Source: Rhizohabitans arisaemae (GTDB taxonomy: Bacteria > Actinomycetota > Actinomycetes > Streptosporangiales > Streptosporangiaceae). From it: DNA of 64,000 nt. A program made the translations under genes and the position numbers. Shown in pieces: positions 1-64,000 of this stretch (positions are counted from its first letter, which is position 1; every line of letters begins with the position of its first letter). The stretch lies in contig NZ_BLRH01000021.1 of assembly GCF_025996515.1 (NCBI RefSeq), positions 180,690 through 244,689 on the forward strand, in the 5' to 3' direction. The notes under the pieces were generated by a model. The model worked only from the letters and a program-made list of their open reading frames with translations. It did not search any database and was not told the origin of the DNA.

Positions 1-627
1 TTGCTCCAGCCGGGCCGTGATCTCGTCGGTGGGCGCGGATGCGCCGGCGGTGAGGTCGGTGTGGGGGAGCGGATGGGGCCCGGGTGGGTGGATGCGCCGG
101 TAGGGGCCTTGGTCGTCGGCGGGGTAGTCGGTGCGCAGGGTTTCGTGGCGGGTGACGACGTCGGTGAGGGCGGCGGTGAGGGCGCCGGTGTCGAGGTCGC
201 CGGTGAGGGTGATGCGGCCGGCGAGGGTGTAGGCGGTGGTGCCGGGGGTGAGCTGGTCGAGGAACCAGAGTCGTCTCTCGGTGGAGGAGAGGGGGATCCG
301 GTCGGGGTGTTCGCCGGTCCAGACGGGTTCGGCGGTGTCGCGGGCGGGGTCCCGGTCCGCCGAACGGCCGGAGTCGGCCAGCGTGTGCGCGAGGGTGGAG
401 ATCGTCGCGTCGGCGAGCAGGTCGGCGATCGAGATCGACAGGCCGAGGGCGGATTCCACGCGGTGCTGGAGGTTGACGGCCGCCAGGGAGTCGAGGCCCA
501 GGCTGATCAGGGGAACGTTCGGGTCGACTCGGTGCGGCGCGATCTCCAGCAGCTCGCCTACGGCCGTACACAGCTCTCGCTCGATGTCGGCGAGCGGGGT
601 CCCGCCGGGGACGATGTCGGCGTTCAT
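1..627 (-). CDS. Non-ribosomal peptide synthetase, N-terminal part (carrier domain, then condensation domain), cut by window edge
   Basis: The reading frame is open on the minus strand from ATG at 627 to the window edge (209 codons). Residues about 12-85 form a phosphopantetheine carrier domain with the attachment motif LGLDSL (Ser47). From about residue 117 a condensation domain begins (PLSSTERRLWFLDQL, then TRHETLRTDY). No adenylation domain precedes the carrier, so the first carrier must be loaded in trans. The adjacent fatty-acyl-AMP ligase, whose stop overlaps this start (TGATG), is the obvious loader. The condensation domain would then join the acyl group to the first amino acid, making a lipopeptide. 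Rest of the enzyme lies outside the window. Domain calls are from motifs; product unknown. Confidence 0.9.
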   Translation of the reverse strand, partial: MNADIVPGGTPLADIERELCTAVGELLEIAPHRVDPNVPLISLGLDSLAAVNLQHRVESALGLSISIADLLADATISTLAHTLADSGRSADRDPARDTAEPVWTGEHPDRIPLSSTERRLWFLDQLTPGTTAYTLAGRITLTGDLDTGALTAALTDVVTRHETLRTDYPADDQGPYRRIHPPGPHPLPHTDLTAGASAPTDEITARLEQ

Positions 628-2336
628 CAGGCGGCGCCCTCCTCGGGCTCGTCCGTGGGGAGTACCGGCAGTTCGCCCGCGAGATACATCCGGCGGCACA
701 ATCCGCGCTGGAGCTTCCCGTTGGAGGTCTTCGGTACGGATCGGCTCCGGACCAGCGCGACGGCGTGCGGCCGCAGGCCGTGCTGCTCCGCGACGGCCTG
801 CCGGATCGCCGCACGCACGTGTTCGATCTGCGCCGGGTCGCAGCGGGGGGAGAGCTCGGCCACCACGGCCAGTTGCTCGCCGCCGTCCACCTCGACGGTG
901 AACGCGGCGACCCCGCGGGGGCGTAGCATCGGGTGCGCCGACTCGACGGAGCCCTCGATGTCCTGCGGATAGTGGTTGCGTCCCCTGATGATGAGCACGT
1001 CCTTGGACCGGCCGGTGATGAACAGCTGGCCGTCCCGGAGGAACCCGAGGTCGCCGGTCCGGAGGAACTCGCCGTCGGCACCGTGGACGCGGGTGTGGAG
1101 GTCCGCCTGGCTGCCGGCGTTCCAGTAGCCGCGGGTCACGCTCTCGCCCGCGACGACGATCTCGCCGATGTGCCCGTCGGGCACCGGCTTCGCGGTGGTC
1201 GCGTCGACGACCCGCACATCCAGCTCGGGCGGCGTCTCACCGCATCCGACGAGCCACACCTCGCCGGTGTCGGACGGCCGGAAGACGTCCTCCTCCAGCG
1301 ACCGGGCGGAGGTGCGCACCTCGACCGGGTGGGCCTGCGGGGGACCGCCGGAGACGAACAGCGTCGCCTCGGCCAGCCCGTAGCAGGGGTACCAGGCCCG
1401 CCGGCGGAAGCCTGACGGTGCGAATCGCTCGGTGAAACGGTCCAGAGTCCGCTTTCTGATCGGCTCGGAACCGGAGAACGCCACCGACCAGGTGCTCAGG
1501 TCGAGCGGTTCGCCGGCTCCTTCGCGGTACCGGGACACGCACAACTCGAAGGCGAAGTCGGGTCCGCCGCTCACCGTCCCGCCGTACCGCGAGATCGCTT
1601 CGAGCCATCCGAGCGGACGCTGGAGAAAGTCCAGCGGAGACATGAGTACGGCGGGGAAACCCAGGTAGAGCGGTTGCAGGATCCCGCCGACCAACCCCAT
1701 GTCGTGGTACGGGGGCAGCCAGCTCACGCAGACCGACTCCGGGGTAAGCCCCATGCTTGCGGCGATGACGGCGGAGTTGTGCATCAGGTTGCCGTGTGTG
1801 ACGACGACGCCTTTGGGGTCTCCGGTCGAGCCGGAGGTGTATTGGAGGAAGGCGATGTCGTCCGGGCGGGGCGGCGGGCCGGGAAGGTCCTCGTCGCCGG
1901 GGGCGATCTCGTCGGCGGCGATCCGGGGTATCCGGCTCAGCGGGCCCTCTCCGGCCTGCGCGGCGACGAGGGCGAGCACCGGGCCGTCGGCGATCAAGGC
2001 GCTCGGCCGGGCGTCGCCGACGATGCCGAGCAGCCGGGTCAGGCTTCGCTCGTTGGTGGGCGGATAGACGGGTACGGCGATGACCCCGGCCTGCAGCGAC
2101 GCGGCGAACGCCGTGATGTAGTGCGGGCCGGGCGAACACATGATGAGGACCCGGTCACCGGGCCGCGCCACCTGCCGGAGTCTGATCGCCATGGTGCGGG
2201 CGGAACGTTCCAGGTGGGAGTAGGTCAGTTCCGGCGATCGGGCGTCGAAGGGGAATGTGTAGGCCGCGCGGCCGCCGTGCTCGCTCGCCCGGGTGCGGAT
2301 GACGTCGACCAGGGTGCCGGGCCGGGAAATGCGCAT
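627..2336 (-). CDS. Fatty-acyl-AMP ligase (FAAL-type adenylating enzyme)
   Basis: The 569-residue ANL-superfamily enzyme activates a fatty acid as acyl-AMP. The phosphate-binding loop YTSGSTGDPKG lies at residues 166-176. WLPPYHDMGLVGG (206-218) and GRNHYPQDIE are typical of FAALs and uncommon in CoA ligases. The C-terminal lysine motif SNGKLQR is present. FAALs pass the acyl group to a carrier-protein thiol instead of CoA. The carrier domain at the start of the overlapping NRPS gene is the expected acceptor. The ATG start lies 14 bp after the oxygenase stop, so the three genes form one minus-strand operon. The chain length of the acid cannot be read from sequence. Confidence 0.92.
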   Translation of the reverse strand: MRISRPGTLVDVIRTRASEHGGRAAYTFPFDARSPELTYSHLERSARTMAIRLRQVARPGDRVLIMCSPGPHYITAFAASLQAGVIAVPVYPPTNERSLTRLLGIVGDARPSALIADGPVLALVAAQAGEGPLSRIPRIAADEIAPGDEDLPGPPPRPDDIAFLQYTSGSTGDPKGVVVTHGNLMHNSAVIAASMGLTPESVCVSWLPPYHDMGLVGGILQPLYLGFPAVLMSPLDFLQRPLGWLEAISRYGGTVSGGPDFAFELCVSRYREGAGEPLDLSTWSVAFSGSEPIRKRTLDRFTERFAPSGFRRRAWYPCYGLAEATLFVSGGPPQAHPVEVRTSARSLEEDVFRPSDTGEVWLVGCGETPPELDVRVVDATTAKPVPDGHIGEIVVAGESVTRGYWNAGSQADLHTRVHGADGEFLRTGDLGFLRDGQLFITGRSKDVLIIRGRNHYPQDIEGSVESAHPMLRPRGVAAFTVEVDGGEQLAVVAELSPRCDPAQIEHVRAAIRQAVAEQHGLRPHAVALVRSRSVPKTSNGKLQRGLCRRMYLAGELPVLPTDEPEEGAA

Positions 2337-2350
2337 CGTGACATCAACAC

Positions 2351-3571
2351 CTAGTCTCTAAACCATTCCGTCTGCTGAAGGGCCACCGTGAAGTCACCGT
2401 CGATGACGAGGGCTCCCCGGCCGAACGCGTCGATCGGATCCGCCTTGCCGCCGGTGATCATCAGGTAGTCGTGGAGGGTCGAGGTGATGGTGACGCTGGC
2501 GTCCTCGTCGCCGCCCGGCACCGCGAGGCAGCGGCTGCCGGAGACCTGGACCTGCCAGCGGTGGTTTCCGGATTCGGAGACGATGCGGTATTCGATCACC
2601 GCGTTCTCCCCGACCGCCTTTTCCGGCCGGAAGGAGTCCTGCATGTTGTTGAAGATTCCGGCCAGGACGGTGTGCTCCCGGTCGTAGGGCTCCTGGGGCG
2701 GGATCCGGACGAACGGGGAGGCGGGGAAATCGGGGAGTTCGCCGCCGGTGCGTTCGGTCGTGCGCAGGCCGGGCGGGGTCTTGATCCAGTCGGTGGAGGA
2801 CCAGTCCCGGGAGAGTTCGTCCCAGCCGGGCACCGGCCCGTGCAGATGGGGGAGCAGCGCGTCGGCGGGGATCTCCTGTGCGGACGACTGCCAGCGGTAG
2901 TCCCCCGACAGCCGCAGTCGTTCGGTCGTGTTCGGCAGCGCGGCGTGCGCGGTGAGGCAATGGAAGATCAGGACGTCGCCGACCCGGTAGTCCGTCGTCG
3001 CCCAGGCGTCGTCGCCGGGATCCACCCGGTGCAGCCGGGGGACGACACCTTCGTTCTGCGAGCCGGTGAGGATGGCGAGCCCGCCGAGCTCACGTGGGCA
3101 GTCCACGAAGGGGATCCACGACGTGAACATGTCGGGAACGCCTTCGACCACGAAGTCCTGATGGGCGTAGATGCCGGGTGTCGTGCCGAGACGGGTCGGC
3201 CAGACGATCCTGCCGATCTTACGCGGATGGGGGAACACGTCGGACCCGAAGAGGTTCCGCATCACCGTGGTGAGCGCCGGCTGGTGGATGAGCGCGTGAA
3301 AGTACTCAAGCCGCTGCAGGGCGATGTATCCGCCGAAGAAGTTGCTGTTCTTGAAGTCTCGGGCCGGCGGTTCGAGCGGGGCCTCGTCCGGGGGATGGCC
3401 GTCGCGCAGCCAGCCTTCCGCCTGCAGCGCGGTGAGCGTGTCGAACGCGAGTCTGCGTATGGGCGCGGGATCGAGCAGCCCGCGGAGGAAGATGTAGCCG
3501 TCCTCCGCGATCCTTCTCCTGATCTCCTGAGGGTCGTGGACGACGGCCGATGATTCTCTCAGGTCACGCAT
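2351..3571 (-). CDS. Phytanoyl-CoA dioxygenase family oxygenase with C-terminal SCP2-like domain
   Basis: The first ~290 of 406 residues match the PhyH family of Fe(II)/2-oxoglutarate oxygenases. The metal-binding HxD is in AHQDF (His137, Asp139), the distal His209 is in LTAHAALPN, and a 2-oxoglutarate-binding arginine is probable in ERLRLSGDYR (Arg220). Residues about 305-406 form a second domain whose pattern (hydrophobic core, GxxDPIDAFGRGALVIDGD) resembles SCP2 lipid-carrier domains; this assignment is less certain. First gene of the operon with the acyl-AMP ligase and the NRPS, it probably hydroxylates the fatty-acyl chain or a residue of the lipopeptide. A lipid-binding tail would fit an acyl substrate. 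Substrate is inferred only. Confidence 0.82.
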   Translation of the reverse strand: MRDLRESSAVVHDPQEIRRRIAEDGYIFLRGLLDPAPIRRLAFDTLTALQAEGWLRDGHPPDEAPLEPPARDFKNSNFFGGYIALQRLEYFHALIHQPALTTVMRNLFGSDVFPHPRKIGRIVWPTRLGTTPGIYAHQDFVVEGVPDMFTSWIPFVDCPRELGGLAILTGSQNEGVVPRLHRVDPGDDAWATTDYRVGDVLIFHCLTAHAALPNTTERLRLSGDYRWQSSAQEIPADALLPHLHGPVPGWDELSRDWSSTDWIKTPPGLRTTERTGGELPDFPASPFVRIPPQEPYDREHTVLAGIFNNMQDSFRPEKAVGENAVIEYRIVSESGNHRWQVQVSGSRCLAVPGGDEDASVTITSTLHDYLMITGGKADPIDAFGRGALVIDGDFTVALQQTEWFRD

Positions 3572-4268
3572 CGGATTCCTCAGCTACTCGGCTGACATTG
3601 GCGAATTGCATGATTTCCGCAATTGAATCGATGGAGTCGGGCCGGTTGTTCCGCATTAATAATTGGCGGAGTCGGGCCGCTGCATATATCGGATTTCCAC
3701 TATGCGCCTGCACTGTCGCCAGCCTAGCGGGGACCCTTTACGGCGAGTAGTTAGGGAAATCCCTTACAGATGTGCCTAAGATCATAGGGTCGGCTGTTGC
3801 GAGATCGAACGTGGGATTGTAAGGTTACTTTGTGTAATTTTACCTGTTCAAACTCCTGGGGCTTTGGCGGCGGGCGCCGCCCACATAACTCATTGTTACC
3901 ACTCGTGCTGGAACGGCTATCGTTCGGAGGTCTTACCTGAGTGTCATTGACAGTCGTGGCGACTTCATGCACGCTCACTAGTGGTTGAACCGGGCTATGC
4001 TGATCAATTTCGGCCTGGCCGCGCACGGGGGGTGATTCAACTATATAATTTGCTGGTCGGAGCGTGATTCGGTGTTGGCGCTCGATTGGTCGTTACGTCA
4101 TCACCGCGGCTGAGGTCGTGTTTTGTGTAAGAGTTTTGAAGCGACCCCCGTCTAGCGGCCGTCGGTGATCACCGGAGTGGGAAGACGAGCCGGCAGTTGG
4201 GGGAAGCATTCGTGGTCGTTTGGCACAGATACGGACCATCGCTCGATCCAAGAAGCGAGGGATCTTGG
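3572..4268. other. AT-rich divergent intergenic region (697 bp)
   Basis: This is clearly lower in GC than its flanks, especially 3590-4100. It separates the lipopeptide operon (minus) from its likely regulator (plus), so both promoters should lie here. Short open frames exist on both strands, but none has a convincing ribosome site or protein-like composition. I could not define a firm -10/-35 pair. Confidence 0.5.
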
Positions 4269-7223
4269 ATGACGCGAGGTGCGGGGGCACGGGACGACGG
4301 GGAGCCGATGACCCACGGCAGGTCCCCGGTGGCCGGCAGACCTCTTGTCGGCCGTAAGAAGGAACTCGGTGTCCTCACCCGCGCGCTCGACACGCTGAGG
4401 GAAGGGGAGCCGAAGATCGTGGAGATCGTCGGTGACCCGGGGATAGGGAAGACCTCGCTGCTGGCCGAGTTCGCCAGGGGGGCGGGGATCCGTGGTCACG
4501 TCGTGCTCAGCTGCCGTCCGGGCATGCGCGAGCGCGCCAAGCCGTTCGGTATCGTCCTCGGGGCCGTCGACGGTCATCTGCGGTGCACGAAGGCGAGTAC
4601 GCAGAGATGGATCGGGTCCGATTTCTCGGATCTCCTCGCGCGGCTCCTGCCCAGGTCGATCGCCTCGGCGGGGCGATCGCTCACGGAGACGCAGTGGCTG
4701 AGCCTGTTCCGCACCGTCCGGTCGTTCCTGGAGGAGCTGGCCGAACCCGACGGCCTGGTCGTGATCTTCGACGACCTGCACCTGGTCGACCCGATGTCGG
4801 AGCAGCTCGTGGCCGAACTGCTGCGACGTCCGCCGCGCGGCCCGGTGCTCCTCACCCTGGCCTACCGTCCCCGGCAGATGCCCACGTTGCTGCGGACCGC
4901 GCTGGCCACCGCCGCCATCGAGCGGCGGGTCTCCTCGCTGGGTCTGGCCCCCCTGGGCGAGGAGGAGGTCGACGAGCTCCTCGGCCCGACGTGGAGCCGC
5001 ACCCATCGGAGGATGCTGTACCAGGCCAGCGGCGGAGTCCCCTTCTACCTTGAGGGGCTTGCGACGGATCACGCGGATCCGGGCCGCGACCCGTCTGGCG
5101 GTGCCTTCCGCGAAGGTTTTGGCACGCTCCCACGCGGCACGTACGCCACGGTGCACGGGGAACTCGCCGAACTCTCCCCGGAGCATCTGCTGGTGGCCCA
5201 GGCCGCGGCCGTGGCGGGCGACTCGTTCAGCGTCACCCTCGTCGCCGAGCTCGCCGACCTGCCCCCGGCGGAGGTGCGGGAGGCGATCGGCAGCCTGCTC
5301 CGGCATGACCTGATCCGCAGGGTCGGCGGCTCCGCCAGGTACTCCTACCGGCATCAGCTCATCCGCCAGGTGGTGTACGAGACTACGAGCCTGGAGTGGC
5401 GGCTCGCCGCGCACGCCAAGGCCGCCGACGCGCTGCTCGACGGGGACGCCCCGGTGGCGACCCGCGCCGGGCATCTGGCCCTGGTGGCCAGGACCGGGGA
5501 CGAACGGGCCATCTCCACGCTGGTGGAGGCCGCGAGCAGGACGGTGGCCCGGGCCCCGGCCGAGGCGGTCCGCTGGTTGCGGAGCGCGTTGCGGCTGCTC
5601 CCCGACACCGGGGAGGTCGGTTCCCGGCGGCTCGATCTGATGATCGCCTTGGCGAAGGCGCTCGCCGCCGGCGGCTGGCTGGACGAGAGCGGCGACATGC
5701 TGCAAGAGGTGGTACGGCGCCTGTCGCGGGACAGGACCGGACGCCGGACGCAGGCGGTCGCCCTCTGGGCGATGACGGAGCGGCTGCTCGGACGGCATCT
5801 GAAGGTGCGCGCCTTCCTGCTCAGGGAGCTTGAGGAACTCCACGGCAAACGGGCTGCGGAGGCGGTCGTGCTCAAGCTGGAGCTCGCCGCCACGACCTTG
5901 CTCGGGGACGCGGGCGGCATCGGCAGGTCTCAGCTGAAGGAACTGGTGACCGCGGCGGAGGAACAGCCCGACCCGGTCCTGCGGGTCGCGGCGCTCGGCC
6001 TCGCGGTCCTGTCCGACTGCGCCGCCGGGCCGATGGACGAGACCGACGCGGTGCTGTCGCGGGCGGCCAGGCTCGCCGACGAGCTTACCGACGATCAGCT
6101 GAGCCGCCGGATCGACGGCATCGTCTGGGTGGGGTGGGGGGAGATCTACCACGATCGGTACACCAGGGCGATGCGCCATATCGGCCGCGGGCTTGAGCTG
6201 GCCAGGATGTCCGGCCACGGTTCGGGTCTGCCCCGGCTGGCGGTCGCCATGGCCAGGCTCCTCACGATCCAGGGGCGTCTGTCGGAGGCGGTCCAGTTCG
6301 TGGACGAGGCCCTGGAGGTCGCCGAGCACTCGGGCAGCGACGAACTGCTGACGATGGCGCTGACCGCGCAGTGCCATACGGCGAACGCGCGAGGTGATCT
6401 GGAAACGGCGCTGCGGGCCGGTATCCGGGCCACGGAGACCGGCGGCTGGGTGAAGGGACGCTGGTGGCGGGTGGCCTGGGTGGCGCTCGCGGAGGCCCGG
6501 CTGCTGGCGGGCGACCCCGAGGGCTGCATCGAGGCGGTCGAGGTCGTAGGAGGCGGCCCCGAGTTGCCCGCGTTGTACGCGGTGTCCCGGTCCGAGGTCT
6601 TCGAGCTGCTCACCCGGGCCGAACTCGCCGCCGGGCGGCCCGAGCGGGCGAAGGCCCGGGCGTACGGCGCCGAGCTGGCGGCGGAGGGCGGTATGTCGAG
6701 CGCCCGGGCGTTCGCCCTGCTGGCCATGGCGCAGTCGCTGAGCGGGTTCGCCCCGGCCGTGGCGGTGGAGAAGGCCGGGGAGGCCGCGGCGATCTTCGCC
6801 AGGCTGGGCCGGAAGACGGAGGCGGGGCGTGCGCGCCTGGTCGCGGGCATGGCGCACACGGCGTCCGGCCATCCGGCGCAGGCGGGGGCCGAACTCGGCC
6901 AGGCGGAGACCCTGTTCGAGCAGTCGGGCGCGCGGTTGCTGCTGGAACGGGTCCGCCAGGGGCAGCGGCGGATCATCGAGCGCACGATCGGGCGGCCGCG
7001 CCGGGGGAGCGGACTCGACCTGCTGACCAAGCGGGAGAGCCAGGTCGCCGTGCTGGTGAGCGAGGGGCACACCAACCGGCAGATCGCCCAGCGGCTGGGG
7101 GTGTCCGACAAGACGGTGGAGGCCCACCTGGCACGGGTCTTCGGCAAACTCGGCGTCGACTCACGCGCCTCGGTGGCCGTCCTGGTCGCTCGGTCGGGCC
7201 AACCGGTCGAACTCCCGGCCTAG
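4269..7223 (+). CDS. Large ATP-binding LuxR-family regulator (LAL/MalT-like)
   Basis: The protein has an N-terminal AAA/STAND ATPase, a long helical middle and a C-terminal LuxR DNA-binding domain. Walker A is GDPGIGKT at residues 55-62, and a Walker B-like VVIFDDLH follows. The HTH lies in the last ~65 residues (LTKRESQVAVLVSEG, then SDKTVEAHLARVFGKLGV). I chose ATG 4269 because GCGAGGG (4255-4261) sits 7 nt upstream; a TTG at 4197 would extend it by 24 residues without a good site, and ATG 4308 is also in frame. LAL proteins are commonly pathway-specific activators in actinomycete biosynthetic clusters. Its divergence from the lipopeptide operon suggests that role here. Confidence 0.9.
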   Translation: MTRGAGARDDGEPMTHGRSPVAGRPLVGRKKELGVLTRALDTLREGEPKIVEIVGDPGIGKTSLLAEFARGAGIRGHVVLSCRPGMRERAKPFGIVLGAVDGHLRCTKASTQRWIGSDFSDLLARLLPRSIASAGRSLTETQWLSLFRTVRSFLEELAEPDGLVVIFDDLHLVDPMSEQLVAELLRRPPRGPVLLTLAYRPRQMPTLLRTALATAAIERRVSSLGLAPLGEEEVDELLGPTWSRTHRRMLYQASGGVPFYLEGLATDHADPGRDPSGGAFREGFGTLPRGTYATVHGELAELSPEHLLVAQAAAVAGDSFSVTLVAELADLPPAEVREAIGSLLRHDLIRRVGGSARYSYRHQLIRQVVYETTSLEWRLAAHAKAADALLDGDAPVATRAGHLALVARTGDERAISTLVEAASRTVARAPAEAVRWLRSALRLLPDTGEVGSRRLDLMIALAKALAAGGWLDESGDMLQEVVRRLSRDRTGRRTQAVALWAMTERLLGRHLKVRAFLLRELEELHGKRAAEAVVLKLELAATTLLGDAGGIGRSQLKELVTAAEEQPDPVLRVAALGLAVLSDCAAGPMDETDAVLSRAARLADELTDDQLSRRIDGIVWVGWGEIYHDRYTRAMRHIGRGLELARMSGHGSGLPRLAVAMARLLTIQGRLSEAVQFVDEALEVAEHSGSDELLTMALTAQCHTANARGDLETALRAGIRATETGGWVKGRWWRVAWVALAEARLLAGDPEGCIEAVEVVGGGPELPALYAVSRSEVFELLTRAELAAGRPERAKARAYGAELAAEGGMSSARAFALLAMAQSLSGFAPAVAVEKAGEAAAIFARLGRKTEAGRARLVAGMAHTASGHPAQAGAELGQAETLFEQSGARLLLERVRQGQRRIIERTIGRPRRGSGLDLLTKRESQVAVLVSEGHTNRQIAQRLGVSDKTVEAHLARVFGKLGVDSRASVAVLVARSGQPVELPA

Positions 7224-7438
7224 GTGACATGACCTGGTGATCGCTTCGGTGCGCGCTCCCCGCGGGGGTGCGGATCAGGCGACCTTGGGTTGGGTACGGG
7301 CCGCGCCGGGTTGTCGCCGGAGGCGTGGTCCGGTGCCCGGGTCGCAGGCGGCCGTACGACCGTGAATCTCTCGCACAGCTGTCAAGGTATGCCGGTTCGC
7401 GTCACGTGCGGTCGCCGGTCGCCACCCGAAGGGATGCC

Positions 7439-9118
7439 ATGGAAGACCTGCACAGGTCGCCGGAGCACCGGCCGACCGACGACATCTACCACGAATTTCA
7501 TCAGGAGCAGTGCCGGCTCGATCCCGTGCGCGCGACCCTGTCGGGGGTGGCCGGGTTCGACGACGGGCTGCCCGACTATTCCCCGGAGGGCTGGGAGCGG
7601 CGGCTGGAGCTGTACCGGGTGACGAGGTCGCGGCTCGACGCCGTACCCGGCCTGGGCGGGAGGGACGCGGTGACCGCGGGGATCCTGCGGGAGCGGCTTG
7701 AGGCGGAGGCCGGCTACCTCGCCGGCGGCCTGGCCGCGTCCCTCAACACCGTCGTGAGCCCCCCCATGCTGATCAGGGAGGCGATCGGCCAGGCCGACAC
7801 CGCGAGCGAGGCCGGTGCCCGGGCGCTGGAGCGGCGGCTGCGGGCGGTACCCGGCGCGCTCTCCGGCTATCTGCGGACCGTCGCGGGCCGGCCGGCCGCG
7901 GGTCGGCCGCCGGTCCGGGCGCAGGCGGAGGTCGTCGCCTTGATCGCGCGGATGTGGTCGGACGACCCGATGTTCTCCGACCTCGCCGCGGACGCCGCCG
8001 CCCGTGGCGCCGCCGGGGCTCCGGCTCTCGGGCGTGAGCTCGCCGCCGCGGCGGACGCGGCGAAGCTCGCCTACGCCGACTTCGCGACGGGGCTGGAGCG
8101 CGAGGTGCTCCCCCACGTCCGGGAGGACGGCGCGGCGGGGCCGGAGGCGTACGGGCTTGCGGCCCGCCACGCCCTCGGCGTCGACCTGGACCTGGCGGAG
8201 ACCTACGCGTGGCTCGCGGACCGGCTGCGCGCCGTGGCGGAGGAGACGCGGGCGCTGGCCGGGGAGATCAAGCCGGGGGCGGGCGTCCCGGAGGTCTGCG
8301 CGGGCCTGGACGCGGATCCGGCCTGGTGTGTGGAGACGGTCCGGCTGGAAGGCTGGCTGAAGGACCGGCTCGGGCTGGCGTTCGACCTGGTCCGCAAAGG
8401 GCTCTTCGACGTCCCGCAGGAGCTGGGCACCCTTGAGGCCGTCGTGTCGGCCTCCGGCGGCGGGCCGGTCCGGTACCTTCCGCCCGCGTCCGATCTGTCG
8501 CGGCCGGGACGGGTGATCTGGCCGGTGGGGGACGAGCCGGTCACCCCGGTGTGGAGCGGGGTGACGGCGGTCCACCACGAAGGGGTGCCGGGCCACCACC
8601 TGCAGATGGGCACGGCGGTGCTCGATTCCGGGCTCCCGCTCTGGCAGCGGCATCTGACCGTTCCCGGTCACGCGGAGGGCTGGGCGGTGTACGCGGAGGG
8701 CCTCATGACCGGGCTCGGCGGACTGGACGGCCCGCCGGGACTCGGCTATCTCATGGGTCTGCGGGCGAACCTCGCGGTGGCCCTCGCGGATCTCGGCGGG
8801 CACGCGGGCTTTCCCATGCCGGCGGTGCCGGGTGCCGTCGCGGGCGAGCCGTGGACGCGGGAGCACACCCTGGCCTTTCTCCGGGAGAACTCCACGATCG
8901 CCGAGCCGATGCTGGGGTTCACGCTGCTGCGGAGTGAGGCGTGGCCGGCTCAGGCCCTCACCTACGCCTGCGGAGCCAGGGTGTGGCAGGACGCCCGAGA
9001 CCTGGCTCGGCGTCGCCTCGGCCCGGATTTCGATCCGCGGACTTTCCACACCCGGATGCTCGCCCTCGGCCCGTGCGGCCTGTCAGCGGTGACCGAGGCC
9101 GCTGCAGCGCACGCCTAG
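7439..9118 (+). CDS. DUF885 family protein (putative metallo-carboxypeptidase-like)
   Basis: The 560-residue product belongs to the DUF885 family. The clearest marks are the putative zinc-binding motif HEGVPGHHLQ (residues about 379-388) and the downstream GHAEGWAVYAE, which supplies a possible glutamate ligand. No signal peptide is visible, so it is probably cytoplasmic. ATG 7439 has GAAGGG at 7428-7433, five bases upstream. The open frame runs further 5' to 7268, but those codons are rich in arginine and lack a ribosome site. It stands alone between the LAL regulator and the DarTG island. The physiological substrate of such proteins is generally unknown. Confidence 0.85.
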   Translation: MEDLHRSPEHRPTDDIYHEFHQEQCRLDPVRATLSGVAGFDDGLPDYSPEGWERRLELYRVTRSRLDAVPGLGGRDAVTAGILRERLEAEAGYLAGGLAASLNTVVSPPMLIREAIGQADTASEAGARALERRLRAVPGALSGYLRTVAGRPAAGRPPVRAQAEVVALIARMWSDDPMFSDLAADAAARGAAGAPALGRELAAAADAAKLAYADFATGLEREVLPHVREDGAAGPEAYGLAARHALGVDLDLAETYAWLADRLRAVAEETRALAGEIKPGAGVPEVCAGLDADPAWCVETVRLEGWLKDRLGLAFDLVRKGLFDVPQELGTLEAVVSASGGGPVRYLPPASDLSRPGRVIWPVGDEPVTPVWSGVTAVHHEGVPGHHLQMGTAVLDSGLPLWQRHLTVPGHAEGWAVYAEGLMTGLGGLDGPPGLGYLMGLRANLAVALADLGGHAGFPMPAVPGAVAGEPWTREHTLAFLRENSTIAEPMLGFTLLRSEAWPAQALTYACGARVWQDARDLARRRLGPDFDPRTFHTRMLALGPCGLSAVTEAAAAHA

Positions 9119-9537
9119 CGTTCCGCGCTTTGAGTTCGCATGCGGTTCAGCCGGCGCCGCGCTACCACGCCGAGTTCGGTACGGCCTGCGGCGGCCGAGC
9201 CGAGAACCCCGCCGGGCGGGGTACGGGCTGCGCCGGGGCCGGCCCTGCTGATTGCCGGCTGGACCCACCTCGGCGCCGGATTCGGCATGAGCTCCATCCT
9301 GGAAGGTCCCGAAGTAGTGGAGCCGCGCGAACACCTTCACAACATCATCAATGGCGGCCACTTCGACGAGGCGGAACCATCCAGGCCAACGCGGACGGGG
9401 ATTCCGCGGCTCGACTACCAGCGCCCATTGGTTTCTTCTTCGAAGGTAGGCCACTCGACCCGGAATGTGGCGCGACTGATTCGATCCCGCTTCACTTCGA
9501 GGAAACCTGATCACCACTACAGCTATGCTGCTGGTCG
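9119..9537. other. Intergenic region with repeat copy and possible gene remnant
   Basis: It contains a copy of the genome's GC-rich repeat (GGTACGGCCTGCGGCGG, 9178-9194) and a second degenerate copy (9220-9240). A minus-strand frame at about 9290-9517 reads plausibly in its middle (LVVEPRNPRPRWPGWFRLVE) but degrades into arginine-rich sequence. It may be the remains of a gene. I cannot support a functional CDS. Confidence 0.4.
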
Positions 9538-10230
9538 ATGATGGACGTGCAAGATCCGTGGTTGTTGCACTTCACCCACGTGGACAATCTGGGCGCCATA
9601 GCTCAGAACGGCTTGGTGGCCGACAACCGCCGACCGCCGTTGACGGTGGAGTGCGCCGATCAAAGGATCAAGGCGAATCGGCGAGAGCGCGCTGTGTCAG
9701 TCGGCTCAGCCGGTGTAGTGGCAGACTACGTACCTTTCTACTTCGCGCCGCGATCTCCCATGCTCTACCGCATCTGCAAGGGCGGCGTGACGAGCTACGG
9801 CCAAGGACAGGGTCCGCTGATCTACCTGGTGACTCGGCTCTCCGCCATGACCGAACGCGACCTCGCCTGGGTTGCGAGCGATCGGAACGCCGCCACCGCC
9901 ACGGCCCGATTCACCATCACCCGGAGCGATCTGGCCAAACACATCGACTGGGCCCTCATGGAGGAGGAGTACTGGGCCGACACCGAGGATGACGGGTCAC
10001 GGGTGCAACGACGTATAGCCGAAATGCTGGTCCACGAGCGTGTGCCGTGGGAGGCCTTCACACACGTGTACACGCACAACGATGCCGTGGCCGCTGCTTG
10101 TCACGCGATCATCGCCTCGTTGGAACAGCGCCCATCGGTGGCAGTGCGGGCGCATTGGTATTTCGACAACCCGGTTTCGAAAACATATTCGATCAAGGAT
10201 AATAGGGTGCGAGGGGGTGAACTGAAGTGA
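9538..10230 (+). CDS. darT: DarT-like DNA ADP-ribosyltransferase toxin (DUF4433)
   Basis: DarT toxins transfer ADP-ribose from NAD+ to single-stranded DNA and block replication. The N-terminus has the family NAD-site pattern (LLHFTHVDNLGAI, His14), followed by RAVSVGSAGVVADYVPFYFA with Arg51. AEMLVHERVPW near residue 162 carries the expected catalytic glutamate (Glu162). At 230 residues it is slightly longer than typical members. The stop overlaps the start of the antitoxin gene by four bases (GTGA), typical of toxin-antitoxin operons. Starts at 9538 or 9541 are equivalent; no clear ribosome site is visible. Both active-site residues are present, so the toxin looks intact. Confidence 0.9.
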   Translation: MMDVQDPWLLHFTHVDNLGAIAQNGLVADNRRPPLTVECADQRIKANRRERAVSVGSAGVVADYVPFYFAPRSPMLYRICKGGVTSYGQGQGPLIYLVTRLSAMTERDLAWVASDRNAATATARFTITRSDLAKHIDWALMEEEYWADTEDDGSRVQRRIAEMLVHERVPWEAFTHVYTHNDAVAAACHAIIASLEQRPSVAVRAHWYFDNPVSKTYSIKDNRVRGGELK

Positions 10231-11282
10231 TCAGAGAGGTCAACGGCAATCTGCTGCGTGACGATGCCCAAGCGCTCGTCAACACCGTCAACCTCGTCGG
10301 TGTGATGGGCAAAGGTATCGCGCTTCAGTTCAAGCGCGCCTTCCCTGAGGTTTTCGCTGCATACGCGGAGGCGTGCGGACGCGGTGAACTCCGGCCGGGA
10401 AAGGTCTTCCCTGTACAGATCGCCGGAACTGATCGCTGGGTCCTCAACTTCCCAACCAAGCGCCACTGGCGACAGGGCTCACGGCTCGACGACATCATCG
10501 ACGGCCTTGACCATCTGGCCGAGGTCCTGGTCGATCTCAAGATCCGCAGCGTTGCCGTTCCTCCGTTGGGCTGTGGAAACGGTGGGCTGGACTGGTCTGT
10601 CGTACGGCCACTGATCCTGGAGAAGCTGGGGAACCTCGACCTGGACGTCCGGGTCTATCGCTCAGGCACACCTCAGCCGAAAGACATGGTGGCGAGCGCC
10701 GAACCGCCTGACCTCACCCTTCAGCGAAACAGGCTGATCGCGGCCCTGTCCAGGTACGTGACGCTGGCCTTCGAATCGGGCATGTCGGTGTTGCCCCGGC
10801 TGTCACTGTTGGAGGCCCACAAGGTCCCCTACCTGATGCAGTGCGCCGGCCTGGATCTGGCCTTGCCATTCACGCGACACATCTACGGTCCGTTCTCCGC
10901 CCGACTGAACCAGGAACTGGCCGCCATGGAAGGCCACTACTTCCTCGGCTACGGCGACGGCACCCAAGGTGCCAGAGCTGTACTTCGGGTGTGGGAGAAG
11001 GCCGCCGCTGCCGCGGAATCGGCGGTCGCCGAGGATGTCGCGTTCGAGCAGGCCTGGCAGGCGGTGAGTCGCGCGGTGGCCGGCTATGAGTATCCCGAGG
11101 GAATGGAACTACTTGCGTCGGTCCAGTACCTGGCCGCGAGGTCAGGTAGCGCCGTCGACCCCAGCTCCCTCGCTGAACAGATGTCCGCATGGAGTCCACG
11201 CAAGCGGCGTCTCTTCAACCCCGACGACGTCAGGGGTGCTTTTGACCGGTTGTGCGAGTCAGGACTGCTGACGAGCCGGTAG
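10227..11282 (+). CDS. darG: DarG-like macrodomain antitoxin (DNA ADP-ribosylglycohydrolase)
   Basis: The 351-residue protein starts with a macrodomain (about 1-150). It shows the ADP-ribose-binding pattern GNLLRDDAQALVNTVN, then GVMGKGIALQFK, and a conserved lysine in NFPTKRHW (Lys78) that matches the catalytic lysine of DarG. DarG removes ADP-ribose from DNA. The C-terminal half (about 165-351, LPRLSLLEAHKVPYLMQ onward) matches the domain that binds and neutralises DarT. The start is GTG 10227 inside the toxin's stop region, so the two are translationally coupled. DarTG pairs act as toxin-antitoxin and anti-phage systems. Confidence 0.92.
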   Translation: MIREVNGNLLRDDAQALVNTVNLVGVMGKGIALQFKRAFPEVFAAYAEACGRGELRPGKVFPVQIAGTDRWVLNFPTKRHWRQGSRLDDIIDGLDHLAEVLVDLKIRSVAVPPLGCGNGGLDWSVVRPLILEKLGNLDLDVRVYRSGTPQPKDMVASAEPPDLTLQRNRLIAALSRYVTLAFESGMSVLPRLSLLEAHKVPYLMQCAGLDLALPFTRHIYGPFSARLNQELAAMEGHYFLGYGDGTQGARAVLRVWEKAAAAAESAVAEDVAFEQAWQAVSRAVAGYEYPEGMELLASVQYLAARSGSAVDPSSLAEQMSAWSPRKRRLFNPDDVRGAFDRLCESGLLTSR

Positions 11283-11291
11283 TGCCGATTT

Positions 11292-11637
11292 CTAGTATGA
11301 GATGCATTCAGGAATTCCAGGCTCGGCGGAAACACGATGAGGGGTTCGGGTCGACGCGAACCATTCACGGTTGAGGAAGCGTCCAGTGATTCGCCCAACC
11401 ATGCAGAGATAGAGGTGGAGTTCCTGGGCGCGGAACATGCCACCCTCCAGCTCTGGTCATCGCTTCGGTGAAGCCGCACTCCACGCGTGAGCCCGGATTC
11501 ACCCGCAGTCGTCGCGCCAGCTCCTCCGGGTCGTCGCTCTCGACCCATATCCTGACGAACCAACTGCTCAACTCCGAATTCCCATATGAGTTCCCACTGA
11601 TTCTCCGAGGGCAGCGGACCGACCATGTCGCCATCAC
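11292..11637 (-). pseudogene. Decayed paralogue of the neighbouring gene 11702-12247
   Basis: Pieces of a protein related to the neighbour lie in three reading frames. LPSENQWELIWEFG aligns with the neighbour's N-terminus. LSSWFVRIWVESDDPEELARRL aligns with its GSFAAHWVSTEDINEVARRL in a shifted frame. ITGRFLNREWFASTRT aligns with its ITGRFYDREWFSS in another frame, ending at TAG 11292-11294. About 100 central residues are missing. Two frameshifts and an internal deletion make it non-functional. Confidence 0.7.
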
Positions 11638-11701
11638 ATTCTCCGCCGATTCGACGAGTGCCTTGAGGTGGGGAACGTGTGATCACCGGCCAGGTTCCGG
11701 G

Positions 11702-12247
11702 TCAGGGGATCCTGCATAGCAGCCCCTTTGATGAAAACCATTCCCGGTCGTAGAATCGCCCGGTGATTCTTCCCATGATGAGCAGGTACTGTTCCAGGAG
11801 TTCTGCTGTCGGCGTCAGGGGAGTGGATTCGAGGTCCTCGCTGTACGAGTCGTATTCGCGAGCGCCGAAGACGTCTCCAGAGCATATCCCATCGTACGTG
11901 TAGAATAATGGATATATACGGTCAATACCCCCGATGTGTACGAGGTCGAAGACGTGCAGACGTTCGAGGCTGAGGATCTCCGAGTCCGGTGTCGTTCCAC
12001 TCAAGGTGAGTACATGGGACCAGCCAGGTGCATGGCGGGTAATCCAGACCAGCCGAATGATAGAGGTTGGTTCATATGGGCGTATAGCGGTCTGGAAGTC
12101 GCATGTCATAGCTGATTCTGGTGCGACTTGGAGGCGCCTAGCCACTTCATTGATGTCTTCAGTACTGACCCAGTGCGCAGCAAAGGATCCGTAGAGCCCG
12201 TGCTCAACCAGGAGGTCTTTCTGCCGCTCGGCAGGGAAACTTTTCAT
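11702..12247 (-). CDS. Uncharacterised protein, intact member of a two-copy family
   Basis: I do not recognise a named family. From ATG 12247 the product has 181 residues; the frame is open further 5' to 12430, but those codons span the terminator hairpin and are unlikely to be translated. The protein is acidic, without signal peptide or membrane segments. Notable stretches are ARRLQVAPESAMTCDFQTAI and the C-terminal ITGRFYDREWFSSKGLLCR. The conserved end is shared with the decayed paralogue just downstream. The gene is richer in A/T than its neighbours, which suits recent transfer. It sits beside DarTG, so a role in the same accessory island is possible but unproven. Confidence 0.65.
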   Translation of the reverse strand: MKSFPAERQKDLLVEHGLYGSFAAHWVSTEDINEVARRLQVAPESAMTCDFQTAIRPYEPTSIIRLVWITRHAPGWSHVLTLSGTTPDSEILSLERLHVFDLVHIGGIDRIYPLFYTYDGICSGDVFGAREYDSYSEDLESTPLTPTAELLEQYLLIMGRITGRFYDREWFSSKGLLCRIP

Positions 12248-12286
12248 AGGAGAAGATCGATTCAATTCAGTTCTTGTGCGACGGAG

Positions 12287-12325
12287 GGAGGGGCAGGAAT
12301 CGTAGTATACGATTCCTGCCCCTCC
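12287..12325 (-). terminator. Perfect 18-bp inverted repeat, likely terminator
   Basis: GGAGGGGCAGGAATCGTA (12287-12304) and its exact reverse complement (12308-12325) are separated by three bases. No T-run follows on either strand, but the stem is very stable. It lies 25 bp past the stop of the orphan reading frame at 12351 and upstream of the gene starting at 12247, so it most likely ends transcription from the right. Confidence 0.6.
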
Positions 12326-12350
12326 ACTTGTAATACGTATCCTAGTCGAC

Positions 12351-12500
12351 TCAGGATTCGATGAGCACCCAGAACGTGTTTCCTGCTCCGACGTGGAAGT
12401 CCGCGTAGAACATGCCGAGCGCGTTTCCATGGGTTATGTTGTGCCTTCCGGTTACCGCCATGATGGAATAATTCCCTTGGGCATAGCTGGCGCCTTGCAC
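12351..12500 (-). pseudogene. Orphan C-terminal fragment of a lost gene
   Basis: A minus-strand frame ends at TGA 12351-12353. Its last residues look like real protein, not GC shadow: GNYSIMAVTGRHNITHG, then NALGMFYADFHVGAGNTFWV and LIES. The only start inside is ATG 12461, giving 36 residues. Further upstream the frame runs into the stop of the IclR-type gene at 12588. The strong hairpin just after the stop suits the 3' end of a gene whose 5' part was deleted. A functional 36-residue peptide is the alternative. The family is not recognised. Confidence 0.35.
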
Positions 12501-12587
12501 TGTGGAAGCGAACGGGCGGGAGCACGCGGCGGCGCTGGACGGGAGACCGGATTGGGCCGGTGTTCGGCCTGGTGCGCTGAGACGGGT

Positions 12588-14312
12588 TCAGTCGGTGCGG
12601 ATCGCGGTGAAGCGCCGGGCGACGCCCAGGTCGGCCGTGATCCGCCGCGCCGCTTCGCGGAGGTGGGGGAGGATCGACGCGCGCAGGTGGCCGAGGGGGT
12701 GCCGTCCGGCGTGGGTGGAGACGTTGACGGCGGCGACCACCCGGCCGGTACGGTCGTGGACGGGGACGGCGATGGACCGCAGGCCCACCTCCAGCTCCTC
12801 GTCGACCAGGGAGTGGCCCTCCTTCGCCACCTCGTCGAGCAGGGCGGCCAACGCGTCGCGCGAGGTGACGGTGTGCGGCGTCAGCCGTACCGGCTCGATC
12901 TCGCGAAGGATCGCGGCCCGCTCGTGCTCGGGCAGGTCCGCGAGCAGGACCCGGCCCATCGAGGTCGCGTACGCGGGAAACCGGGTGCCGAGGGTGATGT
13001 CGACGCTCATGATCCGTACGGTGGGCACGCGGGCGACGTAGCGGATGTCGGTTCCGTCGAGTACGGCCATGGACGCCGAGTCATGCACCTGGTCGACGAG
13101 GGTCGTCAGGTGCGGCTGGGCGATCTGGGGGAGGGGCAGCGTGGAGAGGCAGGCGAAGCCGAGCTCCAGCACGCGAGGGGTCGGCAGGAACCCCCGGCCC
13201 GCTTCGGAGGCGTAGCCGAGGTGAACCAGCGTGATCAGCGCGCGGCGTACGGTGGCACGACTCAAGCCGGTGGCCTGGGCCACCTCGCTCAGGGTCAGCC
13301 CGGTCTCAAGACCGGCGGGAGACGGGGGTTCCGGGTCTCGATCAGGGCGCTTCCCAGGTGGCAGGTCGTTCGCGGACGCGTTGTCCGAGGTGGATGTCAC
13401 GCCTGGCCTCGACGCGTATGACGCGTGGCCCGAGCCCAATGCGATCAGGACGCTCAGGCCGCGGGCGAGTGACTCCACGAACTCGGGCCCCAGCTCCTCC
13501 TTCGACGCCCGCGCCCACGTTGCGATCGGGTCCGAGGGATTCTTCCGGGGAACAGGGGACTCTGTCAGCGCCGACTCCATCTTGGAGATCGTTCTCCGCA
13601 GGCGTGGCAGGACCAGGTCTCGGAGGGACTCGGCGCTTTGCCTGCCGGCGTGGCTGACCACGCTCACCGCGCACACGACGTGCCCGGAGGCGTCCCGTAC
13701 GGGCATCGCGACGGCGACCAGGCCGGGCTCGATCAGCTGATCGTCGAGTGACCAGCCGTCCCGCCGGGCCCTGGCGACCCGTTCGGCGAAGGTCTCGGCT
13801 CCGCCGTCCGTGTTCGCCGGGAGCGCGGGGAAGCCGGTGGGGGACGGCGACGGATCTTCGGTACGGCCCGCGGCGAGGACGGCCCCCGCGGCGAGGCGTT
13901 CCCCGGGGAGCAGGTCGCCGACCCGGAAGGTGACGCTCATCGCCCGGCGCCGGGTCGCCTGGTGGACGAAGCGGACGCCGCCCTGGTCCGCGACGGCGAT
14001 CGAGACGGATTCGTCGAGTTCGTCGGCGAGCCGGTCGGCCTGCGGGCCGAGCAGGTGGGGGAACCGGCTCGCCGCGAGGTAGGCGTTGCCGAATTCCATC
14101 GCCCGTGGGGTGAGCACCGCGTCCCGGCCGTCGAGGCGGATGTGGCCGAGGCGTTCCAGGGTGCTGAGCACGCGGTCGATTGTCGAGCGGGCGAGCCCGG
14201 TGTCGCGCACCAGATCGCCCGGGCTGCGCCGGCCTTCGGCCTCGGCGAGCCGGCGCAGCACGGTCAGTCCCCTGATCAGCGGGCCCACCGCCTCCGGGGG
14301 CGGGGTGTTCAC
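12588..14312 (-). CDS. Tandem-duplicated IclR-family regulator (PcaR-like)
   Basis: The 574-residue protein holds two complete IclR modules, each with a winged HTH and an effector-binding domain. HTH 1 is in PLIRGLTVLRRLAEAEG and GLARSTIDRVLSTLERLGHI. HTH 2 follows about residue 285 in SLARGLSVLIALG and GLSRATVRRALITLVHLGY. Ordinary IclR proteins have one module of about 250 residues. GTG 14312 is preferred because GGAGG sits 8 nt upstream; GTG 14327 is in frame without such a site. It is divergent from the pca operon across about 110 bp holding IclR-type half sites, so it probably senses an aromatic intermediate and controls pca expression. Confidence 0.88.
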   Translation of the reverse strand: MNTPPPEAVGPLIRGLTVLRRLAEAEGRRSPGDLVRDTGLARSTIDRVLSTLERLGHIRLDGRDAVLTPRAMEFGNAYLAASRFPHLLGPQADRLADELDESVSIAVADQGGVRFVHQATRRRAMSVTFRVGDLLPGERLAAGAVLAAGRTEDPSPSPTGFPALPANTDGGAETFAERVARARRDGWSLDDQLIEPGLVAVAMPVRDASGHVVCAVSVVSHAGRQSAESLRDLVLPRLRRTISKMESALTESPVPRKNPSDPIATWARASKEELGPEFVESLARGLSVLIALGSGHASYASRPGVTSTSDNASANDLPPGKRPDRDPEPPSPAGLETGLTLSEVAQATGLSRATVRRALITLVHLGYASEAGRGFLPTPRVLELGFACLSTLPLPQIAQPHLTTLVDQVHDSASMAVLDGTDIRYVARVPTVRIMSVDITLGTRFPAYATSMGRVLLADLPEHERAAILREIEPVRLTPHTVTSRDALAALLDEVAKEGHSLVDEELEVGLRSIAVPVHDRTGRVVAAVNVSTHAGRHPLGHLRASILPHLREAARRITADLGVARRFTAIRTD

Positions 14313-14390
14313 AAGCGCGTCCTCCACCGGGAAACCGTATCGGCCTTGACAACACCGACATCAAACAAGGAAACTCTCCAACCACAATAA

Positions 14391-14414
14391 TGAACCAAAG
14401 TTCACTAGGCGAAC
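14391..14414. promoter_or_regulatory. Candidate IclR/PcaR operator with three half sites
   Basis: TGAACCAAAGTTCA (14391-14404) is a 14-bp palindrome with 5-bp arms. A third half site GAAC follows at 14411-14414, so GTTC and GAAC also face each other across seven bases. It lies just upstream of pcaI (ATG 14425) and within the divergent promoter region. A -35-like TTGACA is at 14346-14351. The arrangement recalls the triple-repeat operators of PcaU/PcaR regulators; binding is inferred. Confidence 0.55.
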
Positions 14415-14424
14415 AAGAGGCGAT

Positions 14425-15234
14425 ATGGCGGAATTGGCAACACTGCGGGAGGCGGTGGCGGAGCTGATCCACGACGGGGACGTCGTCGCCATGGAGGGGT
14501 TCACCCATCTCATCCCGTTCGCCGCCGCCCACGAGGTCATCCGGCAGGGCCTCGCCGATCTCACCCTGGTCCGGATGACCCCCGACGTCGTCTACGACCA
14601 GCTGATCGGCGCCGGAGCCGCCCGCAAGCTGGTCTTCTCCTGGGGCGGGAACCCGGGCGTGGGCTCGCTCCACCGGTTCCGCGACGCCGTGGAGAACGGC
14701 TGGCCGCACCCGCTGGAGGTCGACGAGCACAGCCACGCCGGGATGGCCAACCGGTACGTCGCGGGCGCCTCCGGGCTGCCGTTCGCGGTCGTGCGCGCCT
14801 ACCGGGGCACCGACCTCGCCTCGCGGACCTCGACCGTGTCCACGGTGACCTGCCCGTTCACCGGAGAGAAGCTGGCCGCCGTGGCCGCGCTCAACCCCGA
14901 CGTGACCGTGATCCACGCCCAGCAGGCCGACCGCGCCGGCAACGTGCAGCTGTGGGGCCTGACCGGGGTGCAGAAGGAGGCGGCGCTCGCCGCGCGCAGG
15001 GTGCTCGTCACCGTGGAGGAGATCGTCGACCGGCTGACACCCCGGCCCGGCGGTGTCGTCCTGCCCGGCTGGGCGATCACCGCGGTCGCCGAGGTGCCCG
15101 GCGGCGCCCACCCCTCCTACGCCGCGGGTTACTCGGTCCGCGACAACGGCTTCTACCAGGCCTGGGACGCCGTCTCCCGCGACCGCGACACCTTCACCGC
15201 CTGGATTCGCGACAACATCCTGGAGCGCCCGTGA
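14425..15234 (+). CDS. pcaI: 3-oxoadipate CoA-transferase, subunit A
   Basis: This is the first gene of the protocatechuate operon. The 269-residue protein matches family I CoA-transferase alpha subunits: GDVVAMEGFTHLIPFAA near the N-terminus replaces the usual glycine-rich CoA-binding stretch, and SWGGNPGVGSLHRF follows. With PcaJ it moves CoA from succinyl-CoA to 3-oxoadipate. AGAGGCG lies just upstream of ATG. The stop overlaps pcaJ by four bases. Family I includes other CoA-transferases, but the pcaF, pcaHG, pcaB and pcaL neighbours make the 3-oxoadipate assignment strong. Confidence 0.88.
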   Translation: MAELATLREAVAELIHDGDVVAMEGFTHLIPFAAAHEVIRQGLADLTLVRMTPDVVYDQLIGAGAARKLVFSWGGNPGVGSLHRFRDAVENGWPHPLEVDEHSHAGMANRYVAGASGLPFAVVRAYRGTDLASRTSTVSTVTCPFTGEKLAAVAALNPDVTVIHAQQADRAGNVQLWGLTGVQKEAALAARRVLVTVEEIVDRLTPRPGGVVLPGWAITAVAEVPGGAHPSYAAGYSVRDNGFYQAWDAVSRDRDTFTAWIRDNILERP

Positions 15235-15980
15235 CCGGATGGACCCCCGACGAGCTGATGACCGTCAACGCGGCCCGGGCCCTCGCCGGCGCCCGGACCT
15301 GCTTCGTCGGCATCGGCCTGCCCAGCGCCGCCGCCAACCTCGCCCGCCGGACCGCGCAGCCCGAGCTGGTCCTCGTCTACGAGTCGGGGGCCCTCGGCGC
15401 CAAACCGAGCAGGCTGCCGCTCTCCATCGGCGACGGCGAGCTCGCCGACACCGCCGACGCGGTGGTCTCCGTACCGGAGATGTTCAACTACTGGCTCCAG
15501 GCCGGGCGGATCGACGTCGGCTTCCTCGGCGCGGCGCAGCTCGACCGGTACGCCAACATCAACACCACCGCGGTCGACCGCGGCCCGGACCGCCCCGAAG
15601 GCCGGCTGCCCGGCGCCGGGGGAGCACCGGAGATCGCCGCCTCCTGCGGCGCGGTCCTCATCGTGCTCCGCCATTCGACCAGGAACATGGTGGACCGCCT
15701 GGACTTCGTCACCTCGGTCGGCCACGGCTCGGGGCCGCGCGACCGTTCCCGGCTCGGCCTGCTCGGCAAGGGCCCGGTCGCGGTCATCACCGACCTCGGC
15801 ATCCTCCGCCCGGATCCCGGCACCGCCGAGCTGACCCTCACCGAGGTGCACCCCGGCGTCACCGTCGAGCAGGTCCGCGCCGCCACCGGCTGGCCGCTCA
15901 AGATCGCCGGCACCGTCGCCGTCACCGGGCCGCCGACCCCCGCCGAACTGGCCGCGCTCCGCGCCATGAAAGCCGCCTGA
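15231..15980 (+). CDS. pcaJ: 3-oxoadipate CoA-transferase, subunit B
   Basis: The 249-residue beta subunit starts at GTG 15231, overlapping the pcaI stop (GTGA). YESGALG near residue 47 contains the expected catalytic glutamate that forms the glutamyl-CoA intermediate. RTCFVGIGLPSAAANLARR is the usual beta-subunit N-terminus. Together with PcaI it makes 3-oxoadipyl-CoA for the thiolase PcaF. A further open frame upstream of the GTG overlaps pcaI and is not needed. Confidence 0.88.
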   Translation: MTGWTPDELMTVNAARALAGARTCFVGIGLPSAAANLARRTAQPELVLVYESGALGAKPSRLPLSIGDGELADTADAVVSVPEMFNYWLQAGRIDVGFLGAAQLDRYANINTTAVDRGPDRPEGRLPGAGGAPEIAASCGAVLIVLRHSTRNMVDRLDFVTSVGHGSGPRDRSRLGLLGKGPVAVITDLGILRPDPGTAELTLTEVHPGVTVEQVRAATGWPLKIAGTVAVTGPPTPAELAALRAMKAA

Positions 15981-16021
15981 CATGAGGTGCACGGTACGGC
16001 GCCTCGCCGGCGCTCAGGTCT

Positions 16022-16301
16022 GGTACGGCCTGCGGCGGGCCACCCGCGGGGGTTCCTCCTCGCAAGCCTGCGGTAAGCGGTATCGGGGGATCCGGCCTCG
16101 TCCGTCCGGCATCGGAGGGTTCGCCGGCACCTCGGGGGCCACGCCCGGTACCGCCTGCGGCCTGCCCGTCGCCTGTTTCCAGGGGACGCCTGGTCTTGCC
16201 GAACCGCCGGGGGTGGGCGACGTCATCGCGGCGAGTGGCATGGAAGGAGCCCGCGTGATCCGCACGGGACCGGTCTGGTCCGGTACGGCCTGCGGCGGGC
16301 C
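16022..16301 (+). repeat. Two exact copies of a 20-bp intergenic repeat between pcaJ and pcaF
   Basis: GGTACGGCCTGCGGCGGGCC occurs at 16022-16041 and again at 16282-16301, both preceded by GGTCTGG-like sequence. A degenerate copy lies near 16147-16165. The 369-bp gap 15981-16349 holds nothing else I can support. Related copies occur in other intergenic gaps of the window. Confidence 0.75.
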
Positions 16302-16349
16302 GAAGCCGGGCGAAGGGGCCGACGTGGTCCGTACAGAACAAAGGAGATC

Positions 16350-17534
16350 GTGGTGAACGACGTCTACATCGTGGACGCGGTCCGGACGCCGTTCGGCCGG
16401 TACGGCGGGGCGCTGTCGGGGGCCCGCCCCGACGATCTCGCCGCCCACGTGGTCCGGGCGCTCGCCGATCGGGCGCCCGAGCTGGATCCGGCGCGGATCG
16501 ACGACGTGTACCTCGGCAACGCCAACGGCGCGGGGGAGGAGAACCGGGACGTCGCCCGGATGGCGGTCCTGCTGGCCGGGCTTCCGGTGACCGTGCCCGG
16601 CGCCACCGTGAACCGGCTCTGCGGCTCGGGTCTGGAGGCCGTGGTGCAGGGGGCGCGGGCCATCGCGGTGGGCGAGGCGTCCGTGGTGATCGCGGGCGGG
16701 GTGGAGTCGATGACCCGGGCGCCCTGGGTCCTGCCCAAACCCGAGCGCGCGTTCCCCGCCGGGCCGCAGACACTGCACTCGACCACGCTCGGCTGGCGGT
16801 TGACGAACCCGGCGATGCCGGCGGAGTGGACCGTCGCGCTCGGCGAAGGCGCCGAGCTGATCGCCGGCAAGTACGGCGTCACCCGGGAGACGCAGGACGC
16901 GTTCGCCCTGGCCAGCCATCGGAAAGCGGCTCAAGCCTGGGCGGACGGGGTCTATGCGGACGAGGTCGTCCCCTATCCGGGGGTGGAACTCGGCCGGGAC
17001 GAGTCGATCCGCGATGACACGTCCCTGGAGTCCCTCGCCAGGTTGAAGCCCGCGTTCCGGAAGGAGGGCGGCACCGTCACCGCGGGGAACTCCTCCCCTC
17101 TCAACGACGGCGCGGCAGCCGTACTGCTCTGCGACGAAGAAGGGCTGAGAGCGACCGGCCGGGAGCCCCTCGCCCGGATCCGCGCCTGCGCCGTCGCCGG
17201 AGTCGAACCCCAGTTCTTCGGGCTCGGACCGGTGGACGCGGTACGGCGTGCGCTGGGCAGGGCTGGGAAGGACTTTTCGGATTTGTCGGTCTTCGAACTG
17301 AACGAGGCGTTCGCCGCGCAGGCGCTTGGCTGCCTCGCCGAATGGCCCGAGCTCGACCCGGAGATCGTCAACCAGCGCGGTGGGGCCATCGCCGTCGGCC
17401 ATCCGCTCGGCGCGTCCGGCGCCCGGCTCGCCGGAGCGGTCGCCCGGCGGCTCGCCGCACGGGGATCCGGGACCGGGCTCGCGGCGCTCTGCATCGGCGT
17501 GGGGCAGGGCATCGCCGTGGTCCTGGAGCGGTAG
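16350..17534 (+). CDS. pcaF: 3-oxoadipyl-CoA thiolase
   Basis: The 394-residue thiolase cleaves 3-oxoadipyl-CoA to succinyl-CoA and acetyl-CoA, the last step of the beta-ketoadipate pathway. The nucleophilic cysteine is in NRLCGSGLEAV (about residue 91). GHPLGASGAR supplies the histidine and CIGVGQGIA the second catalytic cysteine. The start is GTG 16350 (or GTG 16353) with AAGGAG eight bases upstream. Sequence alone does not exclude acetyl-CoA acetyltransferase, but the operon does favour PcaF. Confidence 0.9.
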   Translation: MVNDVYIVDAVRTPFGRYGGALSGARPDDLAAHVVRALADRAPELDPARIDDVYLGNANGAGEENRDVARMAVLLAGLPVTVPGATVNRLCGSGLEAVVQGARAIAVGEASVVIAGGVESMTRAPWVLPKPERAFPAGPQTLHSTTLGWRLTNPAMPAEWTVALGEGAELIAGKYGVTRETQDAFALASHRKAAQAWADGVYADEVVPYPGVELGRDESIRDDTSLESLARLKPAFRKEGGTVTAGNSSPLNDGAAAVLLCDEEGLRATGREPLARIRACAVAGVEPQFFGLGPVDAVRRALGRAGKDFSDLSVFELNEAFAAQALGCLAEWPELDPEIVNQRGGAIAVGHPLGASGARLAGAVARRLAARGSGTGLAALCIGVGQGIAVVLER

Positions 17535-17551
17535 AGGAGCAAGGAGACCCA

Positions 17552-18295
17552 GTGGAGAGCACCCAGACGGACATCGACGCCGAGATCGCCGCGGCCGACG
17601 CGGTCGCCCTGCCCGGCCGGATCCATCCGGATCGGGACTACCCGCCCTACCGGAGCACCGTGCTCCGCCATCCGAAGCAATCGCTTGTCGTCGTCCGCGA
17701 CCCCGAGGCGGTCGAGCTGAGCGGGCCGGTCTTCGGCGTCACCGACGTCCTCGGCCACGACGCCGACCTCACCCGGCAGCACCGGGGCGAACCCCTCGGC
17801 GAGCGGATCACCGTCACCGGGCGGGTCCTGGACCGCGACGGCCACCCGATCCGCGGCCAGCTCGTCGAGGTGTGGCAGGCCAACGCCGCGGGCCGGTACG
17901 CCCACGGCGGCGACCGGCATCCGGCCCCGCTCGACCCGAACTTCACCGGCGCCGGTCGCTGCCTCACCGACGACGAGGGCCGCTACACCTTCACCACGAT
18001 GAGACCGGGCGCCTACCCGTGGCGGAACCACCGCAACGCCTGGCGGCCCGCGCACATCCACTTCTCCCTGTTCGGGACCGCCTTCACCCAGCGGCTCGTC
18101 ACCCAGATGTACTTCCCCGGCGACCCGCTGCACGCCCGCGACCCGATCCTGCGGGCGGTCGCCGACGAGAAGGCCCGGCGGCGACTGATCGCCGACTACG
18201 ACCACGACCTGTCCGTCCCCGAATGGTCCCTCGGCTACCGGTGGGACATCGTGCTGGACGGACCCGCCGCCACCTGGATCGAGGAGGGCCGGTGA
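17552..18295 (+). CDS. pcaH: Protocatechuate 3,4-dioxygenase, beta subunit
   Basis: The 247-residue subunit carries the non-heme Fe(III) site of intradiol dioxygenases. The family ligand region is visible: GQLVEVWQANAAGRYAH, the tyrosine in PGAYPWRNH, and the paired histidines in WRPAHIHFSLFG. With PcaG it cleaves protocatechuate to 3-carboxy-cis,cis-muconate. GTG 17552 has AAGGAG at 17541-17546. The stop overlaps pcaG by four bases. The N-terminal DRDYPPYRSTVLRHP is typical of PcaH. Confidence 0.95.
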   Translation: MESTQTDIDAEIAAADAVALPGRIHPDRDYPPYRSTVLRHPKQSLVVVRDPEAVELSGPVFGVTDVLGHDADLTRQHRGEPLGERITVTGRVLDRDGHPIRGQLVEVWQANAAGRYAHGGDRHPAPLDPNFTGAGRCLTDDEGRYTFTTMRPGAYPWRNHRNAWRPAHIHFSLFGTAFTQRLVTQMYFPGDPLHARDPILRAVADEKARRRLIADYDHDLSVPEWSLGYRWDIVLDGPAATWIEEGR

Positions 18296-18846
18296 CCGTC
18301 ACCCCGTCCCAGACCGTCGGGCCGTTCTACGGCTACGCCCTGCCCTTCCCCGGCGGCGCCGACCTCGCCCCCGGCCACCCCGGTGCGATCACGGTGCACG
18401 GATACGTGTACGACGGGGCCGGGGCTCCCGTACCCGACGCGCTGCTGGAGTTCTGGCAGGCCGGACCGGACGGCTCGCGGGCCGGGGCCACCGGCTCCAT
18501 GCGCCGCGACCCCGTCACCGGTGCGGTGGCCGGGCGGGACGGTGTCGCCTTCACCGGGTTCGGCCGGGTCGCCACCGACCCCGACGGGCACTACACCCTG
18601 CGCACCCTGCCGCCCGGCGGGACGCCGTACCTCGGCGTCTGCGTCTTCGCCCGCGGGCTCCTGCACCACCTGTACACCCGGGTCTACCTGGAATCCTCTC
18701 CCGGGGATCCGGTGCTCTCCGGCTTGACCGCCGAACGGGCCGCCACGCTGATCGCCACTCCCGAACGCCCGGGGGTGCTTCGTTTTGACGTTCGGCTCCA
18801 GTACGACGGAACCCATGAGGAGACGGTCTTCCTTGCCTTCGAGTAA
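18292..18846 (+). CDS. pcaG: Protocatechuate 3,4-dioxygenase, alpha subunit
   Basis: The 184-residue alpha subunit starts at GTG 18292 inside the pcaH stop. It opens with PSQTVGPFYGYALPF, the standard PcaG N-terminus, and ends with the conserved RFDVRLQYDGTHEETVFLAF. It lacks the full set of iron ligands, as usual for this subunit, and completes the active site formed by PcaH. Its length is close to the family norm of about 190-200. Confidence 0.95.
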   Translation: MTVTPSQTVGPFYGYALPFPGGADLAPGHPGAITVHGYVYDGAGAPVPDALLEFWQAGPDGSRAGATGSMRRDPVTGAVAGRDGVAFTGFGRVATDPDGHYTLRTLPPGGTPYLGVCVFARGLLHHLYTRVYLESSPGDPVLSGLTAERAATLIATPERPGVLRFDVRLQYDGTHEETVFLAFE

Positions 18847-19175
18847 ACGGAGGGCGCTACATCCGATATGTCTGGCTGGTAGGGGCGTATCGCGGCGTGC
18901 TTTTGCCGGGGTGTGTCGCCGGATTCGGCACCCGGAAACCCGGGGGAGTAGCGGCATGCCGTCCGGTCGGAACGCGGGCAGGCCGTCGATGTTCGTCAGG
19001 ACGGCGATGTGACGCGCAACCCGATAGGCGTGACCCCCTCTTCGCGCGGGTCCTGCTTTCCGTGTGACGGACATCCGCCGCTTCGAGCAGCCGGGCGCGA
19101 TCCCCGGGCTTCGTGGCGGGGAACCCGGGCGGACCGCCTCGGCTCCTGCCCAAGTCACCAAAGGGGACGGATCCG
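18847..19175. other. 329-bp gap inside the pca cluster
   Basis: The gap separates pcaG from pcaB. I see no convincing gene, terminator or promoter. A minus-strand frame here (fragments such as HIAVLTNIDGLPAFRPDGM) lacks family resemblance and is probably shadow sequence. The size suggests pcaBL may have their own promoter. Confidence 0.4.
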
Positions 19176-20594
19176 TTGACCGATCGGCCGGTGGACGCCG
19201 GGCTGCTCAACCCTGACTGGGCCGGGACCGCGGTCGAGCTCGCCACGGACGACGCCGCCTACGTTCGGGCGATGCTCGACGCCGAGACGGCGCTGGCGCG
19301 CGCCCAGGCCGCGCTGGGGCTCGCGCCCGCGGCGGCGGCCTCCGCCGTGGCCGCCGTGGCCGCCGGGCTCAAGCCCGACATGTCCGCGCTCGCACAGCGT
19401 GCCCGTACCGGCGGCAACCCGGTCATCCCGCTGGTGGCGGATCTGACCGCCGCGGTGGCCGAACGGGACCCGGGTGCGGCGCCGTACGTGCACCGGGGCG
19501 CCACCAGCCAGGACATCCTGGACACCGCCACCATGCTCATCGCCTTCCGGGCGTTGAGCCGCGTCCTGGACGACCTGGACCGTACGGCGGACGCCCTCGC
19601 CCGGCTGGCCGCCGCCCACCGAGACACCCCGATGGCGGGCCGTACCCTCACCCAGCACGCCGTGCCCACCACGTTCGGCCTGAAAGCCGCAGGGTGGCGC
19701 AGCCTCGTTTGCGCCGCGCGGGACCGCCTGGCCGCGGTACGGGCCGCGCTCCCCGCCCAGCTCGGCGGGGCGGCCGGCACCCTCGCCGCCTTCCACGCCT
19801 TCGCCGCCGCCGAACCCGGTGCGGGGACGGGCCCGGCATCCGGCGCGGGCGACGGCTCCGCCGGTGACCTGGGACTACGGCTGGTCGCCCGGTACGCCGC
19901 CGAGGTCGGGCTCGCCGAGCCCGCGCTGCCGTGGCACACGCTCCGGGCCCCGGTCGCCGACCTCGCCGCGGGATTGGCTTTCGCCGCGGGCGCCCTGGGC
20001 AAACTCGCGGCCGACGTCCTGACGCTGTCCCGTACCGAGATCGGGGAGGTCGCCGAGGGGAGCGGCGGCGGCTCCTCGGCGATGCCGCACAAGGCGAACC
20101 CGGTACGGGCGACGCTCGTCGCCGCCGCGGCCCGGCAGGTTCCGGCGCTCGCGTCCGTCCTGTTCGGCTCCCTCGCCGCCGAAGACGAACGTCCCGCCGG
20201 CGCCTGGCACGCCGAGTGGCAGCCGCTGCGGCAGGCGCTGCGCCTGGTCGGCGGCGCGGCCGCGGACACGGCCGAGCTCACCGCGGGGCTCCGCGTCCGT
20301 CCGGGCCGGATGCGGGCCAACCTCGGCCTGACCGGCGGCCTGATCGTCTCCGAGCGCCTGGCCGCGGAACTCGCCCCGCTGATCGGGCGGGCCGAGGCCA
20401 AGCGTGCCCTGACCGAGGCCGCCCGCCGCGCCGCGGAGGAGGGCACAGGCCTGGCGGAGGCGCTGCGGGCCGACCCGGCCGTCACGCACGCCCTGCCCCA
20501 GGCGAAGCTGCGCGAACTGTTGGATCCGGCCGGATACCTGGGCTCCGCCCCCGCGCTCGTCGACCGTGCTCTGGGTCGGACGGAGAGATCATGA
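19176..20594 (+). CDS. pcaB: 3-carboxy-cis,cis-muconate cycloisomerase
   Basis: The fumarase/aspartase-superfamily enzyme converts 3-carboxymuconate to 4-carboxymuconolactone. The superfamily signature GSSAMPHKANPVRA is present, as are GATSQDILDTA and the active-site-region motif TLTQHAVPTTFG. TTG 19176 is chosen because AAAGGGGACGG lies just upstream at 19160-19170; an ATG at 19113 would add an unlikely extension rich in proline and arginine. The product of 472 residues is slightly above the family norm. It is followed directly by pcaL. Confidence 0.9.
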   Translation: MTDRPVDAGLLNPDWAGTAVELATDDAAYVRAMLDAETALARAQAALGLAPAAAASAVAAVAAGLKPDMSALAQRARTGGNPVIPLVADLTAAVAERDPGAAPYVHRGATSQDILDTATMLIAFRALSRVLDDLDRTADALARLAAAHRDTPMAGRTLTQHAVPTTFGLKAAGWRSLVCAARDRLAAVRAALPAQLGGAAGTLAAFHAFAAAEPGAGTGPASGAGDGSAGDLGLRLVARYAAEVGLAEPALPWHTLRAPVADLAAGLAFAAGALGKLAADVLTLSRTEIGEVAEGSGGGSSAMPHKANPVRATLVAAAARQVPALASVLFGSLAAEDERPAGAWHAEWQPLRQALRLVGGAAADTAELTAGLRVRPGRMRANLGLTGGLIVSERLAAELAPLIGRAEAKRALTEAARRAAEEGTGLAEALRADPAVTHALPQAKLRELLDPAGYLGSAPALVDRALGRTERS

Positions 20595-20619
20595 CGGATT
20601 CCACGGCACAGGAGGGGCT

Positions 20620-21864
20620 TTGACCGGCATCGCGGTACCGCATCACCGGATCGACGGGGCGGAGTTCGCGCCCCCGCTGATCCTCGGCCCGTCGCTCGGC
20701 ACCTCGCTCACCGTCTGGGGGCCGCAGGTGTCCGGGCTCGCCCGCCACCACCGGGTGATCCGCTGGGATCTGCCGGGGCACGGCGGCTCGCCGGCCGGGC
20801 TGCTGCCGGACACCGCGCCGGGGGCGACCACGGTCGCCGACCTCGGACGATCGGTGCTGAACCTGGCGGACTCCCTGGGCGTGGAGCATTTCGCCTACGC
20901 GGGGATCTCCCTGGGCGGCGCGGTCGGGACCTGGCTCGCCCTCCACCACCCCGAACGGGTCACCCGGCTCGTCCTGGTCTGCTCGTCGGCCCGGTTCGGC
21001 GATCCGCAGATGTGGCGGGAACGGGCGGAGCTGGTACGCGCCGAAGGCACCGACCCCGTCGCCGACACGGCCGCCTCCCGCTGGTTCACCCCGGCCTTCG
21101 CCGGTTCCCCGCCGGCCACGTCGCTGGTGGCGGACATGCGCGCGGCCGACCGGGACGCCTTCGCCGCCTGCTGCGACGCGCTGGCCGTCTGGGACGCCCG
21201 CGCCGAGCTCCCGCGGGTCACGGCGCCCACCCTGGTGATCGCGGGGCGGGACGACCCGGCCACCCCGCCCGCGCACGCCCGGGAACTGGCCGACGGGATT
21301 CCCGGGGCGAGCCTGGTCGAGGTGGCCCGCTCGGCCCACCTGGTGGGCGTGGAGCGGCCCGCCCCCGTCCTGGCGGCGATACTGGACCACCTGGTGCCGG
21401 GCGTCTTCCCGCACGGCGTTTCCCCGGTTTCCCCGGTGACGCGGCCGGAGCCGGCTCGTCCGGAGCCCGGCCACACCACCCTGGACGACGGCTCCCGGTA
21501 CACCGCCGGGATGGCGGTACGGCGCGCGGTCCTCGGCGACGGACATGTGGACGGGGCCGTCGCCCGGACCACCGAGTTCACCGCACCGTTCCAGGACCTG
21601 ATCACCCGGTACGCCTGGGGCGAGATCTGGACCCGGCCCGGTCTGGACCGCCGGACCCGCAGCTGTGTCACGCTCACCGCGCTGGTCGCCCACGGACACC
21701 ACGAGGAGCTGGCCATGCACGTCCGCGCCGCGCTCCGCAACGGCCTCACCCCCGCCGAGATCGGCGAGGTCCTGCTCCAGACCGCGGTCTACTGCGGCGT
21801 ACCCGCCGCGAACAGCGCGTTCGCGGTGGCCGACCGGGTCCTCCGCGAGGAGCCCGAGCCCTGA
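20620..21864 (+). CDS. pcaL: Fused 3-oxoadipate enol-lactonase / 4-carboxymuconolactone decarboxylase
   Basis: The 414-residue protein joins two activities. Residues 1-~255 are an alpha/beta-hydrolase enol-lactonase (PcaD-like): nucleophile serine in YAGISLGGAVGTW, histidine in RSAHLVGVERP. A proline-rich linker follows, and from ~295 comes a PcaC-like carboxymuconolactone decarboxylase (YAWGEIWTRPGLDRRTR, then HVRAALRNGLTPAEIGEVLL). PcaL fusions are typical of Streptomyces and Rhodococcus relatives. TTG 20620 has GGAGGGG at 20611-20617. A tiny frame at 20591 (ten codons) overlaps the leader and is not considered a gene. Confidence 0.92.
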   Translation: MTGIAVPHHRIDGAEFAPPLILGPSLGTSLTVWGPQVSGLARHHRVIRWDLPGHGGSPAGLLPDTAPGATTVADLGRSVLNLADSLGVEHFAYAGISLGGAVGTWLALHHPERVTRLVLVCSSARFGDPQMWRERAELVRAEGTDPVADTAASRWFTPAFAGSPPATSLVADMRAADRDAFAACCDALAVWDARAELPRVTAPTLVIAGRDDPATPPAHARELADGIPGASLVEVARSAHLVGVERPAPVLAAILDHLVPGVFPHGVSPVSPVTRPEPARPEPGHTTLDDGSRYTAGMAVRRAVLGDGHVDGAVARTTEFTAPFQDLITRYAWGEIWTRPGLDRRTRSCVTLTALVAHGHHEELAMHVRAALRNGLTPAEIGEVLLQTAVYCGVPAANSAFAVADRVLREEPEP

Positions 21865-21913
21865 TCACCGCATACCGGCTGGGCCTCCCATTCCGCGTGC
21901 ACCCACTCGTCGA

Positions 21914-22077
21914 GCCGCCTGCGGCCGTACCGGATCCGCCTTCACCGGGGTTGTTCTGGTCTGTCCCACGCAGGCCGAGGCGCCGTGATCACCGGAAGGA
22001 ATGTCCGGTAGGGCCGCGCGGGGCACTCCTGTCGCGTGGTCGGCGCTCAAGCCGCCTGTGGCCGTACCCGATCCGCC
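21914..22077 (+). repeat. Imperfect 27-bp direct repeat in the pcaL downstream gap
   Basis: Two copies (21914-21940 and 22051-22077) share 25 of 27 bases; the core reads GCCGCCTGCGGCCGTACC, followed by GATCCGCC. The copies are 137 bp apart in the 472-bp convergent gap 21865-22336, which holds no supportable gene. A segment between them (GTGATCACCGGAAGG, near 21985) resembles sequence near 27834. These look like members of a dispersed intergenic repeat family. Confidence 0.65.
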
Positions 22078-22336
22078 GGTCCCGGACACCGGCCGATCGC
22101 AGTGGATCCTCCGTCGTGGGGGACGGCCGGGCACGACTCCGGTACGGCGGGAGCGTGGCCCGGCGGCGAACCCGGTTCGCCGCCGACGTGCCCGCCGACC
22201 TGCGGTCCCACCTCATCACGCTGCGCAGGGACGTCCTCAACTCTCGGAGACCCAGCAACCCGGACCCCGTCCGGGCGCACGCCGCCCGGCTGACCGACCG
22301 GGCGTGTTTCGCCGTACCGGCCTGGGCGACCGGGTC

Positions 22337-23545
22337 TCAGCGATGTGCGGACGCGTGTGCGCCGCGTGAGGACGGGCCGCGGGAGAACCGGCGGAAGTGG
22401 CGGGCGATCTGTTCGAGGTGACGGACCTCGTCGAGGAATCCGGCCTCCTGGGTCACGGGTGCGAGGTGAGCCGTGGCGGGACGGGTGCGGCCTTCGGCCG
22501 GGTCGGCGCGCAGGGCCAGGTGAATGGTCGCGGCCTCAAGGGCGGCGCGGGATCCGTCTGGGGCGGTCAACGCGCGGGCGCGGGTGAGGACGTCGTCGTC
22601 GATGTGGGGGCGCAGGGCGAGCTGGCCGTCACGGATCTCGATGACCGTCCGATACAGGTAGAAGCGCAGGCGGCGGAAGCGCCGGGACCTGCCGGCGGCG
22701 GAGGCCTCGGGCAGCAGGGTGATCGTCGGATCGGCCGCGTAGAGGGCCTGCCAGAGCGGAAAGAGCCGCCGGTAGGCCCGGTAGAGCCGCAGCCACTCCG
22801 CCGCTTTCCCCGTGTGCCGGGCCAGTGGGGGCATCATCAGGCCGACGAGCCCGAACAGGACGGTCAGCAGGTAGAGGACGCTCCCGGCGGCGTACTCGAA
22901 CTCGCCGACCCCGTCGAGGAGGAAGTACCCGGCCGTCAGCGCGCCCGCCTTCACCGCGCAGTAGAGCACCCCGAACACCGAGCTGACCGTGAGCATGCGC
23001 AGGCCCGCGCGCAGCGCGGTCCGATCCGCGAGGCGGGCGTACCGCCAGGTCACGATGCCGACCTTGACCTCGATGAACGCCACGTACCCGGCGTAGACGT
23101 ACACGTAAGGCGAGGAGTAGAGCACGTGGACGGGACGGGCGTCCACGCCGAGCGACGCCGCCGGTTGCGGGGGCGTCAGGGCGAACAGGACCGTCGCGGA
23201 GACCAGTGCCACGGCGAGTCCGGTCAGCTGCCACCGGGTCGTCAGCGGTGTCCCGGCCTCGTCGTGGCTGCGGAGCAGCAGGAAACCGTAGCCGCCGCCG
23301 AGCGCGACCATCGTGGCGGCGTTGCCCAGGAATCGGCCCAGGTTCGCGATGCCGGTGACCCCGTCGATCCACGGGGCGGCGAACTGCGCGCTCATCGCCA
23401 CGGCGAGCATGCCGAGGGTCAGGCAGAGGACTCTCAGCGACGGATTGCCGGGATCGCGCCGGAGCAGCACCAGCTTGTGCCCGAACGCCGCCCAGGACCC
23501 GAGGATCAACGCGCCGACGACGACGATTCGCGGCAGGTCATCCAT
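22337..23545 (-). CDS. MAB_1171c-like integral membrane protein
   Basis: The first ~245 of 402 residues contain about seven hydrophobic helices, beginning with VVVGALILGSWAAFGHKL. A cytoplasmic C-terminal domain follows (YRRLFPLWQALYAADP, then RFYLYRTVIEIRDGQLALRP), which is the conserved part of this actinobacterial family. It has been labelled a putative transporter, but a sensor role is equally possible. The gene is last in a minus-strand operon and overlaps the ImmA/IrrE-type protease gene by eight bases. The three-gene set recurs in actinomycetes, implying the three products work together. Confidence 0.8.
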   Translation of the reverse strand: MDDLPRIVVVGALILGSWAAFGHKLVLLRRDPGNPSLRVLCLTLGMLAVAMSAQFAAPWIDGVTGIANLGRFLGNAATMVALGGGYGFLLLRSHDEAGTPLTTRWQLTGLAVALVSATVLFALTPPQPAASLGVDARPVHVLYSSPYVYVYAGYVAFIEVKVGIVTWRYARLADRTALRAGLRMLTVSSVFGVLYCAVKAGALTAGYFLLDGVGEFEYAAGSVLYLLTVLFGLVGLMMPPLARHTGKAAEWLRLYRAYRRLFPLWQALYAADPTITLLPEASAAGRSRRFRRLRFYLYRTVIEIRDGQLALRPHIDDDVLTRARALTAPDGSRAALEAATIHLALRADPAEGRTRPATAHLAPVTQEAGFLDEVRHLEQIARHFRRFSRGPSSRGAHASAHR

Positions 23546-24122
23546 GGGCGGGTGACCGGGGGGAGTCGACGCCGCGTTCGAATCGCATGAGGCCCGAACG
23601 GGTGGCCGGATCCGTCGGGAGCTCCCGCGCGGGTGCCCACTCGGCCTGCTGCAGGATCAGCGACGCGATCATTTCCGCTTCCCGCTCCTCTTCGGTGGAG
23701 TACCTGGTCCGGGCCAGAAGCCGCCCGACGACCGCCGGATCAAGATGCGGAAACAGCACCCGCGCGTGCGCGGCGTCCATGGCCGGCGGCTGCGGTGGGC
23801 CCGGCGGCCCTTGGGCGCCGCGCGGGTCGGGCCGGCTCCGGGAGGCCTCGTGGCGGCAGATCATGTGGCCGATCTCGTGCAGCACGATGTGTTCCTGGTG
23901 GAAGCGGCTGGTGGCCTGCTCGTGGAAGATGTAGTCGGTGGTGTCGCCCGCGATCCACAGACCTCCGGGGCCCGGGGAGGGGAACTCCATGGGCGCGACG
24001 ATCAGCGGGCGGCCGCGCCGCCGGGCCAGCTCGACGCAGAGCTTCGTCAGATCGAAGGGGCGCGGGATGAAGACCTCTTTGAGGCGTCGGCGGCACCGGC
24101 GTTCGAGTGCGCTGAGTTCCAC
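23538..24122 (-). CDS. ImmA/IrrE-family zinc metallopeptidase
   Basis: The 194-residue protein has the family zinc motif HEIGHMICRHE (HExxH at 82-86). The N-terminal half is basic and rich in arginine. It starts at GTG 24122, 24 bp after the XRE gene. ImmA/IrrE peptidases typically cleave a partner XRE-type repressor to relieve repression. The partner is probably the gene just upstream and the membrane protein just downstream could supply the input signal. Cleavage of this XRE protein is inferred, not shown. Confidence 0.85.
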   Translation of the reverse strand: MELSALERRCRRRLKEVFIPRPFDLTKLCVELARRRGRPLIVAPMEFPSPGPGGLWIAGDTTDYIFHEQATSRFHQEHIVLHEIGHMICRHEASRSRPDPRGAQGPPGPPQPPAMDAAHARVLFPHLDPAVVGRLLARTRYSTEEEREAEMIASLILQQAEWAPARELPTDPATRSGLMRFERGVDSPRSPAHG

Positions 24123-24146
24123 TTACGTGATCTCCTCCGCCGAAGT

Positions 24147-24584
24147 TCAGCCGTCCTGCCTGGGTGGGAGTCCTTCGAGCTCGCGGACCCGCGCGACGAC
24201 CTCGCGGAGCGAGTCGAGGCTGGCCGCCGACAGCCCGTCGGCCCGCAGCGCGAGGTCCCGCACCCGTGCGTCCCGCATCGCCGCCACCAGTGCCAGCTCG
24301 GATTCGACCTGTACGGCGACCGCTTCGTCGAAGAAGTAGGCGACCGGTACGCCGAAGAACCGCGCGAGCGCCGTGATGTGCTTGAGCGTCGGGTTGTCGC
24401 GTTGCCCGGTCCGCAGGTACCAGAGGTAGGAGGCCGAGATCGTGACCTCCTGGTCGCGGCCCACGGCTGAGGCGACCTCGTCGTTGCTGTACTCCCGGCG
24501 GCCGCTCTCCCGGACCGTCGCGAACAGGTAGTTCAGCCGGTCGGCCAGCGTGCGGCCGGTAGTGGACGCCTCATCGGGATCCAT
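24147..24584 (-). CDS. XRE-family HTH transcriptional regulator
   Basis: The 145-residue protein has an N-terminal helix-turn-helix (about 15-85): ADRLNYLFATVRESG, then SYLWYLRTGQRDNPTLKHI and ALARFFGVPVAYFFDE. The C-terminal ~60 residues are helical. This layout is usual for partners of ImmA/IrrE peptidases. First gene of the three-gene operon and divergent from a secreted protease gene, with a long inverted repeat between the two. It may repress its own operon, the protease, or both. Confidence 0.88.
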   Translation of the reverse strand: MDPDEASTTGRTLADRLNYLFATVRESGRREYSNDEVASAVGRDQEVTISASYLWYLRTGQRDNPTLKHITALARFFGVPVAYFFDEAVAVQVESELALVAAMRDARVRDLALRADGLSAASLDSLREVVARVRELEGLPPRQDG

Positions 24585-24649
24585 CTGCGCCCCTTTACGC
24601 CGGACGGCTTGTGACTGAGGTGGAGATTCTACCCGAAGTTTTGATCTTG

Positions 24650-24689
24650 ACTGATGTTAATTCTCTGGCTCATGAGAATCGACATCAGT
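24650..24689. promoter_or_regulatory. 40-bp interrupted inverted repeat between XRE gene and protease gene
   Basis: ACTGATGT (24650-24657) and ATTCTC (24660-24665) are mirrored by GAGAAT (24674-24679) and ACATCAGT (24682-24689). The stem is 14 paired bases with one 2-nt mismatch and an 8-nt centre. It lies in the divergent 202-bp gap and could be the operator of the XRE regulator. The duplicated leader of the second protease lacks it. Confidence 0.55.
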
Positions 24690-24786
24690 TGACGATGTTC
24701 ATGGCCGAAACTAGCATTCCAGTTTGACAGACATGTAGAAAAGATCTTTATCCTTCATTTCAGTCAAACCTCCCGAAGGGGCTGTC

Positions 24787-26085
24787 ATGCGGATACGTCG
24801 TTCGCGCACCGCAGTGGTCATCGGGGTGGCGATACTCTCCCTGATGGGGACTCCTGCCACCCACACCCACGCCGCCCCGATTGAACCCGCCCCTCTGCCG
24901 GCGCGGGGTGTCGACCGGGTTCTCCTCGTCAACCAGGCCAGGATCACGAAGGTCTCCGAACGGATCCTGAAGGCGGCCGAGGCGCTGCCGGGTGACTCCG
25001 GGTTCGCCGGCAGCAGCACCGATCAGGCGAGGTCCCGGCTCACGCTGTACTGGCACGGGAAGGTCCCCGCCGGCGTGCGGAGCGCGGCGGACTCCGACCC
25101 GGGTGTCCAGGTGACGGTTGTGCCCGCCGCGTTCAGCCTGAAGACACTGAAGAAAGCCCAGCAGGCGGTGGCGGACCAGAACCCGCCCGGCAAGCGCGTG
25201 AACGGGCTGCCGTCGATCGTCTCGGCGGCCCCGGCCGTGGACGGCAGCGGGCTCGAGGTGGAGGTCGAGACCGTCAAGGGTCTGACCACGCCTGGTTCAC
25301 CGGTTCGGGCGAAGGAGCGGTTCAGGACGGTCACCGGCGAGGTCCCGGTGACCGTCACCGAGACGACACGGCCGACCTTCGCCCGTCACAACGGTCAGGC
25401 CTACGGCGGCGCGCAGTACTTCGTCTACGGAGGTACCTGTTCCCAGGGGTTCTCCCTGTGGGCGTGGGGCTCATGGAGTTACATGCTGACGGCAGGGCAC
25501 TGCGGTACCGACGGTTCGTGGGCCTACCCGCCGCAGGGCTCAACCCCGTATGCGCATGTCGTCCAGCGGGATGTCAATCACGACACCGCGCTGCTGATGC
25601 CGAGCCACGGCTCCAGCCAGAGCCACTTCAGGAACCAGATCTGGTGGGGCGGCCCCGACGAGCATTCACTGCGTGCCAACGTCACGGGTGTGGCGCCCCC
25701 GGTGAGCAGCAATGACCTGGTGTGCCCCTCCGGAGGTTTTTCCGGATCCTACTGCGACGTTCTCGTCGGCAATCCCAATACGTTTATCGACATGGAGAAC
25801 CCGTTGCCCCCCTACCAGATGATCCGAATTTGGGACGTTGCCACCGTCATCGCCTTCCACGGCTATAACCCGGTCTGGGGCCAAGGCGACAGTGGCGGTC
25901 CGGTCGTCACCTATGACGGTAACCCTGCGGGTAACGTCGCCGCCGTCGGGACCATCATCTCCTCGTACGGTGAGCTGTCGCCCTGCCGCGGCTTCTTTTA
26001 CCGGACCTGCATGAATCGTGGCGTCTACGCCCGCCTCGACCGCTTCCTGGCCCGCAATCCTTCCTTCCAGCTTCGCACCTGGTGA
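24787..26085 (+). CDS. Secreted S1-type serine protease with propeptide (copy 1)
   Basis: The 432-residue preproprotein has a signal peptide (about 1-30, RIRRSRTAVVIGVAILSL) and a propeptide to about residue 195. The trypsin/alpha-lytic-like catalytic domain has His238 (LTAGHC), Asp266 (NHDTALL) and Ser369 (GQGDSGGPV). Four or more cysteines suggest disulfides. GAAGGGG lies eight bases before ATG. It is divergent from the XRE/ImmA module, which may control it. A paralogue follows in tandem, with a matching upstream leader. The substrate is unknown. Confidence 0.9.
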   Translation: MRIRRSRTAVVIGVAILSLMGTPATHTHAAPIEPAPLPARGVDRVLLVNQARITKVSERILKAAEALPGDSGFAGSSTDQARSRLTLYWHGKVPAGVRSAADSDPGVQVTVVPAAFSLKTLKKAQQAVADQNPPGKRVNGLPSIVSAAPAVDGSGLEVEVETVKGLTTPGSPVRAKERFRTVTGEVPVTVTETTRPTFARHNGQAYGGAQYFVYGGTCSQGFSLWAWGSWSYMLTAGHCGTDGSWAYPPQGSTPYAHVVQRDVNHDTALLMPSHGSSQSHFRNQIWWGGPDEHSLRANVTGVAPPVSSNDLVCPSGGFSGSYCDVLVGNPNTFIDMENPLPPYQMIRIWDVATVIAFHGYNPVWGQGDSGGPVVTYDGNPAGNVAAVGTIISSYGELSPCRGFFYRTCMNRGVYARLDRFLARNPSFQLRTW

Positions 26086-26382
26086 CATTCGGGGGCGCCC
26101 TCACCGCCACGACCTCTTCCTTTCATGTTCGGGGCCGGTCGGGGAATCGGGTCAAACTCTGATCCGGCCGCAGTACCTATCCACATGCCCCTTTGTGCCG
26201 AACCATTCGTGACTGAGGTGGAGATTGTATCGGGCGGTTTCGACTTTGACTTGAATAAAGACGATCGGTTGCTAAGTTCCATTTCCGTTGGCCATTGTCG
26301 TTGTCGGAATTAGCATTTTGGCTTTGGCGGGAATGTAGGAAATGTCTTTCAAGTCGTCATGTCGGTCAAAGAAGGGACTGCT

Positions 26383-27684
26383 ATGCGGTCACGTCGTTCG
26401 CGCACCGTAACGGTCATCGGGGTGGTGATGCTTTCTCTGGTGGGGACTTCCGCCACCCACGCCCACGCCGCCCCGCTCGACCCGGGATCCCTGCCGACAC
26501 CCGGCATCGACGACCGGTCCGTCCTCGTCAAGCAGGCAAGGGTCACGAAGGTCGCCGAACGGATCGTGAAGGCGGCGGAGGCGCTGCCCGGCGACTCCGG
26601 GTATTCGGGCATTCGCACCGACCCGGCGAATTCCCGGTTCACGCTGTACTGGCACGGGAAGGTCCCCGCCGGTGTGCGGGAGGCAGCGGAATCCGACCCG
26701 GGCGTGGAGGTGTCGGTGATGTCGGCCGCGTTCAGCCTGAGGACGCTGAAGAAAGCCCAGAAGGCGGTGTCGGACCAGAACCCGCCCGGTCGGCGCGTGA
26801 ACGGGCTCTCGCCGATCGTCTCGGTGGCTCCGGCCGTGGACGGCAGCGGGCTCGAAGTGGCAATCGAGGCCGTCAAGGGTGTGACCACACCCCAGTCGCT
26901 GGTTGAGACACAGCGGTGGTTCGGAACCGTCACCGGCGAGGTCCCGGTGACCGTCACCGAGACGACTCGGCCGGTCGCCACCGGCCGCCACGACGGCCAG
27001 GCCCACGGCGGTGCGCGGTTCGTCGTATCCGGACGCACCTGTACCCAAGGGTTCTCCCTCTGGGCGTGGGGCTCATGGAGCTACATGCTGACGGCCGGGC
27101 ACTGCGCCGCTGAGGGCTGGACGGCCACCCAGCCGCAGCCCTCGGCGCCGTACGCGCATGTCGTGCAGCGGGAGGTCAACTACGACACCGAGCTGCTGAT
27201 GCCGAGCCATGGCACCAGCCAGAGCTTCTTCACGAGGCAGATCTGGTGGGGCGGCCCTTACGAGCATTCGCTGCGCGCCAACGTCGCGGGTACGGCGGCC
27301 CATCGCTCGGGTGACCGGGTCTGCGCCTCCGGAGGCTTCAGCGGAGTCCATTGCGACGTGATCATCGACAACCCCGATGCCTTCATGGACTTCGAGAACC
27401 CGTTGCCACCGTTTGGACGTACCCGAGTATGGGATGTCGCCATCGTCATGGCCTCCGGCCCCGACAACCCGGTCTGGGGCGAGGGCGACAGCGGCAGTCC
27501 GGTCGTCACCTATGACGGCAACACCGCGGGCAACGTCTACGCCAACGGGATCATCAGCATCGCCTTCGGCAACATAGTGGACTGCCGGGGCATCCGTGGC
27601 CGGAAATGCTGGAACCGCGGAGCCTACGCCCGCCTTGACCGCTACCTGGCCCGCAATCCCTCCTTCCAGCTCCGCACCTGGTGA
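26383..27684 (+). CDS. Secreted S1-type serine protease with propeptide (copy 2)
   Basis: This is a tandem paralogue of the preceding protease, similar through signal peptide, propeptide and catalytic domain. The triad is intact: His240 (LTAGHC), Asp268 (NYDTELL), Ser370 (GEGDSGSPV). The primary-site loop differs from copy 1 (SGSPV in place of SGGPV). ATG 26383 has GAAGGG six bases upstream; an earlier ATG at 26359 is less likely because copy 1 begins at the equivalent residue. The duplicated leader (GTGACTGAGGTGGAGATT at 26209-26226) also occurs upstream of copy 1 at the same distance. A terminator hairpin follows immediately. Confidence 0.9.
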   Translation: MRSRRSRTVTVIGVVMLSLVGTSATHAHAAPLDPGSLPTPGIDDRSVLVKQARVTKVAERIVKAAEALPGDSGYSGIRTDPANSRFTLYWHGKVPAGVREAAESDPGVEVSVMSAAFSLRTLKKAQKAVSDQNPPGRRVNGLSPIVSVAPAVDGSGLEVAIEAVKGVTTPQSLVETQRWFGTVTGEVPVTVTETTRPVATGRHDGQAHGGARFVVSGRTCTQGFSLWAWGSWSYMLTAGHCAAEGWTATQPQPSAPYAHVVQREVNYDTELLMPSHGTSQSFFTRQIWWGGPYEHSLRANVAGTAAHRSGDRVCASGGFSGVHCDVIIDNPDAFMDFENPLPPFGRTRVWDVAIVMASGPDNPVWGEGDSGSPVVTYDGNTAGNVYANGIISIAFGNIVDCRGIRGRKCWNRGAYARLDRYLARNPSFQLRTW

Positions 27685-27687
27685 TCC

Positions 27688-27720
27688 GGTGGGGCGGTCT
27701 CGCCGCCCCACCTTCCGTTT
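27688..27720 (+). terminator. Rho-independent terminator after protease copy 2
   Basis: GGTGGGGCGG (27688-27697) pairs with CCGCCCCACC (27703-27712) across a 5-nt loop. TTCCGTTT follows. It starts three bases after the protease stop codon. Confidence 0.75.
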
Positions 27721-27958
27721 CCCCACGCCCCGGCCAACCGGTTGGGATTCCCTCAAGCCCCGCACCGAACGTCAGGCCGATGCTCCTCATGGTGGGGAGA
27801 TCAGCTCGATCCACGGGGCGTCCGAGGCGGTGTCGTGATCACCTGGAGTGGTGTCCGGTACGGGCTCCGCTCGGCCTCCCTGGACTGCGCCCGCCGACCC
27901 CGGTCCTGCACCCGCTGAGCATGTGTCCTGGATGGAAGCCGGAAATCGGGGGAACGGG

Positions 27959-28021
27959 TCAGGTTCTGAGCTTGCCCCGGTACCAGCCGTAGCACTGGCA
28001 CTCAGGTCCCCTCACCGGCAT
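27959..28021 (-). pseudogene. Possible 3' remnant of a small secreted-protein gene
   Basis: A 20-codon minus-strand frame ends with QCYGWYRGKLRT. It resembles the end of the 84-residue secreted protein at 42018-42272 (QGNGYYWGRIRV). The DNA of the two ends is about 74% identical over 34 bases by hand alignment. An in-frame TGA stands just before the ATG, so nothing longer survives. The rest of the gap 27721-28088 holds a GTGATCACC-type repeat near 27834 and nothing else I can support. Confidence 0.3.
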
Positions 28022-28088
28022 TCCTCAGGATGAACATGGGGTGCCGGTCCGCTGTGCGGACTGGTCCATTGCCCGGATGTTCCAGTGA

Positions 28089-28174
28089 CTACAGAGTTGG
28101 CGAAACCGCGCCGCGATTAACGCATAGTCGCCGTTTGCCTGACATATCCGCCCATAGGGGCGTCAACTCTGTAG
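28089..28174. promoter_or_regulatory. Split inverted repeat flanking the catabolic-operon promoter
   Basis: CTACAGAGTTGGCG (28089-28102) and CGTCAACTCTGTAG (28161-28174) are reverse complements at 13 of 14 positions, 58 bp apart. The right arm abuts the ribosome site of the hydantoinase gene (GTG 28185). A smaller hairpin CGCCC-ATAG-GGGCG lies just left of the right arm. These are good operator candidates for the operon's own MarR or IclR protein. Confidence 0.6.
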
Positions 28175-28184
28175 GGAGATCAGT

Positions 28185-30314
28185 GTGGGAAGTACGACGG
28201 ACGCCGCTGAGCGGTTCTTCGTCGGCACCGACGTCGGGGGGACCTTCACCGACCTCGTCGTCCTGCAGGACGGCCGGCCGCCGCGCCTGTTCAAGGCGCC
28301 GACCACCCCGCACGACCGGTCCGAGGGCGTGGTCGCTGCGCTGTCCCTGGCCGCCGCCTCGTACGGGATGGACCTGAACGCCTTCTGCGGGTCCATCGTG
28401 TACTTCGCGCACGGCACCACCGCCGCGACCAACGCCCTGATCGAGCGGAAGGGCACCCCCACGGCGCTGCTGACCACGCACGGGTTCACCGACACCATGC
28501 TGATCCAGCGCTCGATGACCTCCTGGGTCGGCCTCGGCGCCGCCACCGGCCACTACAGCAGGCGGCGCAACCCCGCGCCGATCGTGGCCCGCGACCGCAT
28601 CGCCGGGGTCACCGAGCGGATCGACGCCACCGGTACCGAGGTGGTCGCCCTCGACGAGCAGGAGGTACGCGGACTGCTCCGGCGGCTGCGCGCCGAAGGC
28701 GTCCAGGCCCTCGCGGTCGCGTTCCTCTGGTCGTTCGTCAACGGGGCACACGAGACCGCGGTGGAACGCATCGTGGCGGAGGAGTGGCCGGAGGCGTATC
28801 TGACCCTCTCCCACCAGGTCGCCCCGGTGATCGGCGAGTACGAGCGGTCCGCCACCACCGTGGTCAACAGCTACCTCGGCCCGGTCATCCGCGACTACGT
28901 GGCGAACCTGGAGGGACGGCTGCGCGCGAACGGCTTCGACGGCGACTTCTCGATCATGGACTCGGGCGGCGGGGTGATGCGGGCCGAGGACGCGGCGCGG
29001 CGTGCGGCGTCGATGCTCACCTCAGGTCCCGCCGGAGGTGTCCTGGCCTCCGTCTCGCTCGCCCGCAGACTCGGCCACACCGAGGTCATCACCTCCGACA
29101 TGGGCGGCACCAGCTTCGACGTCGGCCTGATCATCGGCGGGCAGCCCCTGGTGGAGCGGGTCGGAGAGGTCGGCGACCTGCACCTCGCGCTACCCCGGAT
29201 CAAGGTGACCGCGATCGGGGCGGGCGGCGGCTCCGTCGCCCGGGTGGACGAGGCGGGTGTGCTCGTCGTCGGCCCGGAGAGCGCGGGCTCGGTCCCCGGC
29301 CCCGCCTGCTACGGCCGCGGCGGCGACCGGCCGACCGTGACCGACGCCGACGTCGTGCTCGGCATCATCGACCCGGCGCGTTTCCTGGGCGGGCGGATGC
29401 CGTTGGAGCGTTCCCTGGCGGAGAAGGCCATCCTCGTCCATGTGGCCGGTCCGCTCGGGCTGAGCGTGGAGGAGGCCGCGGCCGGGATCCGCCGGGTCGC
29501 CGACAACCAGATGGCGGACCTGCTCCGCAAGGTCACCGTCGAACAGGGCCATGACCCCCGGGACTTCACCGTCTACGCGTACGGCGGCGCGGGCCCCACC
29601 CACGCCTACGCCTACACCGAGGCCGCGGGGATCTCCACCCTGGTCGTGCCGCCCACCTCGACCGTGCACTCCGCGTACGGCACGGTCACCTCCGACCGCT
29701 ACCGCGCCGTCCAGACCACCGACGTACAGCGGACCCCGCCCGGTGCGCCCGACCCGGCCGTCCACCTGGACACGGCACGGATCAACGCGACGCTCGGCGA
29801 GCTGACCCGCCGCTGCCGCGCCGACCTCGACGACGACCCGCGGGTACGGCTGACGCGCATCGCCTACCTGAAGTTCCGGCGCCAGTCCCACGAGCTCCCG
29901 CTCCCCGTGCCGGACGGCGAGGTCACCGCCGGTGTGCTGCGTGAGCTGATCGAGGAGTTCCGGGACGCCTACGAACGGGTGTACGGCGCGGGGACCGCGC
30001 TGCTCGCGGCCGGGGTCGAACTGCACACCCTGCGGGTGGAGGGCCGGGTCCGGGTCACCGACGTGACGGAGGGGGCGTACCCGGGCTCCGCCGACCCGGC
30101 CGAGTCGCTGCTCGGCTCACGCCAGGTGCACTTCCCCGAGACCGGCCGGGTCGCCACCGCCGTGTACCGGGGGGACGGACTCGGCGCGGGGGCCGAGCTG
30201 CGCGGCCCCGCGATCCTGGAGTTCCCCGGCACCACCGTCGTGATCGGCCCCGGTCAGCTGCTCACCGTCGACCGGTACAGCAACCTCGTCATCGACTGCA
30301 AGGGGGACTCGTGA
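28185..30314 (+). CDS. HyuA-type hydantoinase/acetone-carboxylase beta-like subunit
   Basis: The 709-residue protein belongs to the hydantoinase/oxoprolinase family. The ASKHA-type nucleotide site is visible at the N-terminus (VGTDVGGTFTDLVVLQDG) and again in SDMGGTSFDVGL. With the HyuB partner, such proteins use ATP either to hydrolyse lactams or hydantoins or, in acetone and acetophenone carboxylases, to carboxylate ketones. The GTG start follows GTAGGGAG. The 4-nt overlap with the next gene implies a fixed 1:1 complex. It heads a 13-gene operon with a zinc-ribbon-extended HyuB and aromatic ring-cleavage genes, which makes carboxylation of an aromatic ketone plausible; the substrate is inferred. 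Confidence 0.85.
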   Translation: MGSTTDAAERFFVGTDVGGTFTDLVVLQDGRPPRLFKAPTTPHDRSEGVVAALSLAAASYGMDLNAFCGSIVYFAHGTTAATNALIERKGTPTALLTTHGFTDTMLIQRSMTSWVGLGAATGHYSRRRNPAPIVARDRIAGVTERIDATGTEVVALDEQEVRGLLRRLRAEGVQALAVAFLWSFVNGAHETAVERIVAEEWPEAYLTLSHQVAPVIGEYERSATTVVNSYLGPVIRDYVANLEGRLRANGFDGDFSIMDSGGGVMRAEDAARRAASMLTSGPAGGVLASVSLARRLGHTEVITSDMGGTSFDVGLIIGGQPLVERVGEVGDLHLALPRIKVTAIGAGGGSVARVDEAGVLVVGPESAGSVPGPACYGRGGDRPTVTDADVVLGIIDPARFLGGRMPLERSLAEKAILVHVAGPLGLSVEEAAAGIRRVADNQMADLLRKVTVEQGHDPRDFTVYAYGGAGPTHAYAYTEAAGISTLVVPPTSTVHSAYGTVTSDRYRAVQTTDVQRTPPGAPDPAVHLDTARINATLGELTRRCRADLDDDPRVRLTRIAYLKFRRQSHELPLPVPDGEVTAGVLRELIEEFRDAYERVYGAGTALLAAGVELHTLRVEGRVRVTDVTEGAYPGSADPAESLLGSRQVHFPETGRVATAVYRGDGLGAGAELRGPAILEFPGTTVVIGPGQLLTVDRYSNLVIDCKGDS

Positions 30315-32500
30315 CCGCCACGGCCATCGACCCGGTGACCTTCGAGGTCATCCGCCACCGCCTGCTCGCCATCACCGACGAGCAGGGCGCCACCCTCGCC
30401 GCCATCTCCGGCTCGACCCACGTGGTGGAGGCGAGCGACTACAACGTGGGGCTCTACCTGCCGGACGGCTCGGTGGCCGCGATGGGTCGTACGATCCTCT
30501 CGCACTCCTCGTCCATGGCGGCGATCACCCGGTCGGTGATCGAGGACTGTGCCGAGGACCCCGGCATCAACCCGGGCGACATGTTCATCGTCAACGACCC
30601 GTGGAAGGGCACGGTCCACGCCCAGGACGTCGGCCTGATCGCGCCGATCTTCCACGAGGGGGAGCTGCTCGCCTGGACCGGCGCCATGTGCCACATGGTG
30701 GACGTGGGCGGAATGACCCCGGGCAGCTTCTGCATCGACGCGACCGACTCCTACCAGGAGGGCCTGCAGATGCCGCCGACGAAACTGGTCGACGGCGGGA
30801 AGGTCCGCACCGACGTCTGGAACCTGATCCTCGCGCACACCCGGATGCCGGCCACCGTCAACCTGGACCTGCGTGCCCTGGTCGGGGCGAACAACACCGC
30901 GATCCGGGCGATGACCGCGCTCGCCGCCAAGTACGGCGCCGGCGTGGTCCGGACCGTGATGGGCAACCTCATCGAGCTCTCGGAGCGGCGGCTCCGCAAC
31001 CGCCTGGCCCGGCTCCCCGACGCCCGGTTGCACTCCCGGGCGTTCCTCGACAACGACGGCGGCCTCGCCGGATCCGCGGAGAACGCCGTCCACGAGGTGG
31101 ATCTGGTCCTCACCAAGCGCGGGGACACCCTGCACTTCGACTACTCGGGTTCGTCGCCGCAGGTGAAGGGATACGTCAACTGCGCGTACTCCGGGATGAT
31201 GGCCGGGATCGCGGCGGCGCTGCTGCCCACCCTCGCCTACGACGCGCCCTGGAACGAAGGCCTGTTCAAGCCGGTCCGGGTGGACTGCCCGGAGGGGCTG
31301 ATCTGCAACGCGGTCCGCCCGGCCGCCGTGAGCGGCGGGGCGCTGGAGGCCGGCTGGCTGGTGGAGATGACCGCCGTGGAGTGCCTGTCCAAGCTGGCGG
31401 CCTGCTCGGACGAGCTGCTGGGGGAGGCCCAGGCCGTCCCGGCGGGCGGTCCCGACAAGTTCGTGCTGACCGGCGCGGGGGAGAACGGCGCCCGCCAGAC
31501 CTACGTGATCATGGACTGCCTCGCCACCGGAGGGGCCGCCTACGCCCACCGCGACGGGGTCTGGACCCAGGGCCAGCACAACATCGAACGGCAGAAGATC
31601 TCCAACGTGGAGGCCGTCGAGATGGACTCGCCCCTGCTCTACCTGTGGCGCGGCCTGGTCCCCGACTCCGGCGGAGCCGGGCGCACCCGCGGCGGCCTGA
31701 GCATGGGCGCCGTCTACACCGTGCACGGCGGCCGGGACGTCAGCGCGCTCAACTCGGCGCACGGCTGGGCGGTGCCCAACTCGACCGGGATCTTCGGCGG
31801 GTACCCCGGCGCGCAGAACACCCGGACCGTGGTGCACGACAGTGACGTCAAAGCCCGGCTTGCCGCCGGGCACCTCCCCTCCGTGGCGGAGCTCTCCGGG
31901 GAACGGCCGGTCATGCGCGGACGGCAGGGGCTTTACCGGCTCGGCGACGACGACGTCCTGGCGACCGTGCCCCAGGCGGGCGGCGGCTGGGGCGACCCGC
32001 TGGAGCGTCCCGCCGATCATGTCCAGGCCGACCTGGACTTCGGCGCGGTAACCCCCGGCGCGTCGGAACGGATCTACCGGGTGGTGCTCGACCCCGAGGG
32101 CCGGGTCGACCAGGCAGCCACCGAGAGTCTGCGGGCCGGAGTCCGCGCCGAGCGGCGCGACTGGCCGGCCGAAAAGGCGCCGCCGGACCGTCCGGCGGGC
32201 CCGCTCACCCGGATCCATCCGCTGGGCGACGCGCTGGAGGTCGTCGAGGCAGACGGTGCCCGCTGGACGGCCTGCACCTGCGGGTTCGCCTTCGCCCCCG
32301 TGCAGGAGCCGTGGCGGCCGTACGCCGGGCTCCGCGCCGTACAGGACATCCGCGAACTCAGCCACGCCACCCGACTGGACGAGGACCTGGAGCTGCGCTG
32401 CTACGCCTGCCCCGGCTGCGGGCGGCTGCACGCCGTGGACGTGGTACGGCGCGGCGCGGACCACCTGGACGACCTCCGGCTGCTCGGCGGGGAGGCGTGA
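30311..32500 (+). CDS. HyuB-type subunit with C-terminal acetone-carboxylase-gamma-like zinc ribbon
   Basis: Residues 1-~560 of 729 match the hydantoinase B/oxoprolinase family (AMGRTILSHSSSMAAITR, then MFIVNDPWKGTVHAQD). The remaining ~100 residues carry five cysteines in a CxC ... CxxCxxC pattern (Cys655, Cys657, Cys697, Cys700, Cys703). In acetone carboxylase a separate small gamma subunit has a comparable zinc site, so this looks like an alpha-gamma fusion. Ordinary HyuB proteins end near residue 550-600. GTG 30311 overlaps hyuA by four bases, and the stop overlaps the LigB-like gene by one base. The gamma assignment rests on the cysteine pattern and neighbours only. Confidence 0.8.
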   Translation: MTATAIDPVTFEVIRHRLLAITDEQGATLAAISGSTHVVEASDYNVGLYLPDGSVAAMGRTILSHSSSMAAITRSVIEDCAEDPGINPGDMFIVNDPWKGTVHAQDVGLIAPIFHEGELLAWTGAMCHMVDVGGMTPGSFCIDATDSYQEGLQMPPTKLVDGGKVRTDVWNLILAHTRMPATVNLDLRALVGANNTAIRAMTALAAKYGAGVVRTVMGNLIELSERRLRNRLARLPDARLHSRAFLDNDGGLAGSAENAVHEVDLVLTKRGDTLHFDYSGSSPQVKGYVNCAYSGMMAGIAAALLPTLAYDAPWNEGLFKPVRVDCPEGLICNAVRPAAVSGGALEAGWLVEMTAVECLSKLAACSDELLGEAQAVPAGGPDKFVLTGAGENGARQTYVIMDCLATGGAAYAHRDGVWTQGQHNIERQKISNVEAVEMDSPLLYLWRGLVPDSGGAGRTRGGLSMGAVYTVHGGRDVSALNSAHGWAVPNSTGIFGGYPGAQNTRTVVHDSDVKARLAAGHLPSVAELSGERPVMRGRQGLYRLGDDDVLATVPQAGGGWGDPLERPADHVQADLDFGAVTPGASERIYRVVLDPEGRVDQAATESLRAGVRAERRDWPAEKAPPDRPAGPLTRIHPLGDALEVVEADGARWTACTCGFAFAPVQEPWRPYAGLRAVQDIRELSHATRLDEDLELRCYACPGCGRLHAVDVVRRGADHLDDLRLLGGEA

Positions 32501-33345
32501 TGGGCCGCCTCGTCCTGGCCGCCGCCACCTCCCACGTCGGCGCCATCGTCAGAAACCCCGGAGCCGACCCGGCGCGCTCGGACGTCCTGCACCGGGCGTG
32601 GGAGACGCTCGACGCCGAGCTCGCCGCCCTGAAGCCGGACGCCGTGGTGCTCGTCGCCACCGACCACTACGAGACCTTCGGCCTGGAGAACTATCCGACC
32701 TTCTGCCTGGGCATGGCCGACGTCCACGAGGCGTGGGGGGAGTTCGGCAACCCCGGCGGAACCGTGCCCGGCCGGCCGGAACTCGCCAAAGAACTTTTGC
32801 ACGGCCTGCACCGCCGCGGCTTCGACCTGGCCCGTTCGCACACCATGGCCTTGGACCACAGCTTCATGGTGCCGCTGGCCAAGCTCCCTGCCGCAGCGTC
32901 CGCCGGGGTCGTCCCGCTCTTCGTCAACTGCAACACCCCGCCGCTGCCGACCCTGGCCCGCTGCGCCGAGCTCGGACGGGCCCTGGCCGACACGATCGCC
33001 GAGCTCCCGGGGGGCGCCCGGGTCGCGGTGATCGGAACCGGGGGGCTGTCGCACTGGGTCGGCCTGCCGCGGTTCGGCGACATCAACGAGGCGTTCGACC
33101 GGAAGGTGCTGGACCTGCTGGAGCGGGGACGGCTGCCCGAGGTCCTGGCCTGGAGCGACGAGCGGATCGAGTCCGAGGCGGGCAACGGCGCGCTGGAGCT
33201 CCGCACCTGGGTGATCGCCGCGGCGGCCGCGGGCGGGCGGTGCCGCACCCTCGCCTACCAGCCGATGTACCCGTGGACCGTCGGCATCGGCATCGCCGCC
33301 TTCGACGTCGTGCGCCCCGACGCCGGGCTTGGGGTGGTGCTGTGA
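32500..33345 (+). CDS. LigB-type class III extradiol ring-cleavage dioxygenase, catalytic subunit
   Basis: The 281-residue protein fits the LigB superfamily, whose Fe(II) enzymes open catechol-type rings next to the two hydroxyls. Likely metal and catalytic histidines are in ATSHVGAI (His12) and VLVATDHYETFG, and GTGGLSHWVG is typical. The start ATG 32500 overlaps the previous stop (TGATG), and the end overlaps the LigA-like gene by four bases. The pairing with a LigA-type small subunit indicates a protocatechuate 4,5-dioxygenase-like enzyme; the ring substrate is unknown. Confidence 0.83.
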   Translation: MGRLVLAAATSHVGAIVRNPGADPARSDVLHRAWETLDAELAALKPDAVVLVATDHYETFGLENYPTFCLGMADVHEAWGEFGNPGGTVPGRPELAKELLHGLHRRGFDLARSHTMALDHSFMVPLAKLPAAASAGVVPLFVNCNTPPLPTLARCAELGRALADTIAELPGGARVAVIGTGGLSHWVGLPRFGDINEAFDRKVLDLLERGRLPEVLAWSDERIESEAGNGALELRTWVIAAAAAGGRCRTLAYQPMYPWTVGIGIAAFDVVRPDAGLGVVL

Positions 33346-33593
33346 GCATCGTCGGCCTCAACCGGCTCGCCCGGGAGCTGGAGCACACCCCCGGCCTGCG
33401 CGAACGCTACGAGTCCGAGCCCGGCGAGGTGCTCGGCCGGTTTCCCCTCGATCCGGAGGAGCGGGACGCGGTACGGCGCCGCGACGCGGCCTGGCTGCTC
33501 GCCGCCGGGATGAACCCGGTGGCCCTGCGCAACCTCATGGTCGTCCTCGGGGTCGCCCATCAGGACATGTACCGCTCGCGGGAGGGCGACTGA
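33342..33593 (+). CDS. LigA-type small subunit of extradiol dioxygenase
   Basis: The 83-residue protein resembles the alpha chain of protocatechuate 4,5-dioxygenase. NRLARELEHTPGLRERY opens it, and AAWLLAAGMNPVALRNLM is the typical substrate-lid region. It starts at GTG 33342 inside the stop of the catalytic subunit, so the two are translationally coupled. Such LigA chains cap the LigB active site. The MarR gene begins one base after its stop. Confidence 0.8.
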   Translation: MSIVGLNRLARELEHTPGLRERYESEPGEVLGRFPLDPEERDAVRRRDAAWLLAAGMNPVALRNLMVVLGVAHQDMYRSREGD

Positions 33594-33594
33594 G

Positions 33595-34191
33595 ATGGGG
33601 ACCACCCGGTTCATCGCGGGCGGCCCCGACGGGCACCGCGATCAGGCGCATGTGGAGATGGCGGCCGGCGAGCACCGGCGGCTGCCCGCGATAGACCCGC
33701 TGGAGATGGAGCTGCGCCTGGCGTTCTTCGCGGCCACGGCGGCGATGGAGGCCGCGGTCGACGCCGAGCTCGCCGAGTACGGGCTCAGCCATCCGCGCTT
33801 CAACATCCTCATGGTGCTGCGCAGCACCGATCCGATCGGCGCGGGGATCCCGATGGGCACGCTCGCCACCCATGTGATGACGACGGCCCGCAACGCCACC
33901 GGCCTGGTGGACCTGCTGGAGCGGCGGGGCCTGGTGAGCCGGGCGTCCGACCCCGCCGACCGGCGGCTGGTCCTGGTCCGCCGTACCCGGGAAGCCGACG
34001 AGCTGCTGGATGAGCTGCTGCCGCGTTTCGCCGCCCGGATGTCGGCCGCGCTGACCGGTTACAGCGAGGCGGAGAAGCGGCTGTTCGTGGATCAGCTCAA
34101 CCGGCTCCGGCTCGGGCTGACCGCCATCACGCCGGAGACCGCCGCGCCGGAACCGGAATCCGGCACCCCCGCGGCAGCCGTACCCCGGTGA
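33595..34191 (+). CDS. MarR-family transcriptional regulator
   Basis: The 198-residue regulator has a winged HTH in the middle (MGTLATHVMTTARNATGLV, then LLERRGLVSRASDPADRRL, the MarR wing). N-terminal ~35 residues form an extension not usual for the family. The gene is embedded in the catabolic operon, one base after the LigA-like gene, so it is probably an effector-responsive repressor of that operon. The split inverted repeat before the first gene is a candidate site. Confidence 0.87.
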   Translation: MGTTRFIAGGPDGHRDQAHVEMAAGEHRRLPAIDPLEMELRLAFFAATAAMEAAVDAELAEYGLSHPRFNILMVLRSTDPIGAGIPMGTLATHVMTTARNATGLVDLLERRGLVSRASDPADRRLVLVRRTREADELLDELLPRFAARMSAALTGYSEAEKRLFVDQLNRLRLGLTAITPETAAPEPESGTPAAAVPR

Positions 34192-34204
34192 GACCGGCAC
34201 AACC

Positions 34205-35773
34205 ATGAACCGTCAAACGCCCAGGGGAGGGTCTGTGGACCTCACACTCCGGGGACGGGCCGAACCGGCCCAGCCCCCGGCGCACACCTCGGTCGCGCTG
34301 GAGCTCCGCGGCGTGCGCAAGTCCTTCGGCGGCGCCGTCGCGCTGCGCGACGTCGGCTTCACCCTGCTCGCCGGGGAGGTGCACGCGCTGGTCGGGATGA
34401 ACGGCGCCGGCAAGTCCACCCTCGTCAAGATCATCTCAGGTGCCTATCCGCCGGACGGCGGGGAGCTGCTGATCGCCGGGCGGCGGCACGGCGCCCTCAC
34501 CCCGCGCCGTGCCCGCGCGCTCGGGGTGAGCATCGTGCACCAGCAGCGGATGCTGGTTCCCGAGCTCACCGTGGGGGAGAACCTGTTCCTCGGGCGGATG
34601 CCCCTCCGCCTCGGCCGGGTCGACTGGAACCGGGTGCACACCGACGCGGCCCGTCTCCTGGCCGAGCTCGGCGTCGAGGTGGCGTCCCGGACCACCGCCG
34701 GTGAGCTCGGTCCCGCCGAGCAGACCCTCGTCGAGATCGCCAGGGAGACCCACGCCGGTGGGGAGGTCCTCATCCTGGACGAACCCACCGCGACCCTCGG
34801 CGGCTCCGACGCGGCCCGGGTGCACCGGCTGGTCCGCACCCTCGGCGCGCGCGGCGTCGCCGTCGTCTACATCTCCCACCACCTGGACGAGGTCCTCGAC
34901 CTGGCGGACCGGGTCACCGTGCTCCGCGACGGACGGCACGTCACCACGGTGCCCACCGATCGGATGGACCTGCCGGAACTGGTCCGGGCCATGACCGGGG
35001 ACCGGCTCCCGCAGGGGCGGCCGGACACCGGCCGGACGCTCGGTGAGGTCGTCCTGGAGCTGGACGACCTCACCGCGGGCACCCGCCTGGACGGCATGGA
35101 CGTGACGGTCCGGGCCGGCGAGGTGGTGGCCGTGCTCGGCTGTGCCGGGGACGGGCAGTCCCAGCTCTTCCCGCTGCTGTCCGGGCTGCGACGGCCCACC
35201 CGGGGCCGGATCAAGGTCGCGGGACGCGAGGTACGGCCGGGCAGCGTCACCGCCGCGCTCGGCGCCGGGCTGCGCTGCGTCACCGGGGAACGGCTCGTCC
35301 ACGGGCTCGTCCCCGAGCTCGGCGTCGACGAGAACCTCGCCCTGACCGAGCGGGGTCTGCACCGGCCCTGGCTGGTGCGCTGGGGGCGGCTGCACCGGGC
35401 TGGCGGCGCCGCCCGTACCCGCTTCGGGGTCGTCACCATCCAGGCCGACCCGCCGGTCTCCACTCTCTCCGGCGGCAACCAGCAGAAGGTGCTGCTGGCC
35501 CGATGGCTCGACTCGGGAGCCGTCGCCTGCCTGCTGGAGGAGCCCACCAACGGGGTGGACATCGCCGCCAAAGCCGACATCCACCGGCTCGTCGACGACC
35601 TGGCGGCCCGGGGCACCGCGGTGCTGCTCGCCTCCGCCGACGTCGACGAGGTGCTGCGGCTGGCCGGGCGGGTCGTCGTGGTGCGGGCCGGGCGCACCGT
35701 GGCCGACCTGCCGACCGGCCAAGTCTCCCGCGACGAGCTCGTCGCATTGAGCGTAGGAGGAACCCCCTCGTGA
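34205..35773 (+). CDS. Ribose-type ABC transporter ATP-binding protein (two ATPase domains)
   Basis: The 522-residue protein has two nucleotide-binding domains in tandem, as in RbsA. Domain 1 has Walker A GMNGAGKST and Walker B VLILDEPTATLG; its signature is the degenerate LGPAEQTLVE. Domain 2 has a degenerate A loop (GCAGDGQSQ), an intact signature LSGGNQQKVLLAR, and EEPTNGVDIAAK. ATG 34205 is used here; GTG 34235 with AGGGGAGG at 34223-34230 is an equally good start. It overlaps the permease gene by four bases. It powers uptake together with the next two genes. Confidence 0.92.
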   Translation: MNRQTPRGGSVDLTLRGRAEPAQPPAHTSVALELRGVRKSFGGAVALRDVGFTLLAGEVHALVGMNGAGKSTLVKIISGAYPPDGGELLIAGRRHGALTPRRARALGVSIVHQQRMLVPELTVGENLFLGRMPLRLGRVDWNRVHTDAARLLAELGVEVASRTTAGELGPAEQTLVEIARETHAGGEVLILDEPTATLGGSDAARVHRLVRTLGARGVAVVYISHHLDEVLDLADRVTVLRDGRHVTTVPTDRMDLPELVRAMTGDRLPQGRPDTGRTLGEVVLELDDLTAGTRLDGMDVTVRAGEVVAVLGCAGDGQSQLFPLLSGLRRPTRGRIKVAGREVRPGSVTAALGAGLRCVTGERLVHGLVPELGVDENLALTERGLHRPWLVRWGRLHRAGGAARTRFGVVTIQADPPVSTLSGGNQQKVLLARWLDSGAVACLLEEPTNGVDIAAKADIHRLVDDLAARGTAVLLASADVDEVLRLAGRVVVVRAGRTVADLPTGQVSRDELVALSVGGTPS

Positions 35774-36744
35774 CCACCGCCGTCGAACCACGCCGCCGCC
35801 TCGGCGTCACGGTACACCCCGGGCTGGTCCGGCACGGGGGCGTGCTCGCCGTGCTCCTGATCATCGGCACCTTCACCGCGCTGCGCAGCGACGTCTTCCT
35901 CACCGGCCCCAACCTGCTCAACGTCTCCCGGCAGATCGCCGTGGTCGCGGTGCTCGCCGCCGGGCTGACCCTCCTGATGACCGCGGGCGGGATCGACTTC
36001 TCGCTCGGCGCCATCGCCGCGGTCACCCACGGGGTCACGGCTCAGCTGATCACGGCGGGGGCGGCCGACTGGCTCGCCGTGACCCTGGCCGTCGGCTTGG
36101 GGGCGTTGATCGGGCTGGTCAACGGGACCGTGGTCACCCTCTTCCGGGTGACGCCGTTCGTGGCGACCCTGGCGAGCTCCACGATCCTCAGCGGGGCCGC
36201 ACTGCTGATCATCGAGGGGCAGAGCATCTCGATCGGCGAGCATCTGGCCGGGCTCGGCTTTGGGGAGGTGTTCGGCGTGATTCCCGCGCTGGTCGTCATC
36301 GCCGTCGTGGTCTGCCTAGCCATCGGGTGCGTCATGCGCTGGACGGCGTTCGGCCGGAACGCCTTCGCCATCGGGGGCAACGAGCGGGCCGCCCGGCTGT
36401 CCGGCATCCCCGTCGTCCGCACCAAACTCCTCCTCTACACCCTCGGCGGGCTGCTCGCCGGGCTCGGCGGTGTCATGCTCGTCGCCCGGCTGGGCGCGGC
36501 GAGCCCCGGCACCGGCGGGCTCCACCTCGAACTAACGGTGGTCGCCGCCGTCGTCATCGGCGGCACGGCGCTGCACGGCGGCAGCGGAACCCTGGTCGGC
36601 ACGATCCTCGGCGTCCTCCTGCTGGGTGTCGTCGCCAACTCCCTCAACCTTCTCCAGATCAACCCCTACTACCAGGACATCGCTCTCGGAGCCGTCCTCA
36701 TGGTGGCCGCCGTGGCCAACCATCTGCGATCCCGGCGGCATTGA
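35770..36744 (+). CDS. Ribose-type ABC transporter permease
   Basis: The 324-residue permease has about eight to ten membrane helices and the RbsC-family stretch LTLLMTAGGIDFSLGAI. GTG 35770 overlaps the preceding ATPase stop. FAIGGNERAARLSGI is the cytoplasmic coupling-loop motif of these permeases. It forms the membrane channel of the importer with the ATPase and the lipoprotein. Ribose-type importers also carry non-sugar ligands such as nucleosides and autoinducer-2, so an aromatic ligand cannot be excluded. Confidence 0.92.
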   Translation: MTTAVEPRRRLGVTVHPGLVRHGGVLAVLLIIGTFTALRSDVFLTGPNLLNVSRQIAVVAVLAAGLTLLMTAGGIDFSLGAIAAVTHGVTAQLITAGAADWLAVTLAVGLGALIGLVNGTVVTLFRVTPFVATLASSTILSGAALLIIEGQSISIGEHLAGLGFGEVFGVIPALVVIAVVVCLAIGCVMRWTAFGRNAFAIGGNERAARLSGIPVVRTKLLLYTLGGLLAGLGGVMLVARLGAASPGTGGLHLELTVVAAVVIGGTALHGGSGTLVGTILGVLLLGVVANSLNLLQINPYYQDIALGAVLMVAAVANHLRSRRH

Positions 36745-36771
36745 CCACCGCCGGTTTGGAAAGGACCGCCC

Positions 36772-37746
36772 ATGTCCGCCTTCGGAACTCGCCGAACCCG
36801 CTCCCTGCTGGCCGTGGCCCTGCTCGCCGTGGTCACGGCCGGGTGCTCGGTCGAGAAAACCCCCGCGGGCTCCGCGTCGGCCTCCGCCGACCCCGCGCGT
36901 CAGCTCACCCTCGGCTTCGTCAACGGCAACACCATCGAGTTCCACACCTGCCTGCAGCGGTCGATCGAGGCGCGGACCACGAGCGCCGGGGTGGAGCTGC
37001 TCACCGCCAACTCGGCCATGGACCCGGCCAAGGAGCTCGCCAACATCGACGACATGATCTCCAAGCAGGTCGACGCGATCATCGTGCAGACGGTCAACAT
37101 CGACTCGCTGGAGGGCGGAATCGCCCGGGCCAACCGGGCGAACATCCCGATCTTCCTCACCTCGGTCGCCTCGGTCGACCAGTCGAAGATCCTCGGCGCG
37201 GTGATCACCGACGTGAAGAAGGTCGGCCGAGAGCTGGGCGAATGGCTGATCAAGGACGACGCCGGCGGGAAGTCGAGCGTCGCCGTGGTCGGCGGCGCGC
37301 CCGGCGCGGCGGCCGACCTGATGAACAACGCCTTCAAGGAGGCCGTCGGCGGTCAGGTGAAGCTGGTCTTCGACCAGCCGGCGTTCTGGCAGCGGGCCAA
37401 GGCGCAGGAGGTCGCCGAGAACCTGCTGCAGGCGCACCCCACGGTGAAGTACGTCTTCGTCCACAACGAGGACATGGCGCTGGGCGTCCTCGCCGCGTTC
37501 AAAGCGGCGAACCGGAGCGACATCAAGATCCTGACCAACGGCGGCAGCCCGGCGGGGGTCAAGGCCGTCGTCTCCGGCGAGTTCGCCGTCACCGTCAGCA
37601 ACACCCCGCGCAGCGTCGGGGAGCTCGCCATCGACAACGTCGTCGGCCTGCTCCGGGGCAAGACCGGGGTGAAGAAGATCGACACCGTAAAGGACATCCT
37701 TATCACCAGGGACAACGCCGACCAGGCGCCGCCGTACTGCGCGTGA
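36772..37746 (+). CDS. Periplasmic-binding-protein-like lipoprotein (ribose-type ABC importer)
   Basis: The 324-residue lipoprotein has a signal sequence with lipobox VTAGC (lipidated Cys25). The mature part is a type I binding fold: LTLGFVNGNTIEFHTCLQ, then NIDDMISKQVDAIIVQTV. It should capture the ligand outside the membrane and deliver it to the permease. The pattern matches the sugar-binding Peripla_BP family. It lies 27 bp after the permease gene in the same operon. The natural ligand is probably the compound this operon degrades. Confidence 0.92.
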   Translation: MSAFGTRRTRSLLAVALLAVVTAGCSVEKTPAGSASASADPARQLTLGFVNGNTIEFHTCLQRSIEARTTSAGVELLTANSAMDPAKELANIDDMISKQVDAIIVQTVNIDSLEGGIARANRANIPIFLTSVASVDQSKILGAVITDVKKVGRELGEWLIKDDAGGKSSVAVVGGAPGAAADLMNNAFKEAVGGQVKLVFDQPAFWQRAKAQEVAENLLQAHPTVKYVFVHNEDMALGVLAAFKAANRSDIKILTNGGSPAGVKAVVSGEFAVTVSNTPRSVGELAIDNVVGLLRGKTGVKKIDTVKDILITRDNADQAPPYCA

Positions 37747-37753
37747 GGATGCC

Positions 37754-38575
37754 ATGAACAACGACCTCGGACACCACACCCCCGACGACGAGGGTGCCCG
37801 CCGCCGCGGAGTCCGCGCCGTGGACCGGGCGCTGGACGTGCTCTGCGCCTTCAGCGCCGCCCACCCCCGGTTCCAGCTCACCGAGCTGGCCAAGGCGGCC
37901 GGGGTGCCCAAGACCAGCACCCACCGCATCGCGGTGAGCCTGGTCGAACGCGGATTCCTCCGGCAGGACGAGGACGGGGCCTACGCGCTCGGGTCCAGGT
38001 TGCTCGAACTGGGCAGCCTGGTCTCGGCCACCGCTCCGCTCGCCCACCTCACCCGGGGCGTCGCCGAGGAGCTCGCCCGCACCACCGGGGAGACGGTGCT
38101 GGTGGCCGAGGTCGACTGGCGGGACCGCACCCTGGTGATCACCGCCAGGGGCGAGAGCCCGAACGCCGGCGAGGGGCTCTCCCCCGTGGGGCGGCGTTCG
38201 GTGCTGGCCAACGGAGGCATCAGCCGCGCCATCCTCAGCGGGCTGCCCGCCAAGGAGGCCGAGAGCCTGATCCCCCACCTGAAACTGGCCCGCCGGACGC
38301 CGTCCAGCATCACCGACCCCGCGCGGTTCCTCCGCGAGGTCGAGGCGTGCCGGAACCGGGGACACGCCATCGAGATCGAGGAGTACATCCCCGGGATCGC
38401 CGCGGTCGCCGTCCCCGTCCTGGTCGCCGGACGGCCCGTGGGCGCCATCGCGATCTGCGGTCCCACCGCCCGGCTGCCCCGCCGCCGCCTGCACGGCCTC
38501 GCCGCCCAGATCCACCAGCTGCTCGCCCGGATCCCCGCACCGCCGGCCCCGGCGAGAGCCCTACCGGAAGGATGA
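37754..38575 (+). CDS. IclR-family transcriptional regulator
   Basis: The 273-residue protein is a standard single-module IclR: wHTH (RAVDRALDVLCAFSA, then AAGVPKTSTHRIAVSLVERG) and effector domain (IEIEEYIPGIAAVAVPVLVA). It follows the binding-protein gene by seven bases, the second regulator inside this operon besides MarR. IclR proteins commonly control aromatic catabolism and act as repressors or activators. The effector is unknown. Confidence 0.88.
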   Translation: MNNDLGHHTPDDEGARRRGVRAVDRALDVLCAFSAAHPRFQLTELAKAAGVPKTSTHRIAVSLVERGFLRQDEDGAYALGSRLLELGSLVSATAPLAHLTRGVAEELARTTGETVLVAEVDWRDRTLVITARGESPNAGEGLSPVGRRSVLANGGISRAILSGLPAKEAESLIPHLKLARRTPSSITDPARFLREVEACRNRGHAIEIEEYIPGIAAVAVPVLVAGRPVGAIAICGPTARLPRRRLHGLAAQIHQLLARIPAPPAPARALPEG

Positions 38576-38579
38576 CACC

Positions 38580-39326
38580 GTGAACCACCCGACCCGCGCC
38601 GACTGGGTGACCTTTCCCAGCGGAGCGGACGAGATCCGCGGATACCTCGCACTGCCCGAAGGGGTCGACCGGCCCCCCGTCGTGATCATGGCGCATGAGA
38701 ACCTCGGAGTCACCGCGCACCGCAGAGCCGTCACCGAACGCCTCGCCGCCGAAGGCTTCGCCTGCCTCACGGTCGACCTGTTCAGCCGGATCGGCGGCGA
38801 GCCGCCGAAGGACCACACCACCCCCGAGGAGCGGCGGGCCAAGGCGTTCCTGGCCGCCCGCGACGAGCAGGCCGTGCCCGACTGCGAGGCCGCGCTGGAC
38901 TACCTTTCCGGCCGCGGCGACGTGGACGTCTCCCGCGCCGGCGCCATCGGCTTCTGCCTCGGGGGCGGGCTGGTCCTCGCCTGGGCCACCCGGACCGACC
39001 GGCTGGCCTGCGTCGTCCCGCTGTACGGGCTGCCTGAGCTGCCCCCCGCCTACAGCCCCACCGGCCGGGTCCGCTCCCGCATCGCCGCCGCCGATCAAGT
39101 CCGCTGCCCTGTCCAGGCCCATTTCGGCGGGGCCGACACCGTCATCCCGCTCGACCAGGTCACCCGGCTCGGCGACACGCTGAAACTCAGCGGACACCAC
39201 GTCGAGGTGCACGTACACGAGGGGGCCGGGCACGCCTACCACGACGACACCCATCCCCACTACCACCCGCAAGCGGCCCAGACCACCTGGGAGCACTCCG
39301 TCGCCTTCCTTCGGGCACACCTGTGA
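38580..39326 (+). CDS. Dienelactone hydrolase family protein
   Basis: The 248-residue alpha/beta hydrolase has the cysteine nucleophile of dienelactone hydrolases in GAIGFCLGGG (Cys126). The aspartate is in HFGGADTVIP and the histidine in GAGHAYHDD. The GTG start sits five bases after the IclR gene. Dienelactone hydrolases open lactones formed in catechol pathways, but many relatives hydrolyse other esters. Its overlap with the next hydrolase gene places it in the same pathway. Confidence 0.87.
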   Translation: MNHPTRADWVTFPSGADEIRGYLALPEGVDRPPVVIMAHENLGVTAHRRAVTERLAAEGFACLTVDLFSRIGGEPPKDHTTPEERRAKAFLAARDEQAVPDCEAALDYLSGRGDVDVSRAGAIGFCLGGGLVLAWATRTDRLACVVPLYGLPELPPAYSPTGRVRSRIAAADQVRCPVQAHFGGADTVIPLDQVTRLGDTLKLSGHHVEVHVHEGAGHAYHDDTHPHYHPQAAQTTWEHSVAFLRAHL

Positions 39327-40171
39327 GCGCGCCGAGTCTGTGGACCGGTCTGCTCGGGGCCGAGGTCCGCCACATCCCCGCCGGAGGCGTCGTCACCCGG
39401 GTGGTCTCGCTGGGCGAGGGCGATCCGGTCGTGCTCCTGCACGGCCGGGGAGGCCACGTCGAGACCTTCGCCCGAACCCTCCCCGCGCTCGCCGCATCCG
39501 GTCGGCGGGCGATCGCCTTCGACCTGCTCGGGCACGGGCTCACCGGCCGCTCACCCGGCGGTTACGGCGTCGAACGGCTCGCCGACCACGCCGCGTCCGT
39601 CCTCGACGCCCTCGGCCTGGACCGGCCCGACCTCGTCGGGCAGTCCCTCGGCGCCTGGGTGGCGGTGCTGCTCGCGCTCCGCGACCCCGGCCGGGTGGGC
39701 AGGCTCGCGCTCATCGAACCCGCCGGGCTCCAACCGGAATCCGAACGGCTCGCCGACGACAGGATCCGTACCGCCTACGAGCGGGGCGGGCAGGCGTACC
39801 GGGAGCCGACCCCCGAGGCCGTACAAGTCCGGCTCGCCGGGCTGCTCCACGCTCCCGAGACCGTCGATCCCGAGCTGGTTCAGGTCCGCACCGCCCTCTA
39901 CGCCCCCGAACAGGCGCGGGAAGTCCATCGCCTGGTCCGGGCCGCCGACAACGACGCCGCGGTGCTCACCCCCGAGCGGCTCGCGCGCCTCGCCGTACCC
40001 GTCCTGTTCATCCGCGGCGAGCACGGGCACACCCCGCCCGCCGTCGTGCACACCGCCGCCGCGGCCGTACCCGGCGCACGGGTCGTCACCGTGCCGGACG
40101 CCAAGCAGTGGCCGCAGTACGAGCAGCCCGCCGTCGTCGGCGAGGCGCTCGCCGAATTCCTGACCCGCTAA
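39323..40171 (+). CDS. Alpha/beta hydrolase (ring-cleavage-product hydrolase type), copy 1
   Basis: The 282-residue protein has the oxyanion motif HGRGGHV, the nucleophile elbow GQSLGAW (Ser108) and a likely catalytic histidine in the C-terminal third. The fold and size match C-C hydrolases such as MhpC and related esterases. It begins WTGLLGAEVR, and its downstream neighbour begins WTEALGAEIR, so the two are tandem paralogues. GTG 39323 overlaps the dienelactone hydrolase stop. After extradiol cleavage such an enzyme would split the ring-opened product. Confidence 0.83.
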   Translation: MSAPSLWTGLLGAEVRHIPAGGVVTRVVSLGEGDPVVLLHGRGGHVETFARTLPALAASGRRAIAFDLLGHGLTGRSPGGYGVERLADHAASVLDALGLDRPDLVGQSLGAWVAVLLALRDPGRVGRLALIEPAGLQPESERLADDRIRTAYERGGQAYREPTPEAVQVRLAGLLHAPETVDPELVQVRTALYAPEQAREVHRLVRAADNDAAVLTPERLARLAVPVLFIRGEHGHTPPAVVHTAAAAVPGARVVTVPDAKQWPQYEQPAVVGEALAEFLTR

Positions 40172-40181
40172 AGGAGAACCC

Positions 40182-41063
40182 TTGAACAGCACATTCTGGA
40201 CCGAAGCCCTCGGTGCCGAGATCCGTTTCCGCGACGCGGGCGGATGGCGTACCCGATCCGTCGAGGCCGGGGACGGCGACGCGGTGATCCTCCTGGGCGG
40301 CCTGACCGGGCACGCCGAGGCGTTCCTGCGCAACGTCCTGCCCCTCGCCGAGCGCGGCCTGCGGGTCCACGCGATCGACGCCATCGGCCACGGCCTCAGC
40401 GCCAGGCCGGTCGACGTCACCTACCACGCCCCGCTCTTCACCGAACACCTGCTCCGCTTTCTGGACGCCATCGAGGTGGACAAGGCCCACCTCGTCGGGC
40501 AGTCCCTGGGCGGCTGGACCGCGCTGTACACCGCGCTCACCCACCCCGACCGGGTGGACCGGGTCGTCTCCGTCACCGGAGCGGGGCTCCTGCTGTCCGG
40601 CAAGGACCGCCGGGAGGAGAGCGAACGGGTCCACGCCCAGGTCAAAGCCGTCACCGCCAAGGCGGCCGCGGCCCCGACCAGGGAGAGCGTACGGGCGCGC
40701 CTGGAATGGCTGATGCTCGACCCGTCCGTCGTCACCGACGAGCTCGTCGAATGCCGATACCGCTACTACACGCTCCCCGGAGCCCAGGAGGCCCAGGCCA
40801 AGCTGGTCGCGGAGCAGCCCGGCGAGGGCAACCGGGCCTACATGCTCGGCGAGGACGAACTCGCCCGGATTCCGCACGAGACCCTCGTCGTCTGGACCGA
40901 CCACAACCCCACCACCCCCGCCGAGGTGGGCCACCGGGCGAGCGAGATCCTGCCGCGCGGCTCCTACGACACGATCACCGGCGCGGGGCACTGGCCCATG
41001 TTCGAGCAGCCGGAGCAGTTCAACCGGATCGTCGGCGACTTCCTCGTCAAGGGGACCCCGTGA
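40182..41063 (+). CDS. Alpha/beta hydrolase (ring-cleavage-product hydrolase type), copy 2
   Basis: The 293-residue paralogue of the preceding hydrolase has nucleophile Ser108 in GQSLGGW and a C-terminal histidine in TGAGHWPMFEQPEQF. The usual HG oxyanion motif is replaced by LGGLTGHAE. TTG 40182 has AAGGAG at 40171-40176. It overlaps the class II aldolase gene by four bases. Two related hydrolases in series could act on successive intermediates or on different esters; which is not determinable. Confidence 0.83.
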   Translation: MNSTFWTEALGAEIRFRDAGGWRTRSVEAGDGDAVILLGGLTGHAEAFLRNVLPLAERGLRVHAIDAIGHGLSARPVDVTYHAPLFTEHLLRFLDAIEVDKAHLVGQSLGGWTALYTALTHPDRVDRVVSVTGAGLLLSGKDRREESERVHAQVKAVTAKAAAAPTRESVRARLEWLMLDPSVVTDELVECRYRYYTLPGAQEAQAKLVAEQPGEGNRAYMLGEDELARIPHETLVVWTDHNPTTPAEVGHRASEILPRGSYDTITGAGHWPMFEQPEQFNRIVGDFLVKGTP

Positions 41064-41746
41064 CCGATCCGGCGGCCCAGGTGGCGCTCGGCTGCCGGGT
41101 GCTGGCGGCGAACGGGCACACCGACATGGTCTGGGGGCACCTGTCGCAGCGTGACCCGGACGGGCGGGACGTCTGGCTGAAGGGCGCCGGATACGGATAC
41201 CAGGAGGTCACCCCCGACCGGGTCGTCCGGATCGACCGGGACGGCAGACGGCTCGCCGGGACGGGGCGGGTGCATCTGGAGTTCCCCATCCACACCGAGA
41301 TCATGGCCGTCCGGCCCGACGTCGGGGCGGTCGTGCACAGCCACGCCGAAGCGGCGGTCGTCTTCGCCGCGACCGGTCTGCCGCTCCTCCCGATCGGCCA
41401 TGAGGGCACCCTCTTCCAGCCGCCCGACGTCGCGCGGTTCACCGAGACCGGGGACCTGATCCACACCCGGGACCTGGGGGAACGGCTTGCCGCGGCGCTG
41501 GGCGACCGCAACGCCGTCCTGCTGCACCGGCACGGCCTGGTCACCGTGGGCCCCGACGTGCCCACCGCGGTGCTGACCGCGATCTTCCTGGAGAAGGCGT
41601 GCCGCATGCAGCTGGCCGCCGCGGCCACCGGGGCGGACTACAGCTGGTCCGACCCGGCGGAGGCGCTGGCCAAAAGGGACCGCTGCTACGGCCCCCGGCA
41701 GCTCGCCGACGCCTGGGACCACCTGGTCCGTACCCTGCCGTCCTGA
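41060..41746 (+). CDS. Class II aldolase/adducin family protein (possible aromatic-acid decarboxylase)
   Basis: The 228-residue protein has the zinc-histidine motifs of the family: VVHSHAEAAVV and LLHRHGLVTVG. Class II aldolases cleave sugar phosphates, but the same fold includes aromatic decarboxylases, for example 3,4-dihydroxyphthalate decarboxylase of actinobacterial phthalate operons. In an operon with ring-cleavage genes the decarboxylase role is attractive. GTG 41060 overlaps the previous stop. This is the last gene of the 28185-41746 block. Confidence 0.8.
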   Translation: MTDPAAQVALGCRVLAANGHTDMVWGHLSQRDPDGRDVWLKGAGYGYQEVTPDRVVRIDRDGRRLAGTGRVHLEFPIHTEIMAVRPDVGAVVHSHAEAAVVFAATGLPLLPIGHEGTLFQPPDVARFTETGDLIHTRDLGERLAAALGDRNAVLLHRHGLVTVGPDVPTAVLTAIFLEKACRMQLAAAATGADYSWSDPAEALAKRDRCYGPRQLADAWDHLVRTLPS

Positions 41747-42017
41747 CCCGGCGTGCGGTTCCCCGCCCGATGGGCGACACGGGTTCCACGGTGGCTGAGG
41801 ACGTGGACGGATCGCGCCGCGCGGCCCGTACGGCCGTCGGCTCCGGGCCGGTCCCGTGGGGCGGGATCGCCGTCGGAGTGCCGCCCGCTGCGGTGTCCGG
41901 CGGAAAGGGGATCCCGCTCGCCGCGGCGTGGTCCGAGTGCCCCGGGAAACCACGTTTGGATCGTCACTCGGTGAGTCTGAGGTCCTCAGCTCGCGGAACG
42001 CCGATTCAGGCCCCCGG

Positions 42018-42272
42018 TCAGACCCTGATTCTGCCCCAGTAGTAGCCGTTGCCCTGCCCCTCGGGGTTGCCCCACCGGCAGGGGATGTAGTGGACGCCGG
42101 GCTGCCAGCCCGAGGAGTTGCGGGTGTAGTCGTCCTGGCAGTACTGCAGGGTGTTGTACGGGCCGTAGTAGGTGAGCTCGATCGCGGCGGCGGGGGTGGC
42201 CGTCAGGGTCAGCCCGGTGACGAGGGCGGCGCCGACGGCGAGGGCTCTGGTCGTTCTGAGCGGAGCACGCAT
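42018..42272 (-). CDS. Small secreted protein of unknown function
   Basis: The 84-residue product has a clear signal peptide (ALAVGAALVTGLTLTATPAAA) with cleavage after about residue 34. The mature part of about 50 residues is rich in aromatic and glycine residues and has two cysteines (LQYCQDDYTRN, HYIPCRWGN), probably one disulfide. I do not recognise a family. The ending NGYYWGRIRV resembles a remnant at 27959-28021. It stands alone on the minus strand. The 271-bp gap to the left and 211-bp gap to the right hold nothing I can support. Confidence 0.75.
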   Translation of the reverse strand: MRAPLRTTRALAVGAALVTGLTLTATPAAAIELTYYGPYNTLQYCQDDYTRNSSGWQPGVHYIPCRWGNPEGQGNGYYWGRIRV

Positions 42273-42483
42273 GACGATCTCCCGTTGTCGCAGGGGCGCG
42301 AGGCTCGGACCCGTTCCCGAGGTGACGGGGGATCCGACCGGTGTCGAAGGTGATTGTCAGCCGGGCCCATGCGCAGTGCAACGGGGAGATTTCTCCAGAT
42401 TTGTCGGGACAAAGCCAGGGCCTGGCGGCACCCGCGTGGACGGGCGCGACGCCGAATCCCGTGGGTGCCGCGCCCCGCGTCGG

Positions 42484-42861
42484 CTAACCGACGGCCACGA
42501 TCAGGGAGAGTACGGCCAGCAGTGAGGCGACGGGCGCCATGAGGGACCGCTCCCACCTGCTCGGTGAGGCGAGGTTTCCGATGGCGCTCACCGCCATGGC
42601 GACGGTCACCCCCCAGGTGGCCCAGCGGGCGGACGCGGCGGGGAGCCAGGCGTCCACCACCCGGGCGCGCTCCAGCACGATCAGCGCCGCGATCGTCAGC
42701 ACCAGCGCGGAGAACGCGCTCGCCACCCGGAGCCGGGCCGGTAGCCGGCTGTGCCCGCCACCCCAGGCCGCGCGCCCCCACGGCGCGCCCGCCGCGAGCG
42801 CCACCTGGAAGAGCGCCACCAGGGTGAATCCGGTCGCCGCCAGGAGTGCCGCCGCCGTCAC
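42484..42861 (-). CDS. Small membrane protein co-transcribed with PadR
   Basis: The 125-residue protein has about four hydrophobic segments: ALLAATGFTLVALFQVALAA, FSALVLTIAALIVL, TWGVTVAMAVSAIGNL and VASLLAVLSLIVAVG. GTG 42861 overlaps the PadR stop by four bases. It is probably the regulated target of the PadR repressor. Similar small proteins are often annotated as DUF or hypothetical membrane proteins; function unknown. Confidence 0.72.
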   Translation of the reverse strand: MTAAALLAATGFTLVALFQVALAAGAPWGRAAWGGGHSRLPARLRVASAFSALVLTIAALIVLERARVVDAWLPAASARWATWGVTVAMAVSAIGNLASPSRWERSLMAPVASLLAVLSLIVAVG

Positions 42862-43433
42862 CGTCCCGCCTCGATCCGGTCGAGGATCCGCCGCATCCCC
42901 GTGTCCGGGTCGGTCACGTCCACGCGAAGCGCCTCCAGCCATTCGATCTCGACCTCGATGTGCCGGATCCCGTTCTCCACGGTCGCCAGGCGGAGCAGCC
43001 GGTCGAGGCGCGGGGGTGCGTCCCGGTGCGCGGCGGCGACGGCCCGGAGTGCCGAAAGCCGCTCCCGGGCTTGCCCGATCCGGTCGTCCAGCATGGTGCG
43101 GAGCTCCTCGGCCGTGAGGTGGGCGCCGAAGAAGACCTTGATCAGGAACGCCTCCCGCACGGGGGGTTCCGCCGTCGGGCCGCTGAGCCAGTCGCGCAGC
43201 GCCGCCTGGCCCGCGGCCGTGAGGCGGTGCTCCTTGCGGGCGGGTCTGCCGTCCTGGGGGACGACCGACACGTCGGCCAGTCCTTCGGCGCCGAGCTGGA
43301 CCAGGGTGCGGTAGATCTGCGCCTGATCCGCGGTCCAGAAGTGGCGCACGGTGCCGTCGAAGAGTTTCTTCAGGTCGTAGCCGGTCAGCGGGCGGAGGGA
43401 GAGAAATCCCAGCAGGGCGTGTCGAAGCGACAT
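42858..43433 (-). CDS. PadR-family transcriptional regulator
   Basis: The 191-residue regulator has the PadR wHTH at the N-terminus (LRHALLGFLSLRPLTGYDLK, then QIYRTLVQLGAEGLADV) and a helical C-terminal dimerisation domain. It overlaps the small membrane-protein gene by four bases. A palindrome TATATGA-N6-TCATATA lies ten bases upstream of its start and is a good autoregulatory operator. PadR proteins usually repress until they bind an effector. Confidence 0.9.
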   Translation of the reverse strand: MSLRHALLGFLSLRPLTGYDLKKLFDGTVRHFWTADQAQIYRTLVQLGAEGLADVSVVPQDGRPARKEHRLTAAGQAALRDWLSGPTAEPPVREAFLIKVFFGAHLTAEELRTMLDDRIGQARERLSALRAVAAAHRDAPPRLDRLLRLATVENGIRHIEVEIEWLEALRVDVTDPDTGMRRILDRIEAGR

Positions 43434-43442
43434 TCCACTGAA

Positions 43443-43462
43443 TATATGACAAGTCTCATATA
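43443..43462. promoter_or_regulatory. Candidate PadR operator
   Basis: TATATGA (43443-43449) and TCATATA (43456-43462) are perfect 7-bp inverted arms around a 6-nt spacer. They lie ten bases upstream of the padR start. A 10-bp palindrome TTCCATGGAA follows near 43478. AT-rich composition stands out in this genome. Confidence 0.6.
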
Positions 43463-43588
43463 AGACTCAACATCTATTCCATGGAAATATCCGGATTGGT
43501 GGCTGAGCCAGGCTATTGACAGATATGCGGAGATCGCTCCATATTCTTCACTACTAACTTTAGTTCCGAAGAAAGTCGGTCCCCCCCA

Positions 43589-44833
43589 ATGGCTGTACCG
43601 CGTTCCGGCACAGATCGCGGCGACCTCACCCGGACGGCGATCCTCGCGCTGCTCGGCACGGTCGGCCCGCTGAGCCGCACCGAGATCGCCGCGCGGCTGG
43701 ACCTCAGCCTCGCGTCGGTCACCGGGCTCACCAAGGAACTCCTGGGCAACGGCATGCTGGAGGAACTCGATCTGCGGCCGTCCCGGGGCGGCAGGCCCGC
43801 CCAGCGGCTCGGCCTGGTCGGCGGCGCCGGACGCGCCCTCGGCATCAAGGTCGCCGCGGACCGCCTGGTCATCGTGGACGTACGGCTCGACGGCGAAGTC
43901 CTCGGCTCCTGGGAGCGGCCCTTCGACCCGGCCGCCCCGGACGCCCTCGCCGACCTGTGCGACGCGGTCGAGGACGTCGTCGCCCAGGCCACCCGGACAC
44001 CCCCGCTCCTCGGGATCGGGGTCGGCGTCCCCGGCGGCGTCGACGACCAGGCCGTCGGCACCGTCAACGCGCCCACCCTCGGCTGGCAGGCGATGCCGGT
44101 CGGGGAACGGCTCCGCCGCCGCCTCCGCCTGCCGGTCCTGGTGGAGAACGACGTCAACGCGCTCGCCGCCGCCGAACGCCTGTACGGCAAGGGGCGCACC
44201 CACCGGGACTTCCTCGTCCTCACCATCGGCCGGGGCGTCGGCGCGGCGATCGTCACCGACGGCCGGGTCTACCGGGGTGCCCGAGGCGGAGCCGGAGAGT
44301 TCGGGCACGTCCCGATCGACCCCGGCGGCCCGGTCTGCGGCTGCGGGGCCGCCGGCTGTCTGGAGGCGTTCGTCGGCGCGGCCGGTCTGCTCGCCGCCGC
44401 CGGCGCGAAAGGGTTGACGATCCCCGCGGACGACCCGTCCGGAGCCGGCGGGGCGCGGCGCGGCCCGGTGGCCGCGCTCGGCCGGGCCGCCGCCGACGGC
44501 GAGCACGCCGCACGGGCGGTCTTCGCCGAAGCCGGGGCGATCCTCGGCCGGGCCGTCGCAGGATTGATCAACATCGTCGACCCCGAGGTCGTCGTGGTCC
44601 TCGGCGAGGGCACGGCCGACTGGCCGCACTGGCGCACCGGCTTCGACCCGGCGGTACGCGCCCAGCTCCTGCCCGGCCGTCGCGACATCGAGATCGAGGT
44701 GGAGAGCTGGGACGACACCAGCTGGGCCCAGGGGGCCGCGGCCCTCGTGCTCGCCACCCCGTTCGACGCGGCGGGCACCGCGGGGGAGCAGGGCCGCCTG
44801 GTCCGCGCCCGCCTCATCGGAGCCACCCCGTGA
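43589..44833 (+). CDS. ROK-family transcriptional regulator
   Basis: The 414-residue protein has an N-terminal HTH (TRTEIAARLDLSLASVTGLT) and a C-terminal ROK domain with GIGVGVPGGVDD, GAGEFGHVPID and the zinc-binding CGCGAAGCLEAF. ROK regulators sense sugars or sugar phosphates. The gene precedes, in the same direction, a sugar importer and two glycoside hydrolases, so it most likely represses them until the sugar arrives. The leader has an AACTTTAGTT element near 43555. A 229-bp gap with repeat-type sequence lies between it and the permease gene. Confidence 0.9.
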   Translation: MAVPRSGTDRGDLTRTAILALLGTVGPLSRTEIAARLDLSLASVTGLTKELLGNGMLEELDLRPSRGGRPAQRLGLVGGAGRALGIKVAADRLVIVDVRLDGEVLGSWERPFDPAAPDALADLCDAVEDVVAQATRTPPLLGIGVGVPGGVDDQAVGTVNAPTLGWQAMPVGERLRRRLRLPVLVENDVNALAAAERLYGKGRTHRDFLVLTIGRGVGAAIVTDGRVYRGARGGAGEFGHVPIDPGGPVCGCGAAGCLEAFVGAAGLLAAAGAKGLTIPADDPSGAGGARRGPVAALGRAAADGEHAARAVFAEAGAILGRAVAGLINIVDPEVVVVLGEGTADWPHWRTGFDPAVRAQLLPGRRDIEIEVESWDDTSWAQGAAALVLATPFDAAGTAGEQGRLVRARLIGATP

Positions 44834-45062
44834 CCGCCCGGCCCGCCCAAGGCCGTCCCGGATGGGGACGTCGTACGGCCGGATCGGCGGCTTCCGCCGG
44901 CTTCGCGCACCGGATCCGGTGCCCCCGTGCCGGGTTCGCCGTGGCCGCCTTGATCCGTTGCGGGGACCTGGTCGCCGGACCGGCCACAGGCCGTACGGGA
45001 TCCGCAGGCCGTATCGCCTATGCGGTGTCGGCGGCGCGCGGCCGTCGCCGGGGTGTGCGGGT

Positions 45063-46001
45063 ATGACCGCGGTCAAGACGAAAGCCGGGCCGAAGGCAGG
45101 CGCCACGGCCGGGCCGAAGGCGCAGGGACGGCGGCGGCTGCGGTACGCGGGGACGGTCGCGTTGTTCCTGCTGCCCAGCGCGATCCCGCTGACCCTGTTC
45201 ACCCTTGTCCCGATGGCGGCTTCGCTCTGGACCAGCCTGCACGAGTGGAACCTGATCCAGCCGATGACGTGGGTGGGTTTGGGGAACTACGCCGAACTGC
45301 TCGGCGACGCGGAGACCCGCGCGGCGTTCTGGCACACCCTGTACTTCATCGCCGGGTATCTGCCGCTGGTCTACGCGGGCGGGCTCGGGCTGGCCGTGCT
45401 GCTCAACCGGGCGATGAAGGGCCGCGACCTGTTCCGGGCGATCTACTTCCTACCGGTGATCACGAGCTGGGTGGTCGTCGCGCTGATGTGGAAGTGGCTG
45501 CTCAACCCGGCGACCGGGCTGGTGAACCAGGCGCTGAGCCTGATCGGCGTGGCCGGGCCCGGCTGGTGGACCGACCCGGTGTGGGCGATGCCGTCGGTCA
45601 TCCTCGCCTCGGCGTGGAAGGACCTCGGCTTCGTCATGATCATTCTGCTTGCGGGACTCCAGGCGATCCCGAAGGAGTACCACGAGGCGGCGCGGGTCGA
45701 CGGGGCCGGCGGTCTCCGGCGGTTCCGGTACGTCACGCTGCCGCTGCTCTCCCCGTCCACGTTCTTCGTCATCGTGATCTCTTTGATCAACGGCTTTCAG
45801 GTGTTCGACCAGGTCCACGTGATGACCGGCGGCGGTCCGGCCGGGGCCACCCAGGTCGTGGTGGAGCAGATCTACGATCTGACCTTCCGGTACGGCCGGG
45901 CGGGCATGGCCTCGGCGCTCTCCTGGCTGCTCTTCGCCGTCGTCCTGATCGTCACCGTGGTCCAGGTCCGGGCCCAGCGGCGGTGGGTGAACTATGGGTA
46001 A
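45063..46001 (+). CDS. Carbohydrate ABC transporter permease (MalF type)
   Basis: The 312-residue permease has six predicted membrane helices. EAARVDGAGGLRRFRYVTLP is the conserved EAA coupling loop. ATG 45063 is preceded by repeat-rich sequence, and codons upstream of it look non-coding. It pairs with the MalG-type permease whose gene overlaps its stop by eight bases. Binding protein and two glycosidases follow, indicating import of an oligosaccharide. No ATPase gene is in the cluster, so a shared MsiK-type ATPase elsewhere is likely. Confidence 0.92.
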   Translation: MTAVKTKAGPKAGATAGPKAQGRRRLRYAGTVALFLLPSAIPLTLFTLVPMAASLWTSLHEWNLIQPMTWVGLGNYAELLGDAETRAAFWHTLYFIAGYLPLVYAGGLGLAVLLNRAMKGRDLFRAIYFLPVITSWVVVALMWKWLLNPATGLVNQALSLIGVAGPGWWTDPVWAMPSVILASAWKDLGFVMIILLAGLQAIPKEYHEAARVDGAGGLRRFRYVTLPLLSPSTFFVIVISLINGFQVFDQVHVMTGGGPAGATQVVVEQIYDLTFRYGRAGMASALSWLLFAVVLIVTVVQVRAQRRWVNYG

Positions 46002-46800
46002 GGTCGTGCGGTACGCCCTGGTCGTCCTGGGCGCGCTGGTGATGCTCTTCCCGTTCGCCTGGGCGGTGATCACCTCGGTCACGCCCGACGGGGCGGTGCT
46101 TGCCACCCCGCCGGACCTCACCCCGGACGACCCCACCCTGGACGCCTACGGCCGGCTCCTGGAGGCCATGCCGTTCTGGCGGATCGTGCTGAACAGCGCC
46201 TGGATCGGCGCCGCCTCCACGATCCTGCAGCTGGTCACCGGCGCGATGGCCGCCTACGCCTTCGCCCGGCTGCCGTTCCCCGGCCGGGGGGTGCTGTTCG
46301 CGGTCTACCTGACCACGCTGATGGTGCCGATGCAGGTGCTGGTGGTGCCGCTCTTCATCGAGATGCGCATGTTCAACCTGGTGGACACCTACTTCGCGCT
46401 CCTGGCCCCCTCCATCGCCTCGGCGTTCGGGGTGTTCCTGCTGCGGCAGGCCGTCGCCCAGGTGCCCAAGGAGTTCGACGAGGCGGCGGTGCTGGACGGC
46501 GCGGGACATCTGCGGATCTTCGTCTCCGTGATCCTCCCGCTGATCAGGCCCGCGCTCGCCACCTTCGCGATCTTCGGCTTCATGGCGAGCTGGAACAGCT
46601 ACCTCTGGCCGTTGATCATCATCAGGTCGCCGGAGTTCCGGACCATCCCGCTGGGCCTGGCCGAGCTGCACGGCCAGTTCACCACCGAGTGGAACGTCGT
46701 CATGGCCGGGTCCGTGGTCAGCGTCGTCCCCATCCTCATCCTCTACGTCTTCGCGCAGCGACACGTCATCGCCAGCGTCGCCCAGTCCGGTCTGAAGTAA
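45994..46800 (+). CDS. Carbohydrate ABC transporter permease (MalG type)
   Basis: The 268-residue permease has six membrane helices, starting VVRYALVVLGALVMLFPFAW. The EAA loop is FDEAAVLDGAGHLRIFVSVI, then LPLIRP. ATG 45994 lies inside the end of the MalF-type gene. MalG-family proteins pair with MalF to form the channel. The binding-protein gene follows after twelve bases. Confidence 0.92.
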   Translation: MGKVVRYALVVLGALVMLFPFAWAVITSVTPDGAVLATPPDLTPDDPTLDAYGRLLEAMPFWRIVLNSAWIGAASTILQLVTGAMAAYAFARLPFPGRGVLFAVYLTTLMVPMQVLVVPLFIEMRMFNLVDTYFALLAPSIASAFGVFLLRQAVAQVPKEFDEAAVLDGAGHLRIFVSVILPLIRPALATFAIFGFMASWNSYLWPLIIIRSPEFRTIPLGLAELHGQFTTEWNVVMAGSVVSVVPILILYVFAQRHVIASVAQSGLK

Positions 46801-46812
46801 AGGAAAGACCCC

Positions 46813-48078
46813 ATGACCAGAACCGCAAAAGCCGCCGCGGCGGCCTTGGTCGTCGGCCTGCTCGCCTCGGCCTGCTCCCAGGGTTCGGCCACCCGGAGCG
46901 CCGAGAGCACCCCCGGAGGCAAGGTGACGCTGCGCTACCTCACCTTCTCGGCGGCGCCCGATCATGTGAAGGACCTCGACAAGATCGTCACGGCTTTCGA
47001 GGCGGAGAACAAGAACATCGACGTGGTGGTGGAGACCGCGCCCTACGACGAGTACTTCACCAAACTGCAGACGAGCATCGCGGGCGGCACCGCGCCGGAC
47101 ACCTTCGAGCTGAACTACGAGAACTTCGTCACCTACGCGGCCGCCGGGTCGCTGCTCGACCTCGGCACCGTCGCGGGCGACGCCGATCCGTCGGTCTACG
47201 CGGCCGAGTCGCTGGCGGCGTTCAAGCACGACGGCAAGCAGTACGCGCTGCCCGCCTCCTTCTCCACGGTCGTGCTCTTCTACAACAAGGAGCTGTTCAA
47301 GAAGGCCGGGGTGCCCGAGCCCACCGCCGACTGGACCTGGAAGGACGAGCAGGCCGCGGCGGAGAGGCTCACCGACCGCAAGGCCAAGGTGTACGGCGAC
47401 TACCAGCCGGTCCAGTTCTTCGAGTTCTACAAGACGCTGAAGCAGGCGGGCGGGGAGTTTCTCTCCGCCGACGGCAAGAAGTCCGCGTTCAACGGCCCCG
47501 CCGGGATCAAGGCGGCGAAATGGCTGGTGGGCAAGGTCGGCAAGGTCATGCCGACCGAGGCCGAGATCGGCGGGACCGCCGACTACGACACCAACCTCTT
47601 CAAATCCGGGAAACTCGCGATGTGGCACAACGGGATCTGGCAGTTCGCCGGACTGAAGGACGTGCCGTTCGAGTGGGACGTGGTGGTCGAGCCGGGCGAC
47701 GCGACCAAGGCGAGCGCGGTCTTCCACAACGCGGTGGCCGCCTCGGCCGGCACCAAACACGGCAAGGAGGCCTTCGCCTGGGCGCGGTTCCTCTCCTCCT
47801 CGGGCACGGCGGCGACCACCCGCATCGAGTCGTCCTGGGAACTGCCGCCCGTCGCCGACCGGTCGGTGCTCGCCGGATACCTCAAGGCTCCCAAGCCAGC
47901 CAACCGTCAGGCCGTCTTCGACTCGCTCACGTCCATCGCCCTGCCTCCGGTGATCAAGCGTCAACAGGAGATGCAGGACACGGTGACCGAGGAGCTGGCA
48001 AACGCCGCCGCAGGCCGTAAAACCGTGGAGGAAGCCCTCACCGCCGCGGCCGCCGCGGTCGACAAGCTGCTCGGCTGA
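46813..48078 (+). CDS. Extracellular sugar-binding lipoprotein
   Basis: The 421-residue protein has a signal peptide with lipobox LASAC (lipidated Cys21), preceded by AAAAALVVGL. The mature part is a type 1 extracellular solute-binding protein: TLRYLTFSAAPDHVKDLDKI at the start and GTAPDTFELNYENF. It belongs to the cluster's importer and captures the sugar outside the cell. AGGAAAG lies upstream of ATG. The adjacent GH15 and GH31 genes suggest an alpha-linked glucose oligosaccharide as ligand. Confidence 0.92.
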   Translation: MTRTAKAAAAALVVGLLASACSQGSATRSAESTPGGKVTLRYLTFSAAPDHVKDLDKIVTAFEAENKNIDVVVETAPYDEYFTKLQTSIAGGTAPDTFELNYENFVTYAAAGSLLDLGTVAGDADPSVYAAESLAAFKHDGKQYALPASFSTVVLFYNKELFKKAGVPEPTADWTWKDEQAAAERLTDRKAKVYGDYQPVQFFEFYKTLKQAGGEFLSADGKKSAFNGPAGIKAAKWLVGKVGKVMPTEAEIGGTADYDTNLFKSGKLAMWHNGIWQFAGLKDVPFEWDVVVEPGDATKASAVFHNAVAASAGTKHGKEAFAWARFLSSSGTAATTRIESSWELPPVADRSVLAGYLKAPKPANRQAVFDSLTSIALPPVIKRQQEMQDTVTEELANAAAGRKTVEEALTAAAAAVDKLLG

Positions 48079-48101
48079 TTCCCAACAGGAGAAATACCCA
48101 C

Positions 48102-49310
48102 GTGAGCGTAGGAAGCACGCCGACTCTGGCCGAACTCGCCAGGCTCGTGTCCCGCAGTGTCGATGTGATCAAATCACATCAGTCGCCGTCAGGTGCCTAC
48201 CCGGCGAGTCCCGATTTTTCGGCGTATCGCGGATATTCGTGGCTGCGGGACGGCGCGTTCATCGCGGAAGGCATGAGCCGCAGCGGAGACGCGGCCGGAG
48301 CGGGCGCGTTCCACACCTGGTGCGCGCGGGTGATCGGCGCCCGCGCCGGCCGGGTCGAATCCCTCGTCGAACGGGCCGCCCGCGGCGAAGCCGTACCTGC
48401 GGAGGAGATGCTGCCCACCCGGTTCACCCTCGACGGAGCCGACGGCGCCGACGACTGGTGGAACCACCAGCTGGACGGCTACGGCACCTGGCTCTGGGCG
48501 CTCGACCGGCATCTGAACCGGCACGGCGCGGACCTGCCCGATGCCGTGGGCGCCGCGCGGATCGCCGCCCGCTACCTGACCGCGTTCTGGCGGCAGCCCT
48601 GCTACGACTGGTGGGAGGAGCACCTGGACCGTCGGCACGTGTCGACCCTGGGCGCGATCCACGCCGGACTTCGGGCCGCGATCCGGCTCGGCGCGGCGGG
48701 CGACGAGGCGCGGACGGCCGTCGCCGGCATCGAGCGCCTGATCGCCGCCGAAGGCGTCGCCGGCGGCCCGGTCGACGGCCTCGGGCCTTCCGGCCCGGTT
48801 CCCCCGGAGGAGGGTACGGCGCCCGGCGCGGCCACAGGCGCCCGGCCGGGTGAGGCGGGACCGGTCCGGCACCTCACCAAATGGCTCGGCACCGACGCGG
48901 TGGACGCGAGCCTGCTCGCCTGCGTCGAACCGTTCGGCCTGGTCGCCGCGGACCACCCGATCGGAGTGGCCACGGTGACCGAGGTCGAGCGGCGACTGGC
49001 CCGGGACGGCGGGGTGCACCGCTATCTCGCCGACACCTTCTACGGCGGCGGCCGGTGGATCCTGCTCGCCGGGTTCCTCGGCTGGAACCACGCCCGGGCC
49101 GGGCGGCCGGGCGACGCCCTGCGGTACCTGCGGTGGATGGCCGGTCAGGCGACCCCGGCCGGGGAACTGCCGGAACAGGTCTCCGGCGTGCTGCTCGCCC
49201 CCGACCGCCACGCGGAGTGGGTGAAACGGTGGGGCACCGTGGCCACTCCGCTGCTCTGGTCGCACGGCATGTACCTGATCCTCGCCGACGAACTGGGGAT
49301 CCGCCCGTGA
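48102..49310 (+). CDS. Glycoside hydrolase family 15 enzyme (isomaltose-type glucohydrolase)
   Basis: The 402-residue protein matches GH15 (alpha/alpha)6 domains: SWLRDGAFIAEGMSR, then WWNHQLDGYGTWLWAL. The probable acid is in DWWEEHLD (Glu172 or Glu173) and the general base in GELPEQVSG (Glu358). No signal peptide is present, so it works in the cytosol on imported sugar. It lacks the N-terminal beta-domain of typical bacterial glucoamylases, like the short isomaltose glucohydrolases. It overlaps the GH31 gene by four bases. Confidence 0.85.
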   Translation: MSVGSTPTLAELARLVSRSVDVIKSHQSPSGAYPASPDFSAYRGYSWLRDGAFIAEGMSRSGDAAGAGAFHTWCARVIGARAGRVESLVERAARGEAVPAEEMLPTRFTLDGADGADDWWNHQLDGYGTWLWALDRHLNRHGADLPDAVGAARIAARYLTAFWRQPCYDWWEEHLDRRHVSTLGAIHAGLRAAIRLGAAGDEARTAVAGIERLIAAEGVAGGPVDGLGPSGPVPPEEGTAPGAATGARPGEAGPVRHLTKWLGTDAVDASLLACVEPFGLVAADHPIGVATVTEVERRLARDGGVHRYLADTFYGGGRWILLAGFLGWNHARAGRPGDALRYLRWMAGQATPAGELPEQVSGVLLAPDRHAEWVKRWGTVATPLLWSHGMYLILADELGIRP

Positions 49311-51553
49311 TCCGGCATCGCCCGTTCGGATCCGGGCACCCGTACGCGACCGCCGAGGACCAGCGGGTGCCCGCGCGCCCCGAGGCGGGGCAGACGGTCG
49401 AGCTGCGGGTCAGGGCATCCGCCCGGGTGGCCGCGGTGGTCGCCGAGTGGGTCGTGGACGGCGGGGAACCGGCCTTGCTGGACCTCGTCCCGGCCGTCTC
49501 CGGCGAACCGGGCGAAGCCGCGGAATCGGGGCAGGGTACCGTCGACGGCGGCCATCTCGCCGCCGCGCAGAGCCGGGCCGCCCGGGCCGCCGCCGGATCG
49601 TGGACCGCGACCAGCCCGGTCCTGCACGCCGGACACCGGTACCGGTACCGGTTCCGCGCGACCGGCGCGGACGGCGGCGGCCGTACCACTCGCTGGTTCG
49701 AGGTGAGCGCCGCGAGCTGGCGAACGGACGGCGGCACGCTGACCGTGGAAGGCGCCGACCGGGTGATCCCGGGAAGTGTGCGCTGGCTCGCGGACGCCGA
49801 CGGCCCGCTCCGGGTCCGGTTCGACCTGCCGCTCTCCGACGGCGAGCACGTGGTCGGCTTCGGCGAGCGGTTCGACGCGGTCGACCAGCGCGGGCGCGCC
49901 CTCGACGCGGTCGTGTTCGAGCAGTACAAGGCGCAGGGCACGCACGGCCGCACCTACCTGCCGATGCCGTTCGCCCTGGTCGTCGGCGGGGTCGGCAGCT
50001 GGGGTCTGCACGTGGACACCTCGGCCAGGACCTGGTACGACGTCGGCGCCGCCCAGCCCGGACGGCTCCGGGTGGAGGCGGAGGCGCCCTCCGGCGACCT
50101 GACCCTGCGGCTGCTCGACGGCGCCGCCCCGGCCGACGTGCTGGACGCGTTCCTGGACCGGGTGGGGCGGCCGGTCGAACTGCCCTCCTGGGTGTTCCGG
50201 CTCTGGGCCAGCGGCAACGAGTGGAACACCCAGGCCAGGGTGCTCCGGGAGATGGACCGCCACCGCGACCTGGACATCCCGGTCGGTGCCCTGGTCATCG
50301 AGGCGTGGAGTGACGAGTCCACGTTCACCGCCTTCCGCGGCGCCGAGTACGAGCCCGGCGAGGAGCCGCATCGGCTCGCCGACTACCGGTTCCCGCCCGA
50401 CGGGCCGTGGCCCGACCCCAAGGGGCTCGTCGACGAGCTCCACGACCGCGGGATCAAGGTCCTGCTGTGGCAGATCCCGCTGCAGAAGACGCGCCCGCAC
50501 CCGATCGGCCAGGCCGCGCTCGACGCCGGGCAGCTCGTCGAGCGCGGGTACGGCGTCCGCGAGGCCGACGGACGTCCGTACCGGAATCGGGGTTGGTGGT
50601 TTCCGCTGGCGCTCATGCCCGACCTGTCCTCCCGGGAGGTCCGCGACTGGTGGACGGCGAAACGCCGCTACCTCGTCGAGGAGGTCGGTGTCGACGGCTT
50701 CAAGACCGACGGCGGCGAGCACGCCTGGGGCCACGACCTGCGGTACGCCGACGGCCGCCGGGGCGCCGACGGCAACGGGCTGTTCCCCGTGCACTACGCC
50801 CGCGCGTTCGGGGACCTGCTGCGCGACTGCGGCAAGGCGCCGGTGACGTTCAGCCGGGCCGGGTTCGCCGGGTCGCAGCCGCACGGGGTGTTCTGGGCGG
50901 GCGACGAGGACTCCACCTGGGAGGCCTTCCGATCCTCGATCCGGGCCGGGATCACCGCGTCGGCCTGCGGAATCGTGTACTGGGGCTGGGACCTGGCCGG
51001 GTTCTCCGGGGAGATCCCCGGCGCCGAACTCTACCTGCGGGCGGCCGGGACCTCCGTCTTCATGCCGATCATGCAGTACCACTCCGAGTTCAACCGTCAC
51101 CGCGCCCCGTCCCGCGACCGGACGCCGTGGAACATCGCCGAACGTACCGGTGACGCCCGGGTGCTGCCGGTGTTCCGGGCGTTCGCGCGGCTGCGGGAAC
51201 GACTCGTGCCCTACCTCGCCGAAGAGGCCCGGCGGACCGTCGCCGGGGGAGCCCCGCTCATGCGCGGCCTCTTCTTCGACCACCCGGACGATCCGCTGAT
51301 CTGGCGTTACCCGCTCCAGTACCGGCTCGGCGACGCCCTGCTCGTCGTCCCGGTGACCGAACCGTCGGCCGAGAGCGTCGCCGCGTACCTTCCGGCGGGG
51401 CGATGGGTCGACGTCTGGACCGGGGCCGAGTACGGCGGCGCCCGCGAGCTCGTCCTGCCCGCCCCCCTCGACCGCCCGCCGGTCCTCTGCCAGGCGGAGC
51501 ACTGGCCCGGCCTCTCACCCGCGTTCTCCGCTTCCGGGATCCGCTCCGATTGA
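49307..51553 (+). CDS. Glycoside hydrolase family 31 enzyme (alpha-glucosidase/alpha-xylosidase type)
   Basis: The 748-residue protein has an N-terminal beta-sandwich and a catalytic barrel. The nucleophile is Asp468 in DGFKTDGGE and the acid/base is Asp533 in WAGDEDSTW. GH31 enzymes remove terminal alpha-glucose or alpha-xylose by retention. No signal peptide; it should act with GH15 on the imported sugar. GTG 49307 overlaps the GH15 stop. YWGWDLAGFSGE is the usual GH31 block. Alpha-glucosidase and alpha-xylosidase cannot be separated reliably by reading. Confidence 0.88.
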   Translation: MIRHRPFGSGHPYATAEDQRVPARPEAGQTVELRVRASARVAAVVAEWVVDGGEPALLDLVPAVSGEPGEAAESGQGTVDGGHLAAAQSRAARAAAGSWTATSPVLHAGHRYRYRFRATGADGGGRTTRWFEVSAASWRTDGGTLTVEGADRVIPGSVRWLADADGPLRVRFDLPLSDGEHVVGFGERFDAVDQRGRALDAVVFEQYKAQGTHGRTYLPMPFALVVGGVGSWGLHVDTSARTWYDVGAAQPGRLRVEAEAPSGDLTLRLLDGAAPADVLDAFLDRVGRPVELPSWVFRLWASGNEWNTQARVLREMDRHRDLDIPVGALVIEAWSDESTFTAFRGAEYEPGEEPHRLADYRFPPDGPWPDPKGLVDELHDRGIKVLLWQIPLQKTRPHPIGQAALDAGQLVERGYGVREADGRPYRNRGWWFPLALMPDLSSREVRDWWTAKRRYLVEEVGVDGFKTDGGEHAWGHDLRYADGRRGADGNGLFPVHYARAFGDLLRDCGKAPVTFSRAGFAGSQPHGVFWAGDEDSTWEAFRSSIRAGITASACGIVYWGWDLAGFSGEIPGAELYLRAAGTSVFMPIMQYHSEFNRHRAPSRDRTPWNIAERTGDARVLPVFRAFARLRERLVPYLAEEARRTVAGGAPLMRGLFFDHPDDPLIWRYPLQYRLGDALLVVPVTEPSAESVAAYLPAGRWVDVWTGAEYGGARELVLPAPLDRPPVLCQAEHWPGLSPAFSASGIRSD

Positions 51554-51613
51554 GGGGCCGTACATTCGCGCGGCGTGGCTTCGCCGAAACCCTCGGCCGA
51601 TGCGGGTGTTGCG

Positions 51614-52261
51614 TCAGGCGCGCAGGTAGGTGAGGACGGCGCGGACCCGGCGGTGGTCGTCGGTGTTGGTGGGCGGCAGGTCCAGCTTGGTGAAGATCGA
51701 GTTGATGTGCTTGCCGACCACCTTCTCGCTGATCGTCAGCTCCTTGACGATCGCGGCGTTGGAGCGGCCCTCGGCCATGAGGGCGAGGACTTCGCGTTCC
51801 CGCGGGCTGAGCCGGGTCAGGGGGTCCTGGCGCCTGGTCAGCAGATGGCGTACGACCTCGGGGTCGACGACGCAGCCTCCGGCGGCGACCCGCTCGACGC
51901 CGTCGACGAATTCACGCACCCGCAGGATCCGGTCTTTGAGCAGGTAGCCGACACCTCTGGAGTCGGTGCACGCCAGGAGTTCGGCGACGTAGGCCGTGGC
52001 CGTGTACTGGCTGAGGACGAGTACCGGCAGCCCGGGGTGTTCCCGGCGCAGGGCGACGGCGGTGCGCAAACCCTCGTCGGTGAAGGTCGGCGGCATGCGC
52101 ACGTCGGTGACCACGACGTCGGGCCGATGCCCGGCGACGGCGGCGGCCAGCGCGTCCGGCTCGTCCGCGGCGGCCACGACCTGGTGGCCGAAGCGGGCGA
52201 GCAGCGCGACGAGCCCCTCCCGCAGCAGCGTGGCGTCGTCGGCGAGGACTATCCGGAGCAC
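51614..52261 (-). CDS. NarL/FixJ-family response regulator
   Basis: The 215-residue protein has a receiver domain (phospho-acceptor Asp53 in [10 protein letters not shown], conserved LADD near the N-terminus and Lys in YLLKDR) and a LuxR-type HTH ([17 protein letters not shown], then [16 protein letters not shown]). GTG 52261 lies within the kinase gene, giving a 13-bp overlap. It is the partner of that kinase. Target genes are unknown; the divergent secreted hydrolase is a possible one. Confidence 0.93.
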
Positions 52262-53520
52262 GGCAACTCCAAGCCCAAGGTGGTCGGTCCACCGCGAGGG
52301 CTGGTCAGGGTGAGGACGCCGTCGAGGGCGTCGACACGGTCGGCGAGACCGGCCAGGCCGGTTCCGGACGCCGGATCGGCCCCGCCACGCCCGTCGTCGC
52401 GGACCTCGACGACCAGGGTTTCCCCGGTGGCCGCGCCCGTCACCCGGACGCGGGTCGCCCGAGCGTGCTTGGCCGCGTTGGCCAGCGCTTCGGCGACGAC
52501 GAAGTACGCGGCGGATTCGACGGAGGGCGGAAGACGCCGGGGCACCCGCAGGTCCACGGTCACCGGCACGGGGGATCGGTCGGCCAGCTCGGCGACGGCC
52601 GCGGGCAGACCCAGGTCGGTGAGCACCTGCGGATGGATGCCGCGGACCAGTTCGCGGAGCTCGACCAGGACCGCCCCGGCCTCCTCGGTGGCCTGCCTGA
52701 TCAGCGGTTTGGCGGCTTCCGGATCGTGGTCGAGCTCCAGTTGGGCGGTGACCAGGGTCATGCCGAGCCGGAGCAGCCGCTGCTGGGCGCCGTCGTGCAG
52801 ATCCCGCTCGATGCGCCGCCGCTCCACCTCGAAGGCGTCGATCAGGCGGGCCCGCGAGCGCGTCAGCGTCCGCACCCGCACCTCGTCGCCGGGGGAGAGC
52901 AGCAGCCGGGCGACTTCCCGGTGGGCGAGCGCGGCAAGGGTCGTGGTGTAGCAGAGGAGCACGAGCGTGGCCGCCACGGCGAACGCCGCCCCCGCGGTGA
53001 CGTGCACTCCCACGCCGCTCTCGACCGGCCCCGGCGCGGCCCCCGCCGGGGCCGTGCCCGGTTCCGACGCCAGGAAGGTCGTCACGCCGCTGAGGAAGAC
53101 GAGCATCGGGGTGAGCCCGGCCACCAGCGCGAGGAGATCCGACAGCAGCAGAACACCGCCGTGCAGTACCAGGTAGGCCAGCTCCCGCCAGGTGGCTGCT
53201 TCGGCGTACCGCGAGCGGAGCCATGCGGCGACCCCCTGCCGGTCCGGTCTTCGGTGGGTGTCCGGGAGTATCGGGTCACCGAGGATCGCCGCCCGCCGCC
53301 GCTCGATCTCCACCAGCGGGCGGATGAGCAACGGCGTCAGGACGACCACGCCGCACACCAGGGCCACCGGGAGCCAGACCACGGTCATCAGGCCGGTCAC
53401 GATGCCGGAGAGCTGGAAGGCGAGCGCCCTCAGCGGCCAGACCGACAGCACGAAACCCAGCGGGTTACCGCGGAGCGCCGCTGCGGCGTGGGTCGTGCCG
53501 TTCGCCGTCATGGCCGTCAC
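52249..53520 (-). CDS. NarL-type sensor histidine kinase (HisKA_3)
   Basis: The 423-residue kinase has membrane segments in two groups (LALRAL region ~28-65 and 115-205), a HisKA_3 dimerisation domain with the phospho-accepting His242 in [15 protein letters not shown], and an ATPase domain ([13 protein letters not shown], then [19 protein letters not shown]). It should phosphorylate the overlapping response regulator. GTG 53520 is the first start; ATG 53511 is also possible. The signal is unknown but is probably at the membrane. Confidence 0.92.
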
Positions 53521-53730
53521 TGTACGAGCTGGGACCGCCGCGCGAAGGGGTGCGAGCCCCCATTTCCCGATGGGGGTGAGGGCTCCTGTGGCGGCACGCC
53601 GTACCCGGCTTGCATGGCTTCGTGAACGTGATCACGGGAGCCAAGCCGGGCTCCCGGTCTTCGCCCTGATTTCCGGCGCTGCGATGTCCGGCGGTGGGCG
53701 AGGCATATCCGCGAAGGAGACGAGGAATCC

Positions 53731-55194
53731 ATGACACGACGTGTTGGGGCGCTGGGCGCCGTGGTGGTGAGCGCCGTGCTCACCCTCTCGGTGGGTCCGG
53801 CGCACGCCGCGACCGGGAAACCGGCGATCGACTGGAAGCCGTGTGCCGGCGAGAAGACCGCCGAATGCGGCACGGTCCGGGTACCGATCGACTGGGCCAA
53901 GCCGAACGGCCCGGCGTTCGACCTCGCGGTGGCCCGGCGCAAGGCCGGGGACCCGGCCCGGCGGATCGGGGTGCTCTTCGTCGACCCCGGGGGCGGGCCC
54001 GTCTCCGAATACATCCAGCGGGGGGCCGCCGACTACTTCAGCCCGGAGATCCTGGCCAGGTTCGACCTCGTCGGCGTCGACCCGCGCGGTGTCGGAAGCA
54101 GTAACCCGGTGCGCTGCTCGACCGATCTGATGAGGAAAGATCCCTGGCCGCCGACCCCGGGCAGCCAAGCCGAGTTCGACCGGATGGCCGCCTACTACGC
54201 CGAGGTCGCGGCGGATTGCCGCCGCCGTACCGGACCGGTGATCGACCACCTCGACTCACGGACCGTCGCCCGCGACCTGGACGCGGTCAGGGTCGCCCTC
54301 GGCGAGCGCACCATCTCCTACCACGGGGTTTCGGCCGGTACGGCCGTCGGCCAGCGGTACGCCGAGCTGTTCGGGCGGAACCTCCGGGCCATGTCGCTGG
54401 ACAGCAACGTCGACCGCAGCCTGGACACCGAAGGGTTGCTGGTCGGCGGAGCCAAGAACGTCGAGGACTCGTTCCGCACGTTCGTCCGCTGGTGTGATCG
54501 CGAAACGGCGTGCGCGTTGCACGGTCGGAATGTGCCGCGTGTCTGGGACGAGGTACTCGACCGGGCGGACCGGGGTGAACTGCGGGACCCCAACGAGGCC
54601 GGCCGGGTGCTGAAGACGTTCGAGGTCCTCTCCGAAGCCCACCTCGGCGGGTTCATGGGCCCCGATTTCAGCTGGCTGGCCAAGCGGCTCTCCGCGCTGG
54701 CGACCGGCAAGCCCGGGCCCGAGGCGCCTCGGCGAGGCCTGCCGCCCGACGCTCCGGAGACGATGGAACACCCCGCCCCCGCGGCCTGCCAGGACTTGCG
54801 GACAACGATCCCGAACCATCGGCGGTTCGCCCGCTTGGTCGAACGGGCGCGCCGGGCCGCTCCGCACATGCGAACCCACCCGGACCTGCAGCCGGGCATA
54901 CTGACCTGCGCCCTCTGGCCGGACAAGGCCAACACCCCGCAACGCCCGTTGAAGGTCCGTGAGTCGCCCAGGCTCCTGCTGATCAACGCCCGGCACGACC
55001 CGGCGACCGGACACGACGGGGCGGTCAACGTCCGCCGGCAGCTTGGCCGCAAGGCGGTGCTGGTGACCTACGAGGGCGCCGGCCACGGTGTCTACCACCG
55101 GACCTCCTGCACCAGGAACGCGGTCGACCGGTACCTGCTGCACCTGCGCGTACCGGCGGACGGAACCCGCTGCCCGGCGGCGACCGACCGCTGA
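53731..55194 (+). CDS. Secreted alpha/beta hydrolase (tripeptidyl-aminopeptidase-like, TAP C-terminal)
   Basis: The 487-residue protein has a signal peptide (GALGAVVVSAVLTLSVGPAHA) cleaved near residue 27. The nucleophile elbow is GVSAGTAVG (Ser201), with a probable aspartate in NARHDPATGHD and histidine in EGAGHGVYH. The C-terminal part matches the TAP-like domain of Streptomyces tripeptidyl aminopeptidases and SlpD/SlpE-type peptidases. Three or more cysteine pairs suit an exported protein. GAGACGAGG lies upstream of ATG 53731. It probably hydrolyses short peptides or esters outside the cell. Confidence 0.85.
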   Translation: MTRRVGALGAVVVSAVLTLSVGPAHAATGKPAIDWKPCAGEKTAECGTVRVPIDWAKPNGPAFDLAVARRKAGDPARRIGVLFVDPGGGPVSEYIQRGAADYFSPEILARFDLVGVDPRGVGSSNPVRCSTDLMRKDPWPPTPGSQAEFDRMAAYYAEVAADCRRRTGPVIDHLDSRTVARDLDAVRVALGERTISYHGVSAGTAVGQRYAELFGRNLRAMSLDSNVDRSLDTEGLLVGGAKNVEDSFRTFVRWCDRETACALHGRNVPRVWDEVLDRADRGELRDPNEAGRVLKTFEVLSEAHLGGFMGPDFSWLAKRLSALATGKPGPEAPRRGLPPDAPETMEHPAPAACQDLRTTIPNHRRFARLVERARRAAPHMRTHPDLQPGILTCALWPDKANTPQRPLKVRESPRLLLINARHDPATGHDGAVNVRRQLGRKAVLVTYEGAGHGVYHRTSCTRNAVDRYLLHLRVPADGTRCPAATDR

Positions 55195-55242
55195 TCGCGC
55201 GGGTCTGAAATTTCCTGAGTTGTCAGGGTGGCTCTCTTGCTA

Positions 55243-55283
55243 GCTAACAGCGTTAGCCTTAGAGTGAGGCTAACGTTGTTAGC
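55243..55283. promoter_or_regulatory. Two palindromic operators, GCTAAC-N3-GTTAGC
   Basis: GCTAACAGCGTTAGC (55243-55257) and GCTAACGTTGTTAGC (55269-55283) are each perfect apart from the 3-nt centre. Their starts are 26 bp apart. The extended region is itself nearly palindromic. They end 23 bp before the GTG of the membrane-protein gene and are good sites for the TetR protein encoded two genes on. Confidence 0.75.
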
Positions 55284-55306
55284 TAGGCAAGCCCAAGGAG
55301 CTCCCC

Positions 55307-55621
55307 GTGAACGCATCCCTTGCCGCCACCCCTGACGTCGGCCCGGCCCGCAGGATCGCCTGGGGCGTCTTCGCCGTCTTCCTCGCCGCGTTCGCGGTCT
55401 TCGAGGCGGTGAAGTACGGCCTGCCCACCACGGCCGCGGCCCTCGTCTCCCTCGCGGTGCCGTTCACCTTCCGGACCAGCCGGATCGCACAGTCCGCCCT
55501 GCTGCCGCTGGCCGTCCTGCTTTTCTACACCTTCGGGCCGATCGTGTTCCCCCCGCTGTTCACCGCCGGGCTCGGCTGGCTGACCGGTGTCGCGATCCTG
55601 CGGGCCGTCCGCCGTGGGTGA
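55307..55621 (+). CDS. Small membrane protein regulated with TetR
   Basis: The 104-residue protein has three to four hydrophobic segments: RIAWGVFAVFLAAFAVFEAV, AAALVSLAVPFTF, LLPLAVLLFYTFGPIVF and LTGVAILRAV. AAGGAG at 55295-55300 precedes GTG 55307 by six bases. It overlaps the TetR gene by eight bases, and twin operators lie in its leader. It is therefore probably repressed by that TetR. The family is not recognised. Confidence 0.78.
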   Translation: MNASLAATPDVGPARRIAWGVFAVFLAAFAVFEAVKYGLPTTAAALVSLAVPFTFRTSRIAQSALLPLAVLLFYTFGPIVFPPLFTAGLGWLTGVAILRAVRRG

Positions 55622-56186
55622 CCGCCCGGCCCAGATCGTCGCCGCCGCCAGGGAGCTGCTGGAGTGCGGGGGCCCCGAGGCGGTGACCATGCGGGCCATC
55701 GCCGACCGGCTCGGCATCCGGGCCCCCTCGCTGTACAAGCACCTGCCCGACAAGGCGGCGGTGGAGGCGGCGCTGCAGGCCGAAGGACTGGCGGTGCTCG
55801 CGGACATGCTGGAGGAGGCGGAAGCCGGCCTCGGCGGCGAGCCGCCGCTGCCCGTACTCGCCGAGGTCTTCCGGCGGTTCGCGCTGGAGAACCCCCACCT
55901 GTACCGGATCACCGGGCGGCCGCTCGCCCGGGAGAGCCTCCCGGAGGGTTTGGAGGCCCGCGCCGCCATGCCGCTGGTGCGCGCGGTGGGCGGAGATCCC
56001 GACCTGGCCCGCGCGGTGTGGGCGTTCGCGCACGGGATGGTGATTCTGGAGCTCGACAGCCGGTTCCCGCCGGGCGCGGACCTGGCCGGGGCCTGGCGGG
56101 CGGGCTGTACGGCGTTCGCCGCATACGCCGTAGGCGGCGCGTCCGGCTCAGGTGCGACTCTGCGGGCCCGAGCTCAATCTACGTAG
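55614..56186 (+). CDS. TetR-family transcriptional regulator
   Basis: The 190-residue regulator has the TetR HTH at the N-terminus (AARELLECGGPEAVTMRAIA, then LGIRAPSLYKHLPDKAAVE) and a TetR C-terminal ligand domain. GTG 55614 overlaps the membrane-protein gene; an upstream GTG (55587) is in frame but less likely. It probably binds the two GCTAAC-N3-GTTAGC sites and autoregulates the pair. It converges on the next minus-strand gene, with a 13-bp end overlap. Confidence 0.9.
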   Translation: MGDRPAQIVAAARELLECGGPEAVTMRAIADRLGIRAPSLYKHLPDKAAVEAALQAEGLAVLADMLEEAEAGLGGEPPLPVLAEVFRRFALENPHLYRITGRPLARESLPEGLEARAAMPLVRAVGGDPDLARAVWAFAHGMVILELDSRFPPGADLAGAWRAGCTAFAAYAVGGASGSGATLRARAQST

Positions 56187-56959
56187 ACGTAGTCGCATTT
56201 ATCGCACGTCACCGGGGGTGTGGCCTTGTCATCCTCGTATGCTGCCTTCCGCGGGGTGAAGGCCGTCTCATGCCAGCGTTCGGCCGCATGGGTCATGTCG
56301 TGGCCGATGTGTGCGTGGATCCGGGCCGCGTGCGCCAGTCGCGCTCCGGCGGGTGTGGCTACGCCGAGGACTTCGGCTCCGTGCCGGGCGATCCGGACGA
56401 GCGCTTCGTTCACCTGGACGCTCCCCAGCCAGGCCTGGAGCCAGACGTCCTCGCCGACGATGTAGCTGTCGCGCCTTCCACGAGGGTCTGGTTCGCGTCG
56501 GAGCAGGCCCACCCCTTCGAGATCGCGGACGGCTTTGGAGATAGACGCGGGGCTGACCCGGAGCCGCCGGACCAGCTCGGCGGCGGTGAGCCTGCCGTCG
56601 TCGGTGAGGTAGAGACAGACGAGCACCTTGGCCGTCATCCGTGGGAATCCAGACTTGATCATGAGCGTGACAAGCCGGTCCTCGAACTCCCGCACCGCTT
56701 CGGGGTCGCGTCCACCCGGATCGACGACGGATGTCCGTGCCGGTGCCGGAGCGGGTTTGCGTCGGCGGGCGCGGCGTTGCGCGGCCTGGTGCGCCTGGTC
56801 GGCCCGGTAGCCGCCGGAGCCGCCGTTGCGGATCACCTCCCGGCTGACGGTCGATGTCGGCCGCCCCAATCGCCTGGCGATCTCCGCGTAGCCGAGCCCT
56901 CCGGCCAGTCCCGCCGCGATGTTCCGCCGATCTTCGTGGGTGAGCCTGCCTCCTGGCAT
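56174..56959 (-). CDS. Two-domain HTH regulator (IS30-type HTH plus GbsR/MarR-like winged helix)
   Basis: The 261-residue protein begins with a helix-turn-helix of the type found in IS30 transposases (LTHEDRRNIAAGLAGGLGYA, then RRLGRPTSTVSREV). A linker rich in Arg, Ala and Pro follows. From about residue 85 comes a winged helix like GbsR/MarR (TAAELVRRLRVSPASISKAV, then LEGVGLLRREPDPRGRRD). The tail has a CDKC motif, possibly metal-binding. No transposase catalytic domain is present. It faces the divergent P450 genes across a long gap and may control them. Confidence 0.72.
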   Translation of the reverse strand: MPGGRLTHEDRRNIAAGLAGGLGYAEIARRLGRPTSTVSREVIRNGGSGGYRADQAHQAAQRRARRRKPAPAPARTSVVDPGGRDPEAVREFEDRLVTLMIKSGFPRMTAKVLVCLYLTDDGRLTAAELVRRLRVSPASISKAVRDLEGVGLLRREPDPRGRRDSYIVGEDVWLQAWLGSVQVNEALVRIARHGAEVLGVATPAGARLAHAARIHAHIGHDMTHAAERWHETAFTPRKAAYEDDKATPPVTCDKCDYVYVD

Positions 56960-57421
56960 GGTCTTGCCCCTCCCCGTCGCTCAGGGTCCTCGTCCGCGGT
57001 GTCCGACCGGATTTCCCTCCACAATATTGCGTTTATCGGCATCTCGCTGCAATTTCCGAACCATCCATCGTTGCATTTGATGGCATGTCTATTGCAATTA
57101 TTGGTTGATATACCTGGATAAACGGGGAATGTGCTGTTTGGTAGATTGACAGATATTGTGAACGCAACGTAGCTTTTGTTTGGCGGTGAACGCGGGATTT
57201 CGCGGCTGGGTGGCCGTTCTTATCTGGGATTTGGTGGGAACACCTGGTCCGGGGCGGTGTATCCCAGGCGTTGTCGGGCAGGGCCATTCATTTGTCTTAC
57301 TTCAAAACTGACTTACTGTCATATTCACGGTTATTATTCCTAGTGGCGCCGAGGTGACGCGACGACAGCGGGCGGACGCCGGGAGGCACACCGGGCTGAC
57401 GTCGAGACGGAAGGGTGGGTC
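56960..57421. other. AT-rich divergent region between HTH gene and P450 gene
   Basis: About 460 bp, notably AT-rich between 57010 and 57340, containing TTGACAGATATTGTG (from 57146) and other promoter-like stretches. No gene is supported. It should hold promoters for the HTH regulator (minus) and the first P450 (plus). Confidence 0.45.
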
Positions 57422-58612
57422 ATGACCACGATCGCCGACAACTGGAAGGTCCACGCGGATCATTTCTGGCTGCGAGGCCGGCGGCCGGAGCGGCCGGTGG
57501 CCTTCAACGAGGCCACCGGGATTTGGGACGTCTTCGGCTACGCCGAAGCCCTCCAGGTGGTCAACGATCACAAGACGTTCTCCTCCGACACGACCCGCGT
57601 GGTTCCGGAGCAGGGTGAGTTCACCGACGGAAATCTCGTGCAGATGGACCCACCCCACCATGGCAAGCTGCGCAAACTGGTCAGTCACGCGTTCACCCCG
57701 AAGGTCGTCGCCGATCTGGAGCCGCGGATCGGCGAGGTCACCCGCGAGCTGCTCGACGCGGTGGCCGGCCGGGACCGGATGGAACTGGTGGAGGACCTGG
57801 CCTACCCGCTACCGGTGATCGTCATCGCCGAGCTGCTGGGAATACCCGCGAGCGACCGGTCCATGTTCAGGAAGTGGGTCGATCGGCTGTTCACCGACCC
57901 GGAGCAGTTCTCCCTCGCCGAGCCGACGGAGGAGCAGCAGCACAGGCTCGACGTGGCCCTGCGGGATGTGCGCAAGCTCAAGGCCTATCTGACCGAGCAT
58001 GCGGCCGAGCGTCGCCGCAGGCCGCGGGCCGACCTGCTCACCCGGCTGGTCGAGGCGGAGGTGGACGGCGTCCGCCTCACCGAGGACGAGGTGGCGAACT
58101 TCGCCAATCTTCTCCTGGTCGCCGGGCACATCACCACCACGCTCCTGGTCGGGAACACGGTGCTCTGCCTGGACGCCAATCCGGAGCAGCGGGCCAGGGT
58201 CCGGGCGGACCGCTCGCTGGTGCCGGGCGCGATCGAGGAGTCGCTGCGGCTGCTCAGCCCGTTCGCGGCACTCTCCCGGGTCACCGACGCCGAGGTCGAA
58301 CTGGGCGGACAGCGGATACCGGCCGGTCGGCTTCTCCTGGTGTGGATCGCCGCGGCCAACCGCGATCCCGCCTGGTTCCCGGATCCGGACGTGTTCGACC
58401 CGGCCCGGGATCCCAACCCGCATCTGGCTTTCGGCCGGGGCATCCACTTCTGCCTCGGCGCCCCGCTCGCCCGGCTGGAGGGGCGGGTCGCCCTGAACAT
58501 CCTGCTAGACCGCTACCCGGGCCTGCGGACCGACCCCGGGGAGAGCCCGACCTTCAGCCCCAGCCCCGGTCTTACCGGGGTGAGCAGACTGCCGCTGCTG
58601 ATCGGCGACTGA
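57422..58612 (+). CDS. Cytochrome P450 (copy 1)
   Basis: The 396-residue cytosolic P450 has the ExxR motif (IEESLRLLSP), the heme loop FGRGIHFCLGAP (thiolate Cys344) and the I-helix LLLVAGHITTTLL. The residue normally acidic in AGxE/DT is isoleucine (Ile237), which is unusual. GGAAGGG lies just upstream of ATG. A close paralogue follows in tandem. P450s of this class (CYP105/107-like) hydroxylate secondary metabolites or xenobiotics; the substrate is unknown. No ferredoxin gene is adjacent. A terminator hairpin follows at 58643. Confidence 0.93.
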   Translation: MTTIADNWKVHADHFWLRGRRPERPVAFNEATGIWDVFGYAEALQVVNDHKTFSSDTTRVVPEQGEFTDGNLVQMDPPHHGKLRKLVSHAFTPKVVADLEPRIGEVTRELLDAVAGRDRMELVEDLAYPLPVIVIAELLGIPASDRSMFRKWVDRLFTDPEQFSLAEPTEEQQHRLDVALRDVRKLKAYLTEHAAERRRRPRADLLTRLVEAEVDGVRLTEDEVANFANLLLVAGHITTTLLVGNTVLCLDANPEQRARVRADRSLVPGAIEESLRLLSPFAALSRVTDAEVELGGQRIPAGRLLLVWIAAANRDPAWFPDPDVFDPARDPNPHLAFGRGIHFCLGAPLARLEGRVALNILLDRYPGLRTDPGESPTFSPSPGLTGVSRLPLLIGD

Positions 58613-58642
58613 AGCCCCGGCTCTTCCGAGATAGGGGGGATG

Positions 58643-58684
58643 GGTACGGCCCGCGGATGCCCCTTCCGCGGGCCGTACCTTTCG
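58643..58684 (+). terminator. Strong terminator between the two P450 genes
   Basis: GGTACGGCCCGCGGA (58643-58657) pairs exactly with TCCGCGGGCCGTACC (58665-58679) across a 7-nt loop, followed by TTTCGTT. The tandem P450 genes are thus probably transcribed separately. Confidence 0.85.
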
Positions 58685-58895
58685 TTCGGGACCGCGCCGT
58701 GTCCCCCGCCACCGTGACGTCGAGGGATTGTCGGGCTGAGAACGGGGGAGTACCGTCTTGGTTGACTTGACAATTTACTTGATGTAATCACGCGGAGGTG
58801 GGGGTCCTCGCGTGGCCGAGGGCCGACTCACTCCCTCTCCCGCCTTCCACGAGCGGATACGGCCACGGGTGGACAGCTGAGCGGAAGGGCGTGTC

Positions 58896-60086
58896 ATGAC
58901 CACGATCGCCGACAAATGGAATCTCCACGCGGATCATTTCTGGCTACGGGGCCGACGACCGGATCGGCCCGTGTGCTTCAACACGGTCACCGGGATGTGG
59001 AACGTCTACGGATACGCCGAGGCGCTGCGGGTCATCGGCGAACCGAGGACGTTCTCCTCGAACACCGGCAGGGTGATCCCGGAGCGAGACGAGTTCAGCG
59101 AGGGCAACCTCGTGCAGATGGATCCGCCGCTCCACGGCAAGCTGCGCAGACTGGTCAGTCACGCGTTCACCCCGAAGGTCGTCGCCGATCTGGAGCCGCG
59201 GATCGACGCGGTCGCCCGCGAGCTGCTCGACGCGGTGGGGAACCAGGGCCGGATGGAACTGATCGGCGACCTCGCCTACCCCCTACCGGTGATCGTCATC
59301 GCCGAGCTGCTGGGTGTGCCCGCCGACGACCGGTTCATGTTCAAGGCCTGGGTGGACAAGCTTTTCAGCAGCTCGGAGCAGTTCTCCCTCACCAACCGCA
59401 CCGAGGAGCAGGAACGCAGATTCGAAGAGATCACCGGAGAGGTTCGCAAGCTCACCGCGTATCTGGGTGAGCACGCGGCCGAGCGGCGGCGCAGGCCGCG
59501 GGCCGACCTGCTCACCCGGTTGGTGGAGGCGGAGGTGGACGGGGTCCGCCTCACCGAGGCCGAGGTGGTGAACTTCGCGAACCTGTTGCTCATCGCCGGG
59601 CACATCACGACCACGTTGCTGCTGGGCAACACGGTGCTCTGCCTGGACGCCCATCCGGAGCAGCGGGCCAGGGTCCGGGCGGACCGCTCGCTGGTGCCGG
59701 GCGCGATCGAGGAGTCGCTGCGGATGCTCAGCCCGTTCGCGGTCCTCGCCCGCGTCAACGAAGAGGAGGTGGAGCTCGGCGGGGCACGCGTCCCTCCCGA
59801 GCAACTGCTGATGGTGTGGCTGTCCGCGGCCAACCGGGACCCCGCCTGGTTCCCGGATCCGGACGTGTTCGACCCGGCCCGGGATCCCAACCCGCATCTG
59901 GCTTTCGGCCGGGGCATCCACTTCTGCCTCGGCGCCCCGCTCGCCCGGCTGGAGGGGCGGATCGCCCTGAACATCCTGCTCGACCGCTACCCGGGCCTGC
60001 GGACCGACCCCGGGGAGAGCCCGACCTTCAGCCCCAGCCCGAACATGACCGGCGTGACCAGGCTGCCGTTGCTGCTCGACGACTGA
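58896..60086 (+). CDS. Cytochrome P450 (copy 2)
   Basis: The 396-residue paralogue of the preceding P450 has the same length, with the heme cysteine again at 344 (HFCLGAPLARLE) and the same unusual I-helix AGHITTT. The C-terminal ~120 residues are almost identical at the DNA level, as are the first codons (MTTIAD); the middle has diverged (for example NRTEEQERRFEEITGEVR in place of EPTEEQQHRLDVALRDVR). GGAAGGG precedes ATG by seven bases. A TTGACTTGACAATTTAC element near 58763 may be part of its promoter. The substrate is unknown. Confidence 0.93.
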   Translation: MTTIADKWNLHADHFWLRGRRPDRPVCFNTVTGMWNVYGYAEALRVIGEPRTFSSNTGRVIPERDEFSEGNLVQMDPPLHGKLRRLVSHAFTPKVVADLEPRIDAVARELLDAVGNQGRMELIGDLAYPLPVIVIAELLGVPADDRFMFKAWVDKLFSSSEQFSLTNRTEEQERRFEEITGEVRKLTAYLGEHAAERRRRPRADLLTRLVEAEVDGVRLTEAEVVNFANLLLIAGHITTTLLLGNTVLCLDAHPEQRARVRADRSLVPGAIEESLRMLSPFAVLARVNEEEVELGGARVPPEQLLMVWLSAANRDPAWFPDPDVFDPARDPNPHLAFGRGIHFCLGAPLARLEGRIALNILLDRYPGLRTDPGESPTFSPSPNMTGVTRLPLLLDD

Positions 60087-60119
60087 GAACCGGGCTCGCG
60101 CCGCGATCGGTGGATGACG

Positions 60120-60141
60120 GGGACGGCCGCGGCCGTCCCCC
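60120..60141. terminator. Perfect palindrome between convergent genes
   Basis: GGGGACGGCCG and CGGCCGTCCCC form a 22-bp perfect palindrome (60120-60141). It lies between the P450 stop (60086) and the end of the convergent glycosyltransferase gene (60149). It probably terminates transcription from both sides. Confidence 0.6.
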
Positions 60142-60148
60142 CACGGCT

Positions 60149-61408
60149 TCACCGAGCCCATTTCCTCACGGTCCGGCCGACCTTGTGGCGTGCTCTCCAC
60201 ATGGCTGCGGTGACGCGTGCCTTGCGCAGCTGGGAGGGCCGGCGCGCTTCGCGTGCCGGTTTCGTGCGCGCCAGGTCGGTGAACAACTCCTCATATCTGA
60301 CGGCGATCGGTTCCGGGTCGAAGCGGGTCGAGCCCTGGAGCGCCGCCTGGCCCATCCTTCGCCGCTCCCGCTCATCGCCGATCAGACGCAGCAGGGCCCG
60401 GGCGATCGCGTCGACGTCGCCTCGGGGGACCAGAAGACCGTCCACCCCGTGGTGGATGATCTCCGCGGGGCCGAGTGGGCAATCCGTGCTCACCACCGGC
60501 AATCCGCAGCGCATGGCCTCCACAATGGTCATGCCGAACGATTCGGCGTCCGACGTCGTGGCCGCGATGGAGGCGGCAGCCCACTCCGCTTCCAGTGAGC
60601 CGCGCACTCCCATCAGCTGAGCCCGGCCGGTAAGACCGAGGGCGTCGATCCGGCTGCGCAGTCTGTCCTTCTCGCCGCCACCCCCGTAGATTCGCAGCCG
60701 CCATTCGGGGTGTTCGCCGGCCACCTTGGCGAACGCTTCGATCAGCAGGTCGTAGCGCTTTCCCGGAGCCAGGCGCCCGGCTGCCATCACGATCGGTTCC
60801 CTGTCGGCATCGAGGGCGGTTCGCGGCCGCGGCACACTGTTCGGCACGGCCAGCACCTCGACTCCGGGCAGTCGCATCCTGCGACGGTAGACCGCGGCGT
60901 CCGCCTCGGTCGTCGTCACCAGCGCGTCGAGGGCGCGATAGCTGTGCGTCAGCACGGCCCTCAGCGCCCTCGAGTGGACGTCGTGGGTGAGGTGTTCCTG
61001 GCCGATGCGCAGGAGGCCCGCCGGCCCCATCCGCGCGAGGCATACGTTCAGCCCCGGCCGGGTGCCGATCACCACCTGCGCGTCCGTCGTCGCCAGATAG
61101 GCGGCGATCCTTTCGTCGGTCAGCCTGCTGTACTGCTGATACGGCTTGTCCGTCATGGGGAACACCACCGACGGCACCGCGTGGGCCGGGTCCCCGGCGT
61201 CGCCGGTCTCGCTGTTCTTGCGGAGGTCGATCAGGGGGTGCAGGCGTATTCGCGGATCGACCTTGAAGACGGGTTTGTCACGGCGTCGGAAGATCGAGGT
61301 GATGACCGTCTCATGCCCCCGCTCGGCCAGGGCCGTGGCGAGGTTGAGTGTGGCGCGGATCGTCCCTCCCACCCCGTATGCGTGATGCATCAAGAAAGCG
61401 ATCTTCAT
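60149..61408 (-). CDS. Glycosyltransferase family 4 (GT-B) enzyme
   Basis: The 419-residue protein begins MKIAFLMHHAYGVGGTIRAT, with the GT-B N-terminal GG loop. The C-terminal half has the donor-binding block GRLAPGKRYDLLIEAFAKV and the conserved SDAESFGMTIVEAMRCGLPV with the ESFG glutamate pair. ATG 61408 is preferred; the open frame extends 17 codons further without family similarity. GT4 enzymes add a nucleotide-sugar-derived residue to wall polymers, lipids or metabolites. It resembles poly(glycerol-phosphate) glucosyltransferase-type proteins, but the acceptor is unknown. Confidence 0.87.
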   Translation of the reverse strand: MKIAFLMHHAYGVGGTIRATLNLATALAERGHETVITSIFRRRDKPVFKVDPRIRLHPLIDLRKNSETGDAGDPAHAVPSVVFPMTDKPYQQYSRLTDERIAAYLATTDAQVVIGTRPGLNVCLARMGPAGLLRIGQEHLTHDVHSRALRAVLTHSYRALDALVTTTEADAAVYRRRMRLPGVEVLAVPNSVPRPRTALDADREPIVMAAGRLAPGKRYDLLIEAFAKVAGEHPEWRLRIYGGGGEKDRLRSRIDALGLTGRAQLMGVRGSLEAEWAAASIAATTSDAESFGMTIVEAMRCGLPVVSTDCPLGPAEIIHHGVDGLLVPRGDVDAIARALLRLIGDERERRRMGQAALQGSTRFDPEPIAVRYEELFTDLARTKPAREARRPSQLRKARVTAAMWRARHKVGRTVRKWAR

Positions 61409-61781
61409 AGAGGCCCCCGGAAGTCGTGGATGCGAGACCCCCCGCCCATGCGGGCGCACCGGTGGCCCGAAACTCAGGACGCCCTCGGGGAGCCGCGCCT
61501 GTCATGATCCGCTTGGGCTGATAACTCTAACTTCGACAGGGAATCGGCCAGTCAGAAAGTGTCGTAAATGTCATGGTTAAGTGAGCAAGGTCGGTAAACC
61601 GGTCTTGATTGTGCAAGCAGGCCGCCGCACCTTCCACCCGGAACGGGGTGTCGCGCCGATCCGCTGGTACGGCGTCCGTGCGGCCGGGTTCGCCTCCGAC
61701 CTGGGTGCCCCCGGCACCCGTGGAGAAGTCGCTTCCCGGATCAACGGGAGATTCATCTCGGGATTGGGCTATCATCGTGGT
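61409..61781. other. Divergent gap between glycosyltransferase and metal-sensor genes
   Basis: 373 bp without a convincing gene. The ArsR-type frame is open upstream to 61581, but that part lacks family similarity. Promoters for both flanking genes must lie here; I could not define them. Confidence 0.4.
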
Positions 61782-62174
61782 ATGGCGATGAATCGTGAAG
61801 GTGGTCGATGTGTGAGCGCCGACATCGCCGCCGGGGTCTCCCCGGCGGCGGCGCTGTTCCACTCCCTGGCCGATGAGACCCGGCTGCGCATCGTGCGGCG
61901 GCTGGCCCGCGGTGAGGTGCGCGTGGTGGACCTCACCGCAGAGCTCGGGCTGGCCCAGTCGACCGTGTCCAAGCACCTGGCCTGTCTGCGGGACTGCGAC
62001 CTGGTCGACTACCGCGCCGAAGGCCGGCAGTCGTTCTACTCCCTGACCAGGCCCGAGCTGATCGATCTGCTGACCTCCGCCGAACACCTGCTGGCCGCCA
62101 CCGGCCATGCCGTCACGCTGTGCCCCCGCCACGGCGCCGGGGCACCGGAACCCGGCAGGGAGCCGGTGTCGTGA
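61782..62174 (+). CDS. ArsR/SmtB-family metal sensor (CmtR-like)
   Basis: The 130-residue regulator has the ArsR wHTH (ADETRLRIVRRLARGEVRVV, then LGLAQSTVSKHLACLRDCDL). Cys68 and Cys72 in ACLRDCDL, plus Cys114 near the C-terminus, match the C-x3-C plus distant Cys pattern of the Cd/Pb sensor CmtR. The start is uncertain among ATG 61782, ATG 61788 and GTG 61812. Its stop overlaps the cation-transporter gene by four bases. Metal binding should release it from DNA and allow expression of the efflux gene. Confidence 0.87.
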   Translation: MAMNREGGRCVSADIAAGVSPAAALFHSLADETRLRIVRRLARGEVRVVDLTAELGLAQSTVSKHLACLRDCDLVDYRAEGRQSFYSLTRPELIDLLTSAEHLLAATGHAVTLCPRHGAGAPEPGREPVS

Positions 62175-62869
62175 CAGTCCTGCCGAACCTTGGTCCGGCC
62201 CCGGCCCGCCGCGCCCTGCTGCGCCGCCGGATCCGGCTGCTGACGGGGGCAACCATCGCCTACAACACGGTCGAGGCCGCGGTGGCCGTCACCGCCGGGG
62301 CCGTCGCCTCATCCGCCGCCTTGATCGGGTTCGGCCTGGACTCGATCGTCGAGGTGACCTCGGCCGCCGCGGTGGCCTGGCAGTTCTCCCGGCCCGATCA
62401 CGAGAAGCGGGAGCGGGCCACCCTGCGCGTCATCGCGATCTCGTTCTTCGCCCTCGCCGCCTACGTCACCGTCGACGCGGTGAGCGCCCTCGGCGGTGGC
62501 GGCGAGGCCGAGCACTCCACGCCCGGTCTGGTGCTCGCCGGACTGTCCCTGCTCGTCATGCCGTTCCTGTCGGCCGCACAGCGCCGCGCGGGCCGCGAAC
62601 TCGGCTCGGCTTCGGCCGTGGCCGACTCCAAGCAGACGCTGCTGTGCACCTACCTGTCGGCGGTGCTGCTCGCCGGGTTGGCGCTCAACAGCCTGTTCGG
62701 CTGGTCGTGGGCCGATCCGATCGCCGCCTTGACGATCGCCGCGGTCGCGGTCAAGGAAGGCCGCGACGCCTGGCGCGGTAAGGCCTGCTGCGCCGTACCC
62801 GCCGCGGCCTCCGAGGCCGGTACCTGCTCGGACGGCTGCTCCACATCCCCTCAGGAGGTCAATCGATGA
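62171..62869 (+). CDS. Cation transporter (CDF-like) with cysteine-rich C-terminus
   Basis: The 232-residue protein has five to six membrane helices and the CDF-like metal site GFGLDSIVEVTSAA. A second site is likely in ASAVADSKQTLLCTYLSAV. The C-terminus is rich in cysteine (KACCAVPAAASEAGTCSDGC), suggesting a thiol metal-binding tail. It overlaps the sensor gene (GTGA) and the DUF3703 gene (ATGA). The three genes recur together in actinomycetes and are probably for heavy-metal export; the exact ion is unknown. Confidence 0.83.
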   Translation: MTVLPNLGPAPARRALLRRRIRLLTGATIAYNTVEAAVAVTAGAVASSAALIGFGLDSIVEVTSAAAVAWQFSRPDHEKRERATLRVIAISFFALAAYVTVDAVSALGGGGEAEHSTPGLVLAGLSLLVMPFLSAAQRRAGRELGSASAVADSKQTLLCTYLSAVLLAGLALNSLFGWSWADPIAALTIAAVAVKEGRDAWRGKACCAVPAAASEAGTCSDGCSTSPQEVNR

Positions 62870-63216
62870 TCGGTCGCCCGATGCCCGCCGCCGTGCGGGC
62901 CGCCTACCGCGCCGAGATGGGCGCGGCCCGTACCGCCGCCGAGCCGGCCGCGCGGTGGCGGCACCTGGAACGGGCCCACATCCTGTCCCAGCCCTGGCCG
63001 TGGCCGCACACCCGCAACCACGTCGCCATGTTCGCCCTTGCCCTGCGGCAGCGCGATCGGCGCGAAGCGCTCGGCCAGGTGGTCCGCATCATCGTGGCCG
63101 CCCCGGGCTCGGCACTGGGCCGTTACCCCGAAGGCAACACCGGCCGGGCCGGCGTCGGACTCACCGTGCCCATGCCGGTGCCCGAAGACCTGGCCGCGGT
63201 GCTGGCGACGGCCTGA
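62866..63216 (+). CDS. DUF3703 family protein
   Basis: The 116-residue soluble protein matches DUF3703: HLERAHILSQPWPWPHTRNH is the family's core motif, with three histidines that could bind metal. It overlaps the transporter gene by four bases and completes the metal-response operon. DUF3703 genes often sit beside ArsR-type sensors and cation transporters; biochemical function is unknown. Confidence 0.85.
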   Translation: MIGRPMPAAVRAAYRAEMGAARTAAEPAARWRHLERAHILSQPWPWPHTRNHVAMFALALRQRDRREALGQVVRIIVAAPGSALGRYPEGNTGRAGVGLTVPMPVPEDLAAVLATA

Positions 63217-63240
63217 GCCGGGCCGGTGCCGACCGGGACA

Positions 63241-63672
63241 TCAGCTTTCGGTCGTGGCCTGGGCCTGGATCGGAATGCGCTTCCCCTCCGGCTTGGGCTC
63301 GCCGAGTTTGACGCTGACCTCAAGAACGCCCTTGTCGTAGGTCGCCCGGACATCCTCCTCGTCCACCCCGGCCGGCAGGGTGAGCGAACGCTCGAAGGAT
63401 CCGTAGCGGAACTCGGTCCGGTGCGGGTCCTTGTGCTCGTCCCGCCGCTCGGCCCGGACGTTCAGCACACCGTTGGTCACGGTGATCTCGACGTCGCGTT
63501 CCGGGTCGATACCCGGCAACTCGGCTCGGAGCACGTACCGCCCGTCGTCCACGTAGTCCTCGAACTTGATGGGCTGCGTTTCGGCGGTCCGCATCGCGGC
63601 GAACGGAAATTCCAGCCAGTCGAACAGCTCGGGCATAAGTCCCCGCTGCTGACGAAGCATCGGCATACTCAT
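63241..63672 (-). CDS. Small heat-shock protein Hsp20
   Basis: The 143-residue protein has the alpha-crystallin domain (about 38-130): IKFEDYVDDGRYVLRAELPG, then FRYGSFERSLTLPAGVD and the GVLEVSV motif. It resembles the actinobacterial 18-kDa antigen type. The short N-terminal arm starts MSMPMLRQQ, and the C-terminus has an IPIQ motif that normally links subunits. It is a holdase chaperone for unfolded proteins. I saw no HspR-type CTTGAGT operator upstream. Confidence 0.92.
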   Translation of the reverse strand: MSMPMLRQQRGLMPELFDWLEFPFAAMRTAETQPIKFEDYVDDGRYVLRAELPGIDPERDVEITVTNGVLNVRAERRDEHKDPHRTEFRYGSFERSLTLPAGVDEEDVRATYDKGVLEVSVKLGEPKPEGKRIPIQAQATTES

Positions 63673-63741
63673 GGGAACCCCCCCTGTCTCCTCGTGGTAC
63701 TCCCACCTTCCATTACACCGCGCGACCCTCCTTGATCGCAG

Positions 63742-63775
63742 GGTCGGAGGTCCCGACCTCGGAGGACCTCCGACC
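63742..63775 (-). terminator. Hairpin downstream of the SDR gene
   Basis: GGTCGGAGGTCC (63742-63753) pairs exactly with GGACCTCCGACC (63764-63775) across ten bases. It lies 26 bp past the SDR stop (63802, minus strand) and upstream of hsp20. No T-run follows, so it is a likely but not classical terminator. Confidence 0.55.
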
Positions 63776-63801
63776 GAGGGGCAAAGGGTGCCGCTCCCGA
63801 A

Positions 63802-64000
63802 TCAGTCGTCGCCCACGAAGTTGGCGCCGATGTCGAGGGCCATGGCGCCGTTGCCGGCCAGGAGGCCGCCGTCGACGGGCAGGTCGATCCCGGTGATCCA
63901 GGAGGCGCGCTCGCTCACCAGGAAGGACACCGCCTGGGCCACGTCGTCCACGGTGCCCACCCGGCCCATCGGGTACCAGGCGGCGGCGCGGTGCAGGGTG
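63802..64000 (-). CDS. Short-chain dehydrogenase/reductase (C-terminal part, cut by window edge)
   Basis: The last ~66 codons of an SDR are present, ending at TGA 63802-63804. MGRVGTVDDVAQAVSFLVSE, then SWITGIDLPVDGGLLAGNGA, is the classical SDR C-terminal block (E/D-D-VA...VSFL, ITG-x-x-x-x-VDGG). The catalytic YxxxK and nucleotide-binding parts lie outside the window. SDRs oxidise or reduce carbonyls with NAD(P). The substrate cannot be read. Confidence 0.85.
   Translation of the reverse strand, partial: TLHRAAAWYPMGRVGTVDDVAQAVSFLVSERASWITGIDLPVDGGLLAGNGAMALDIGANFVGDD

Follow-up and report, generated by a model that had tools for sequence, protein, structure and literature searches.

A predicted membrane-to-DNA switch of an EspR-like regulator, an M78-type peptidase and a MAB_1171c-family membrane protein beside secreted protease genes of Rhizohabitans arisaemae

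Derepression driven by a protease has been described for systems whose sensors are cytosolic. In ICEBs1 of Bacillus subtilis, ImmA relieves repression by ImmR upon a cell-cell signal that arrives via RapI and a peptide (as described in the sections of PMC6540685 drawn on here), and in DdrO-IrrE/PprI-type systems the targets are derepressed by repressor cleavage, with activation of PprI by ssDNA requiring its C-terminal GAF-like domain (sections of PMC10904395). EspR, to which the regulator described below is related, is a nucleoid-associated protein that exerts positive control of espACD in its host and represses its own transcription; the espR promoter region holds two motifs arranged as an inverted repeat, EspR dimers bind cooperatively, and the EspR site closest to the espA promoter is found more than 300 bp upstream of it (sections of PMC3315491).

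We analysed a 64,000-nucleotide stretch of R. arisaemae DNA (the window; positions are counted from its first letter), in which the initial annotation had placed a three-gene module divergent from secreted proteases. All three genes are present on the minus strand, i.e., (i) xre (24147..24584), encoding a 145-aa EspR-like regulator with an N-terminal HTH and a C-terminal dimerisation-type domain, (ii) the gene for a 194-aa M78/ImmA-IrrE-type metallopeptidase bearing HEIGH (23538..24122), and (iii) the gene for a 402-aa MAB_1171c/DUF6545 membrane protein (22337..23545; NF042915, 3e-62; PF20182, 6e-29). The operon had been described as overlapping, which holds for the peptidase and membrane-protein genes (8 bp), whereas xre and the peptidase gene are separated by 24 bp. 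Divergent from the module on the plus strand are the genes for two secreted serine proteases with signal-peptide-like N-termini and TAGHC and GDSGG/GDSGS motifs: trypsin-like protease 1 (24787..26085; 432 aa; GDSGG) and its tandem paralogue protease 2 (26359..27684; 70% identity), assigned from its sequence motifs. Small minus-strand ORFs (≤89 aa) lie downstream of the membrane-protein gene, and Rfam matched nothing within 21800-28200. A search of open-licence papers found no study of the module. Our preferred reading of the locus, with a probability of roughly 0.55 for the whole scheme, is that of a membrane-to-DNA switch acting by proteolysis.

The regulator is EspR-like rather than a phage CI-type repressor: in a phmmer comparison with solved structures, its residues 10-139 of 145 align to residues 5-133 of M. 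tuberculosis EspR (E 1.7e-20). Judged by this alignment, the xre product is a full-length EspR homologue, C-terminal domain included. PADLOC also matches it to capH (8e-07).

Between xre and the protease 1 gene lies an inverted repeat of exactly 40 bp, as first described, with arms at 24650-24665 and 24674-24689 that are 88% complementary (14/16) around an 8-nt loop; when the 202-bp region between the genes was shuffled 300 times, at most 13 pairs formed and none of the shuffles gave 14. Other inverted repeats with arms of at least 15 nt occur in the window (17 pairs in a listing that itself omitted the 40-bp repeat, presumably as it contains no exact stretch of the 9 bases needed for a seed). 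The palindrome by itself is therefore not compelling; what is compelling is the conserved motif within its arms. We built a matrix (PWM) for this motif from 44 relatives with the window excluded, from a seed (CAGTTGA) chosen by eye in regions that included the window. Across both strands of the 64 kb, the two repeat arms rank first and second. The repeat thus constitutes a head-to-head pair of predicted operators (24650..24689; core spacing 39), although it is not the single element originally envisaged, at least four operator copies being predicted. These are S1 (24603..24626, minus strand; 10.6 bits, rank 6) at the presumed xre transcription start; S2, the left arm (24639..24662, minus; 13.0 bits, rank 2), in the presumed xre −35 region; S3, the right arm (24677..24700, plus; 13.6 bits, rank 1), which includes the protease −35 hexamer TTGACG; and S4 (24752..24775, plus; 12.3 bits, rank 4) in the protease leader, where it shares bases with an arm of another inverted repeat, I2 (24722-24769; 17-nt arms, 82%). 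The protease promoter itself, TTGACG-17-TAGCAT (24689..24717, plus; 9/12 matches), is the sole promoter-like site reported in 24100-28300, against 0.5 expected from shuffles; the same search reported nothing on the xre strand, and the presumed xre −10 was chosen by eye. Between the two protease genes, 26197..26358 is a duplicate of the control region of protease 1 that has decayed in part (alignment score 44; the best of 200 shuffles scored 9), with weaker operator matches at 26201-26224 and 26238-26261 (both minus; PWM ranks 9 and 14).

In a four-fold held-out test, the motif was recovered in 37 of 44 regions from relatives (3.05 expected from shuffles; 7/44 gave no match). Near distant regulators it was found in 13/34 (3.0 expected; 21/34 without a match), and at peptidase and membrane-protein loci whose retrieved sequence lacked an EspR-like gene it was found in 0/25 (1.9 expected), which argues that the motif travels with the regulator. 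Pair spacings of 37-40 are enriched among relatives. Copies facing outward contain TTGAC in 28/66 cases, followed 16-19 nt beyond by TANNNT in 23 of the 28 (chance 4%), while only 3/47 inward-facing copies contain TTGAC and none of these has TANNNT; the outward-facing copy in relatives often holds the −35 box of a promoter directed away from xre. At up to three mismatches the repeat occurs once in its own genome; a looser head-to-head pattern picks out one further place, on contig C8, which is GC-rich and probably a chance match, and a half-site scan of the window at three mismatches stayed at chance level (12 matches, 12.3 expected).

Binding of the regulator at the protease promoter is very likely on the strength of these predicted sites. 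With S3 on the −35 and S4 in the leader, and S1 and S2 flanking the presumed xre promoter, the regulator would limit expression of the protease gene as well as of the operon that encodes it; repression of the protease promoter is likely from this operator geometry. As EspR acts positively at espACD, an activating or architectural role of its homologue here must be weighed, in which the regulator, bound to the same operators, turns on the proteases and its removal by the peptidase turns them off. Such a role seems rather unlikely to us, given that the −35 hexamer falls within S3, a placement that is repeated in 23 promoters of relatives, and that S4 is situated beyond the −10 on the downstream side. 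An operator over the −35 is the typical position for a repressor. EspR itself, moreover, acts at espACD from the distant site mentioned above and is negative on its own gene.

Control of the protease gene would be a local matter. The link to exported proteases proposed in the initial annotation stands here insofar as a predicted operator holds the protease −35, but the module in general is not a protease switch: we dropped that idea because only 2 of 250 family genomes gave a protease match at E ≤1e-30 (seven candidates scored per genome), namely its own and, as a 36% relative, one other (G004). By sequence, protease 1 gives weak matches only (Pfam Trypsin, 0.049; serine proteinase 2sfa, 0.024), and protease 2 has no Pfam match of its own. 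The window membrane protein, searched against an equal number of family genomes at E ≤1e-50, matched itself alone, leaving no close orthologous locus for comparison. A protease beside the module is found in this genome only; elsewhere the place is taken by other genes, often for secreted proteins. Beside close regulators (at least 50% identity), 12/23 divergent genes were secreted-like, compared to 186/872 other genes (p 0.0013), by a home-made signal-peptide heuristic with a 21% background rate; with the window removed, the proportion was 11/22 (p 0.003), and beside more distant regulators it was 3/12 (p 0.49). Secreted output is thus a tendency only, not a rule. Pfam, applied to the 34 of 57 listed divergent genes that lie beside an EspR-like gene, returned SARP/BTAD-type regulators five times and otherwise mostly single families. 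Among the module's neighbours in relatives we also observed SARP/BTAD-type regulators, secreted hydrolases and inhibitors.

The peptidase carries HExxH and the downstream glutamate, with H82, E83, H86, H91 and E150 invariant in all 50 aligned rows. Its profile scores were low: the window protein reached 14.3 bits against Pfam M78, below the cut-off of 22, and is among the 22 of 50 aligned members that did not match PF06114 at E ≤0.01 (28 did). The match of its profile to solved structures was nil up to E 1, and that to capP in PADLOC was weak (0.04). The predicted structure aligned to IrrE with Z 11.9 (rmsd 2.6, 103 residues) and to CapP with Z 9.5 over 107 residues, the next unrelated rows standing at about Z 4.8; Foldseek gave weak matches (E 0.12 or worse). 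Residues 1-162 of the model cover IrrE 9-129 (of a 243-residue chain) and some 30 residues remain, so that, as modelled, the peptidase is without the C-terminal sensor part of IrrE/CapP and the catalytic part alone is matched. An IMG/VR scan with the peptidase returned five distant loci.

The membrane protein scores 210.8 bits on NF042915 (cut-off 100) and belongs to the MAB_1171c family. Charge pattern and AF2 model predict seven TM helices, N-out/C-in, and the model (pLDDT 88.8) is a single seven-helix bundle whose last helix extends into the cytoplasm; the cytoplasmic helices 246-275 and 288-346 are the most strongly conserved part of the protein, with R299, E303 and D306 invariant. With VIA, the model matched at Z 14.7-17.9 over 214-250 residues, and the 50 matches listed are all GPCRs or designed GPCR-like proteins; in Foldseek the matches were weak (E 0.018 or worse), and seven-helix bundles readily give chance matches. 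The modelled protein looks receptor-like rather than transporter-like, the GPCR likeness being one of arrangement, with no claim of common descent. The family is nonetheless named "putative transporter" by NCBI (NF042915), and an M. abscessus MAB_1171c mutant, which formed about half the biofilm, was interpreted by its authors as a transport mutant (in the sections of PMC8707978 drawn on here), so that the xre-peptidase pair might merely control transport. This we hold to be improbable: DUF6545 is the sole Pfam match at E 0.1, the sequence had no significant match among solved structures, and the model is a single bundle, with its last helix directed into the cytoplasm and conservation highest in the cytoplasmic helices.

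Among 80 loci collected via the membrane protein, many of them from Streptomyces, the peptidase gene adjoins that of the membrane protein in 77, and the regulator is present as well in 44; it is absent from the position directly upstream in the other 36, which indicates that peptidase and membrane protein can form a pair that does not need the regulator. A Fodinicola locus (L066), in which one frame runs through all three proteins, was rejected as evidence of a fusion, as the regulator match ends at about residue 75 and what follows is seemingly out of frame. Copies of the module occur on Streptomyces and Amycolatopsis plasmids and in M. abscessus phage Adler, where a protein matches the family HMM of the membrane protein (2e-16); tblastn of the window protein itself at E ≤0.01 found no match in phage records. 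This mobility, together with the name "toxin" given to the peptidase in three plasmid records and the prediction that COG2856-Xre pairs are TA-like (sections of PMC2701414), would suit a mobile addiction or phage-control pair, with the membrane protein as an accessory and the neighbouring proteases there by chance. We regard such a cassette as quite improbable, since a signalling protease accounts better than a toxin for the invariant catalytic residues and the operator on an outward promoter in relatives, the partner that stays constant is the membrane protein (77/80, with the collection via this protein borne in mind), and three membrane-protein/Xre pairs were excluded as not TA by the 2009 authors themselves (sections of PMC2701414). 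The same predicted switch, with a common DNA site, is one that recurs in many actinobacteria.

In the proteolytic switch that we favour, the EspR-like regulator, seated on at least four predicted operators, would hold down expression of the protease gene and of the module operon. The seven-helix membrane protein would serve as a receptor for an extracellular ligand, a role suggested by its predicted fold, its topology and its conserved cytoplasmic domain. Once ligand is bound, this cytoplasmic domain would activate the adjoining M78 peptidase, as inferred from the gene pairing and from the part missing relative to IrrE/CapP, i.e., an own sensor domain. The activated peptidase would then cut the regulator, most likely within the C-terminal part that serves dimerisation, allowing expression of the secreted protease and the module genes. 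We infer this last step by analogy with ImmA-ImmR, IrrE-DdrO and CapP-CapH.

A further, doubtful extension would apply to the family at large. MAB_1171c proteins may be widespread actinobacterial GPCR-like receptors working free of phosphorylation, in which a ligand acts through a soluble M78 protease to destroy an EspR-like repressor on a divergent −35. In relatives, a tailoring enzyme encoded by a fourth gene (P450, FAD monooxygenase, amidase, hydrolase, PAP2) would make or remove the ligand, amounting to a hormone-like communication that is also carried on plasmids and a prophage, with a secreted protease pair as its output here. Sensing would seem to fall to a membrane protein with seven predicted helices, whose uncharacterised family is common among actinobacteria; solving the module would assign a function to MAB_1171c/DUF6545, which our searches of the open-licence literature met in a single paper. 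With a defined operator, a promoter and three small genes, the path from signal to transcription is tractable in one heterologous reporter strain.

Compared to described systems, the module seems to be one of protease-driven derepression that is set apart from ImmR-ImmA, IrrE-DdrO and CapP-CapH by its membrane-protein partner. ImmR-ImmA (with RapI-PhrI) likewise combines an HTH repressor with an M78-type protease, has copies on mobile elements (sections of PMC6540685) and resembles the module in the adjacency of the two genes, here with a 24-bp gap; it differs in that the constant partner here is a membrane protein and the regulator is EspR-like. With DdrO-IrrE/PprI of Deinococcus and CapH-CapP of CBASS, the module appears to share the M78-type fold as modelled, but unlike PprI and CapP its 194-aa peptidase lacks the C-terminal sensor part and has a membrane protein as its partner. 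The likeness to EspR extends to predicted inverted-repeat operators, whose core xTTG[AC]Y[GA] resembles TTTGC[TC][GA] by eye, and to probable autoregulation; EspR has hundreds of genome-wide sites (sections of PMC3315491), whereas the repeat here is single in its genome but for one place in looser form. The module, as read here, pairs such a regulator with a peptidase and a membrane protein. We know of no M78 or MAB_1171c partner of espR. BlaR1/MecR1-BlaI/MecI likewise involve a membrane sensor, proteolysis of a repressor and a derepressed secreted enzyme; there, unlike in the module described here, sensor and protease reside in one polypeptide.

The EspR-like regulator encoded by xre (24584-24147, minus strand) very likely binds the control region in front of its gene, which holds candidate operator copies of a motif that is, by sequence, conserved in relatives. 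Motif input comprised the sequence preceding the regulator gene (at most 350 bp) in relatives and the own locus (79 non-redundant regions of 84); the seed CAGTTGA, chosen after reading the printed regions (the window among them), has exact copies in 25 of the 79, versus 1.8 in shuffles. A 24-column matrix (consensus TTCACnccAGTTGAcg) was trained on 44 regions with regulators at least 44% identical, the window being excluded. Scanning the window on both strands with it puts 24677-24700 (plus; S3) first at 13.6 bits and 24639-24662 (minus; S2) second at 13.0 bits; the two arms of the 40-bp inverted repeat (24650-24689) that the initial annotation had placed in the shared promoter region are thus the window's top two motif sites. 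Further copies at 24752-24775 (plus; S4) and 24603-24626 (minus; S1) rank 4th and 6th. Other long, near-perfect inverted repeats lie far from the module, at 55240-55286 (20-nt arms, 95%) and 12287-12325 (18-nt arms, 100%).

In a four-fold held-out test at 9 bits, 37/44 regions were positive versus 3.05 in shuffles, as were 13/34 regions of regulators less than 44% identical (versus 3.0). At 8 bits, regulator control regions gave 161 matches in 57/78 (training set included), and 78 stretches of 300 bp from other parts of these loci yielded 5 matches. The peptidase and membrane-protein genes occur with neither EspR-like gene nor operator in 25/80 loci (e.g., L084, L089, L094-L096, and L103); upstream of the peptidase in loci whose fetched stretch has no EspR-like gene, the motif was found in 0/25 (1.9 expected), and it therefore accompanies the regulator. 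Head-to-head pairs in relatives tend to stand 37-40 bp apart (32 pairs over four neighbouring spacing classes), with further classes at 7, 24-25, and 42-47, while shuffles never exceeded 3 for any single spacing; the window spacing, counted from the sequence, is 39.

Outward-facing copies in relatives contain TTGAC in 28/66 cases, with TANNNT following 16-19 nt on in 23 of these 28 (chance, 4%), versus TTGAC in 3/47 inward-facing copies and a second box in none. As the matrix stops short of the −10 position, the −10 result is independent of matrix construction, and placement of the putative operator on the −35 box of a promoter leading away from xre is recurrent (23/66 outward copies). The window shows the same arrangement, CAGTTGACG with TTGACG-17-TAGCAT, at the protease promoter; S4 falls within the protease leader, and S1 and S2 flank TAGAAT, the xre −10 by visual assignment. 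This apparent geometry is that of repression for both protease and xre, and we consider it probable that the regulator represses there.

Opposite xre, two tandem trypsin-like protease genes (24787-26085 and 26359-27684, plus strand) encode products 70% identical to each other, both with a signal-peptide-like N-terminus and TAGHC and GDSG motifs, which bears out their earlier description as divergent secreted proteases. Protease 1 matches known proteases weakly by sequence (Pfam Trypsin, 0.049; serine proteinase 2sfa, 0.024). Four additional, distant relatives of the protease lie inside 9 kb elsewhere in the genome (contig C23, 246866-255852). The control region of protease 2 (26085-26359) derives from that of protease 1 by duplication and decay (alignment score 44; shuffles, at most 9). 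S1, identical over 18 nt, and the −10 survive in it; since S2-S3 are degraded, protease 2 may be controlled less tightly than protease 1.

The identity of the divergent gene differs by locus, and the window protease is therefore one of many possible loads. Beside regulators at least 50% identical, 12/23 divergent genes are secreted-like versus 21% of other genes (p 0.0013; 11/22 without the window); beside more distant regulators, 3/12 are (p 0.49). Identified products in the former set are two I36 peptidase inhibitors and one ricin-B lectin; beyond it, a TAP-like hydrolase adjoins a 47% regulator and a phospholipase A2 occurs in L038 (not in the secretion count). Five of the 10 proteins tested gave no Pfam match, and SARP/BTAD-type regulators form another divergent group (5/34).

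Residues 10-139 of the regulator align along the length of M. tuberculosis EspR, for which structures are solved (E 1.7e-20); going by this closest relative of known structure, the regulator does not belong with phage-type repressors. PADLOC matches it to capH (8e-07). Polyubiquitin entries among its structure matches, some with low E, were dismissed as spurious, with no passing stretch. The excerpted EspR study (PMC3315491) describes an N-terminal HTH and C-terminal dimerisation domain, a modelled dimer of dimers binding cooperatively, a preferred site TTTGC[TC][GA], and negative autoregulation; in the control region of the EspR gene, protection covers two motifs arranged as an inverted repeat.

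Downstream of xre are the genes for the M78-type peptidase (24122-23538, minus) and the MAB_1171c/DUF6545 membrane protein (23545-22337, minus). The proposal of one overlapping operon holds for these two, which share 8 bp, but not for xre, which is separated from the peptidase by 24 bp. Beyond the membrane gene, the minus strand has no ORF longer than 89 aa up to the convergent gene at 20566-21864, and the fourth (tailoring-enzyme) gene of the plasmid/phage type is absent. In the flanks (19113-21864 and 28185-32500), Pfam identifies two proteins, one an α/β-hydrolase/CMD fusion and the other a hydantoinase/oxoprolinase; with the remainder judged by eye, the flanking genes resemble an aromatic-catabolism (pca-type) set.

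The window peptidase falls under the Pfam cut-off for M78; 28 of 50 aligned members match at E ≤ 0.01, and the window's sequence, counted in the 50, is not among them. Its active site is intact by residue conservation, with G54, H82, E83, H86, H91, R138, E146, A149, and E150 identical in 50/50 rows. For the predicted model (pLDDT 83.2), Foldseek placed CapP and IrrE on top at a best E of only 0.12; VIA-align gave Z 11.9 for IrrE (rmsd 2.6, 103 residues), 11.4 for PprI, 9.5 for CapP, and 9.1 for an M. tuberculosis regulator, whereas unrelated entries begin at about 4.8. The predicted fold is thus IrrE-like, model residues 1-162 matching 9-129 of the 243-residue IrrE chain. In PprI/IrrE, activation by ssDNA depends on a C-terminal GAF-like domain (PMC10904395, excerpted); this peptidase has no room for one, and its signal would therefore have to originate elsewhere.

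The membrane protein is modelled (pLDDT 88.8) with seven long membrane helices (approximately residues 3-30, 35-55, 69-93, 96-123, 146-172, 176-207, and 213-245), the last extending to 271, and loops on the C-terminal side carry more positive charge. Conservation per column is highest in two cytoplasmic stretches, at 2.39 for 246-275 and 2.52 for 288-346; membrane helices and outer loops range over 1.47-2.12, and the cytoplasmic links 276-287 and 347-369 score lower, at 1.82 and 1.37; L264, R299, I302, E303, I304, and D306 are invariant in 54 rows. Foldseek placed GPCRs on top with probability near 1, yet E 0.018 and worse; VIA-align, here a re-examination of Foldseek's own candidates, gave Z 14.7-17.9 over 214-250 residues, with GPCRs or designed proteins of GPCR-like fold making up the 50 entries listed. 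This predicted seven-helix, receptor-like fold argues for a receptor over the NCBI designation as a transporter, the GPCR likeness being one of helix arrangement in a model, with common descent not implied. A MAB_1171c mutant forms about half the biofilm (PMC8707978, excerpted), the only study of MAB_1171c found in open-licence literature, where nothing was found on DUF6545 or on EspR together with ImmA.

A one-genome-per-species scan confirmed 348 stretches with membrane-protein relatives. In the best 80, actinobacteria as we recognised them from titles, the module is conserved: the peptidase is directly upstream of the membrane gene in 77/80 loci (exceptions: L066, L134, and L139), and an EspR-like gene is present as well in 44/80. 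In L066 (Fodinicola, 5978-8176), all three proteins share a single, apparently frameshifted frame, the regulator part probably carrying the shift. The membrane protein occurs once in the own genome; among 60 genomes, mostly of the same family, 12 carry one above the cut-off. Eleven plasmid regions (one unannotated) and one phage region were also sampled. Streptomyces/Amycolatopsis plasmids typically show HTH gene, peptidase ('toxin', 'ImmA/IrrE', or hypothetical in the records), MAB_1171c, and a fourth gene (cytochrome P450, amidase, polysaccharide deacetylase, FAD monooxygenase, or PAP2 phosphatase); in one region the HTH gene lies behind the peptidase-membrane pair, and another codes for a hypothetical protein in fourth place. 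In M. abscessus phage Adler, own HMMs identify the triad, and a P450 comes next. Triad plus tailoring enzyme occurs in L058, L059, L060, L061, L062, L064, L151, L152, and L153 (plasmids and a phage). L061 (3108-8179) and L064 (3076-8170) each hold two peptidase-membrane pairs back to back across a common intergenic region of ~0.8 kb, just one pair having an EspR-like gene. Among same-strand downstream genes of genome and record loci (40/47 run against Pfam) were P450 (5), amidase (3), α/β-hydrolase (3), PAP2 (3), and aldo-keto reductase (2), the rest single or without family. The fourth-gene enzyme could make or break the ligand.

In the circuit as proposed, to which we give a probability of roughly 0.55, the regulator on its operators would repress protease and its own gene, the receptor-like membrane protein would sense a ligand and be coupled to the peptidase, and the peptidase would cleave the regulator. 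A 2009 catalogue (PMC2701414, excerpted) listed COG2856-Xre pairs as putative systems of toxin-antitoxin or derepression type, and set three pairs of membrane protein and Xre aside. The principle would be that of DdrO-IrrE, CapH-CapP, and ImmR-ImmA, in the last of which the protease responds to RapI and a peptide (PMC6540685, excerpted); new, as far as open-licence literature shows, would be the EspR-like partner, the receptor-like membrane protein replacing a built-in sensor, and the operator.
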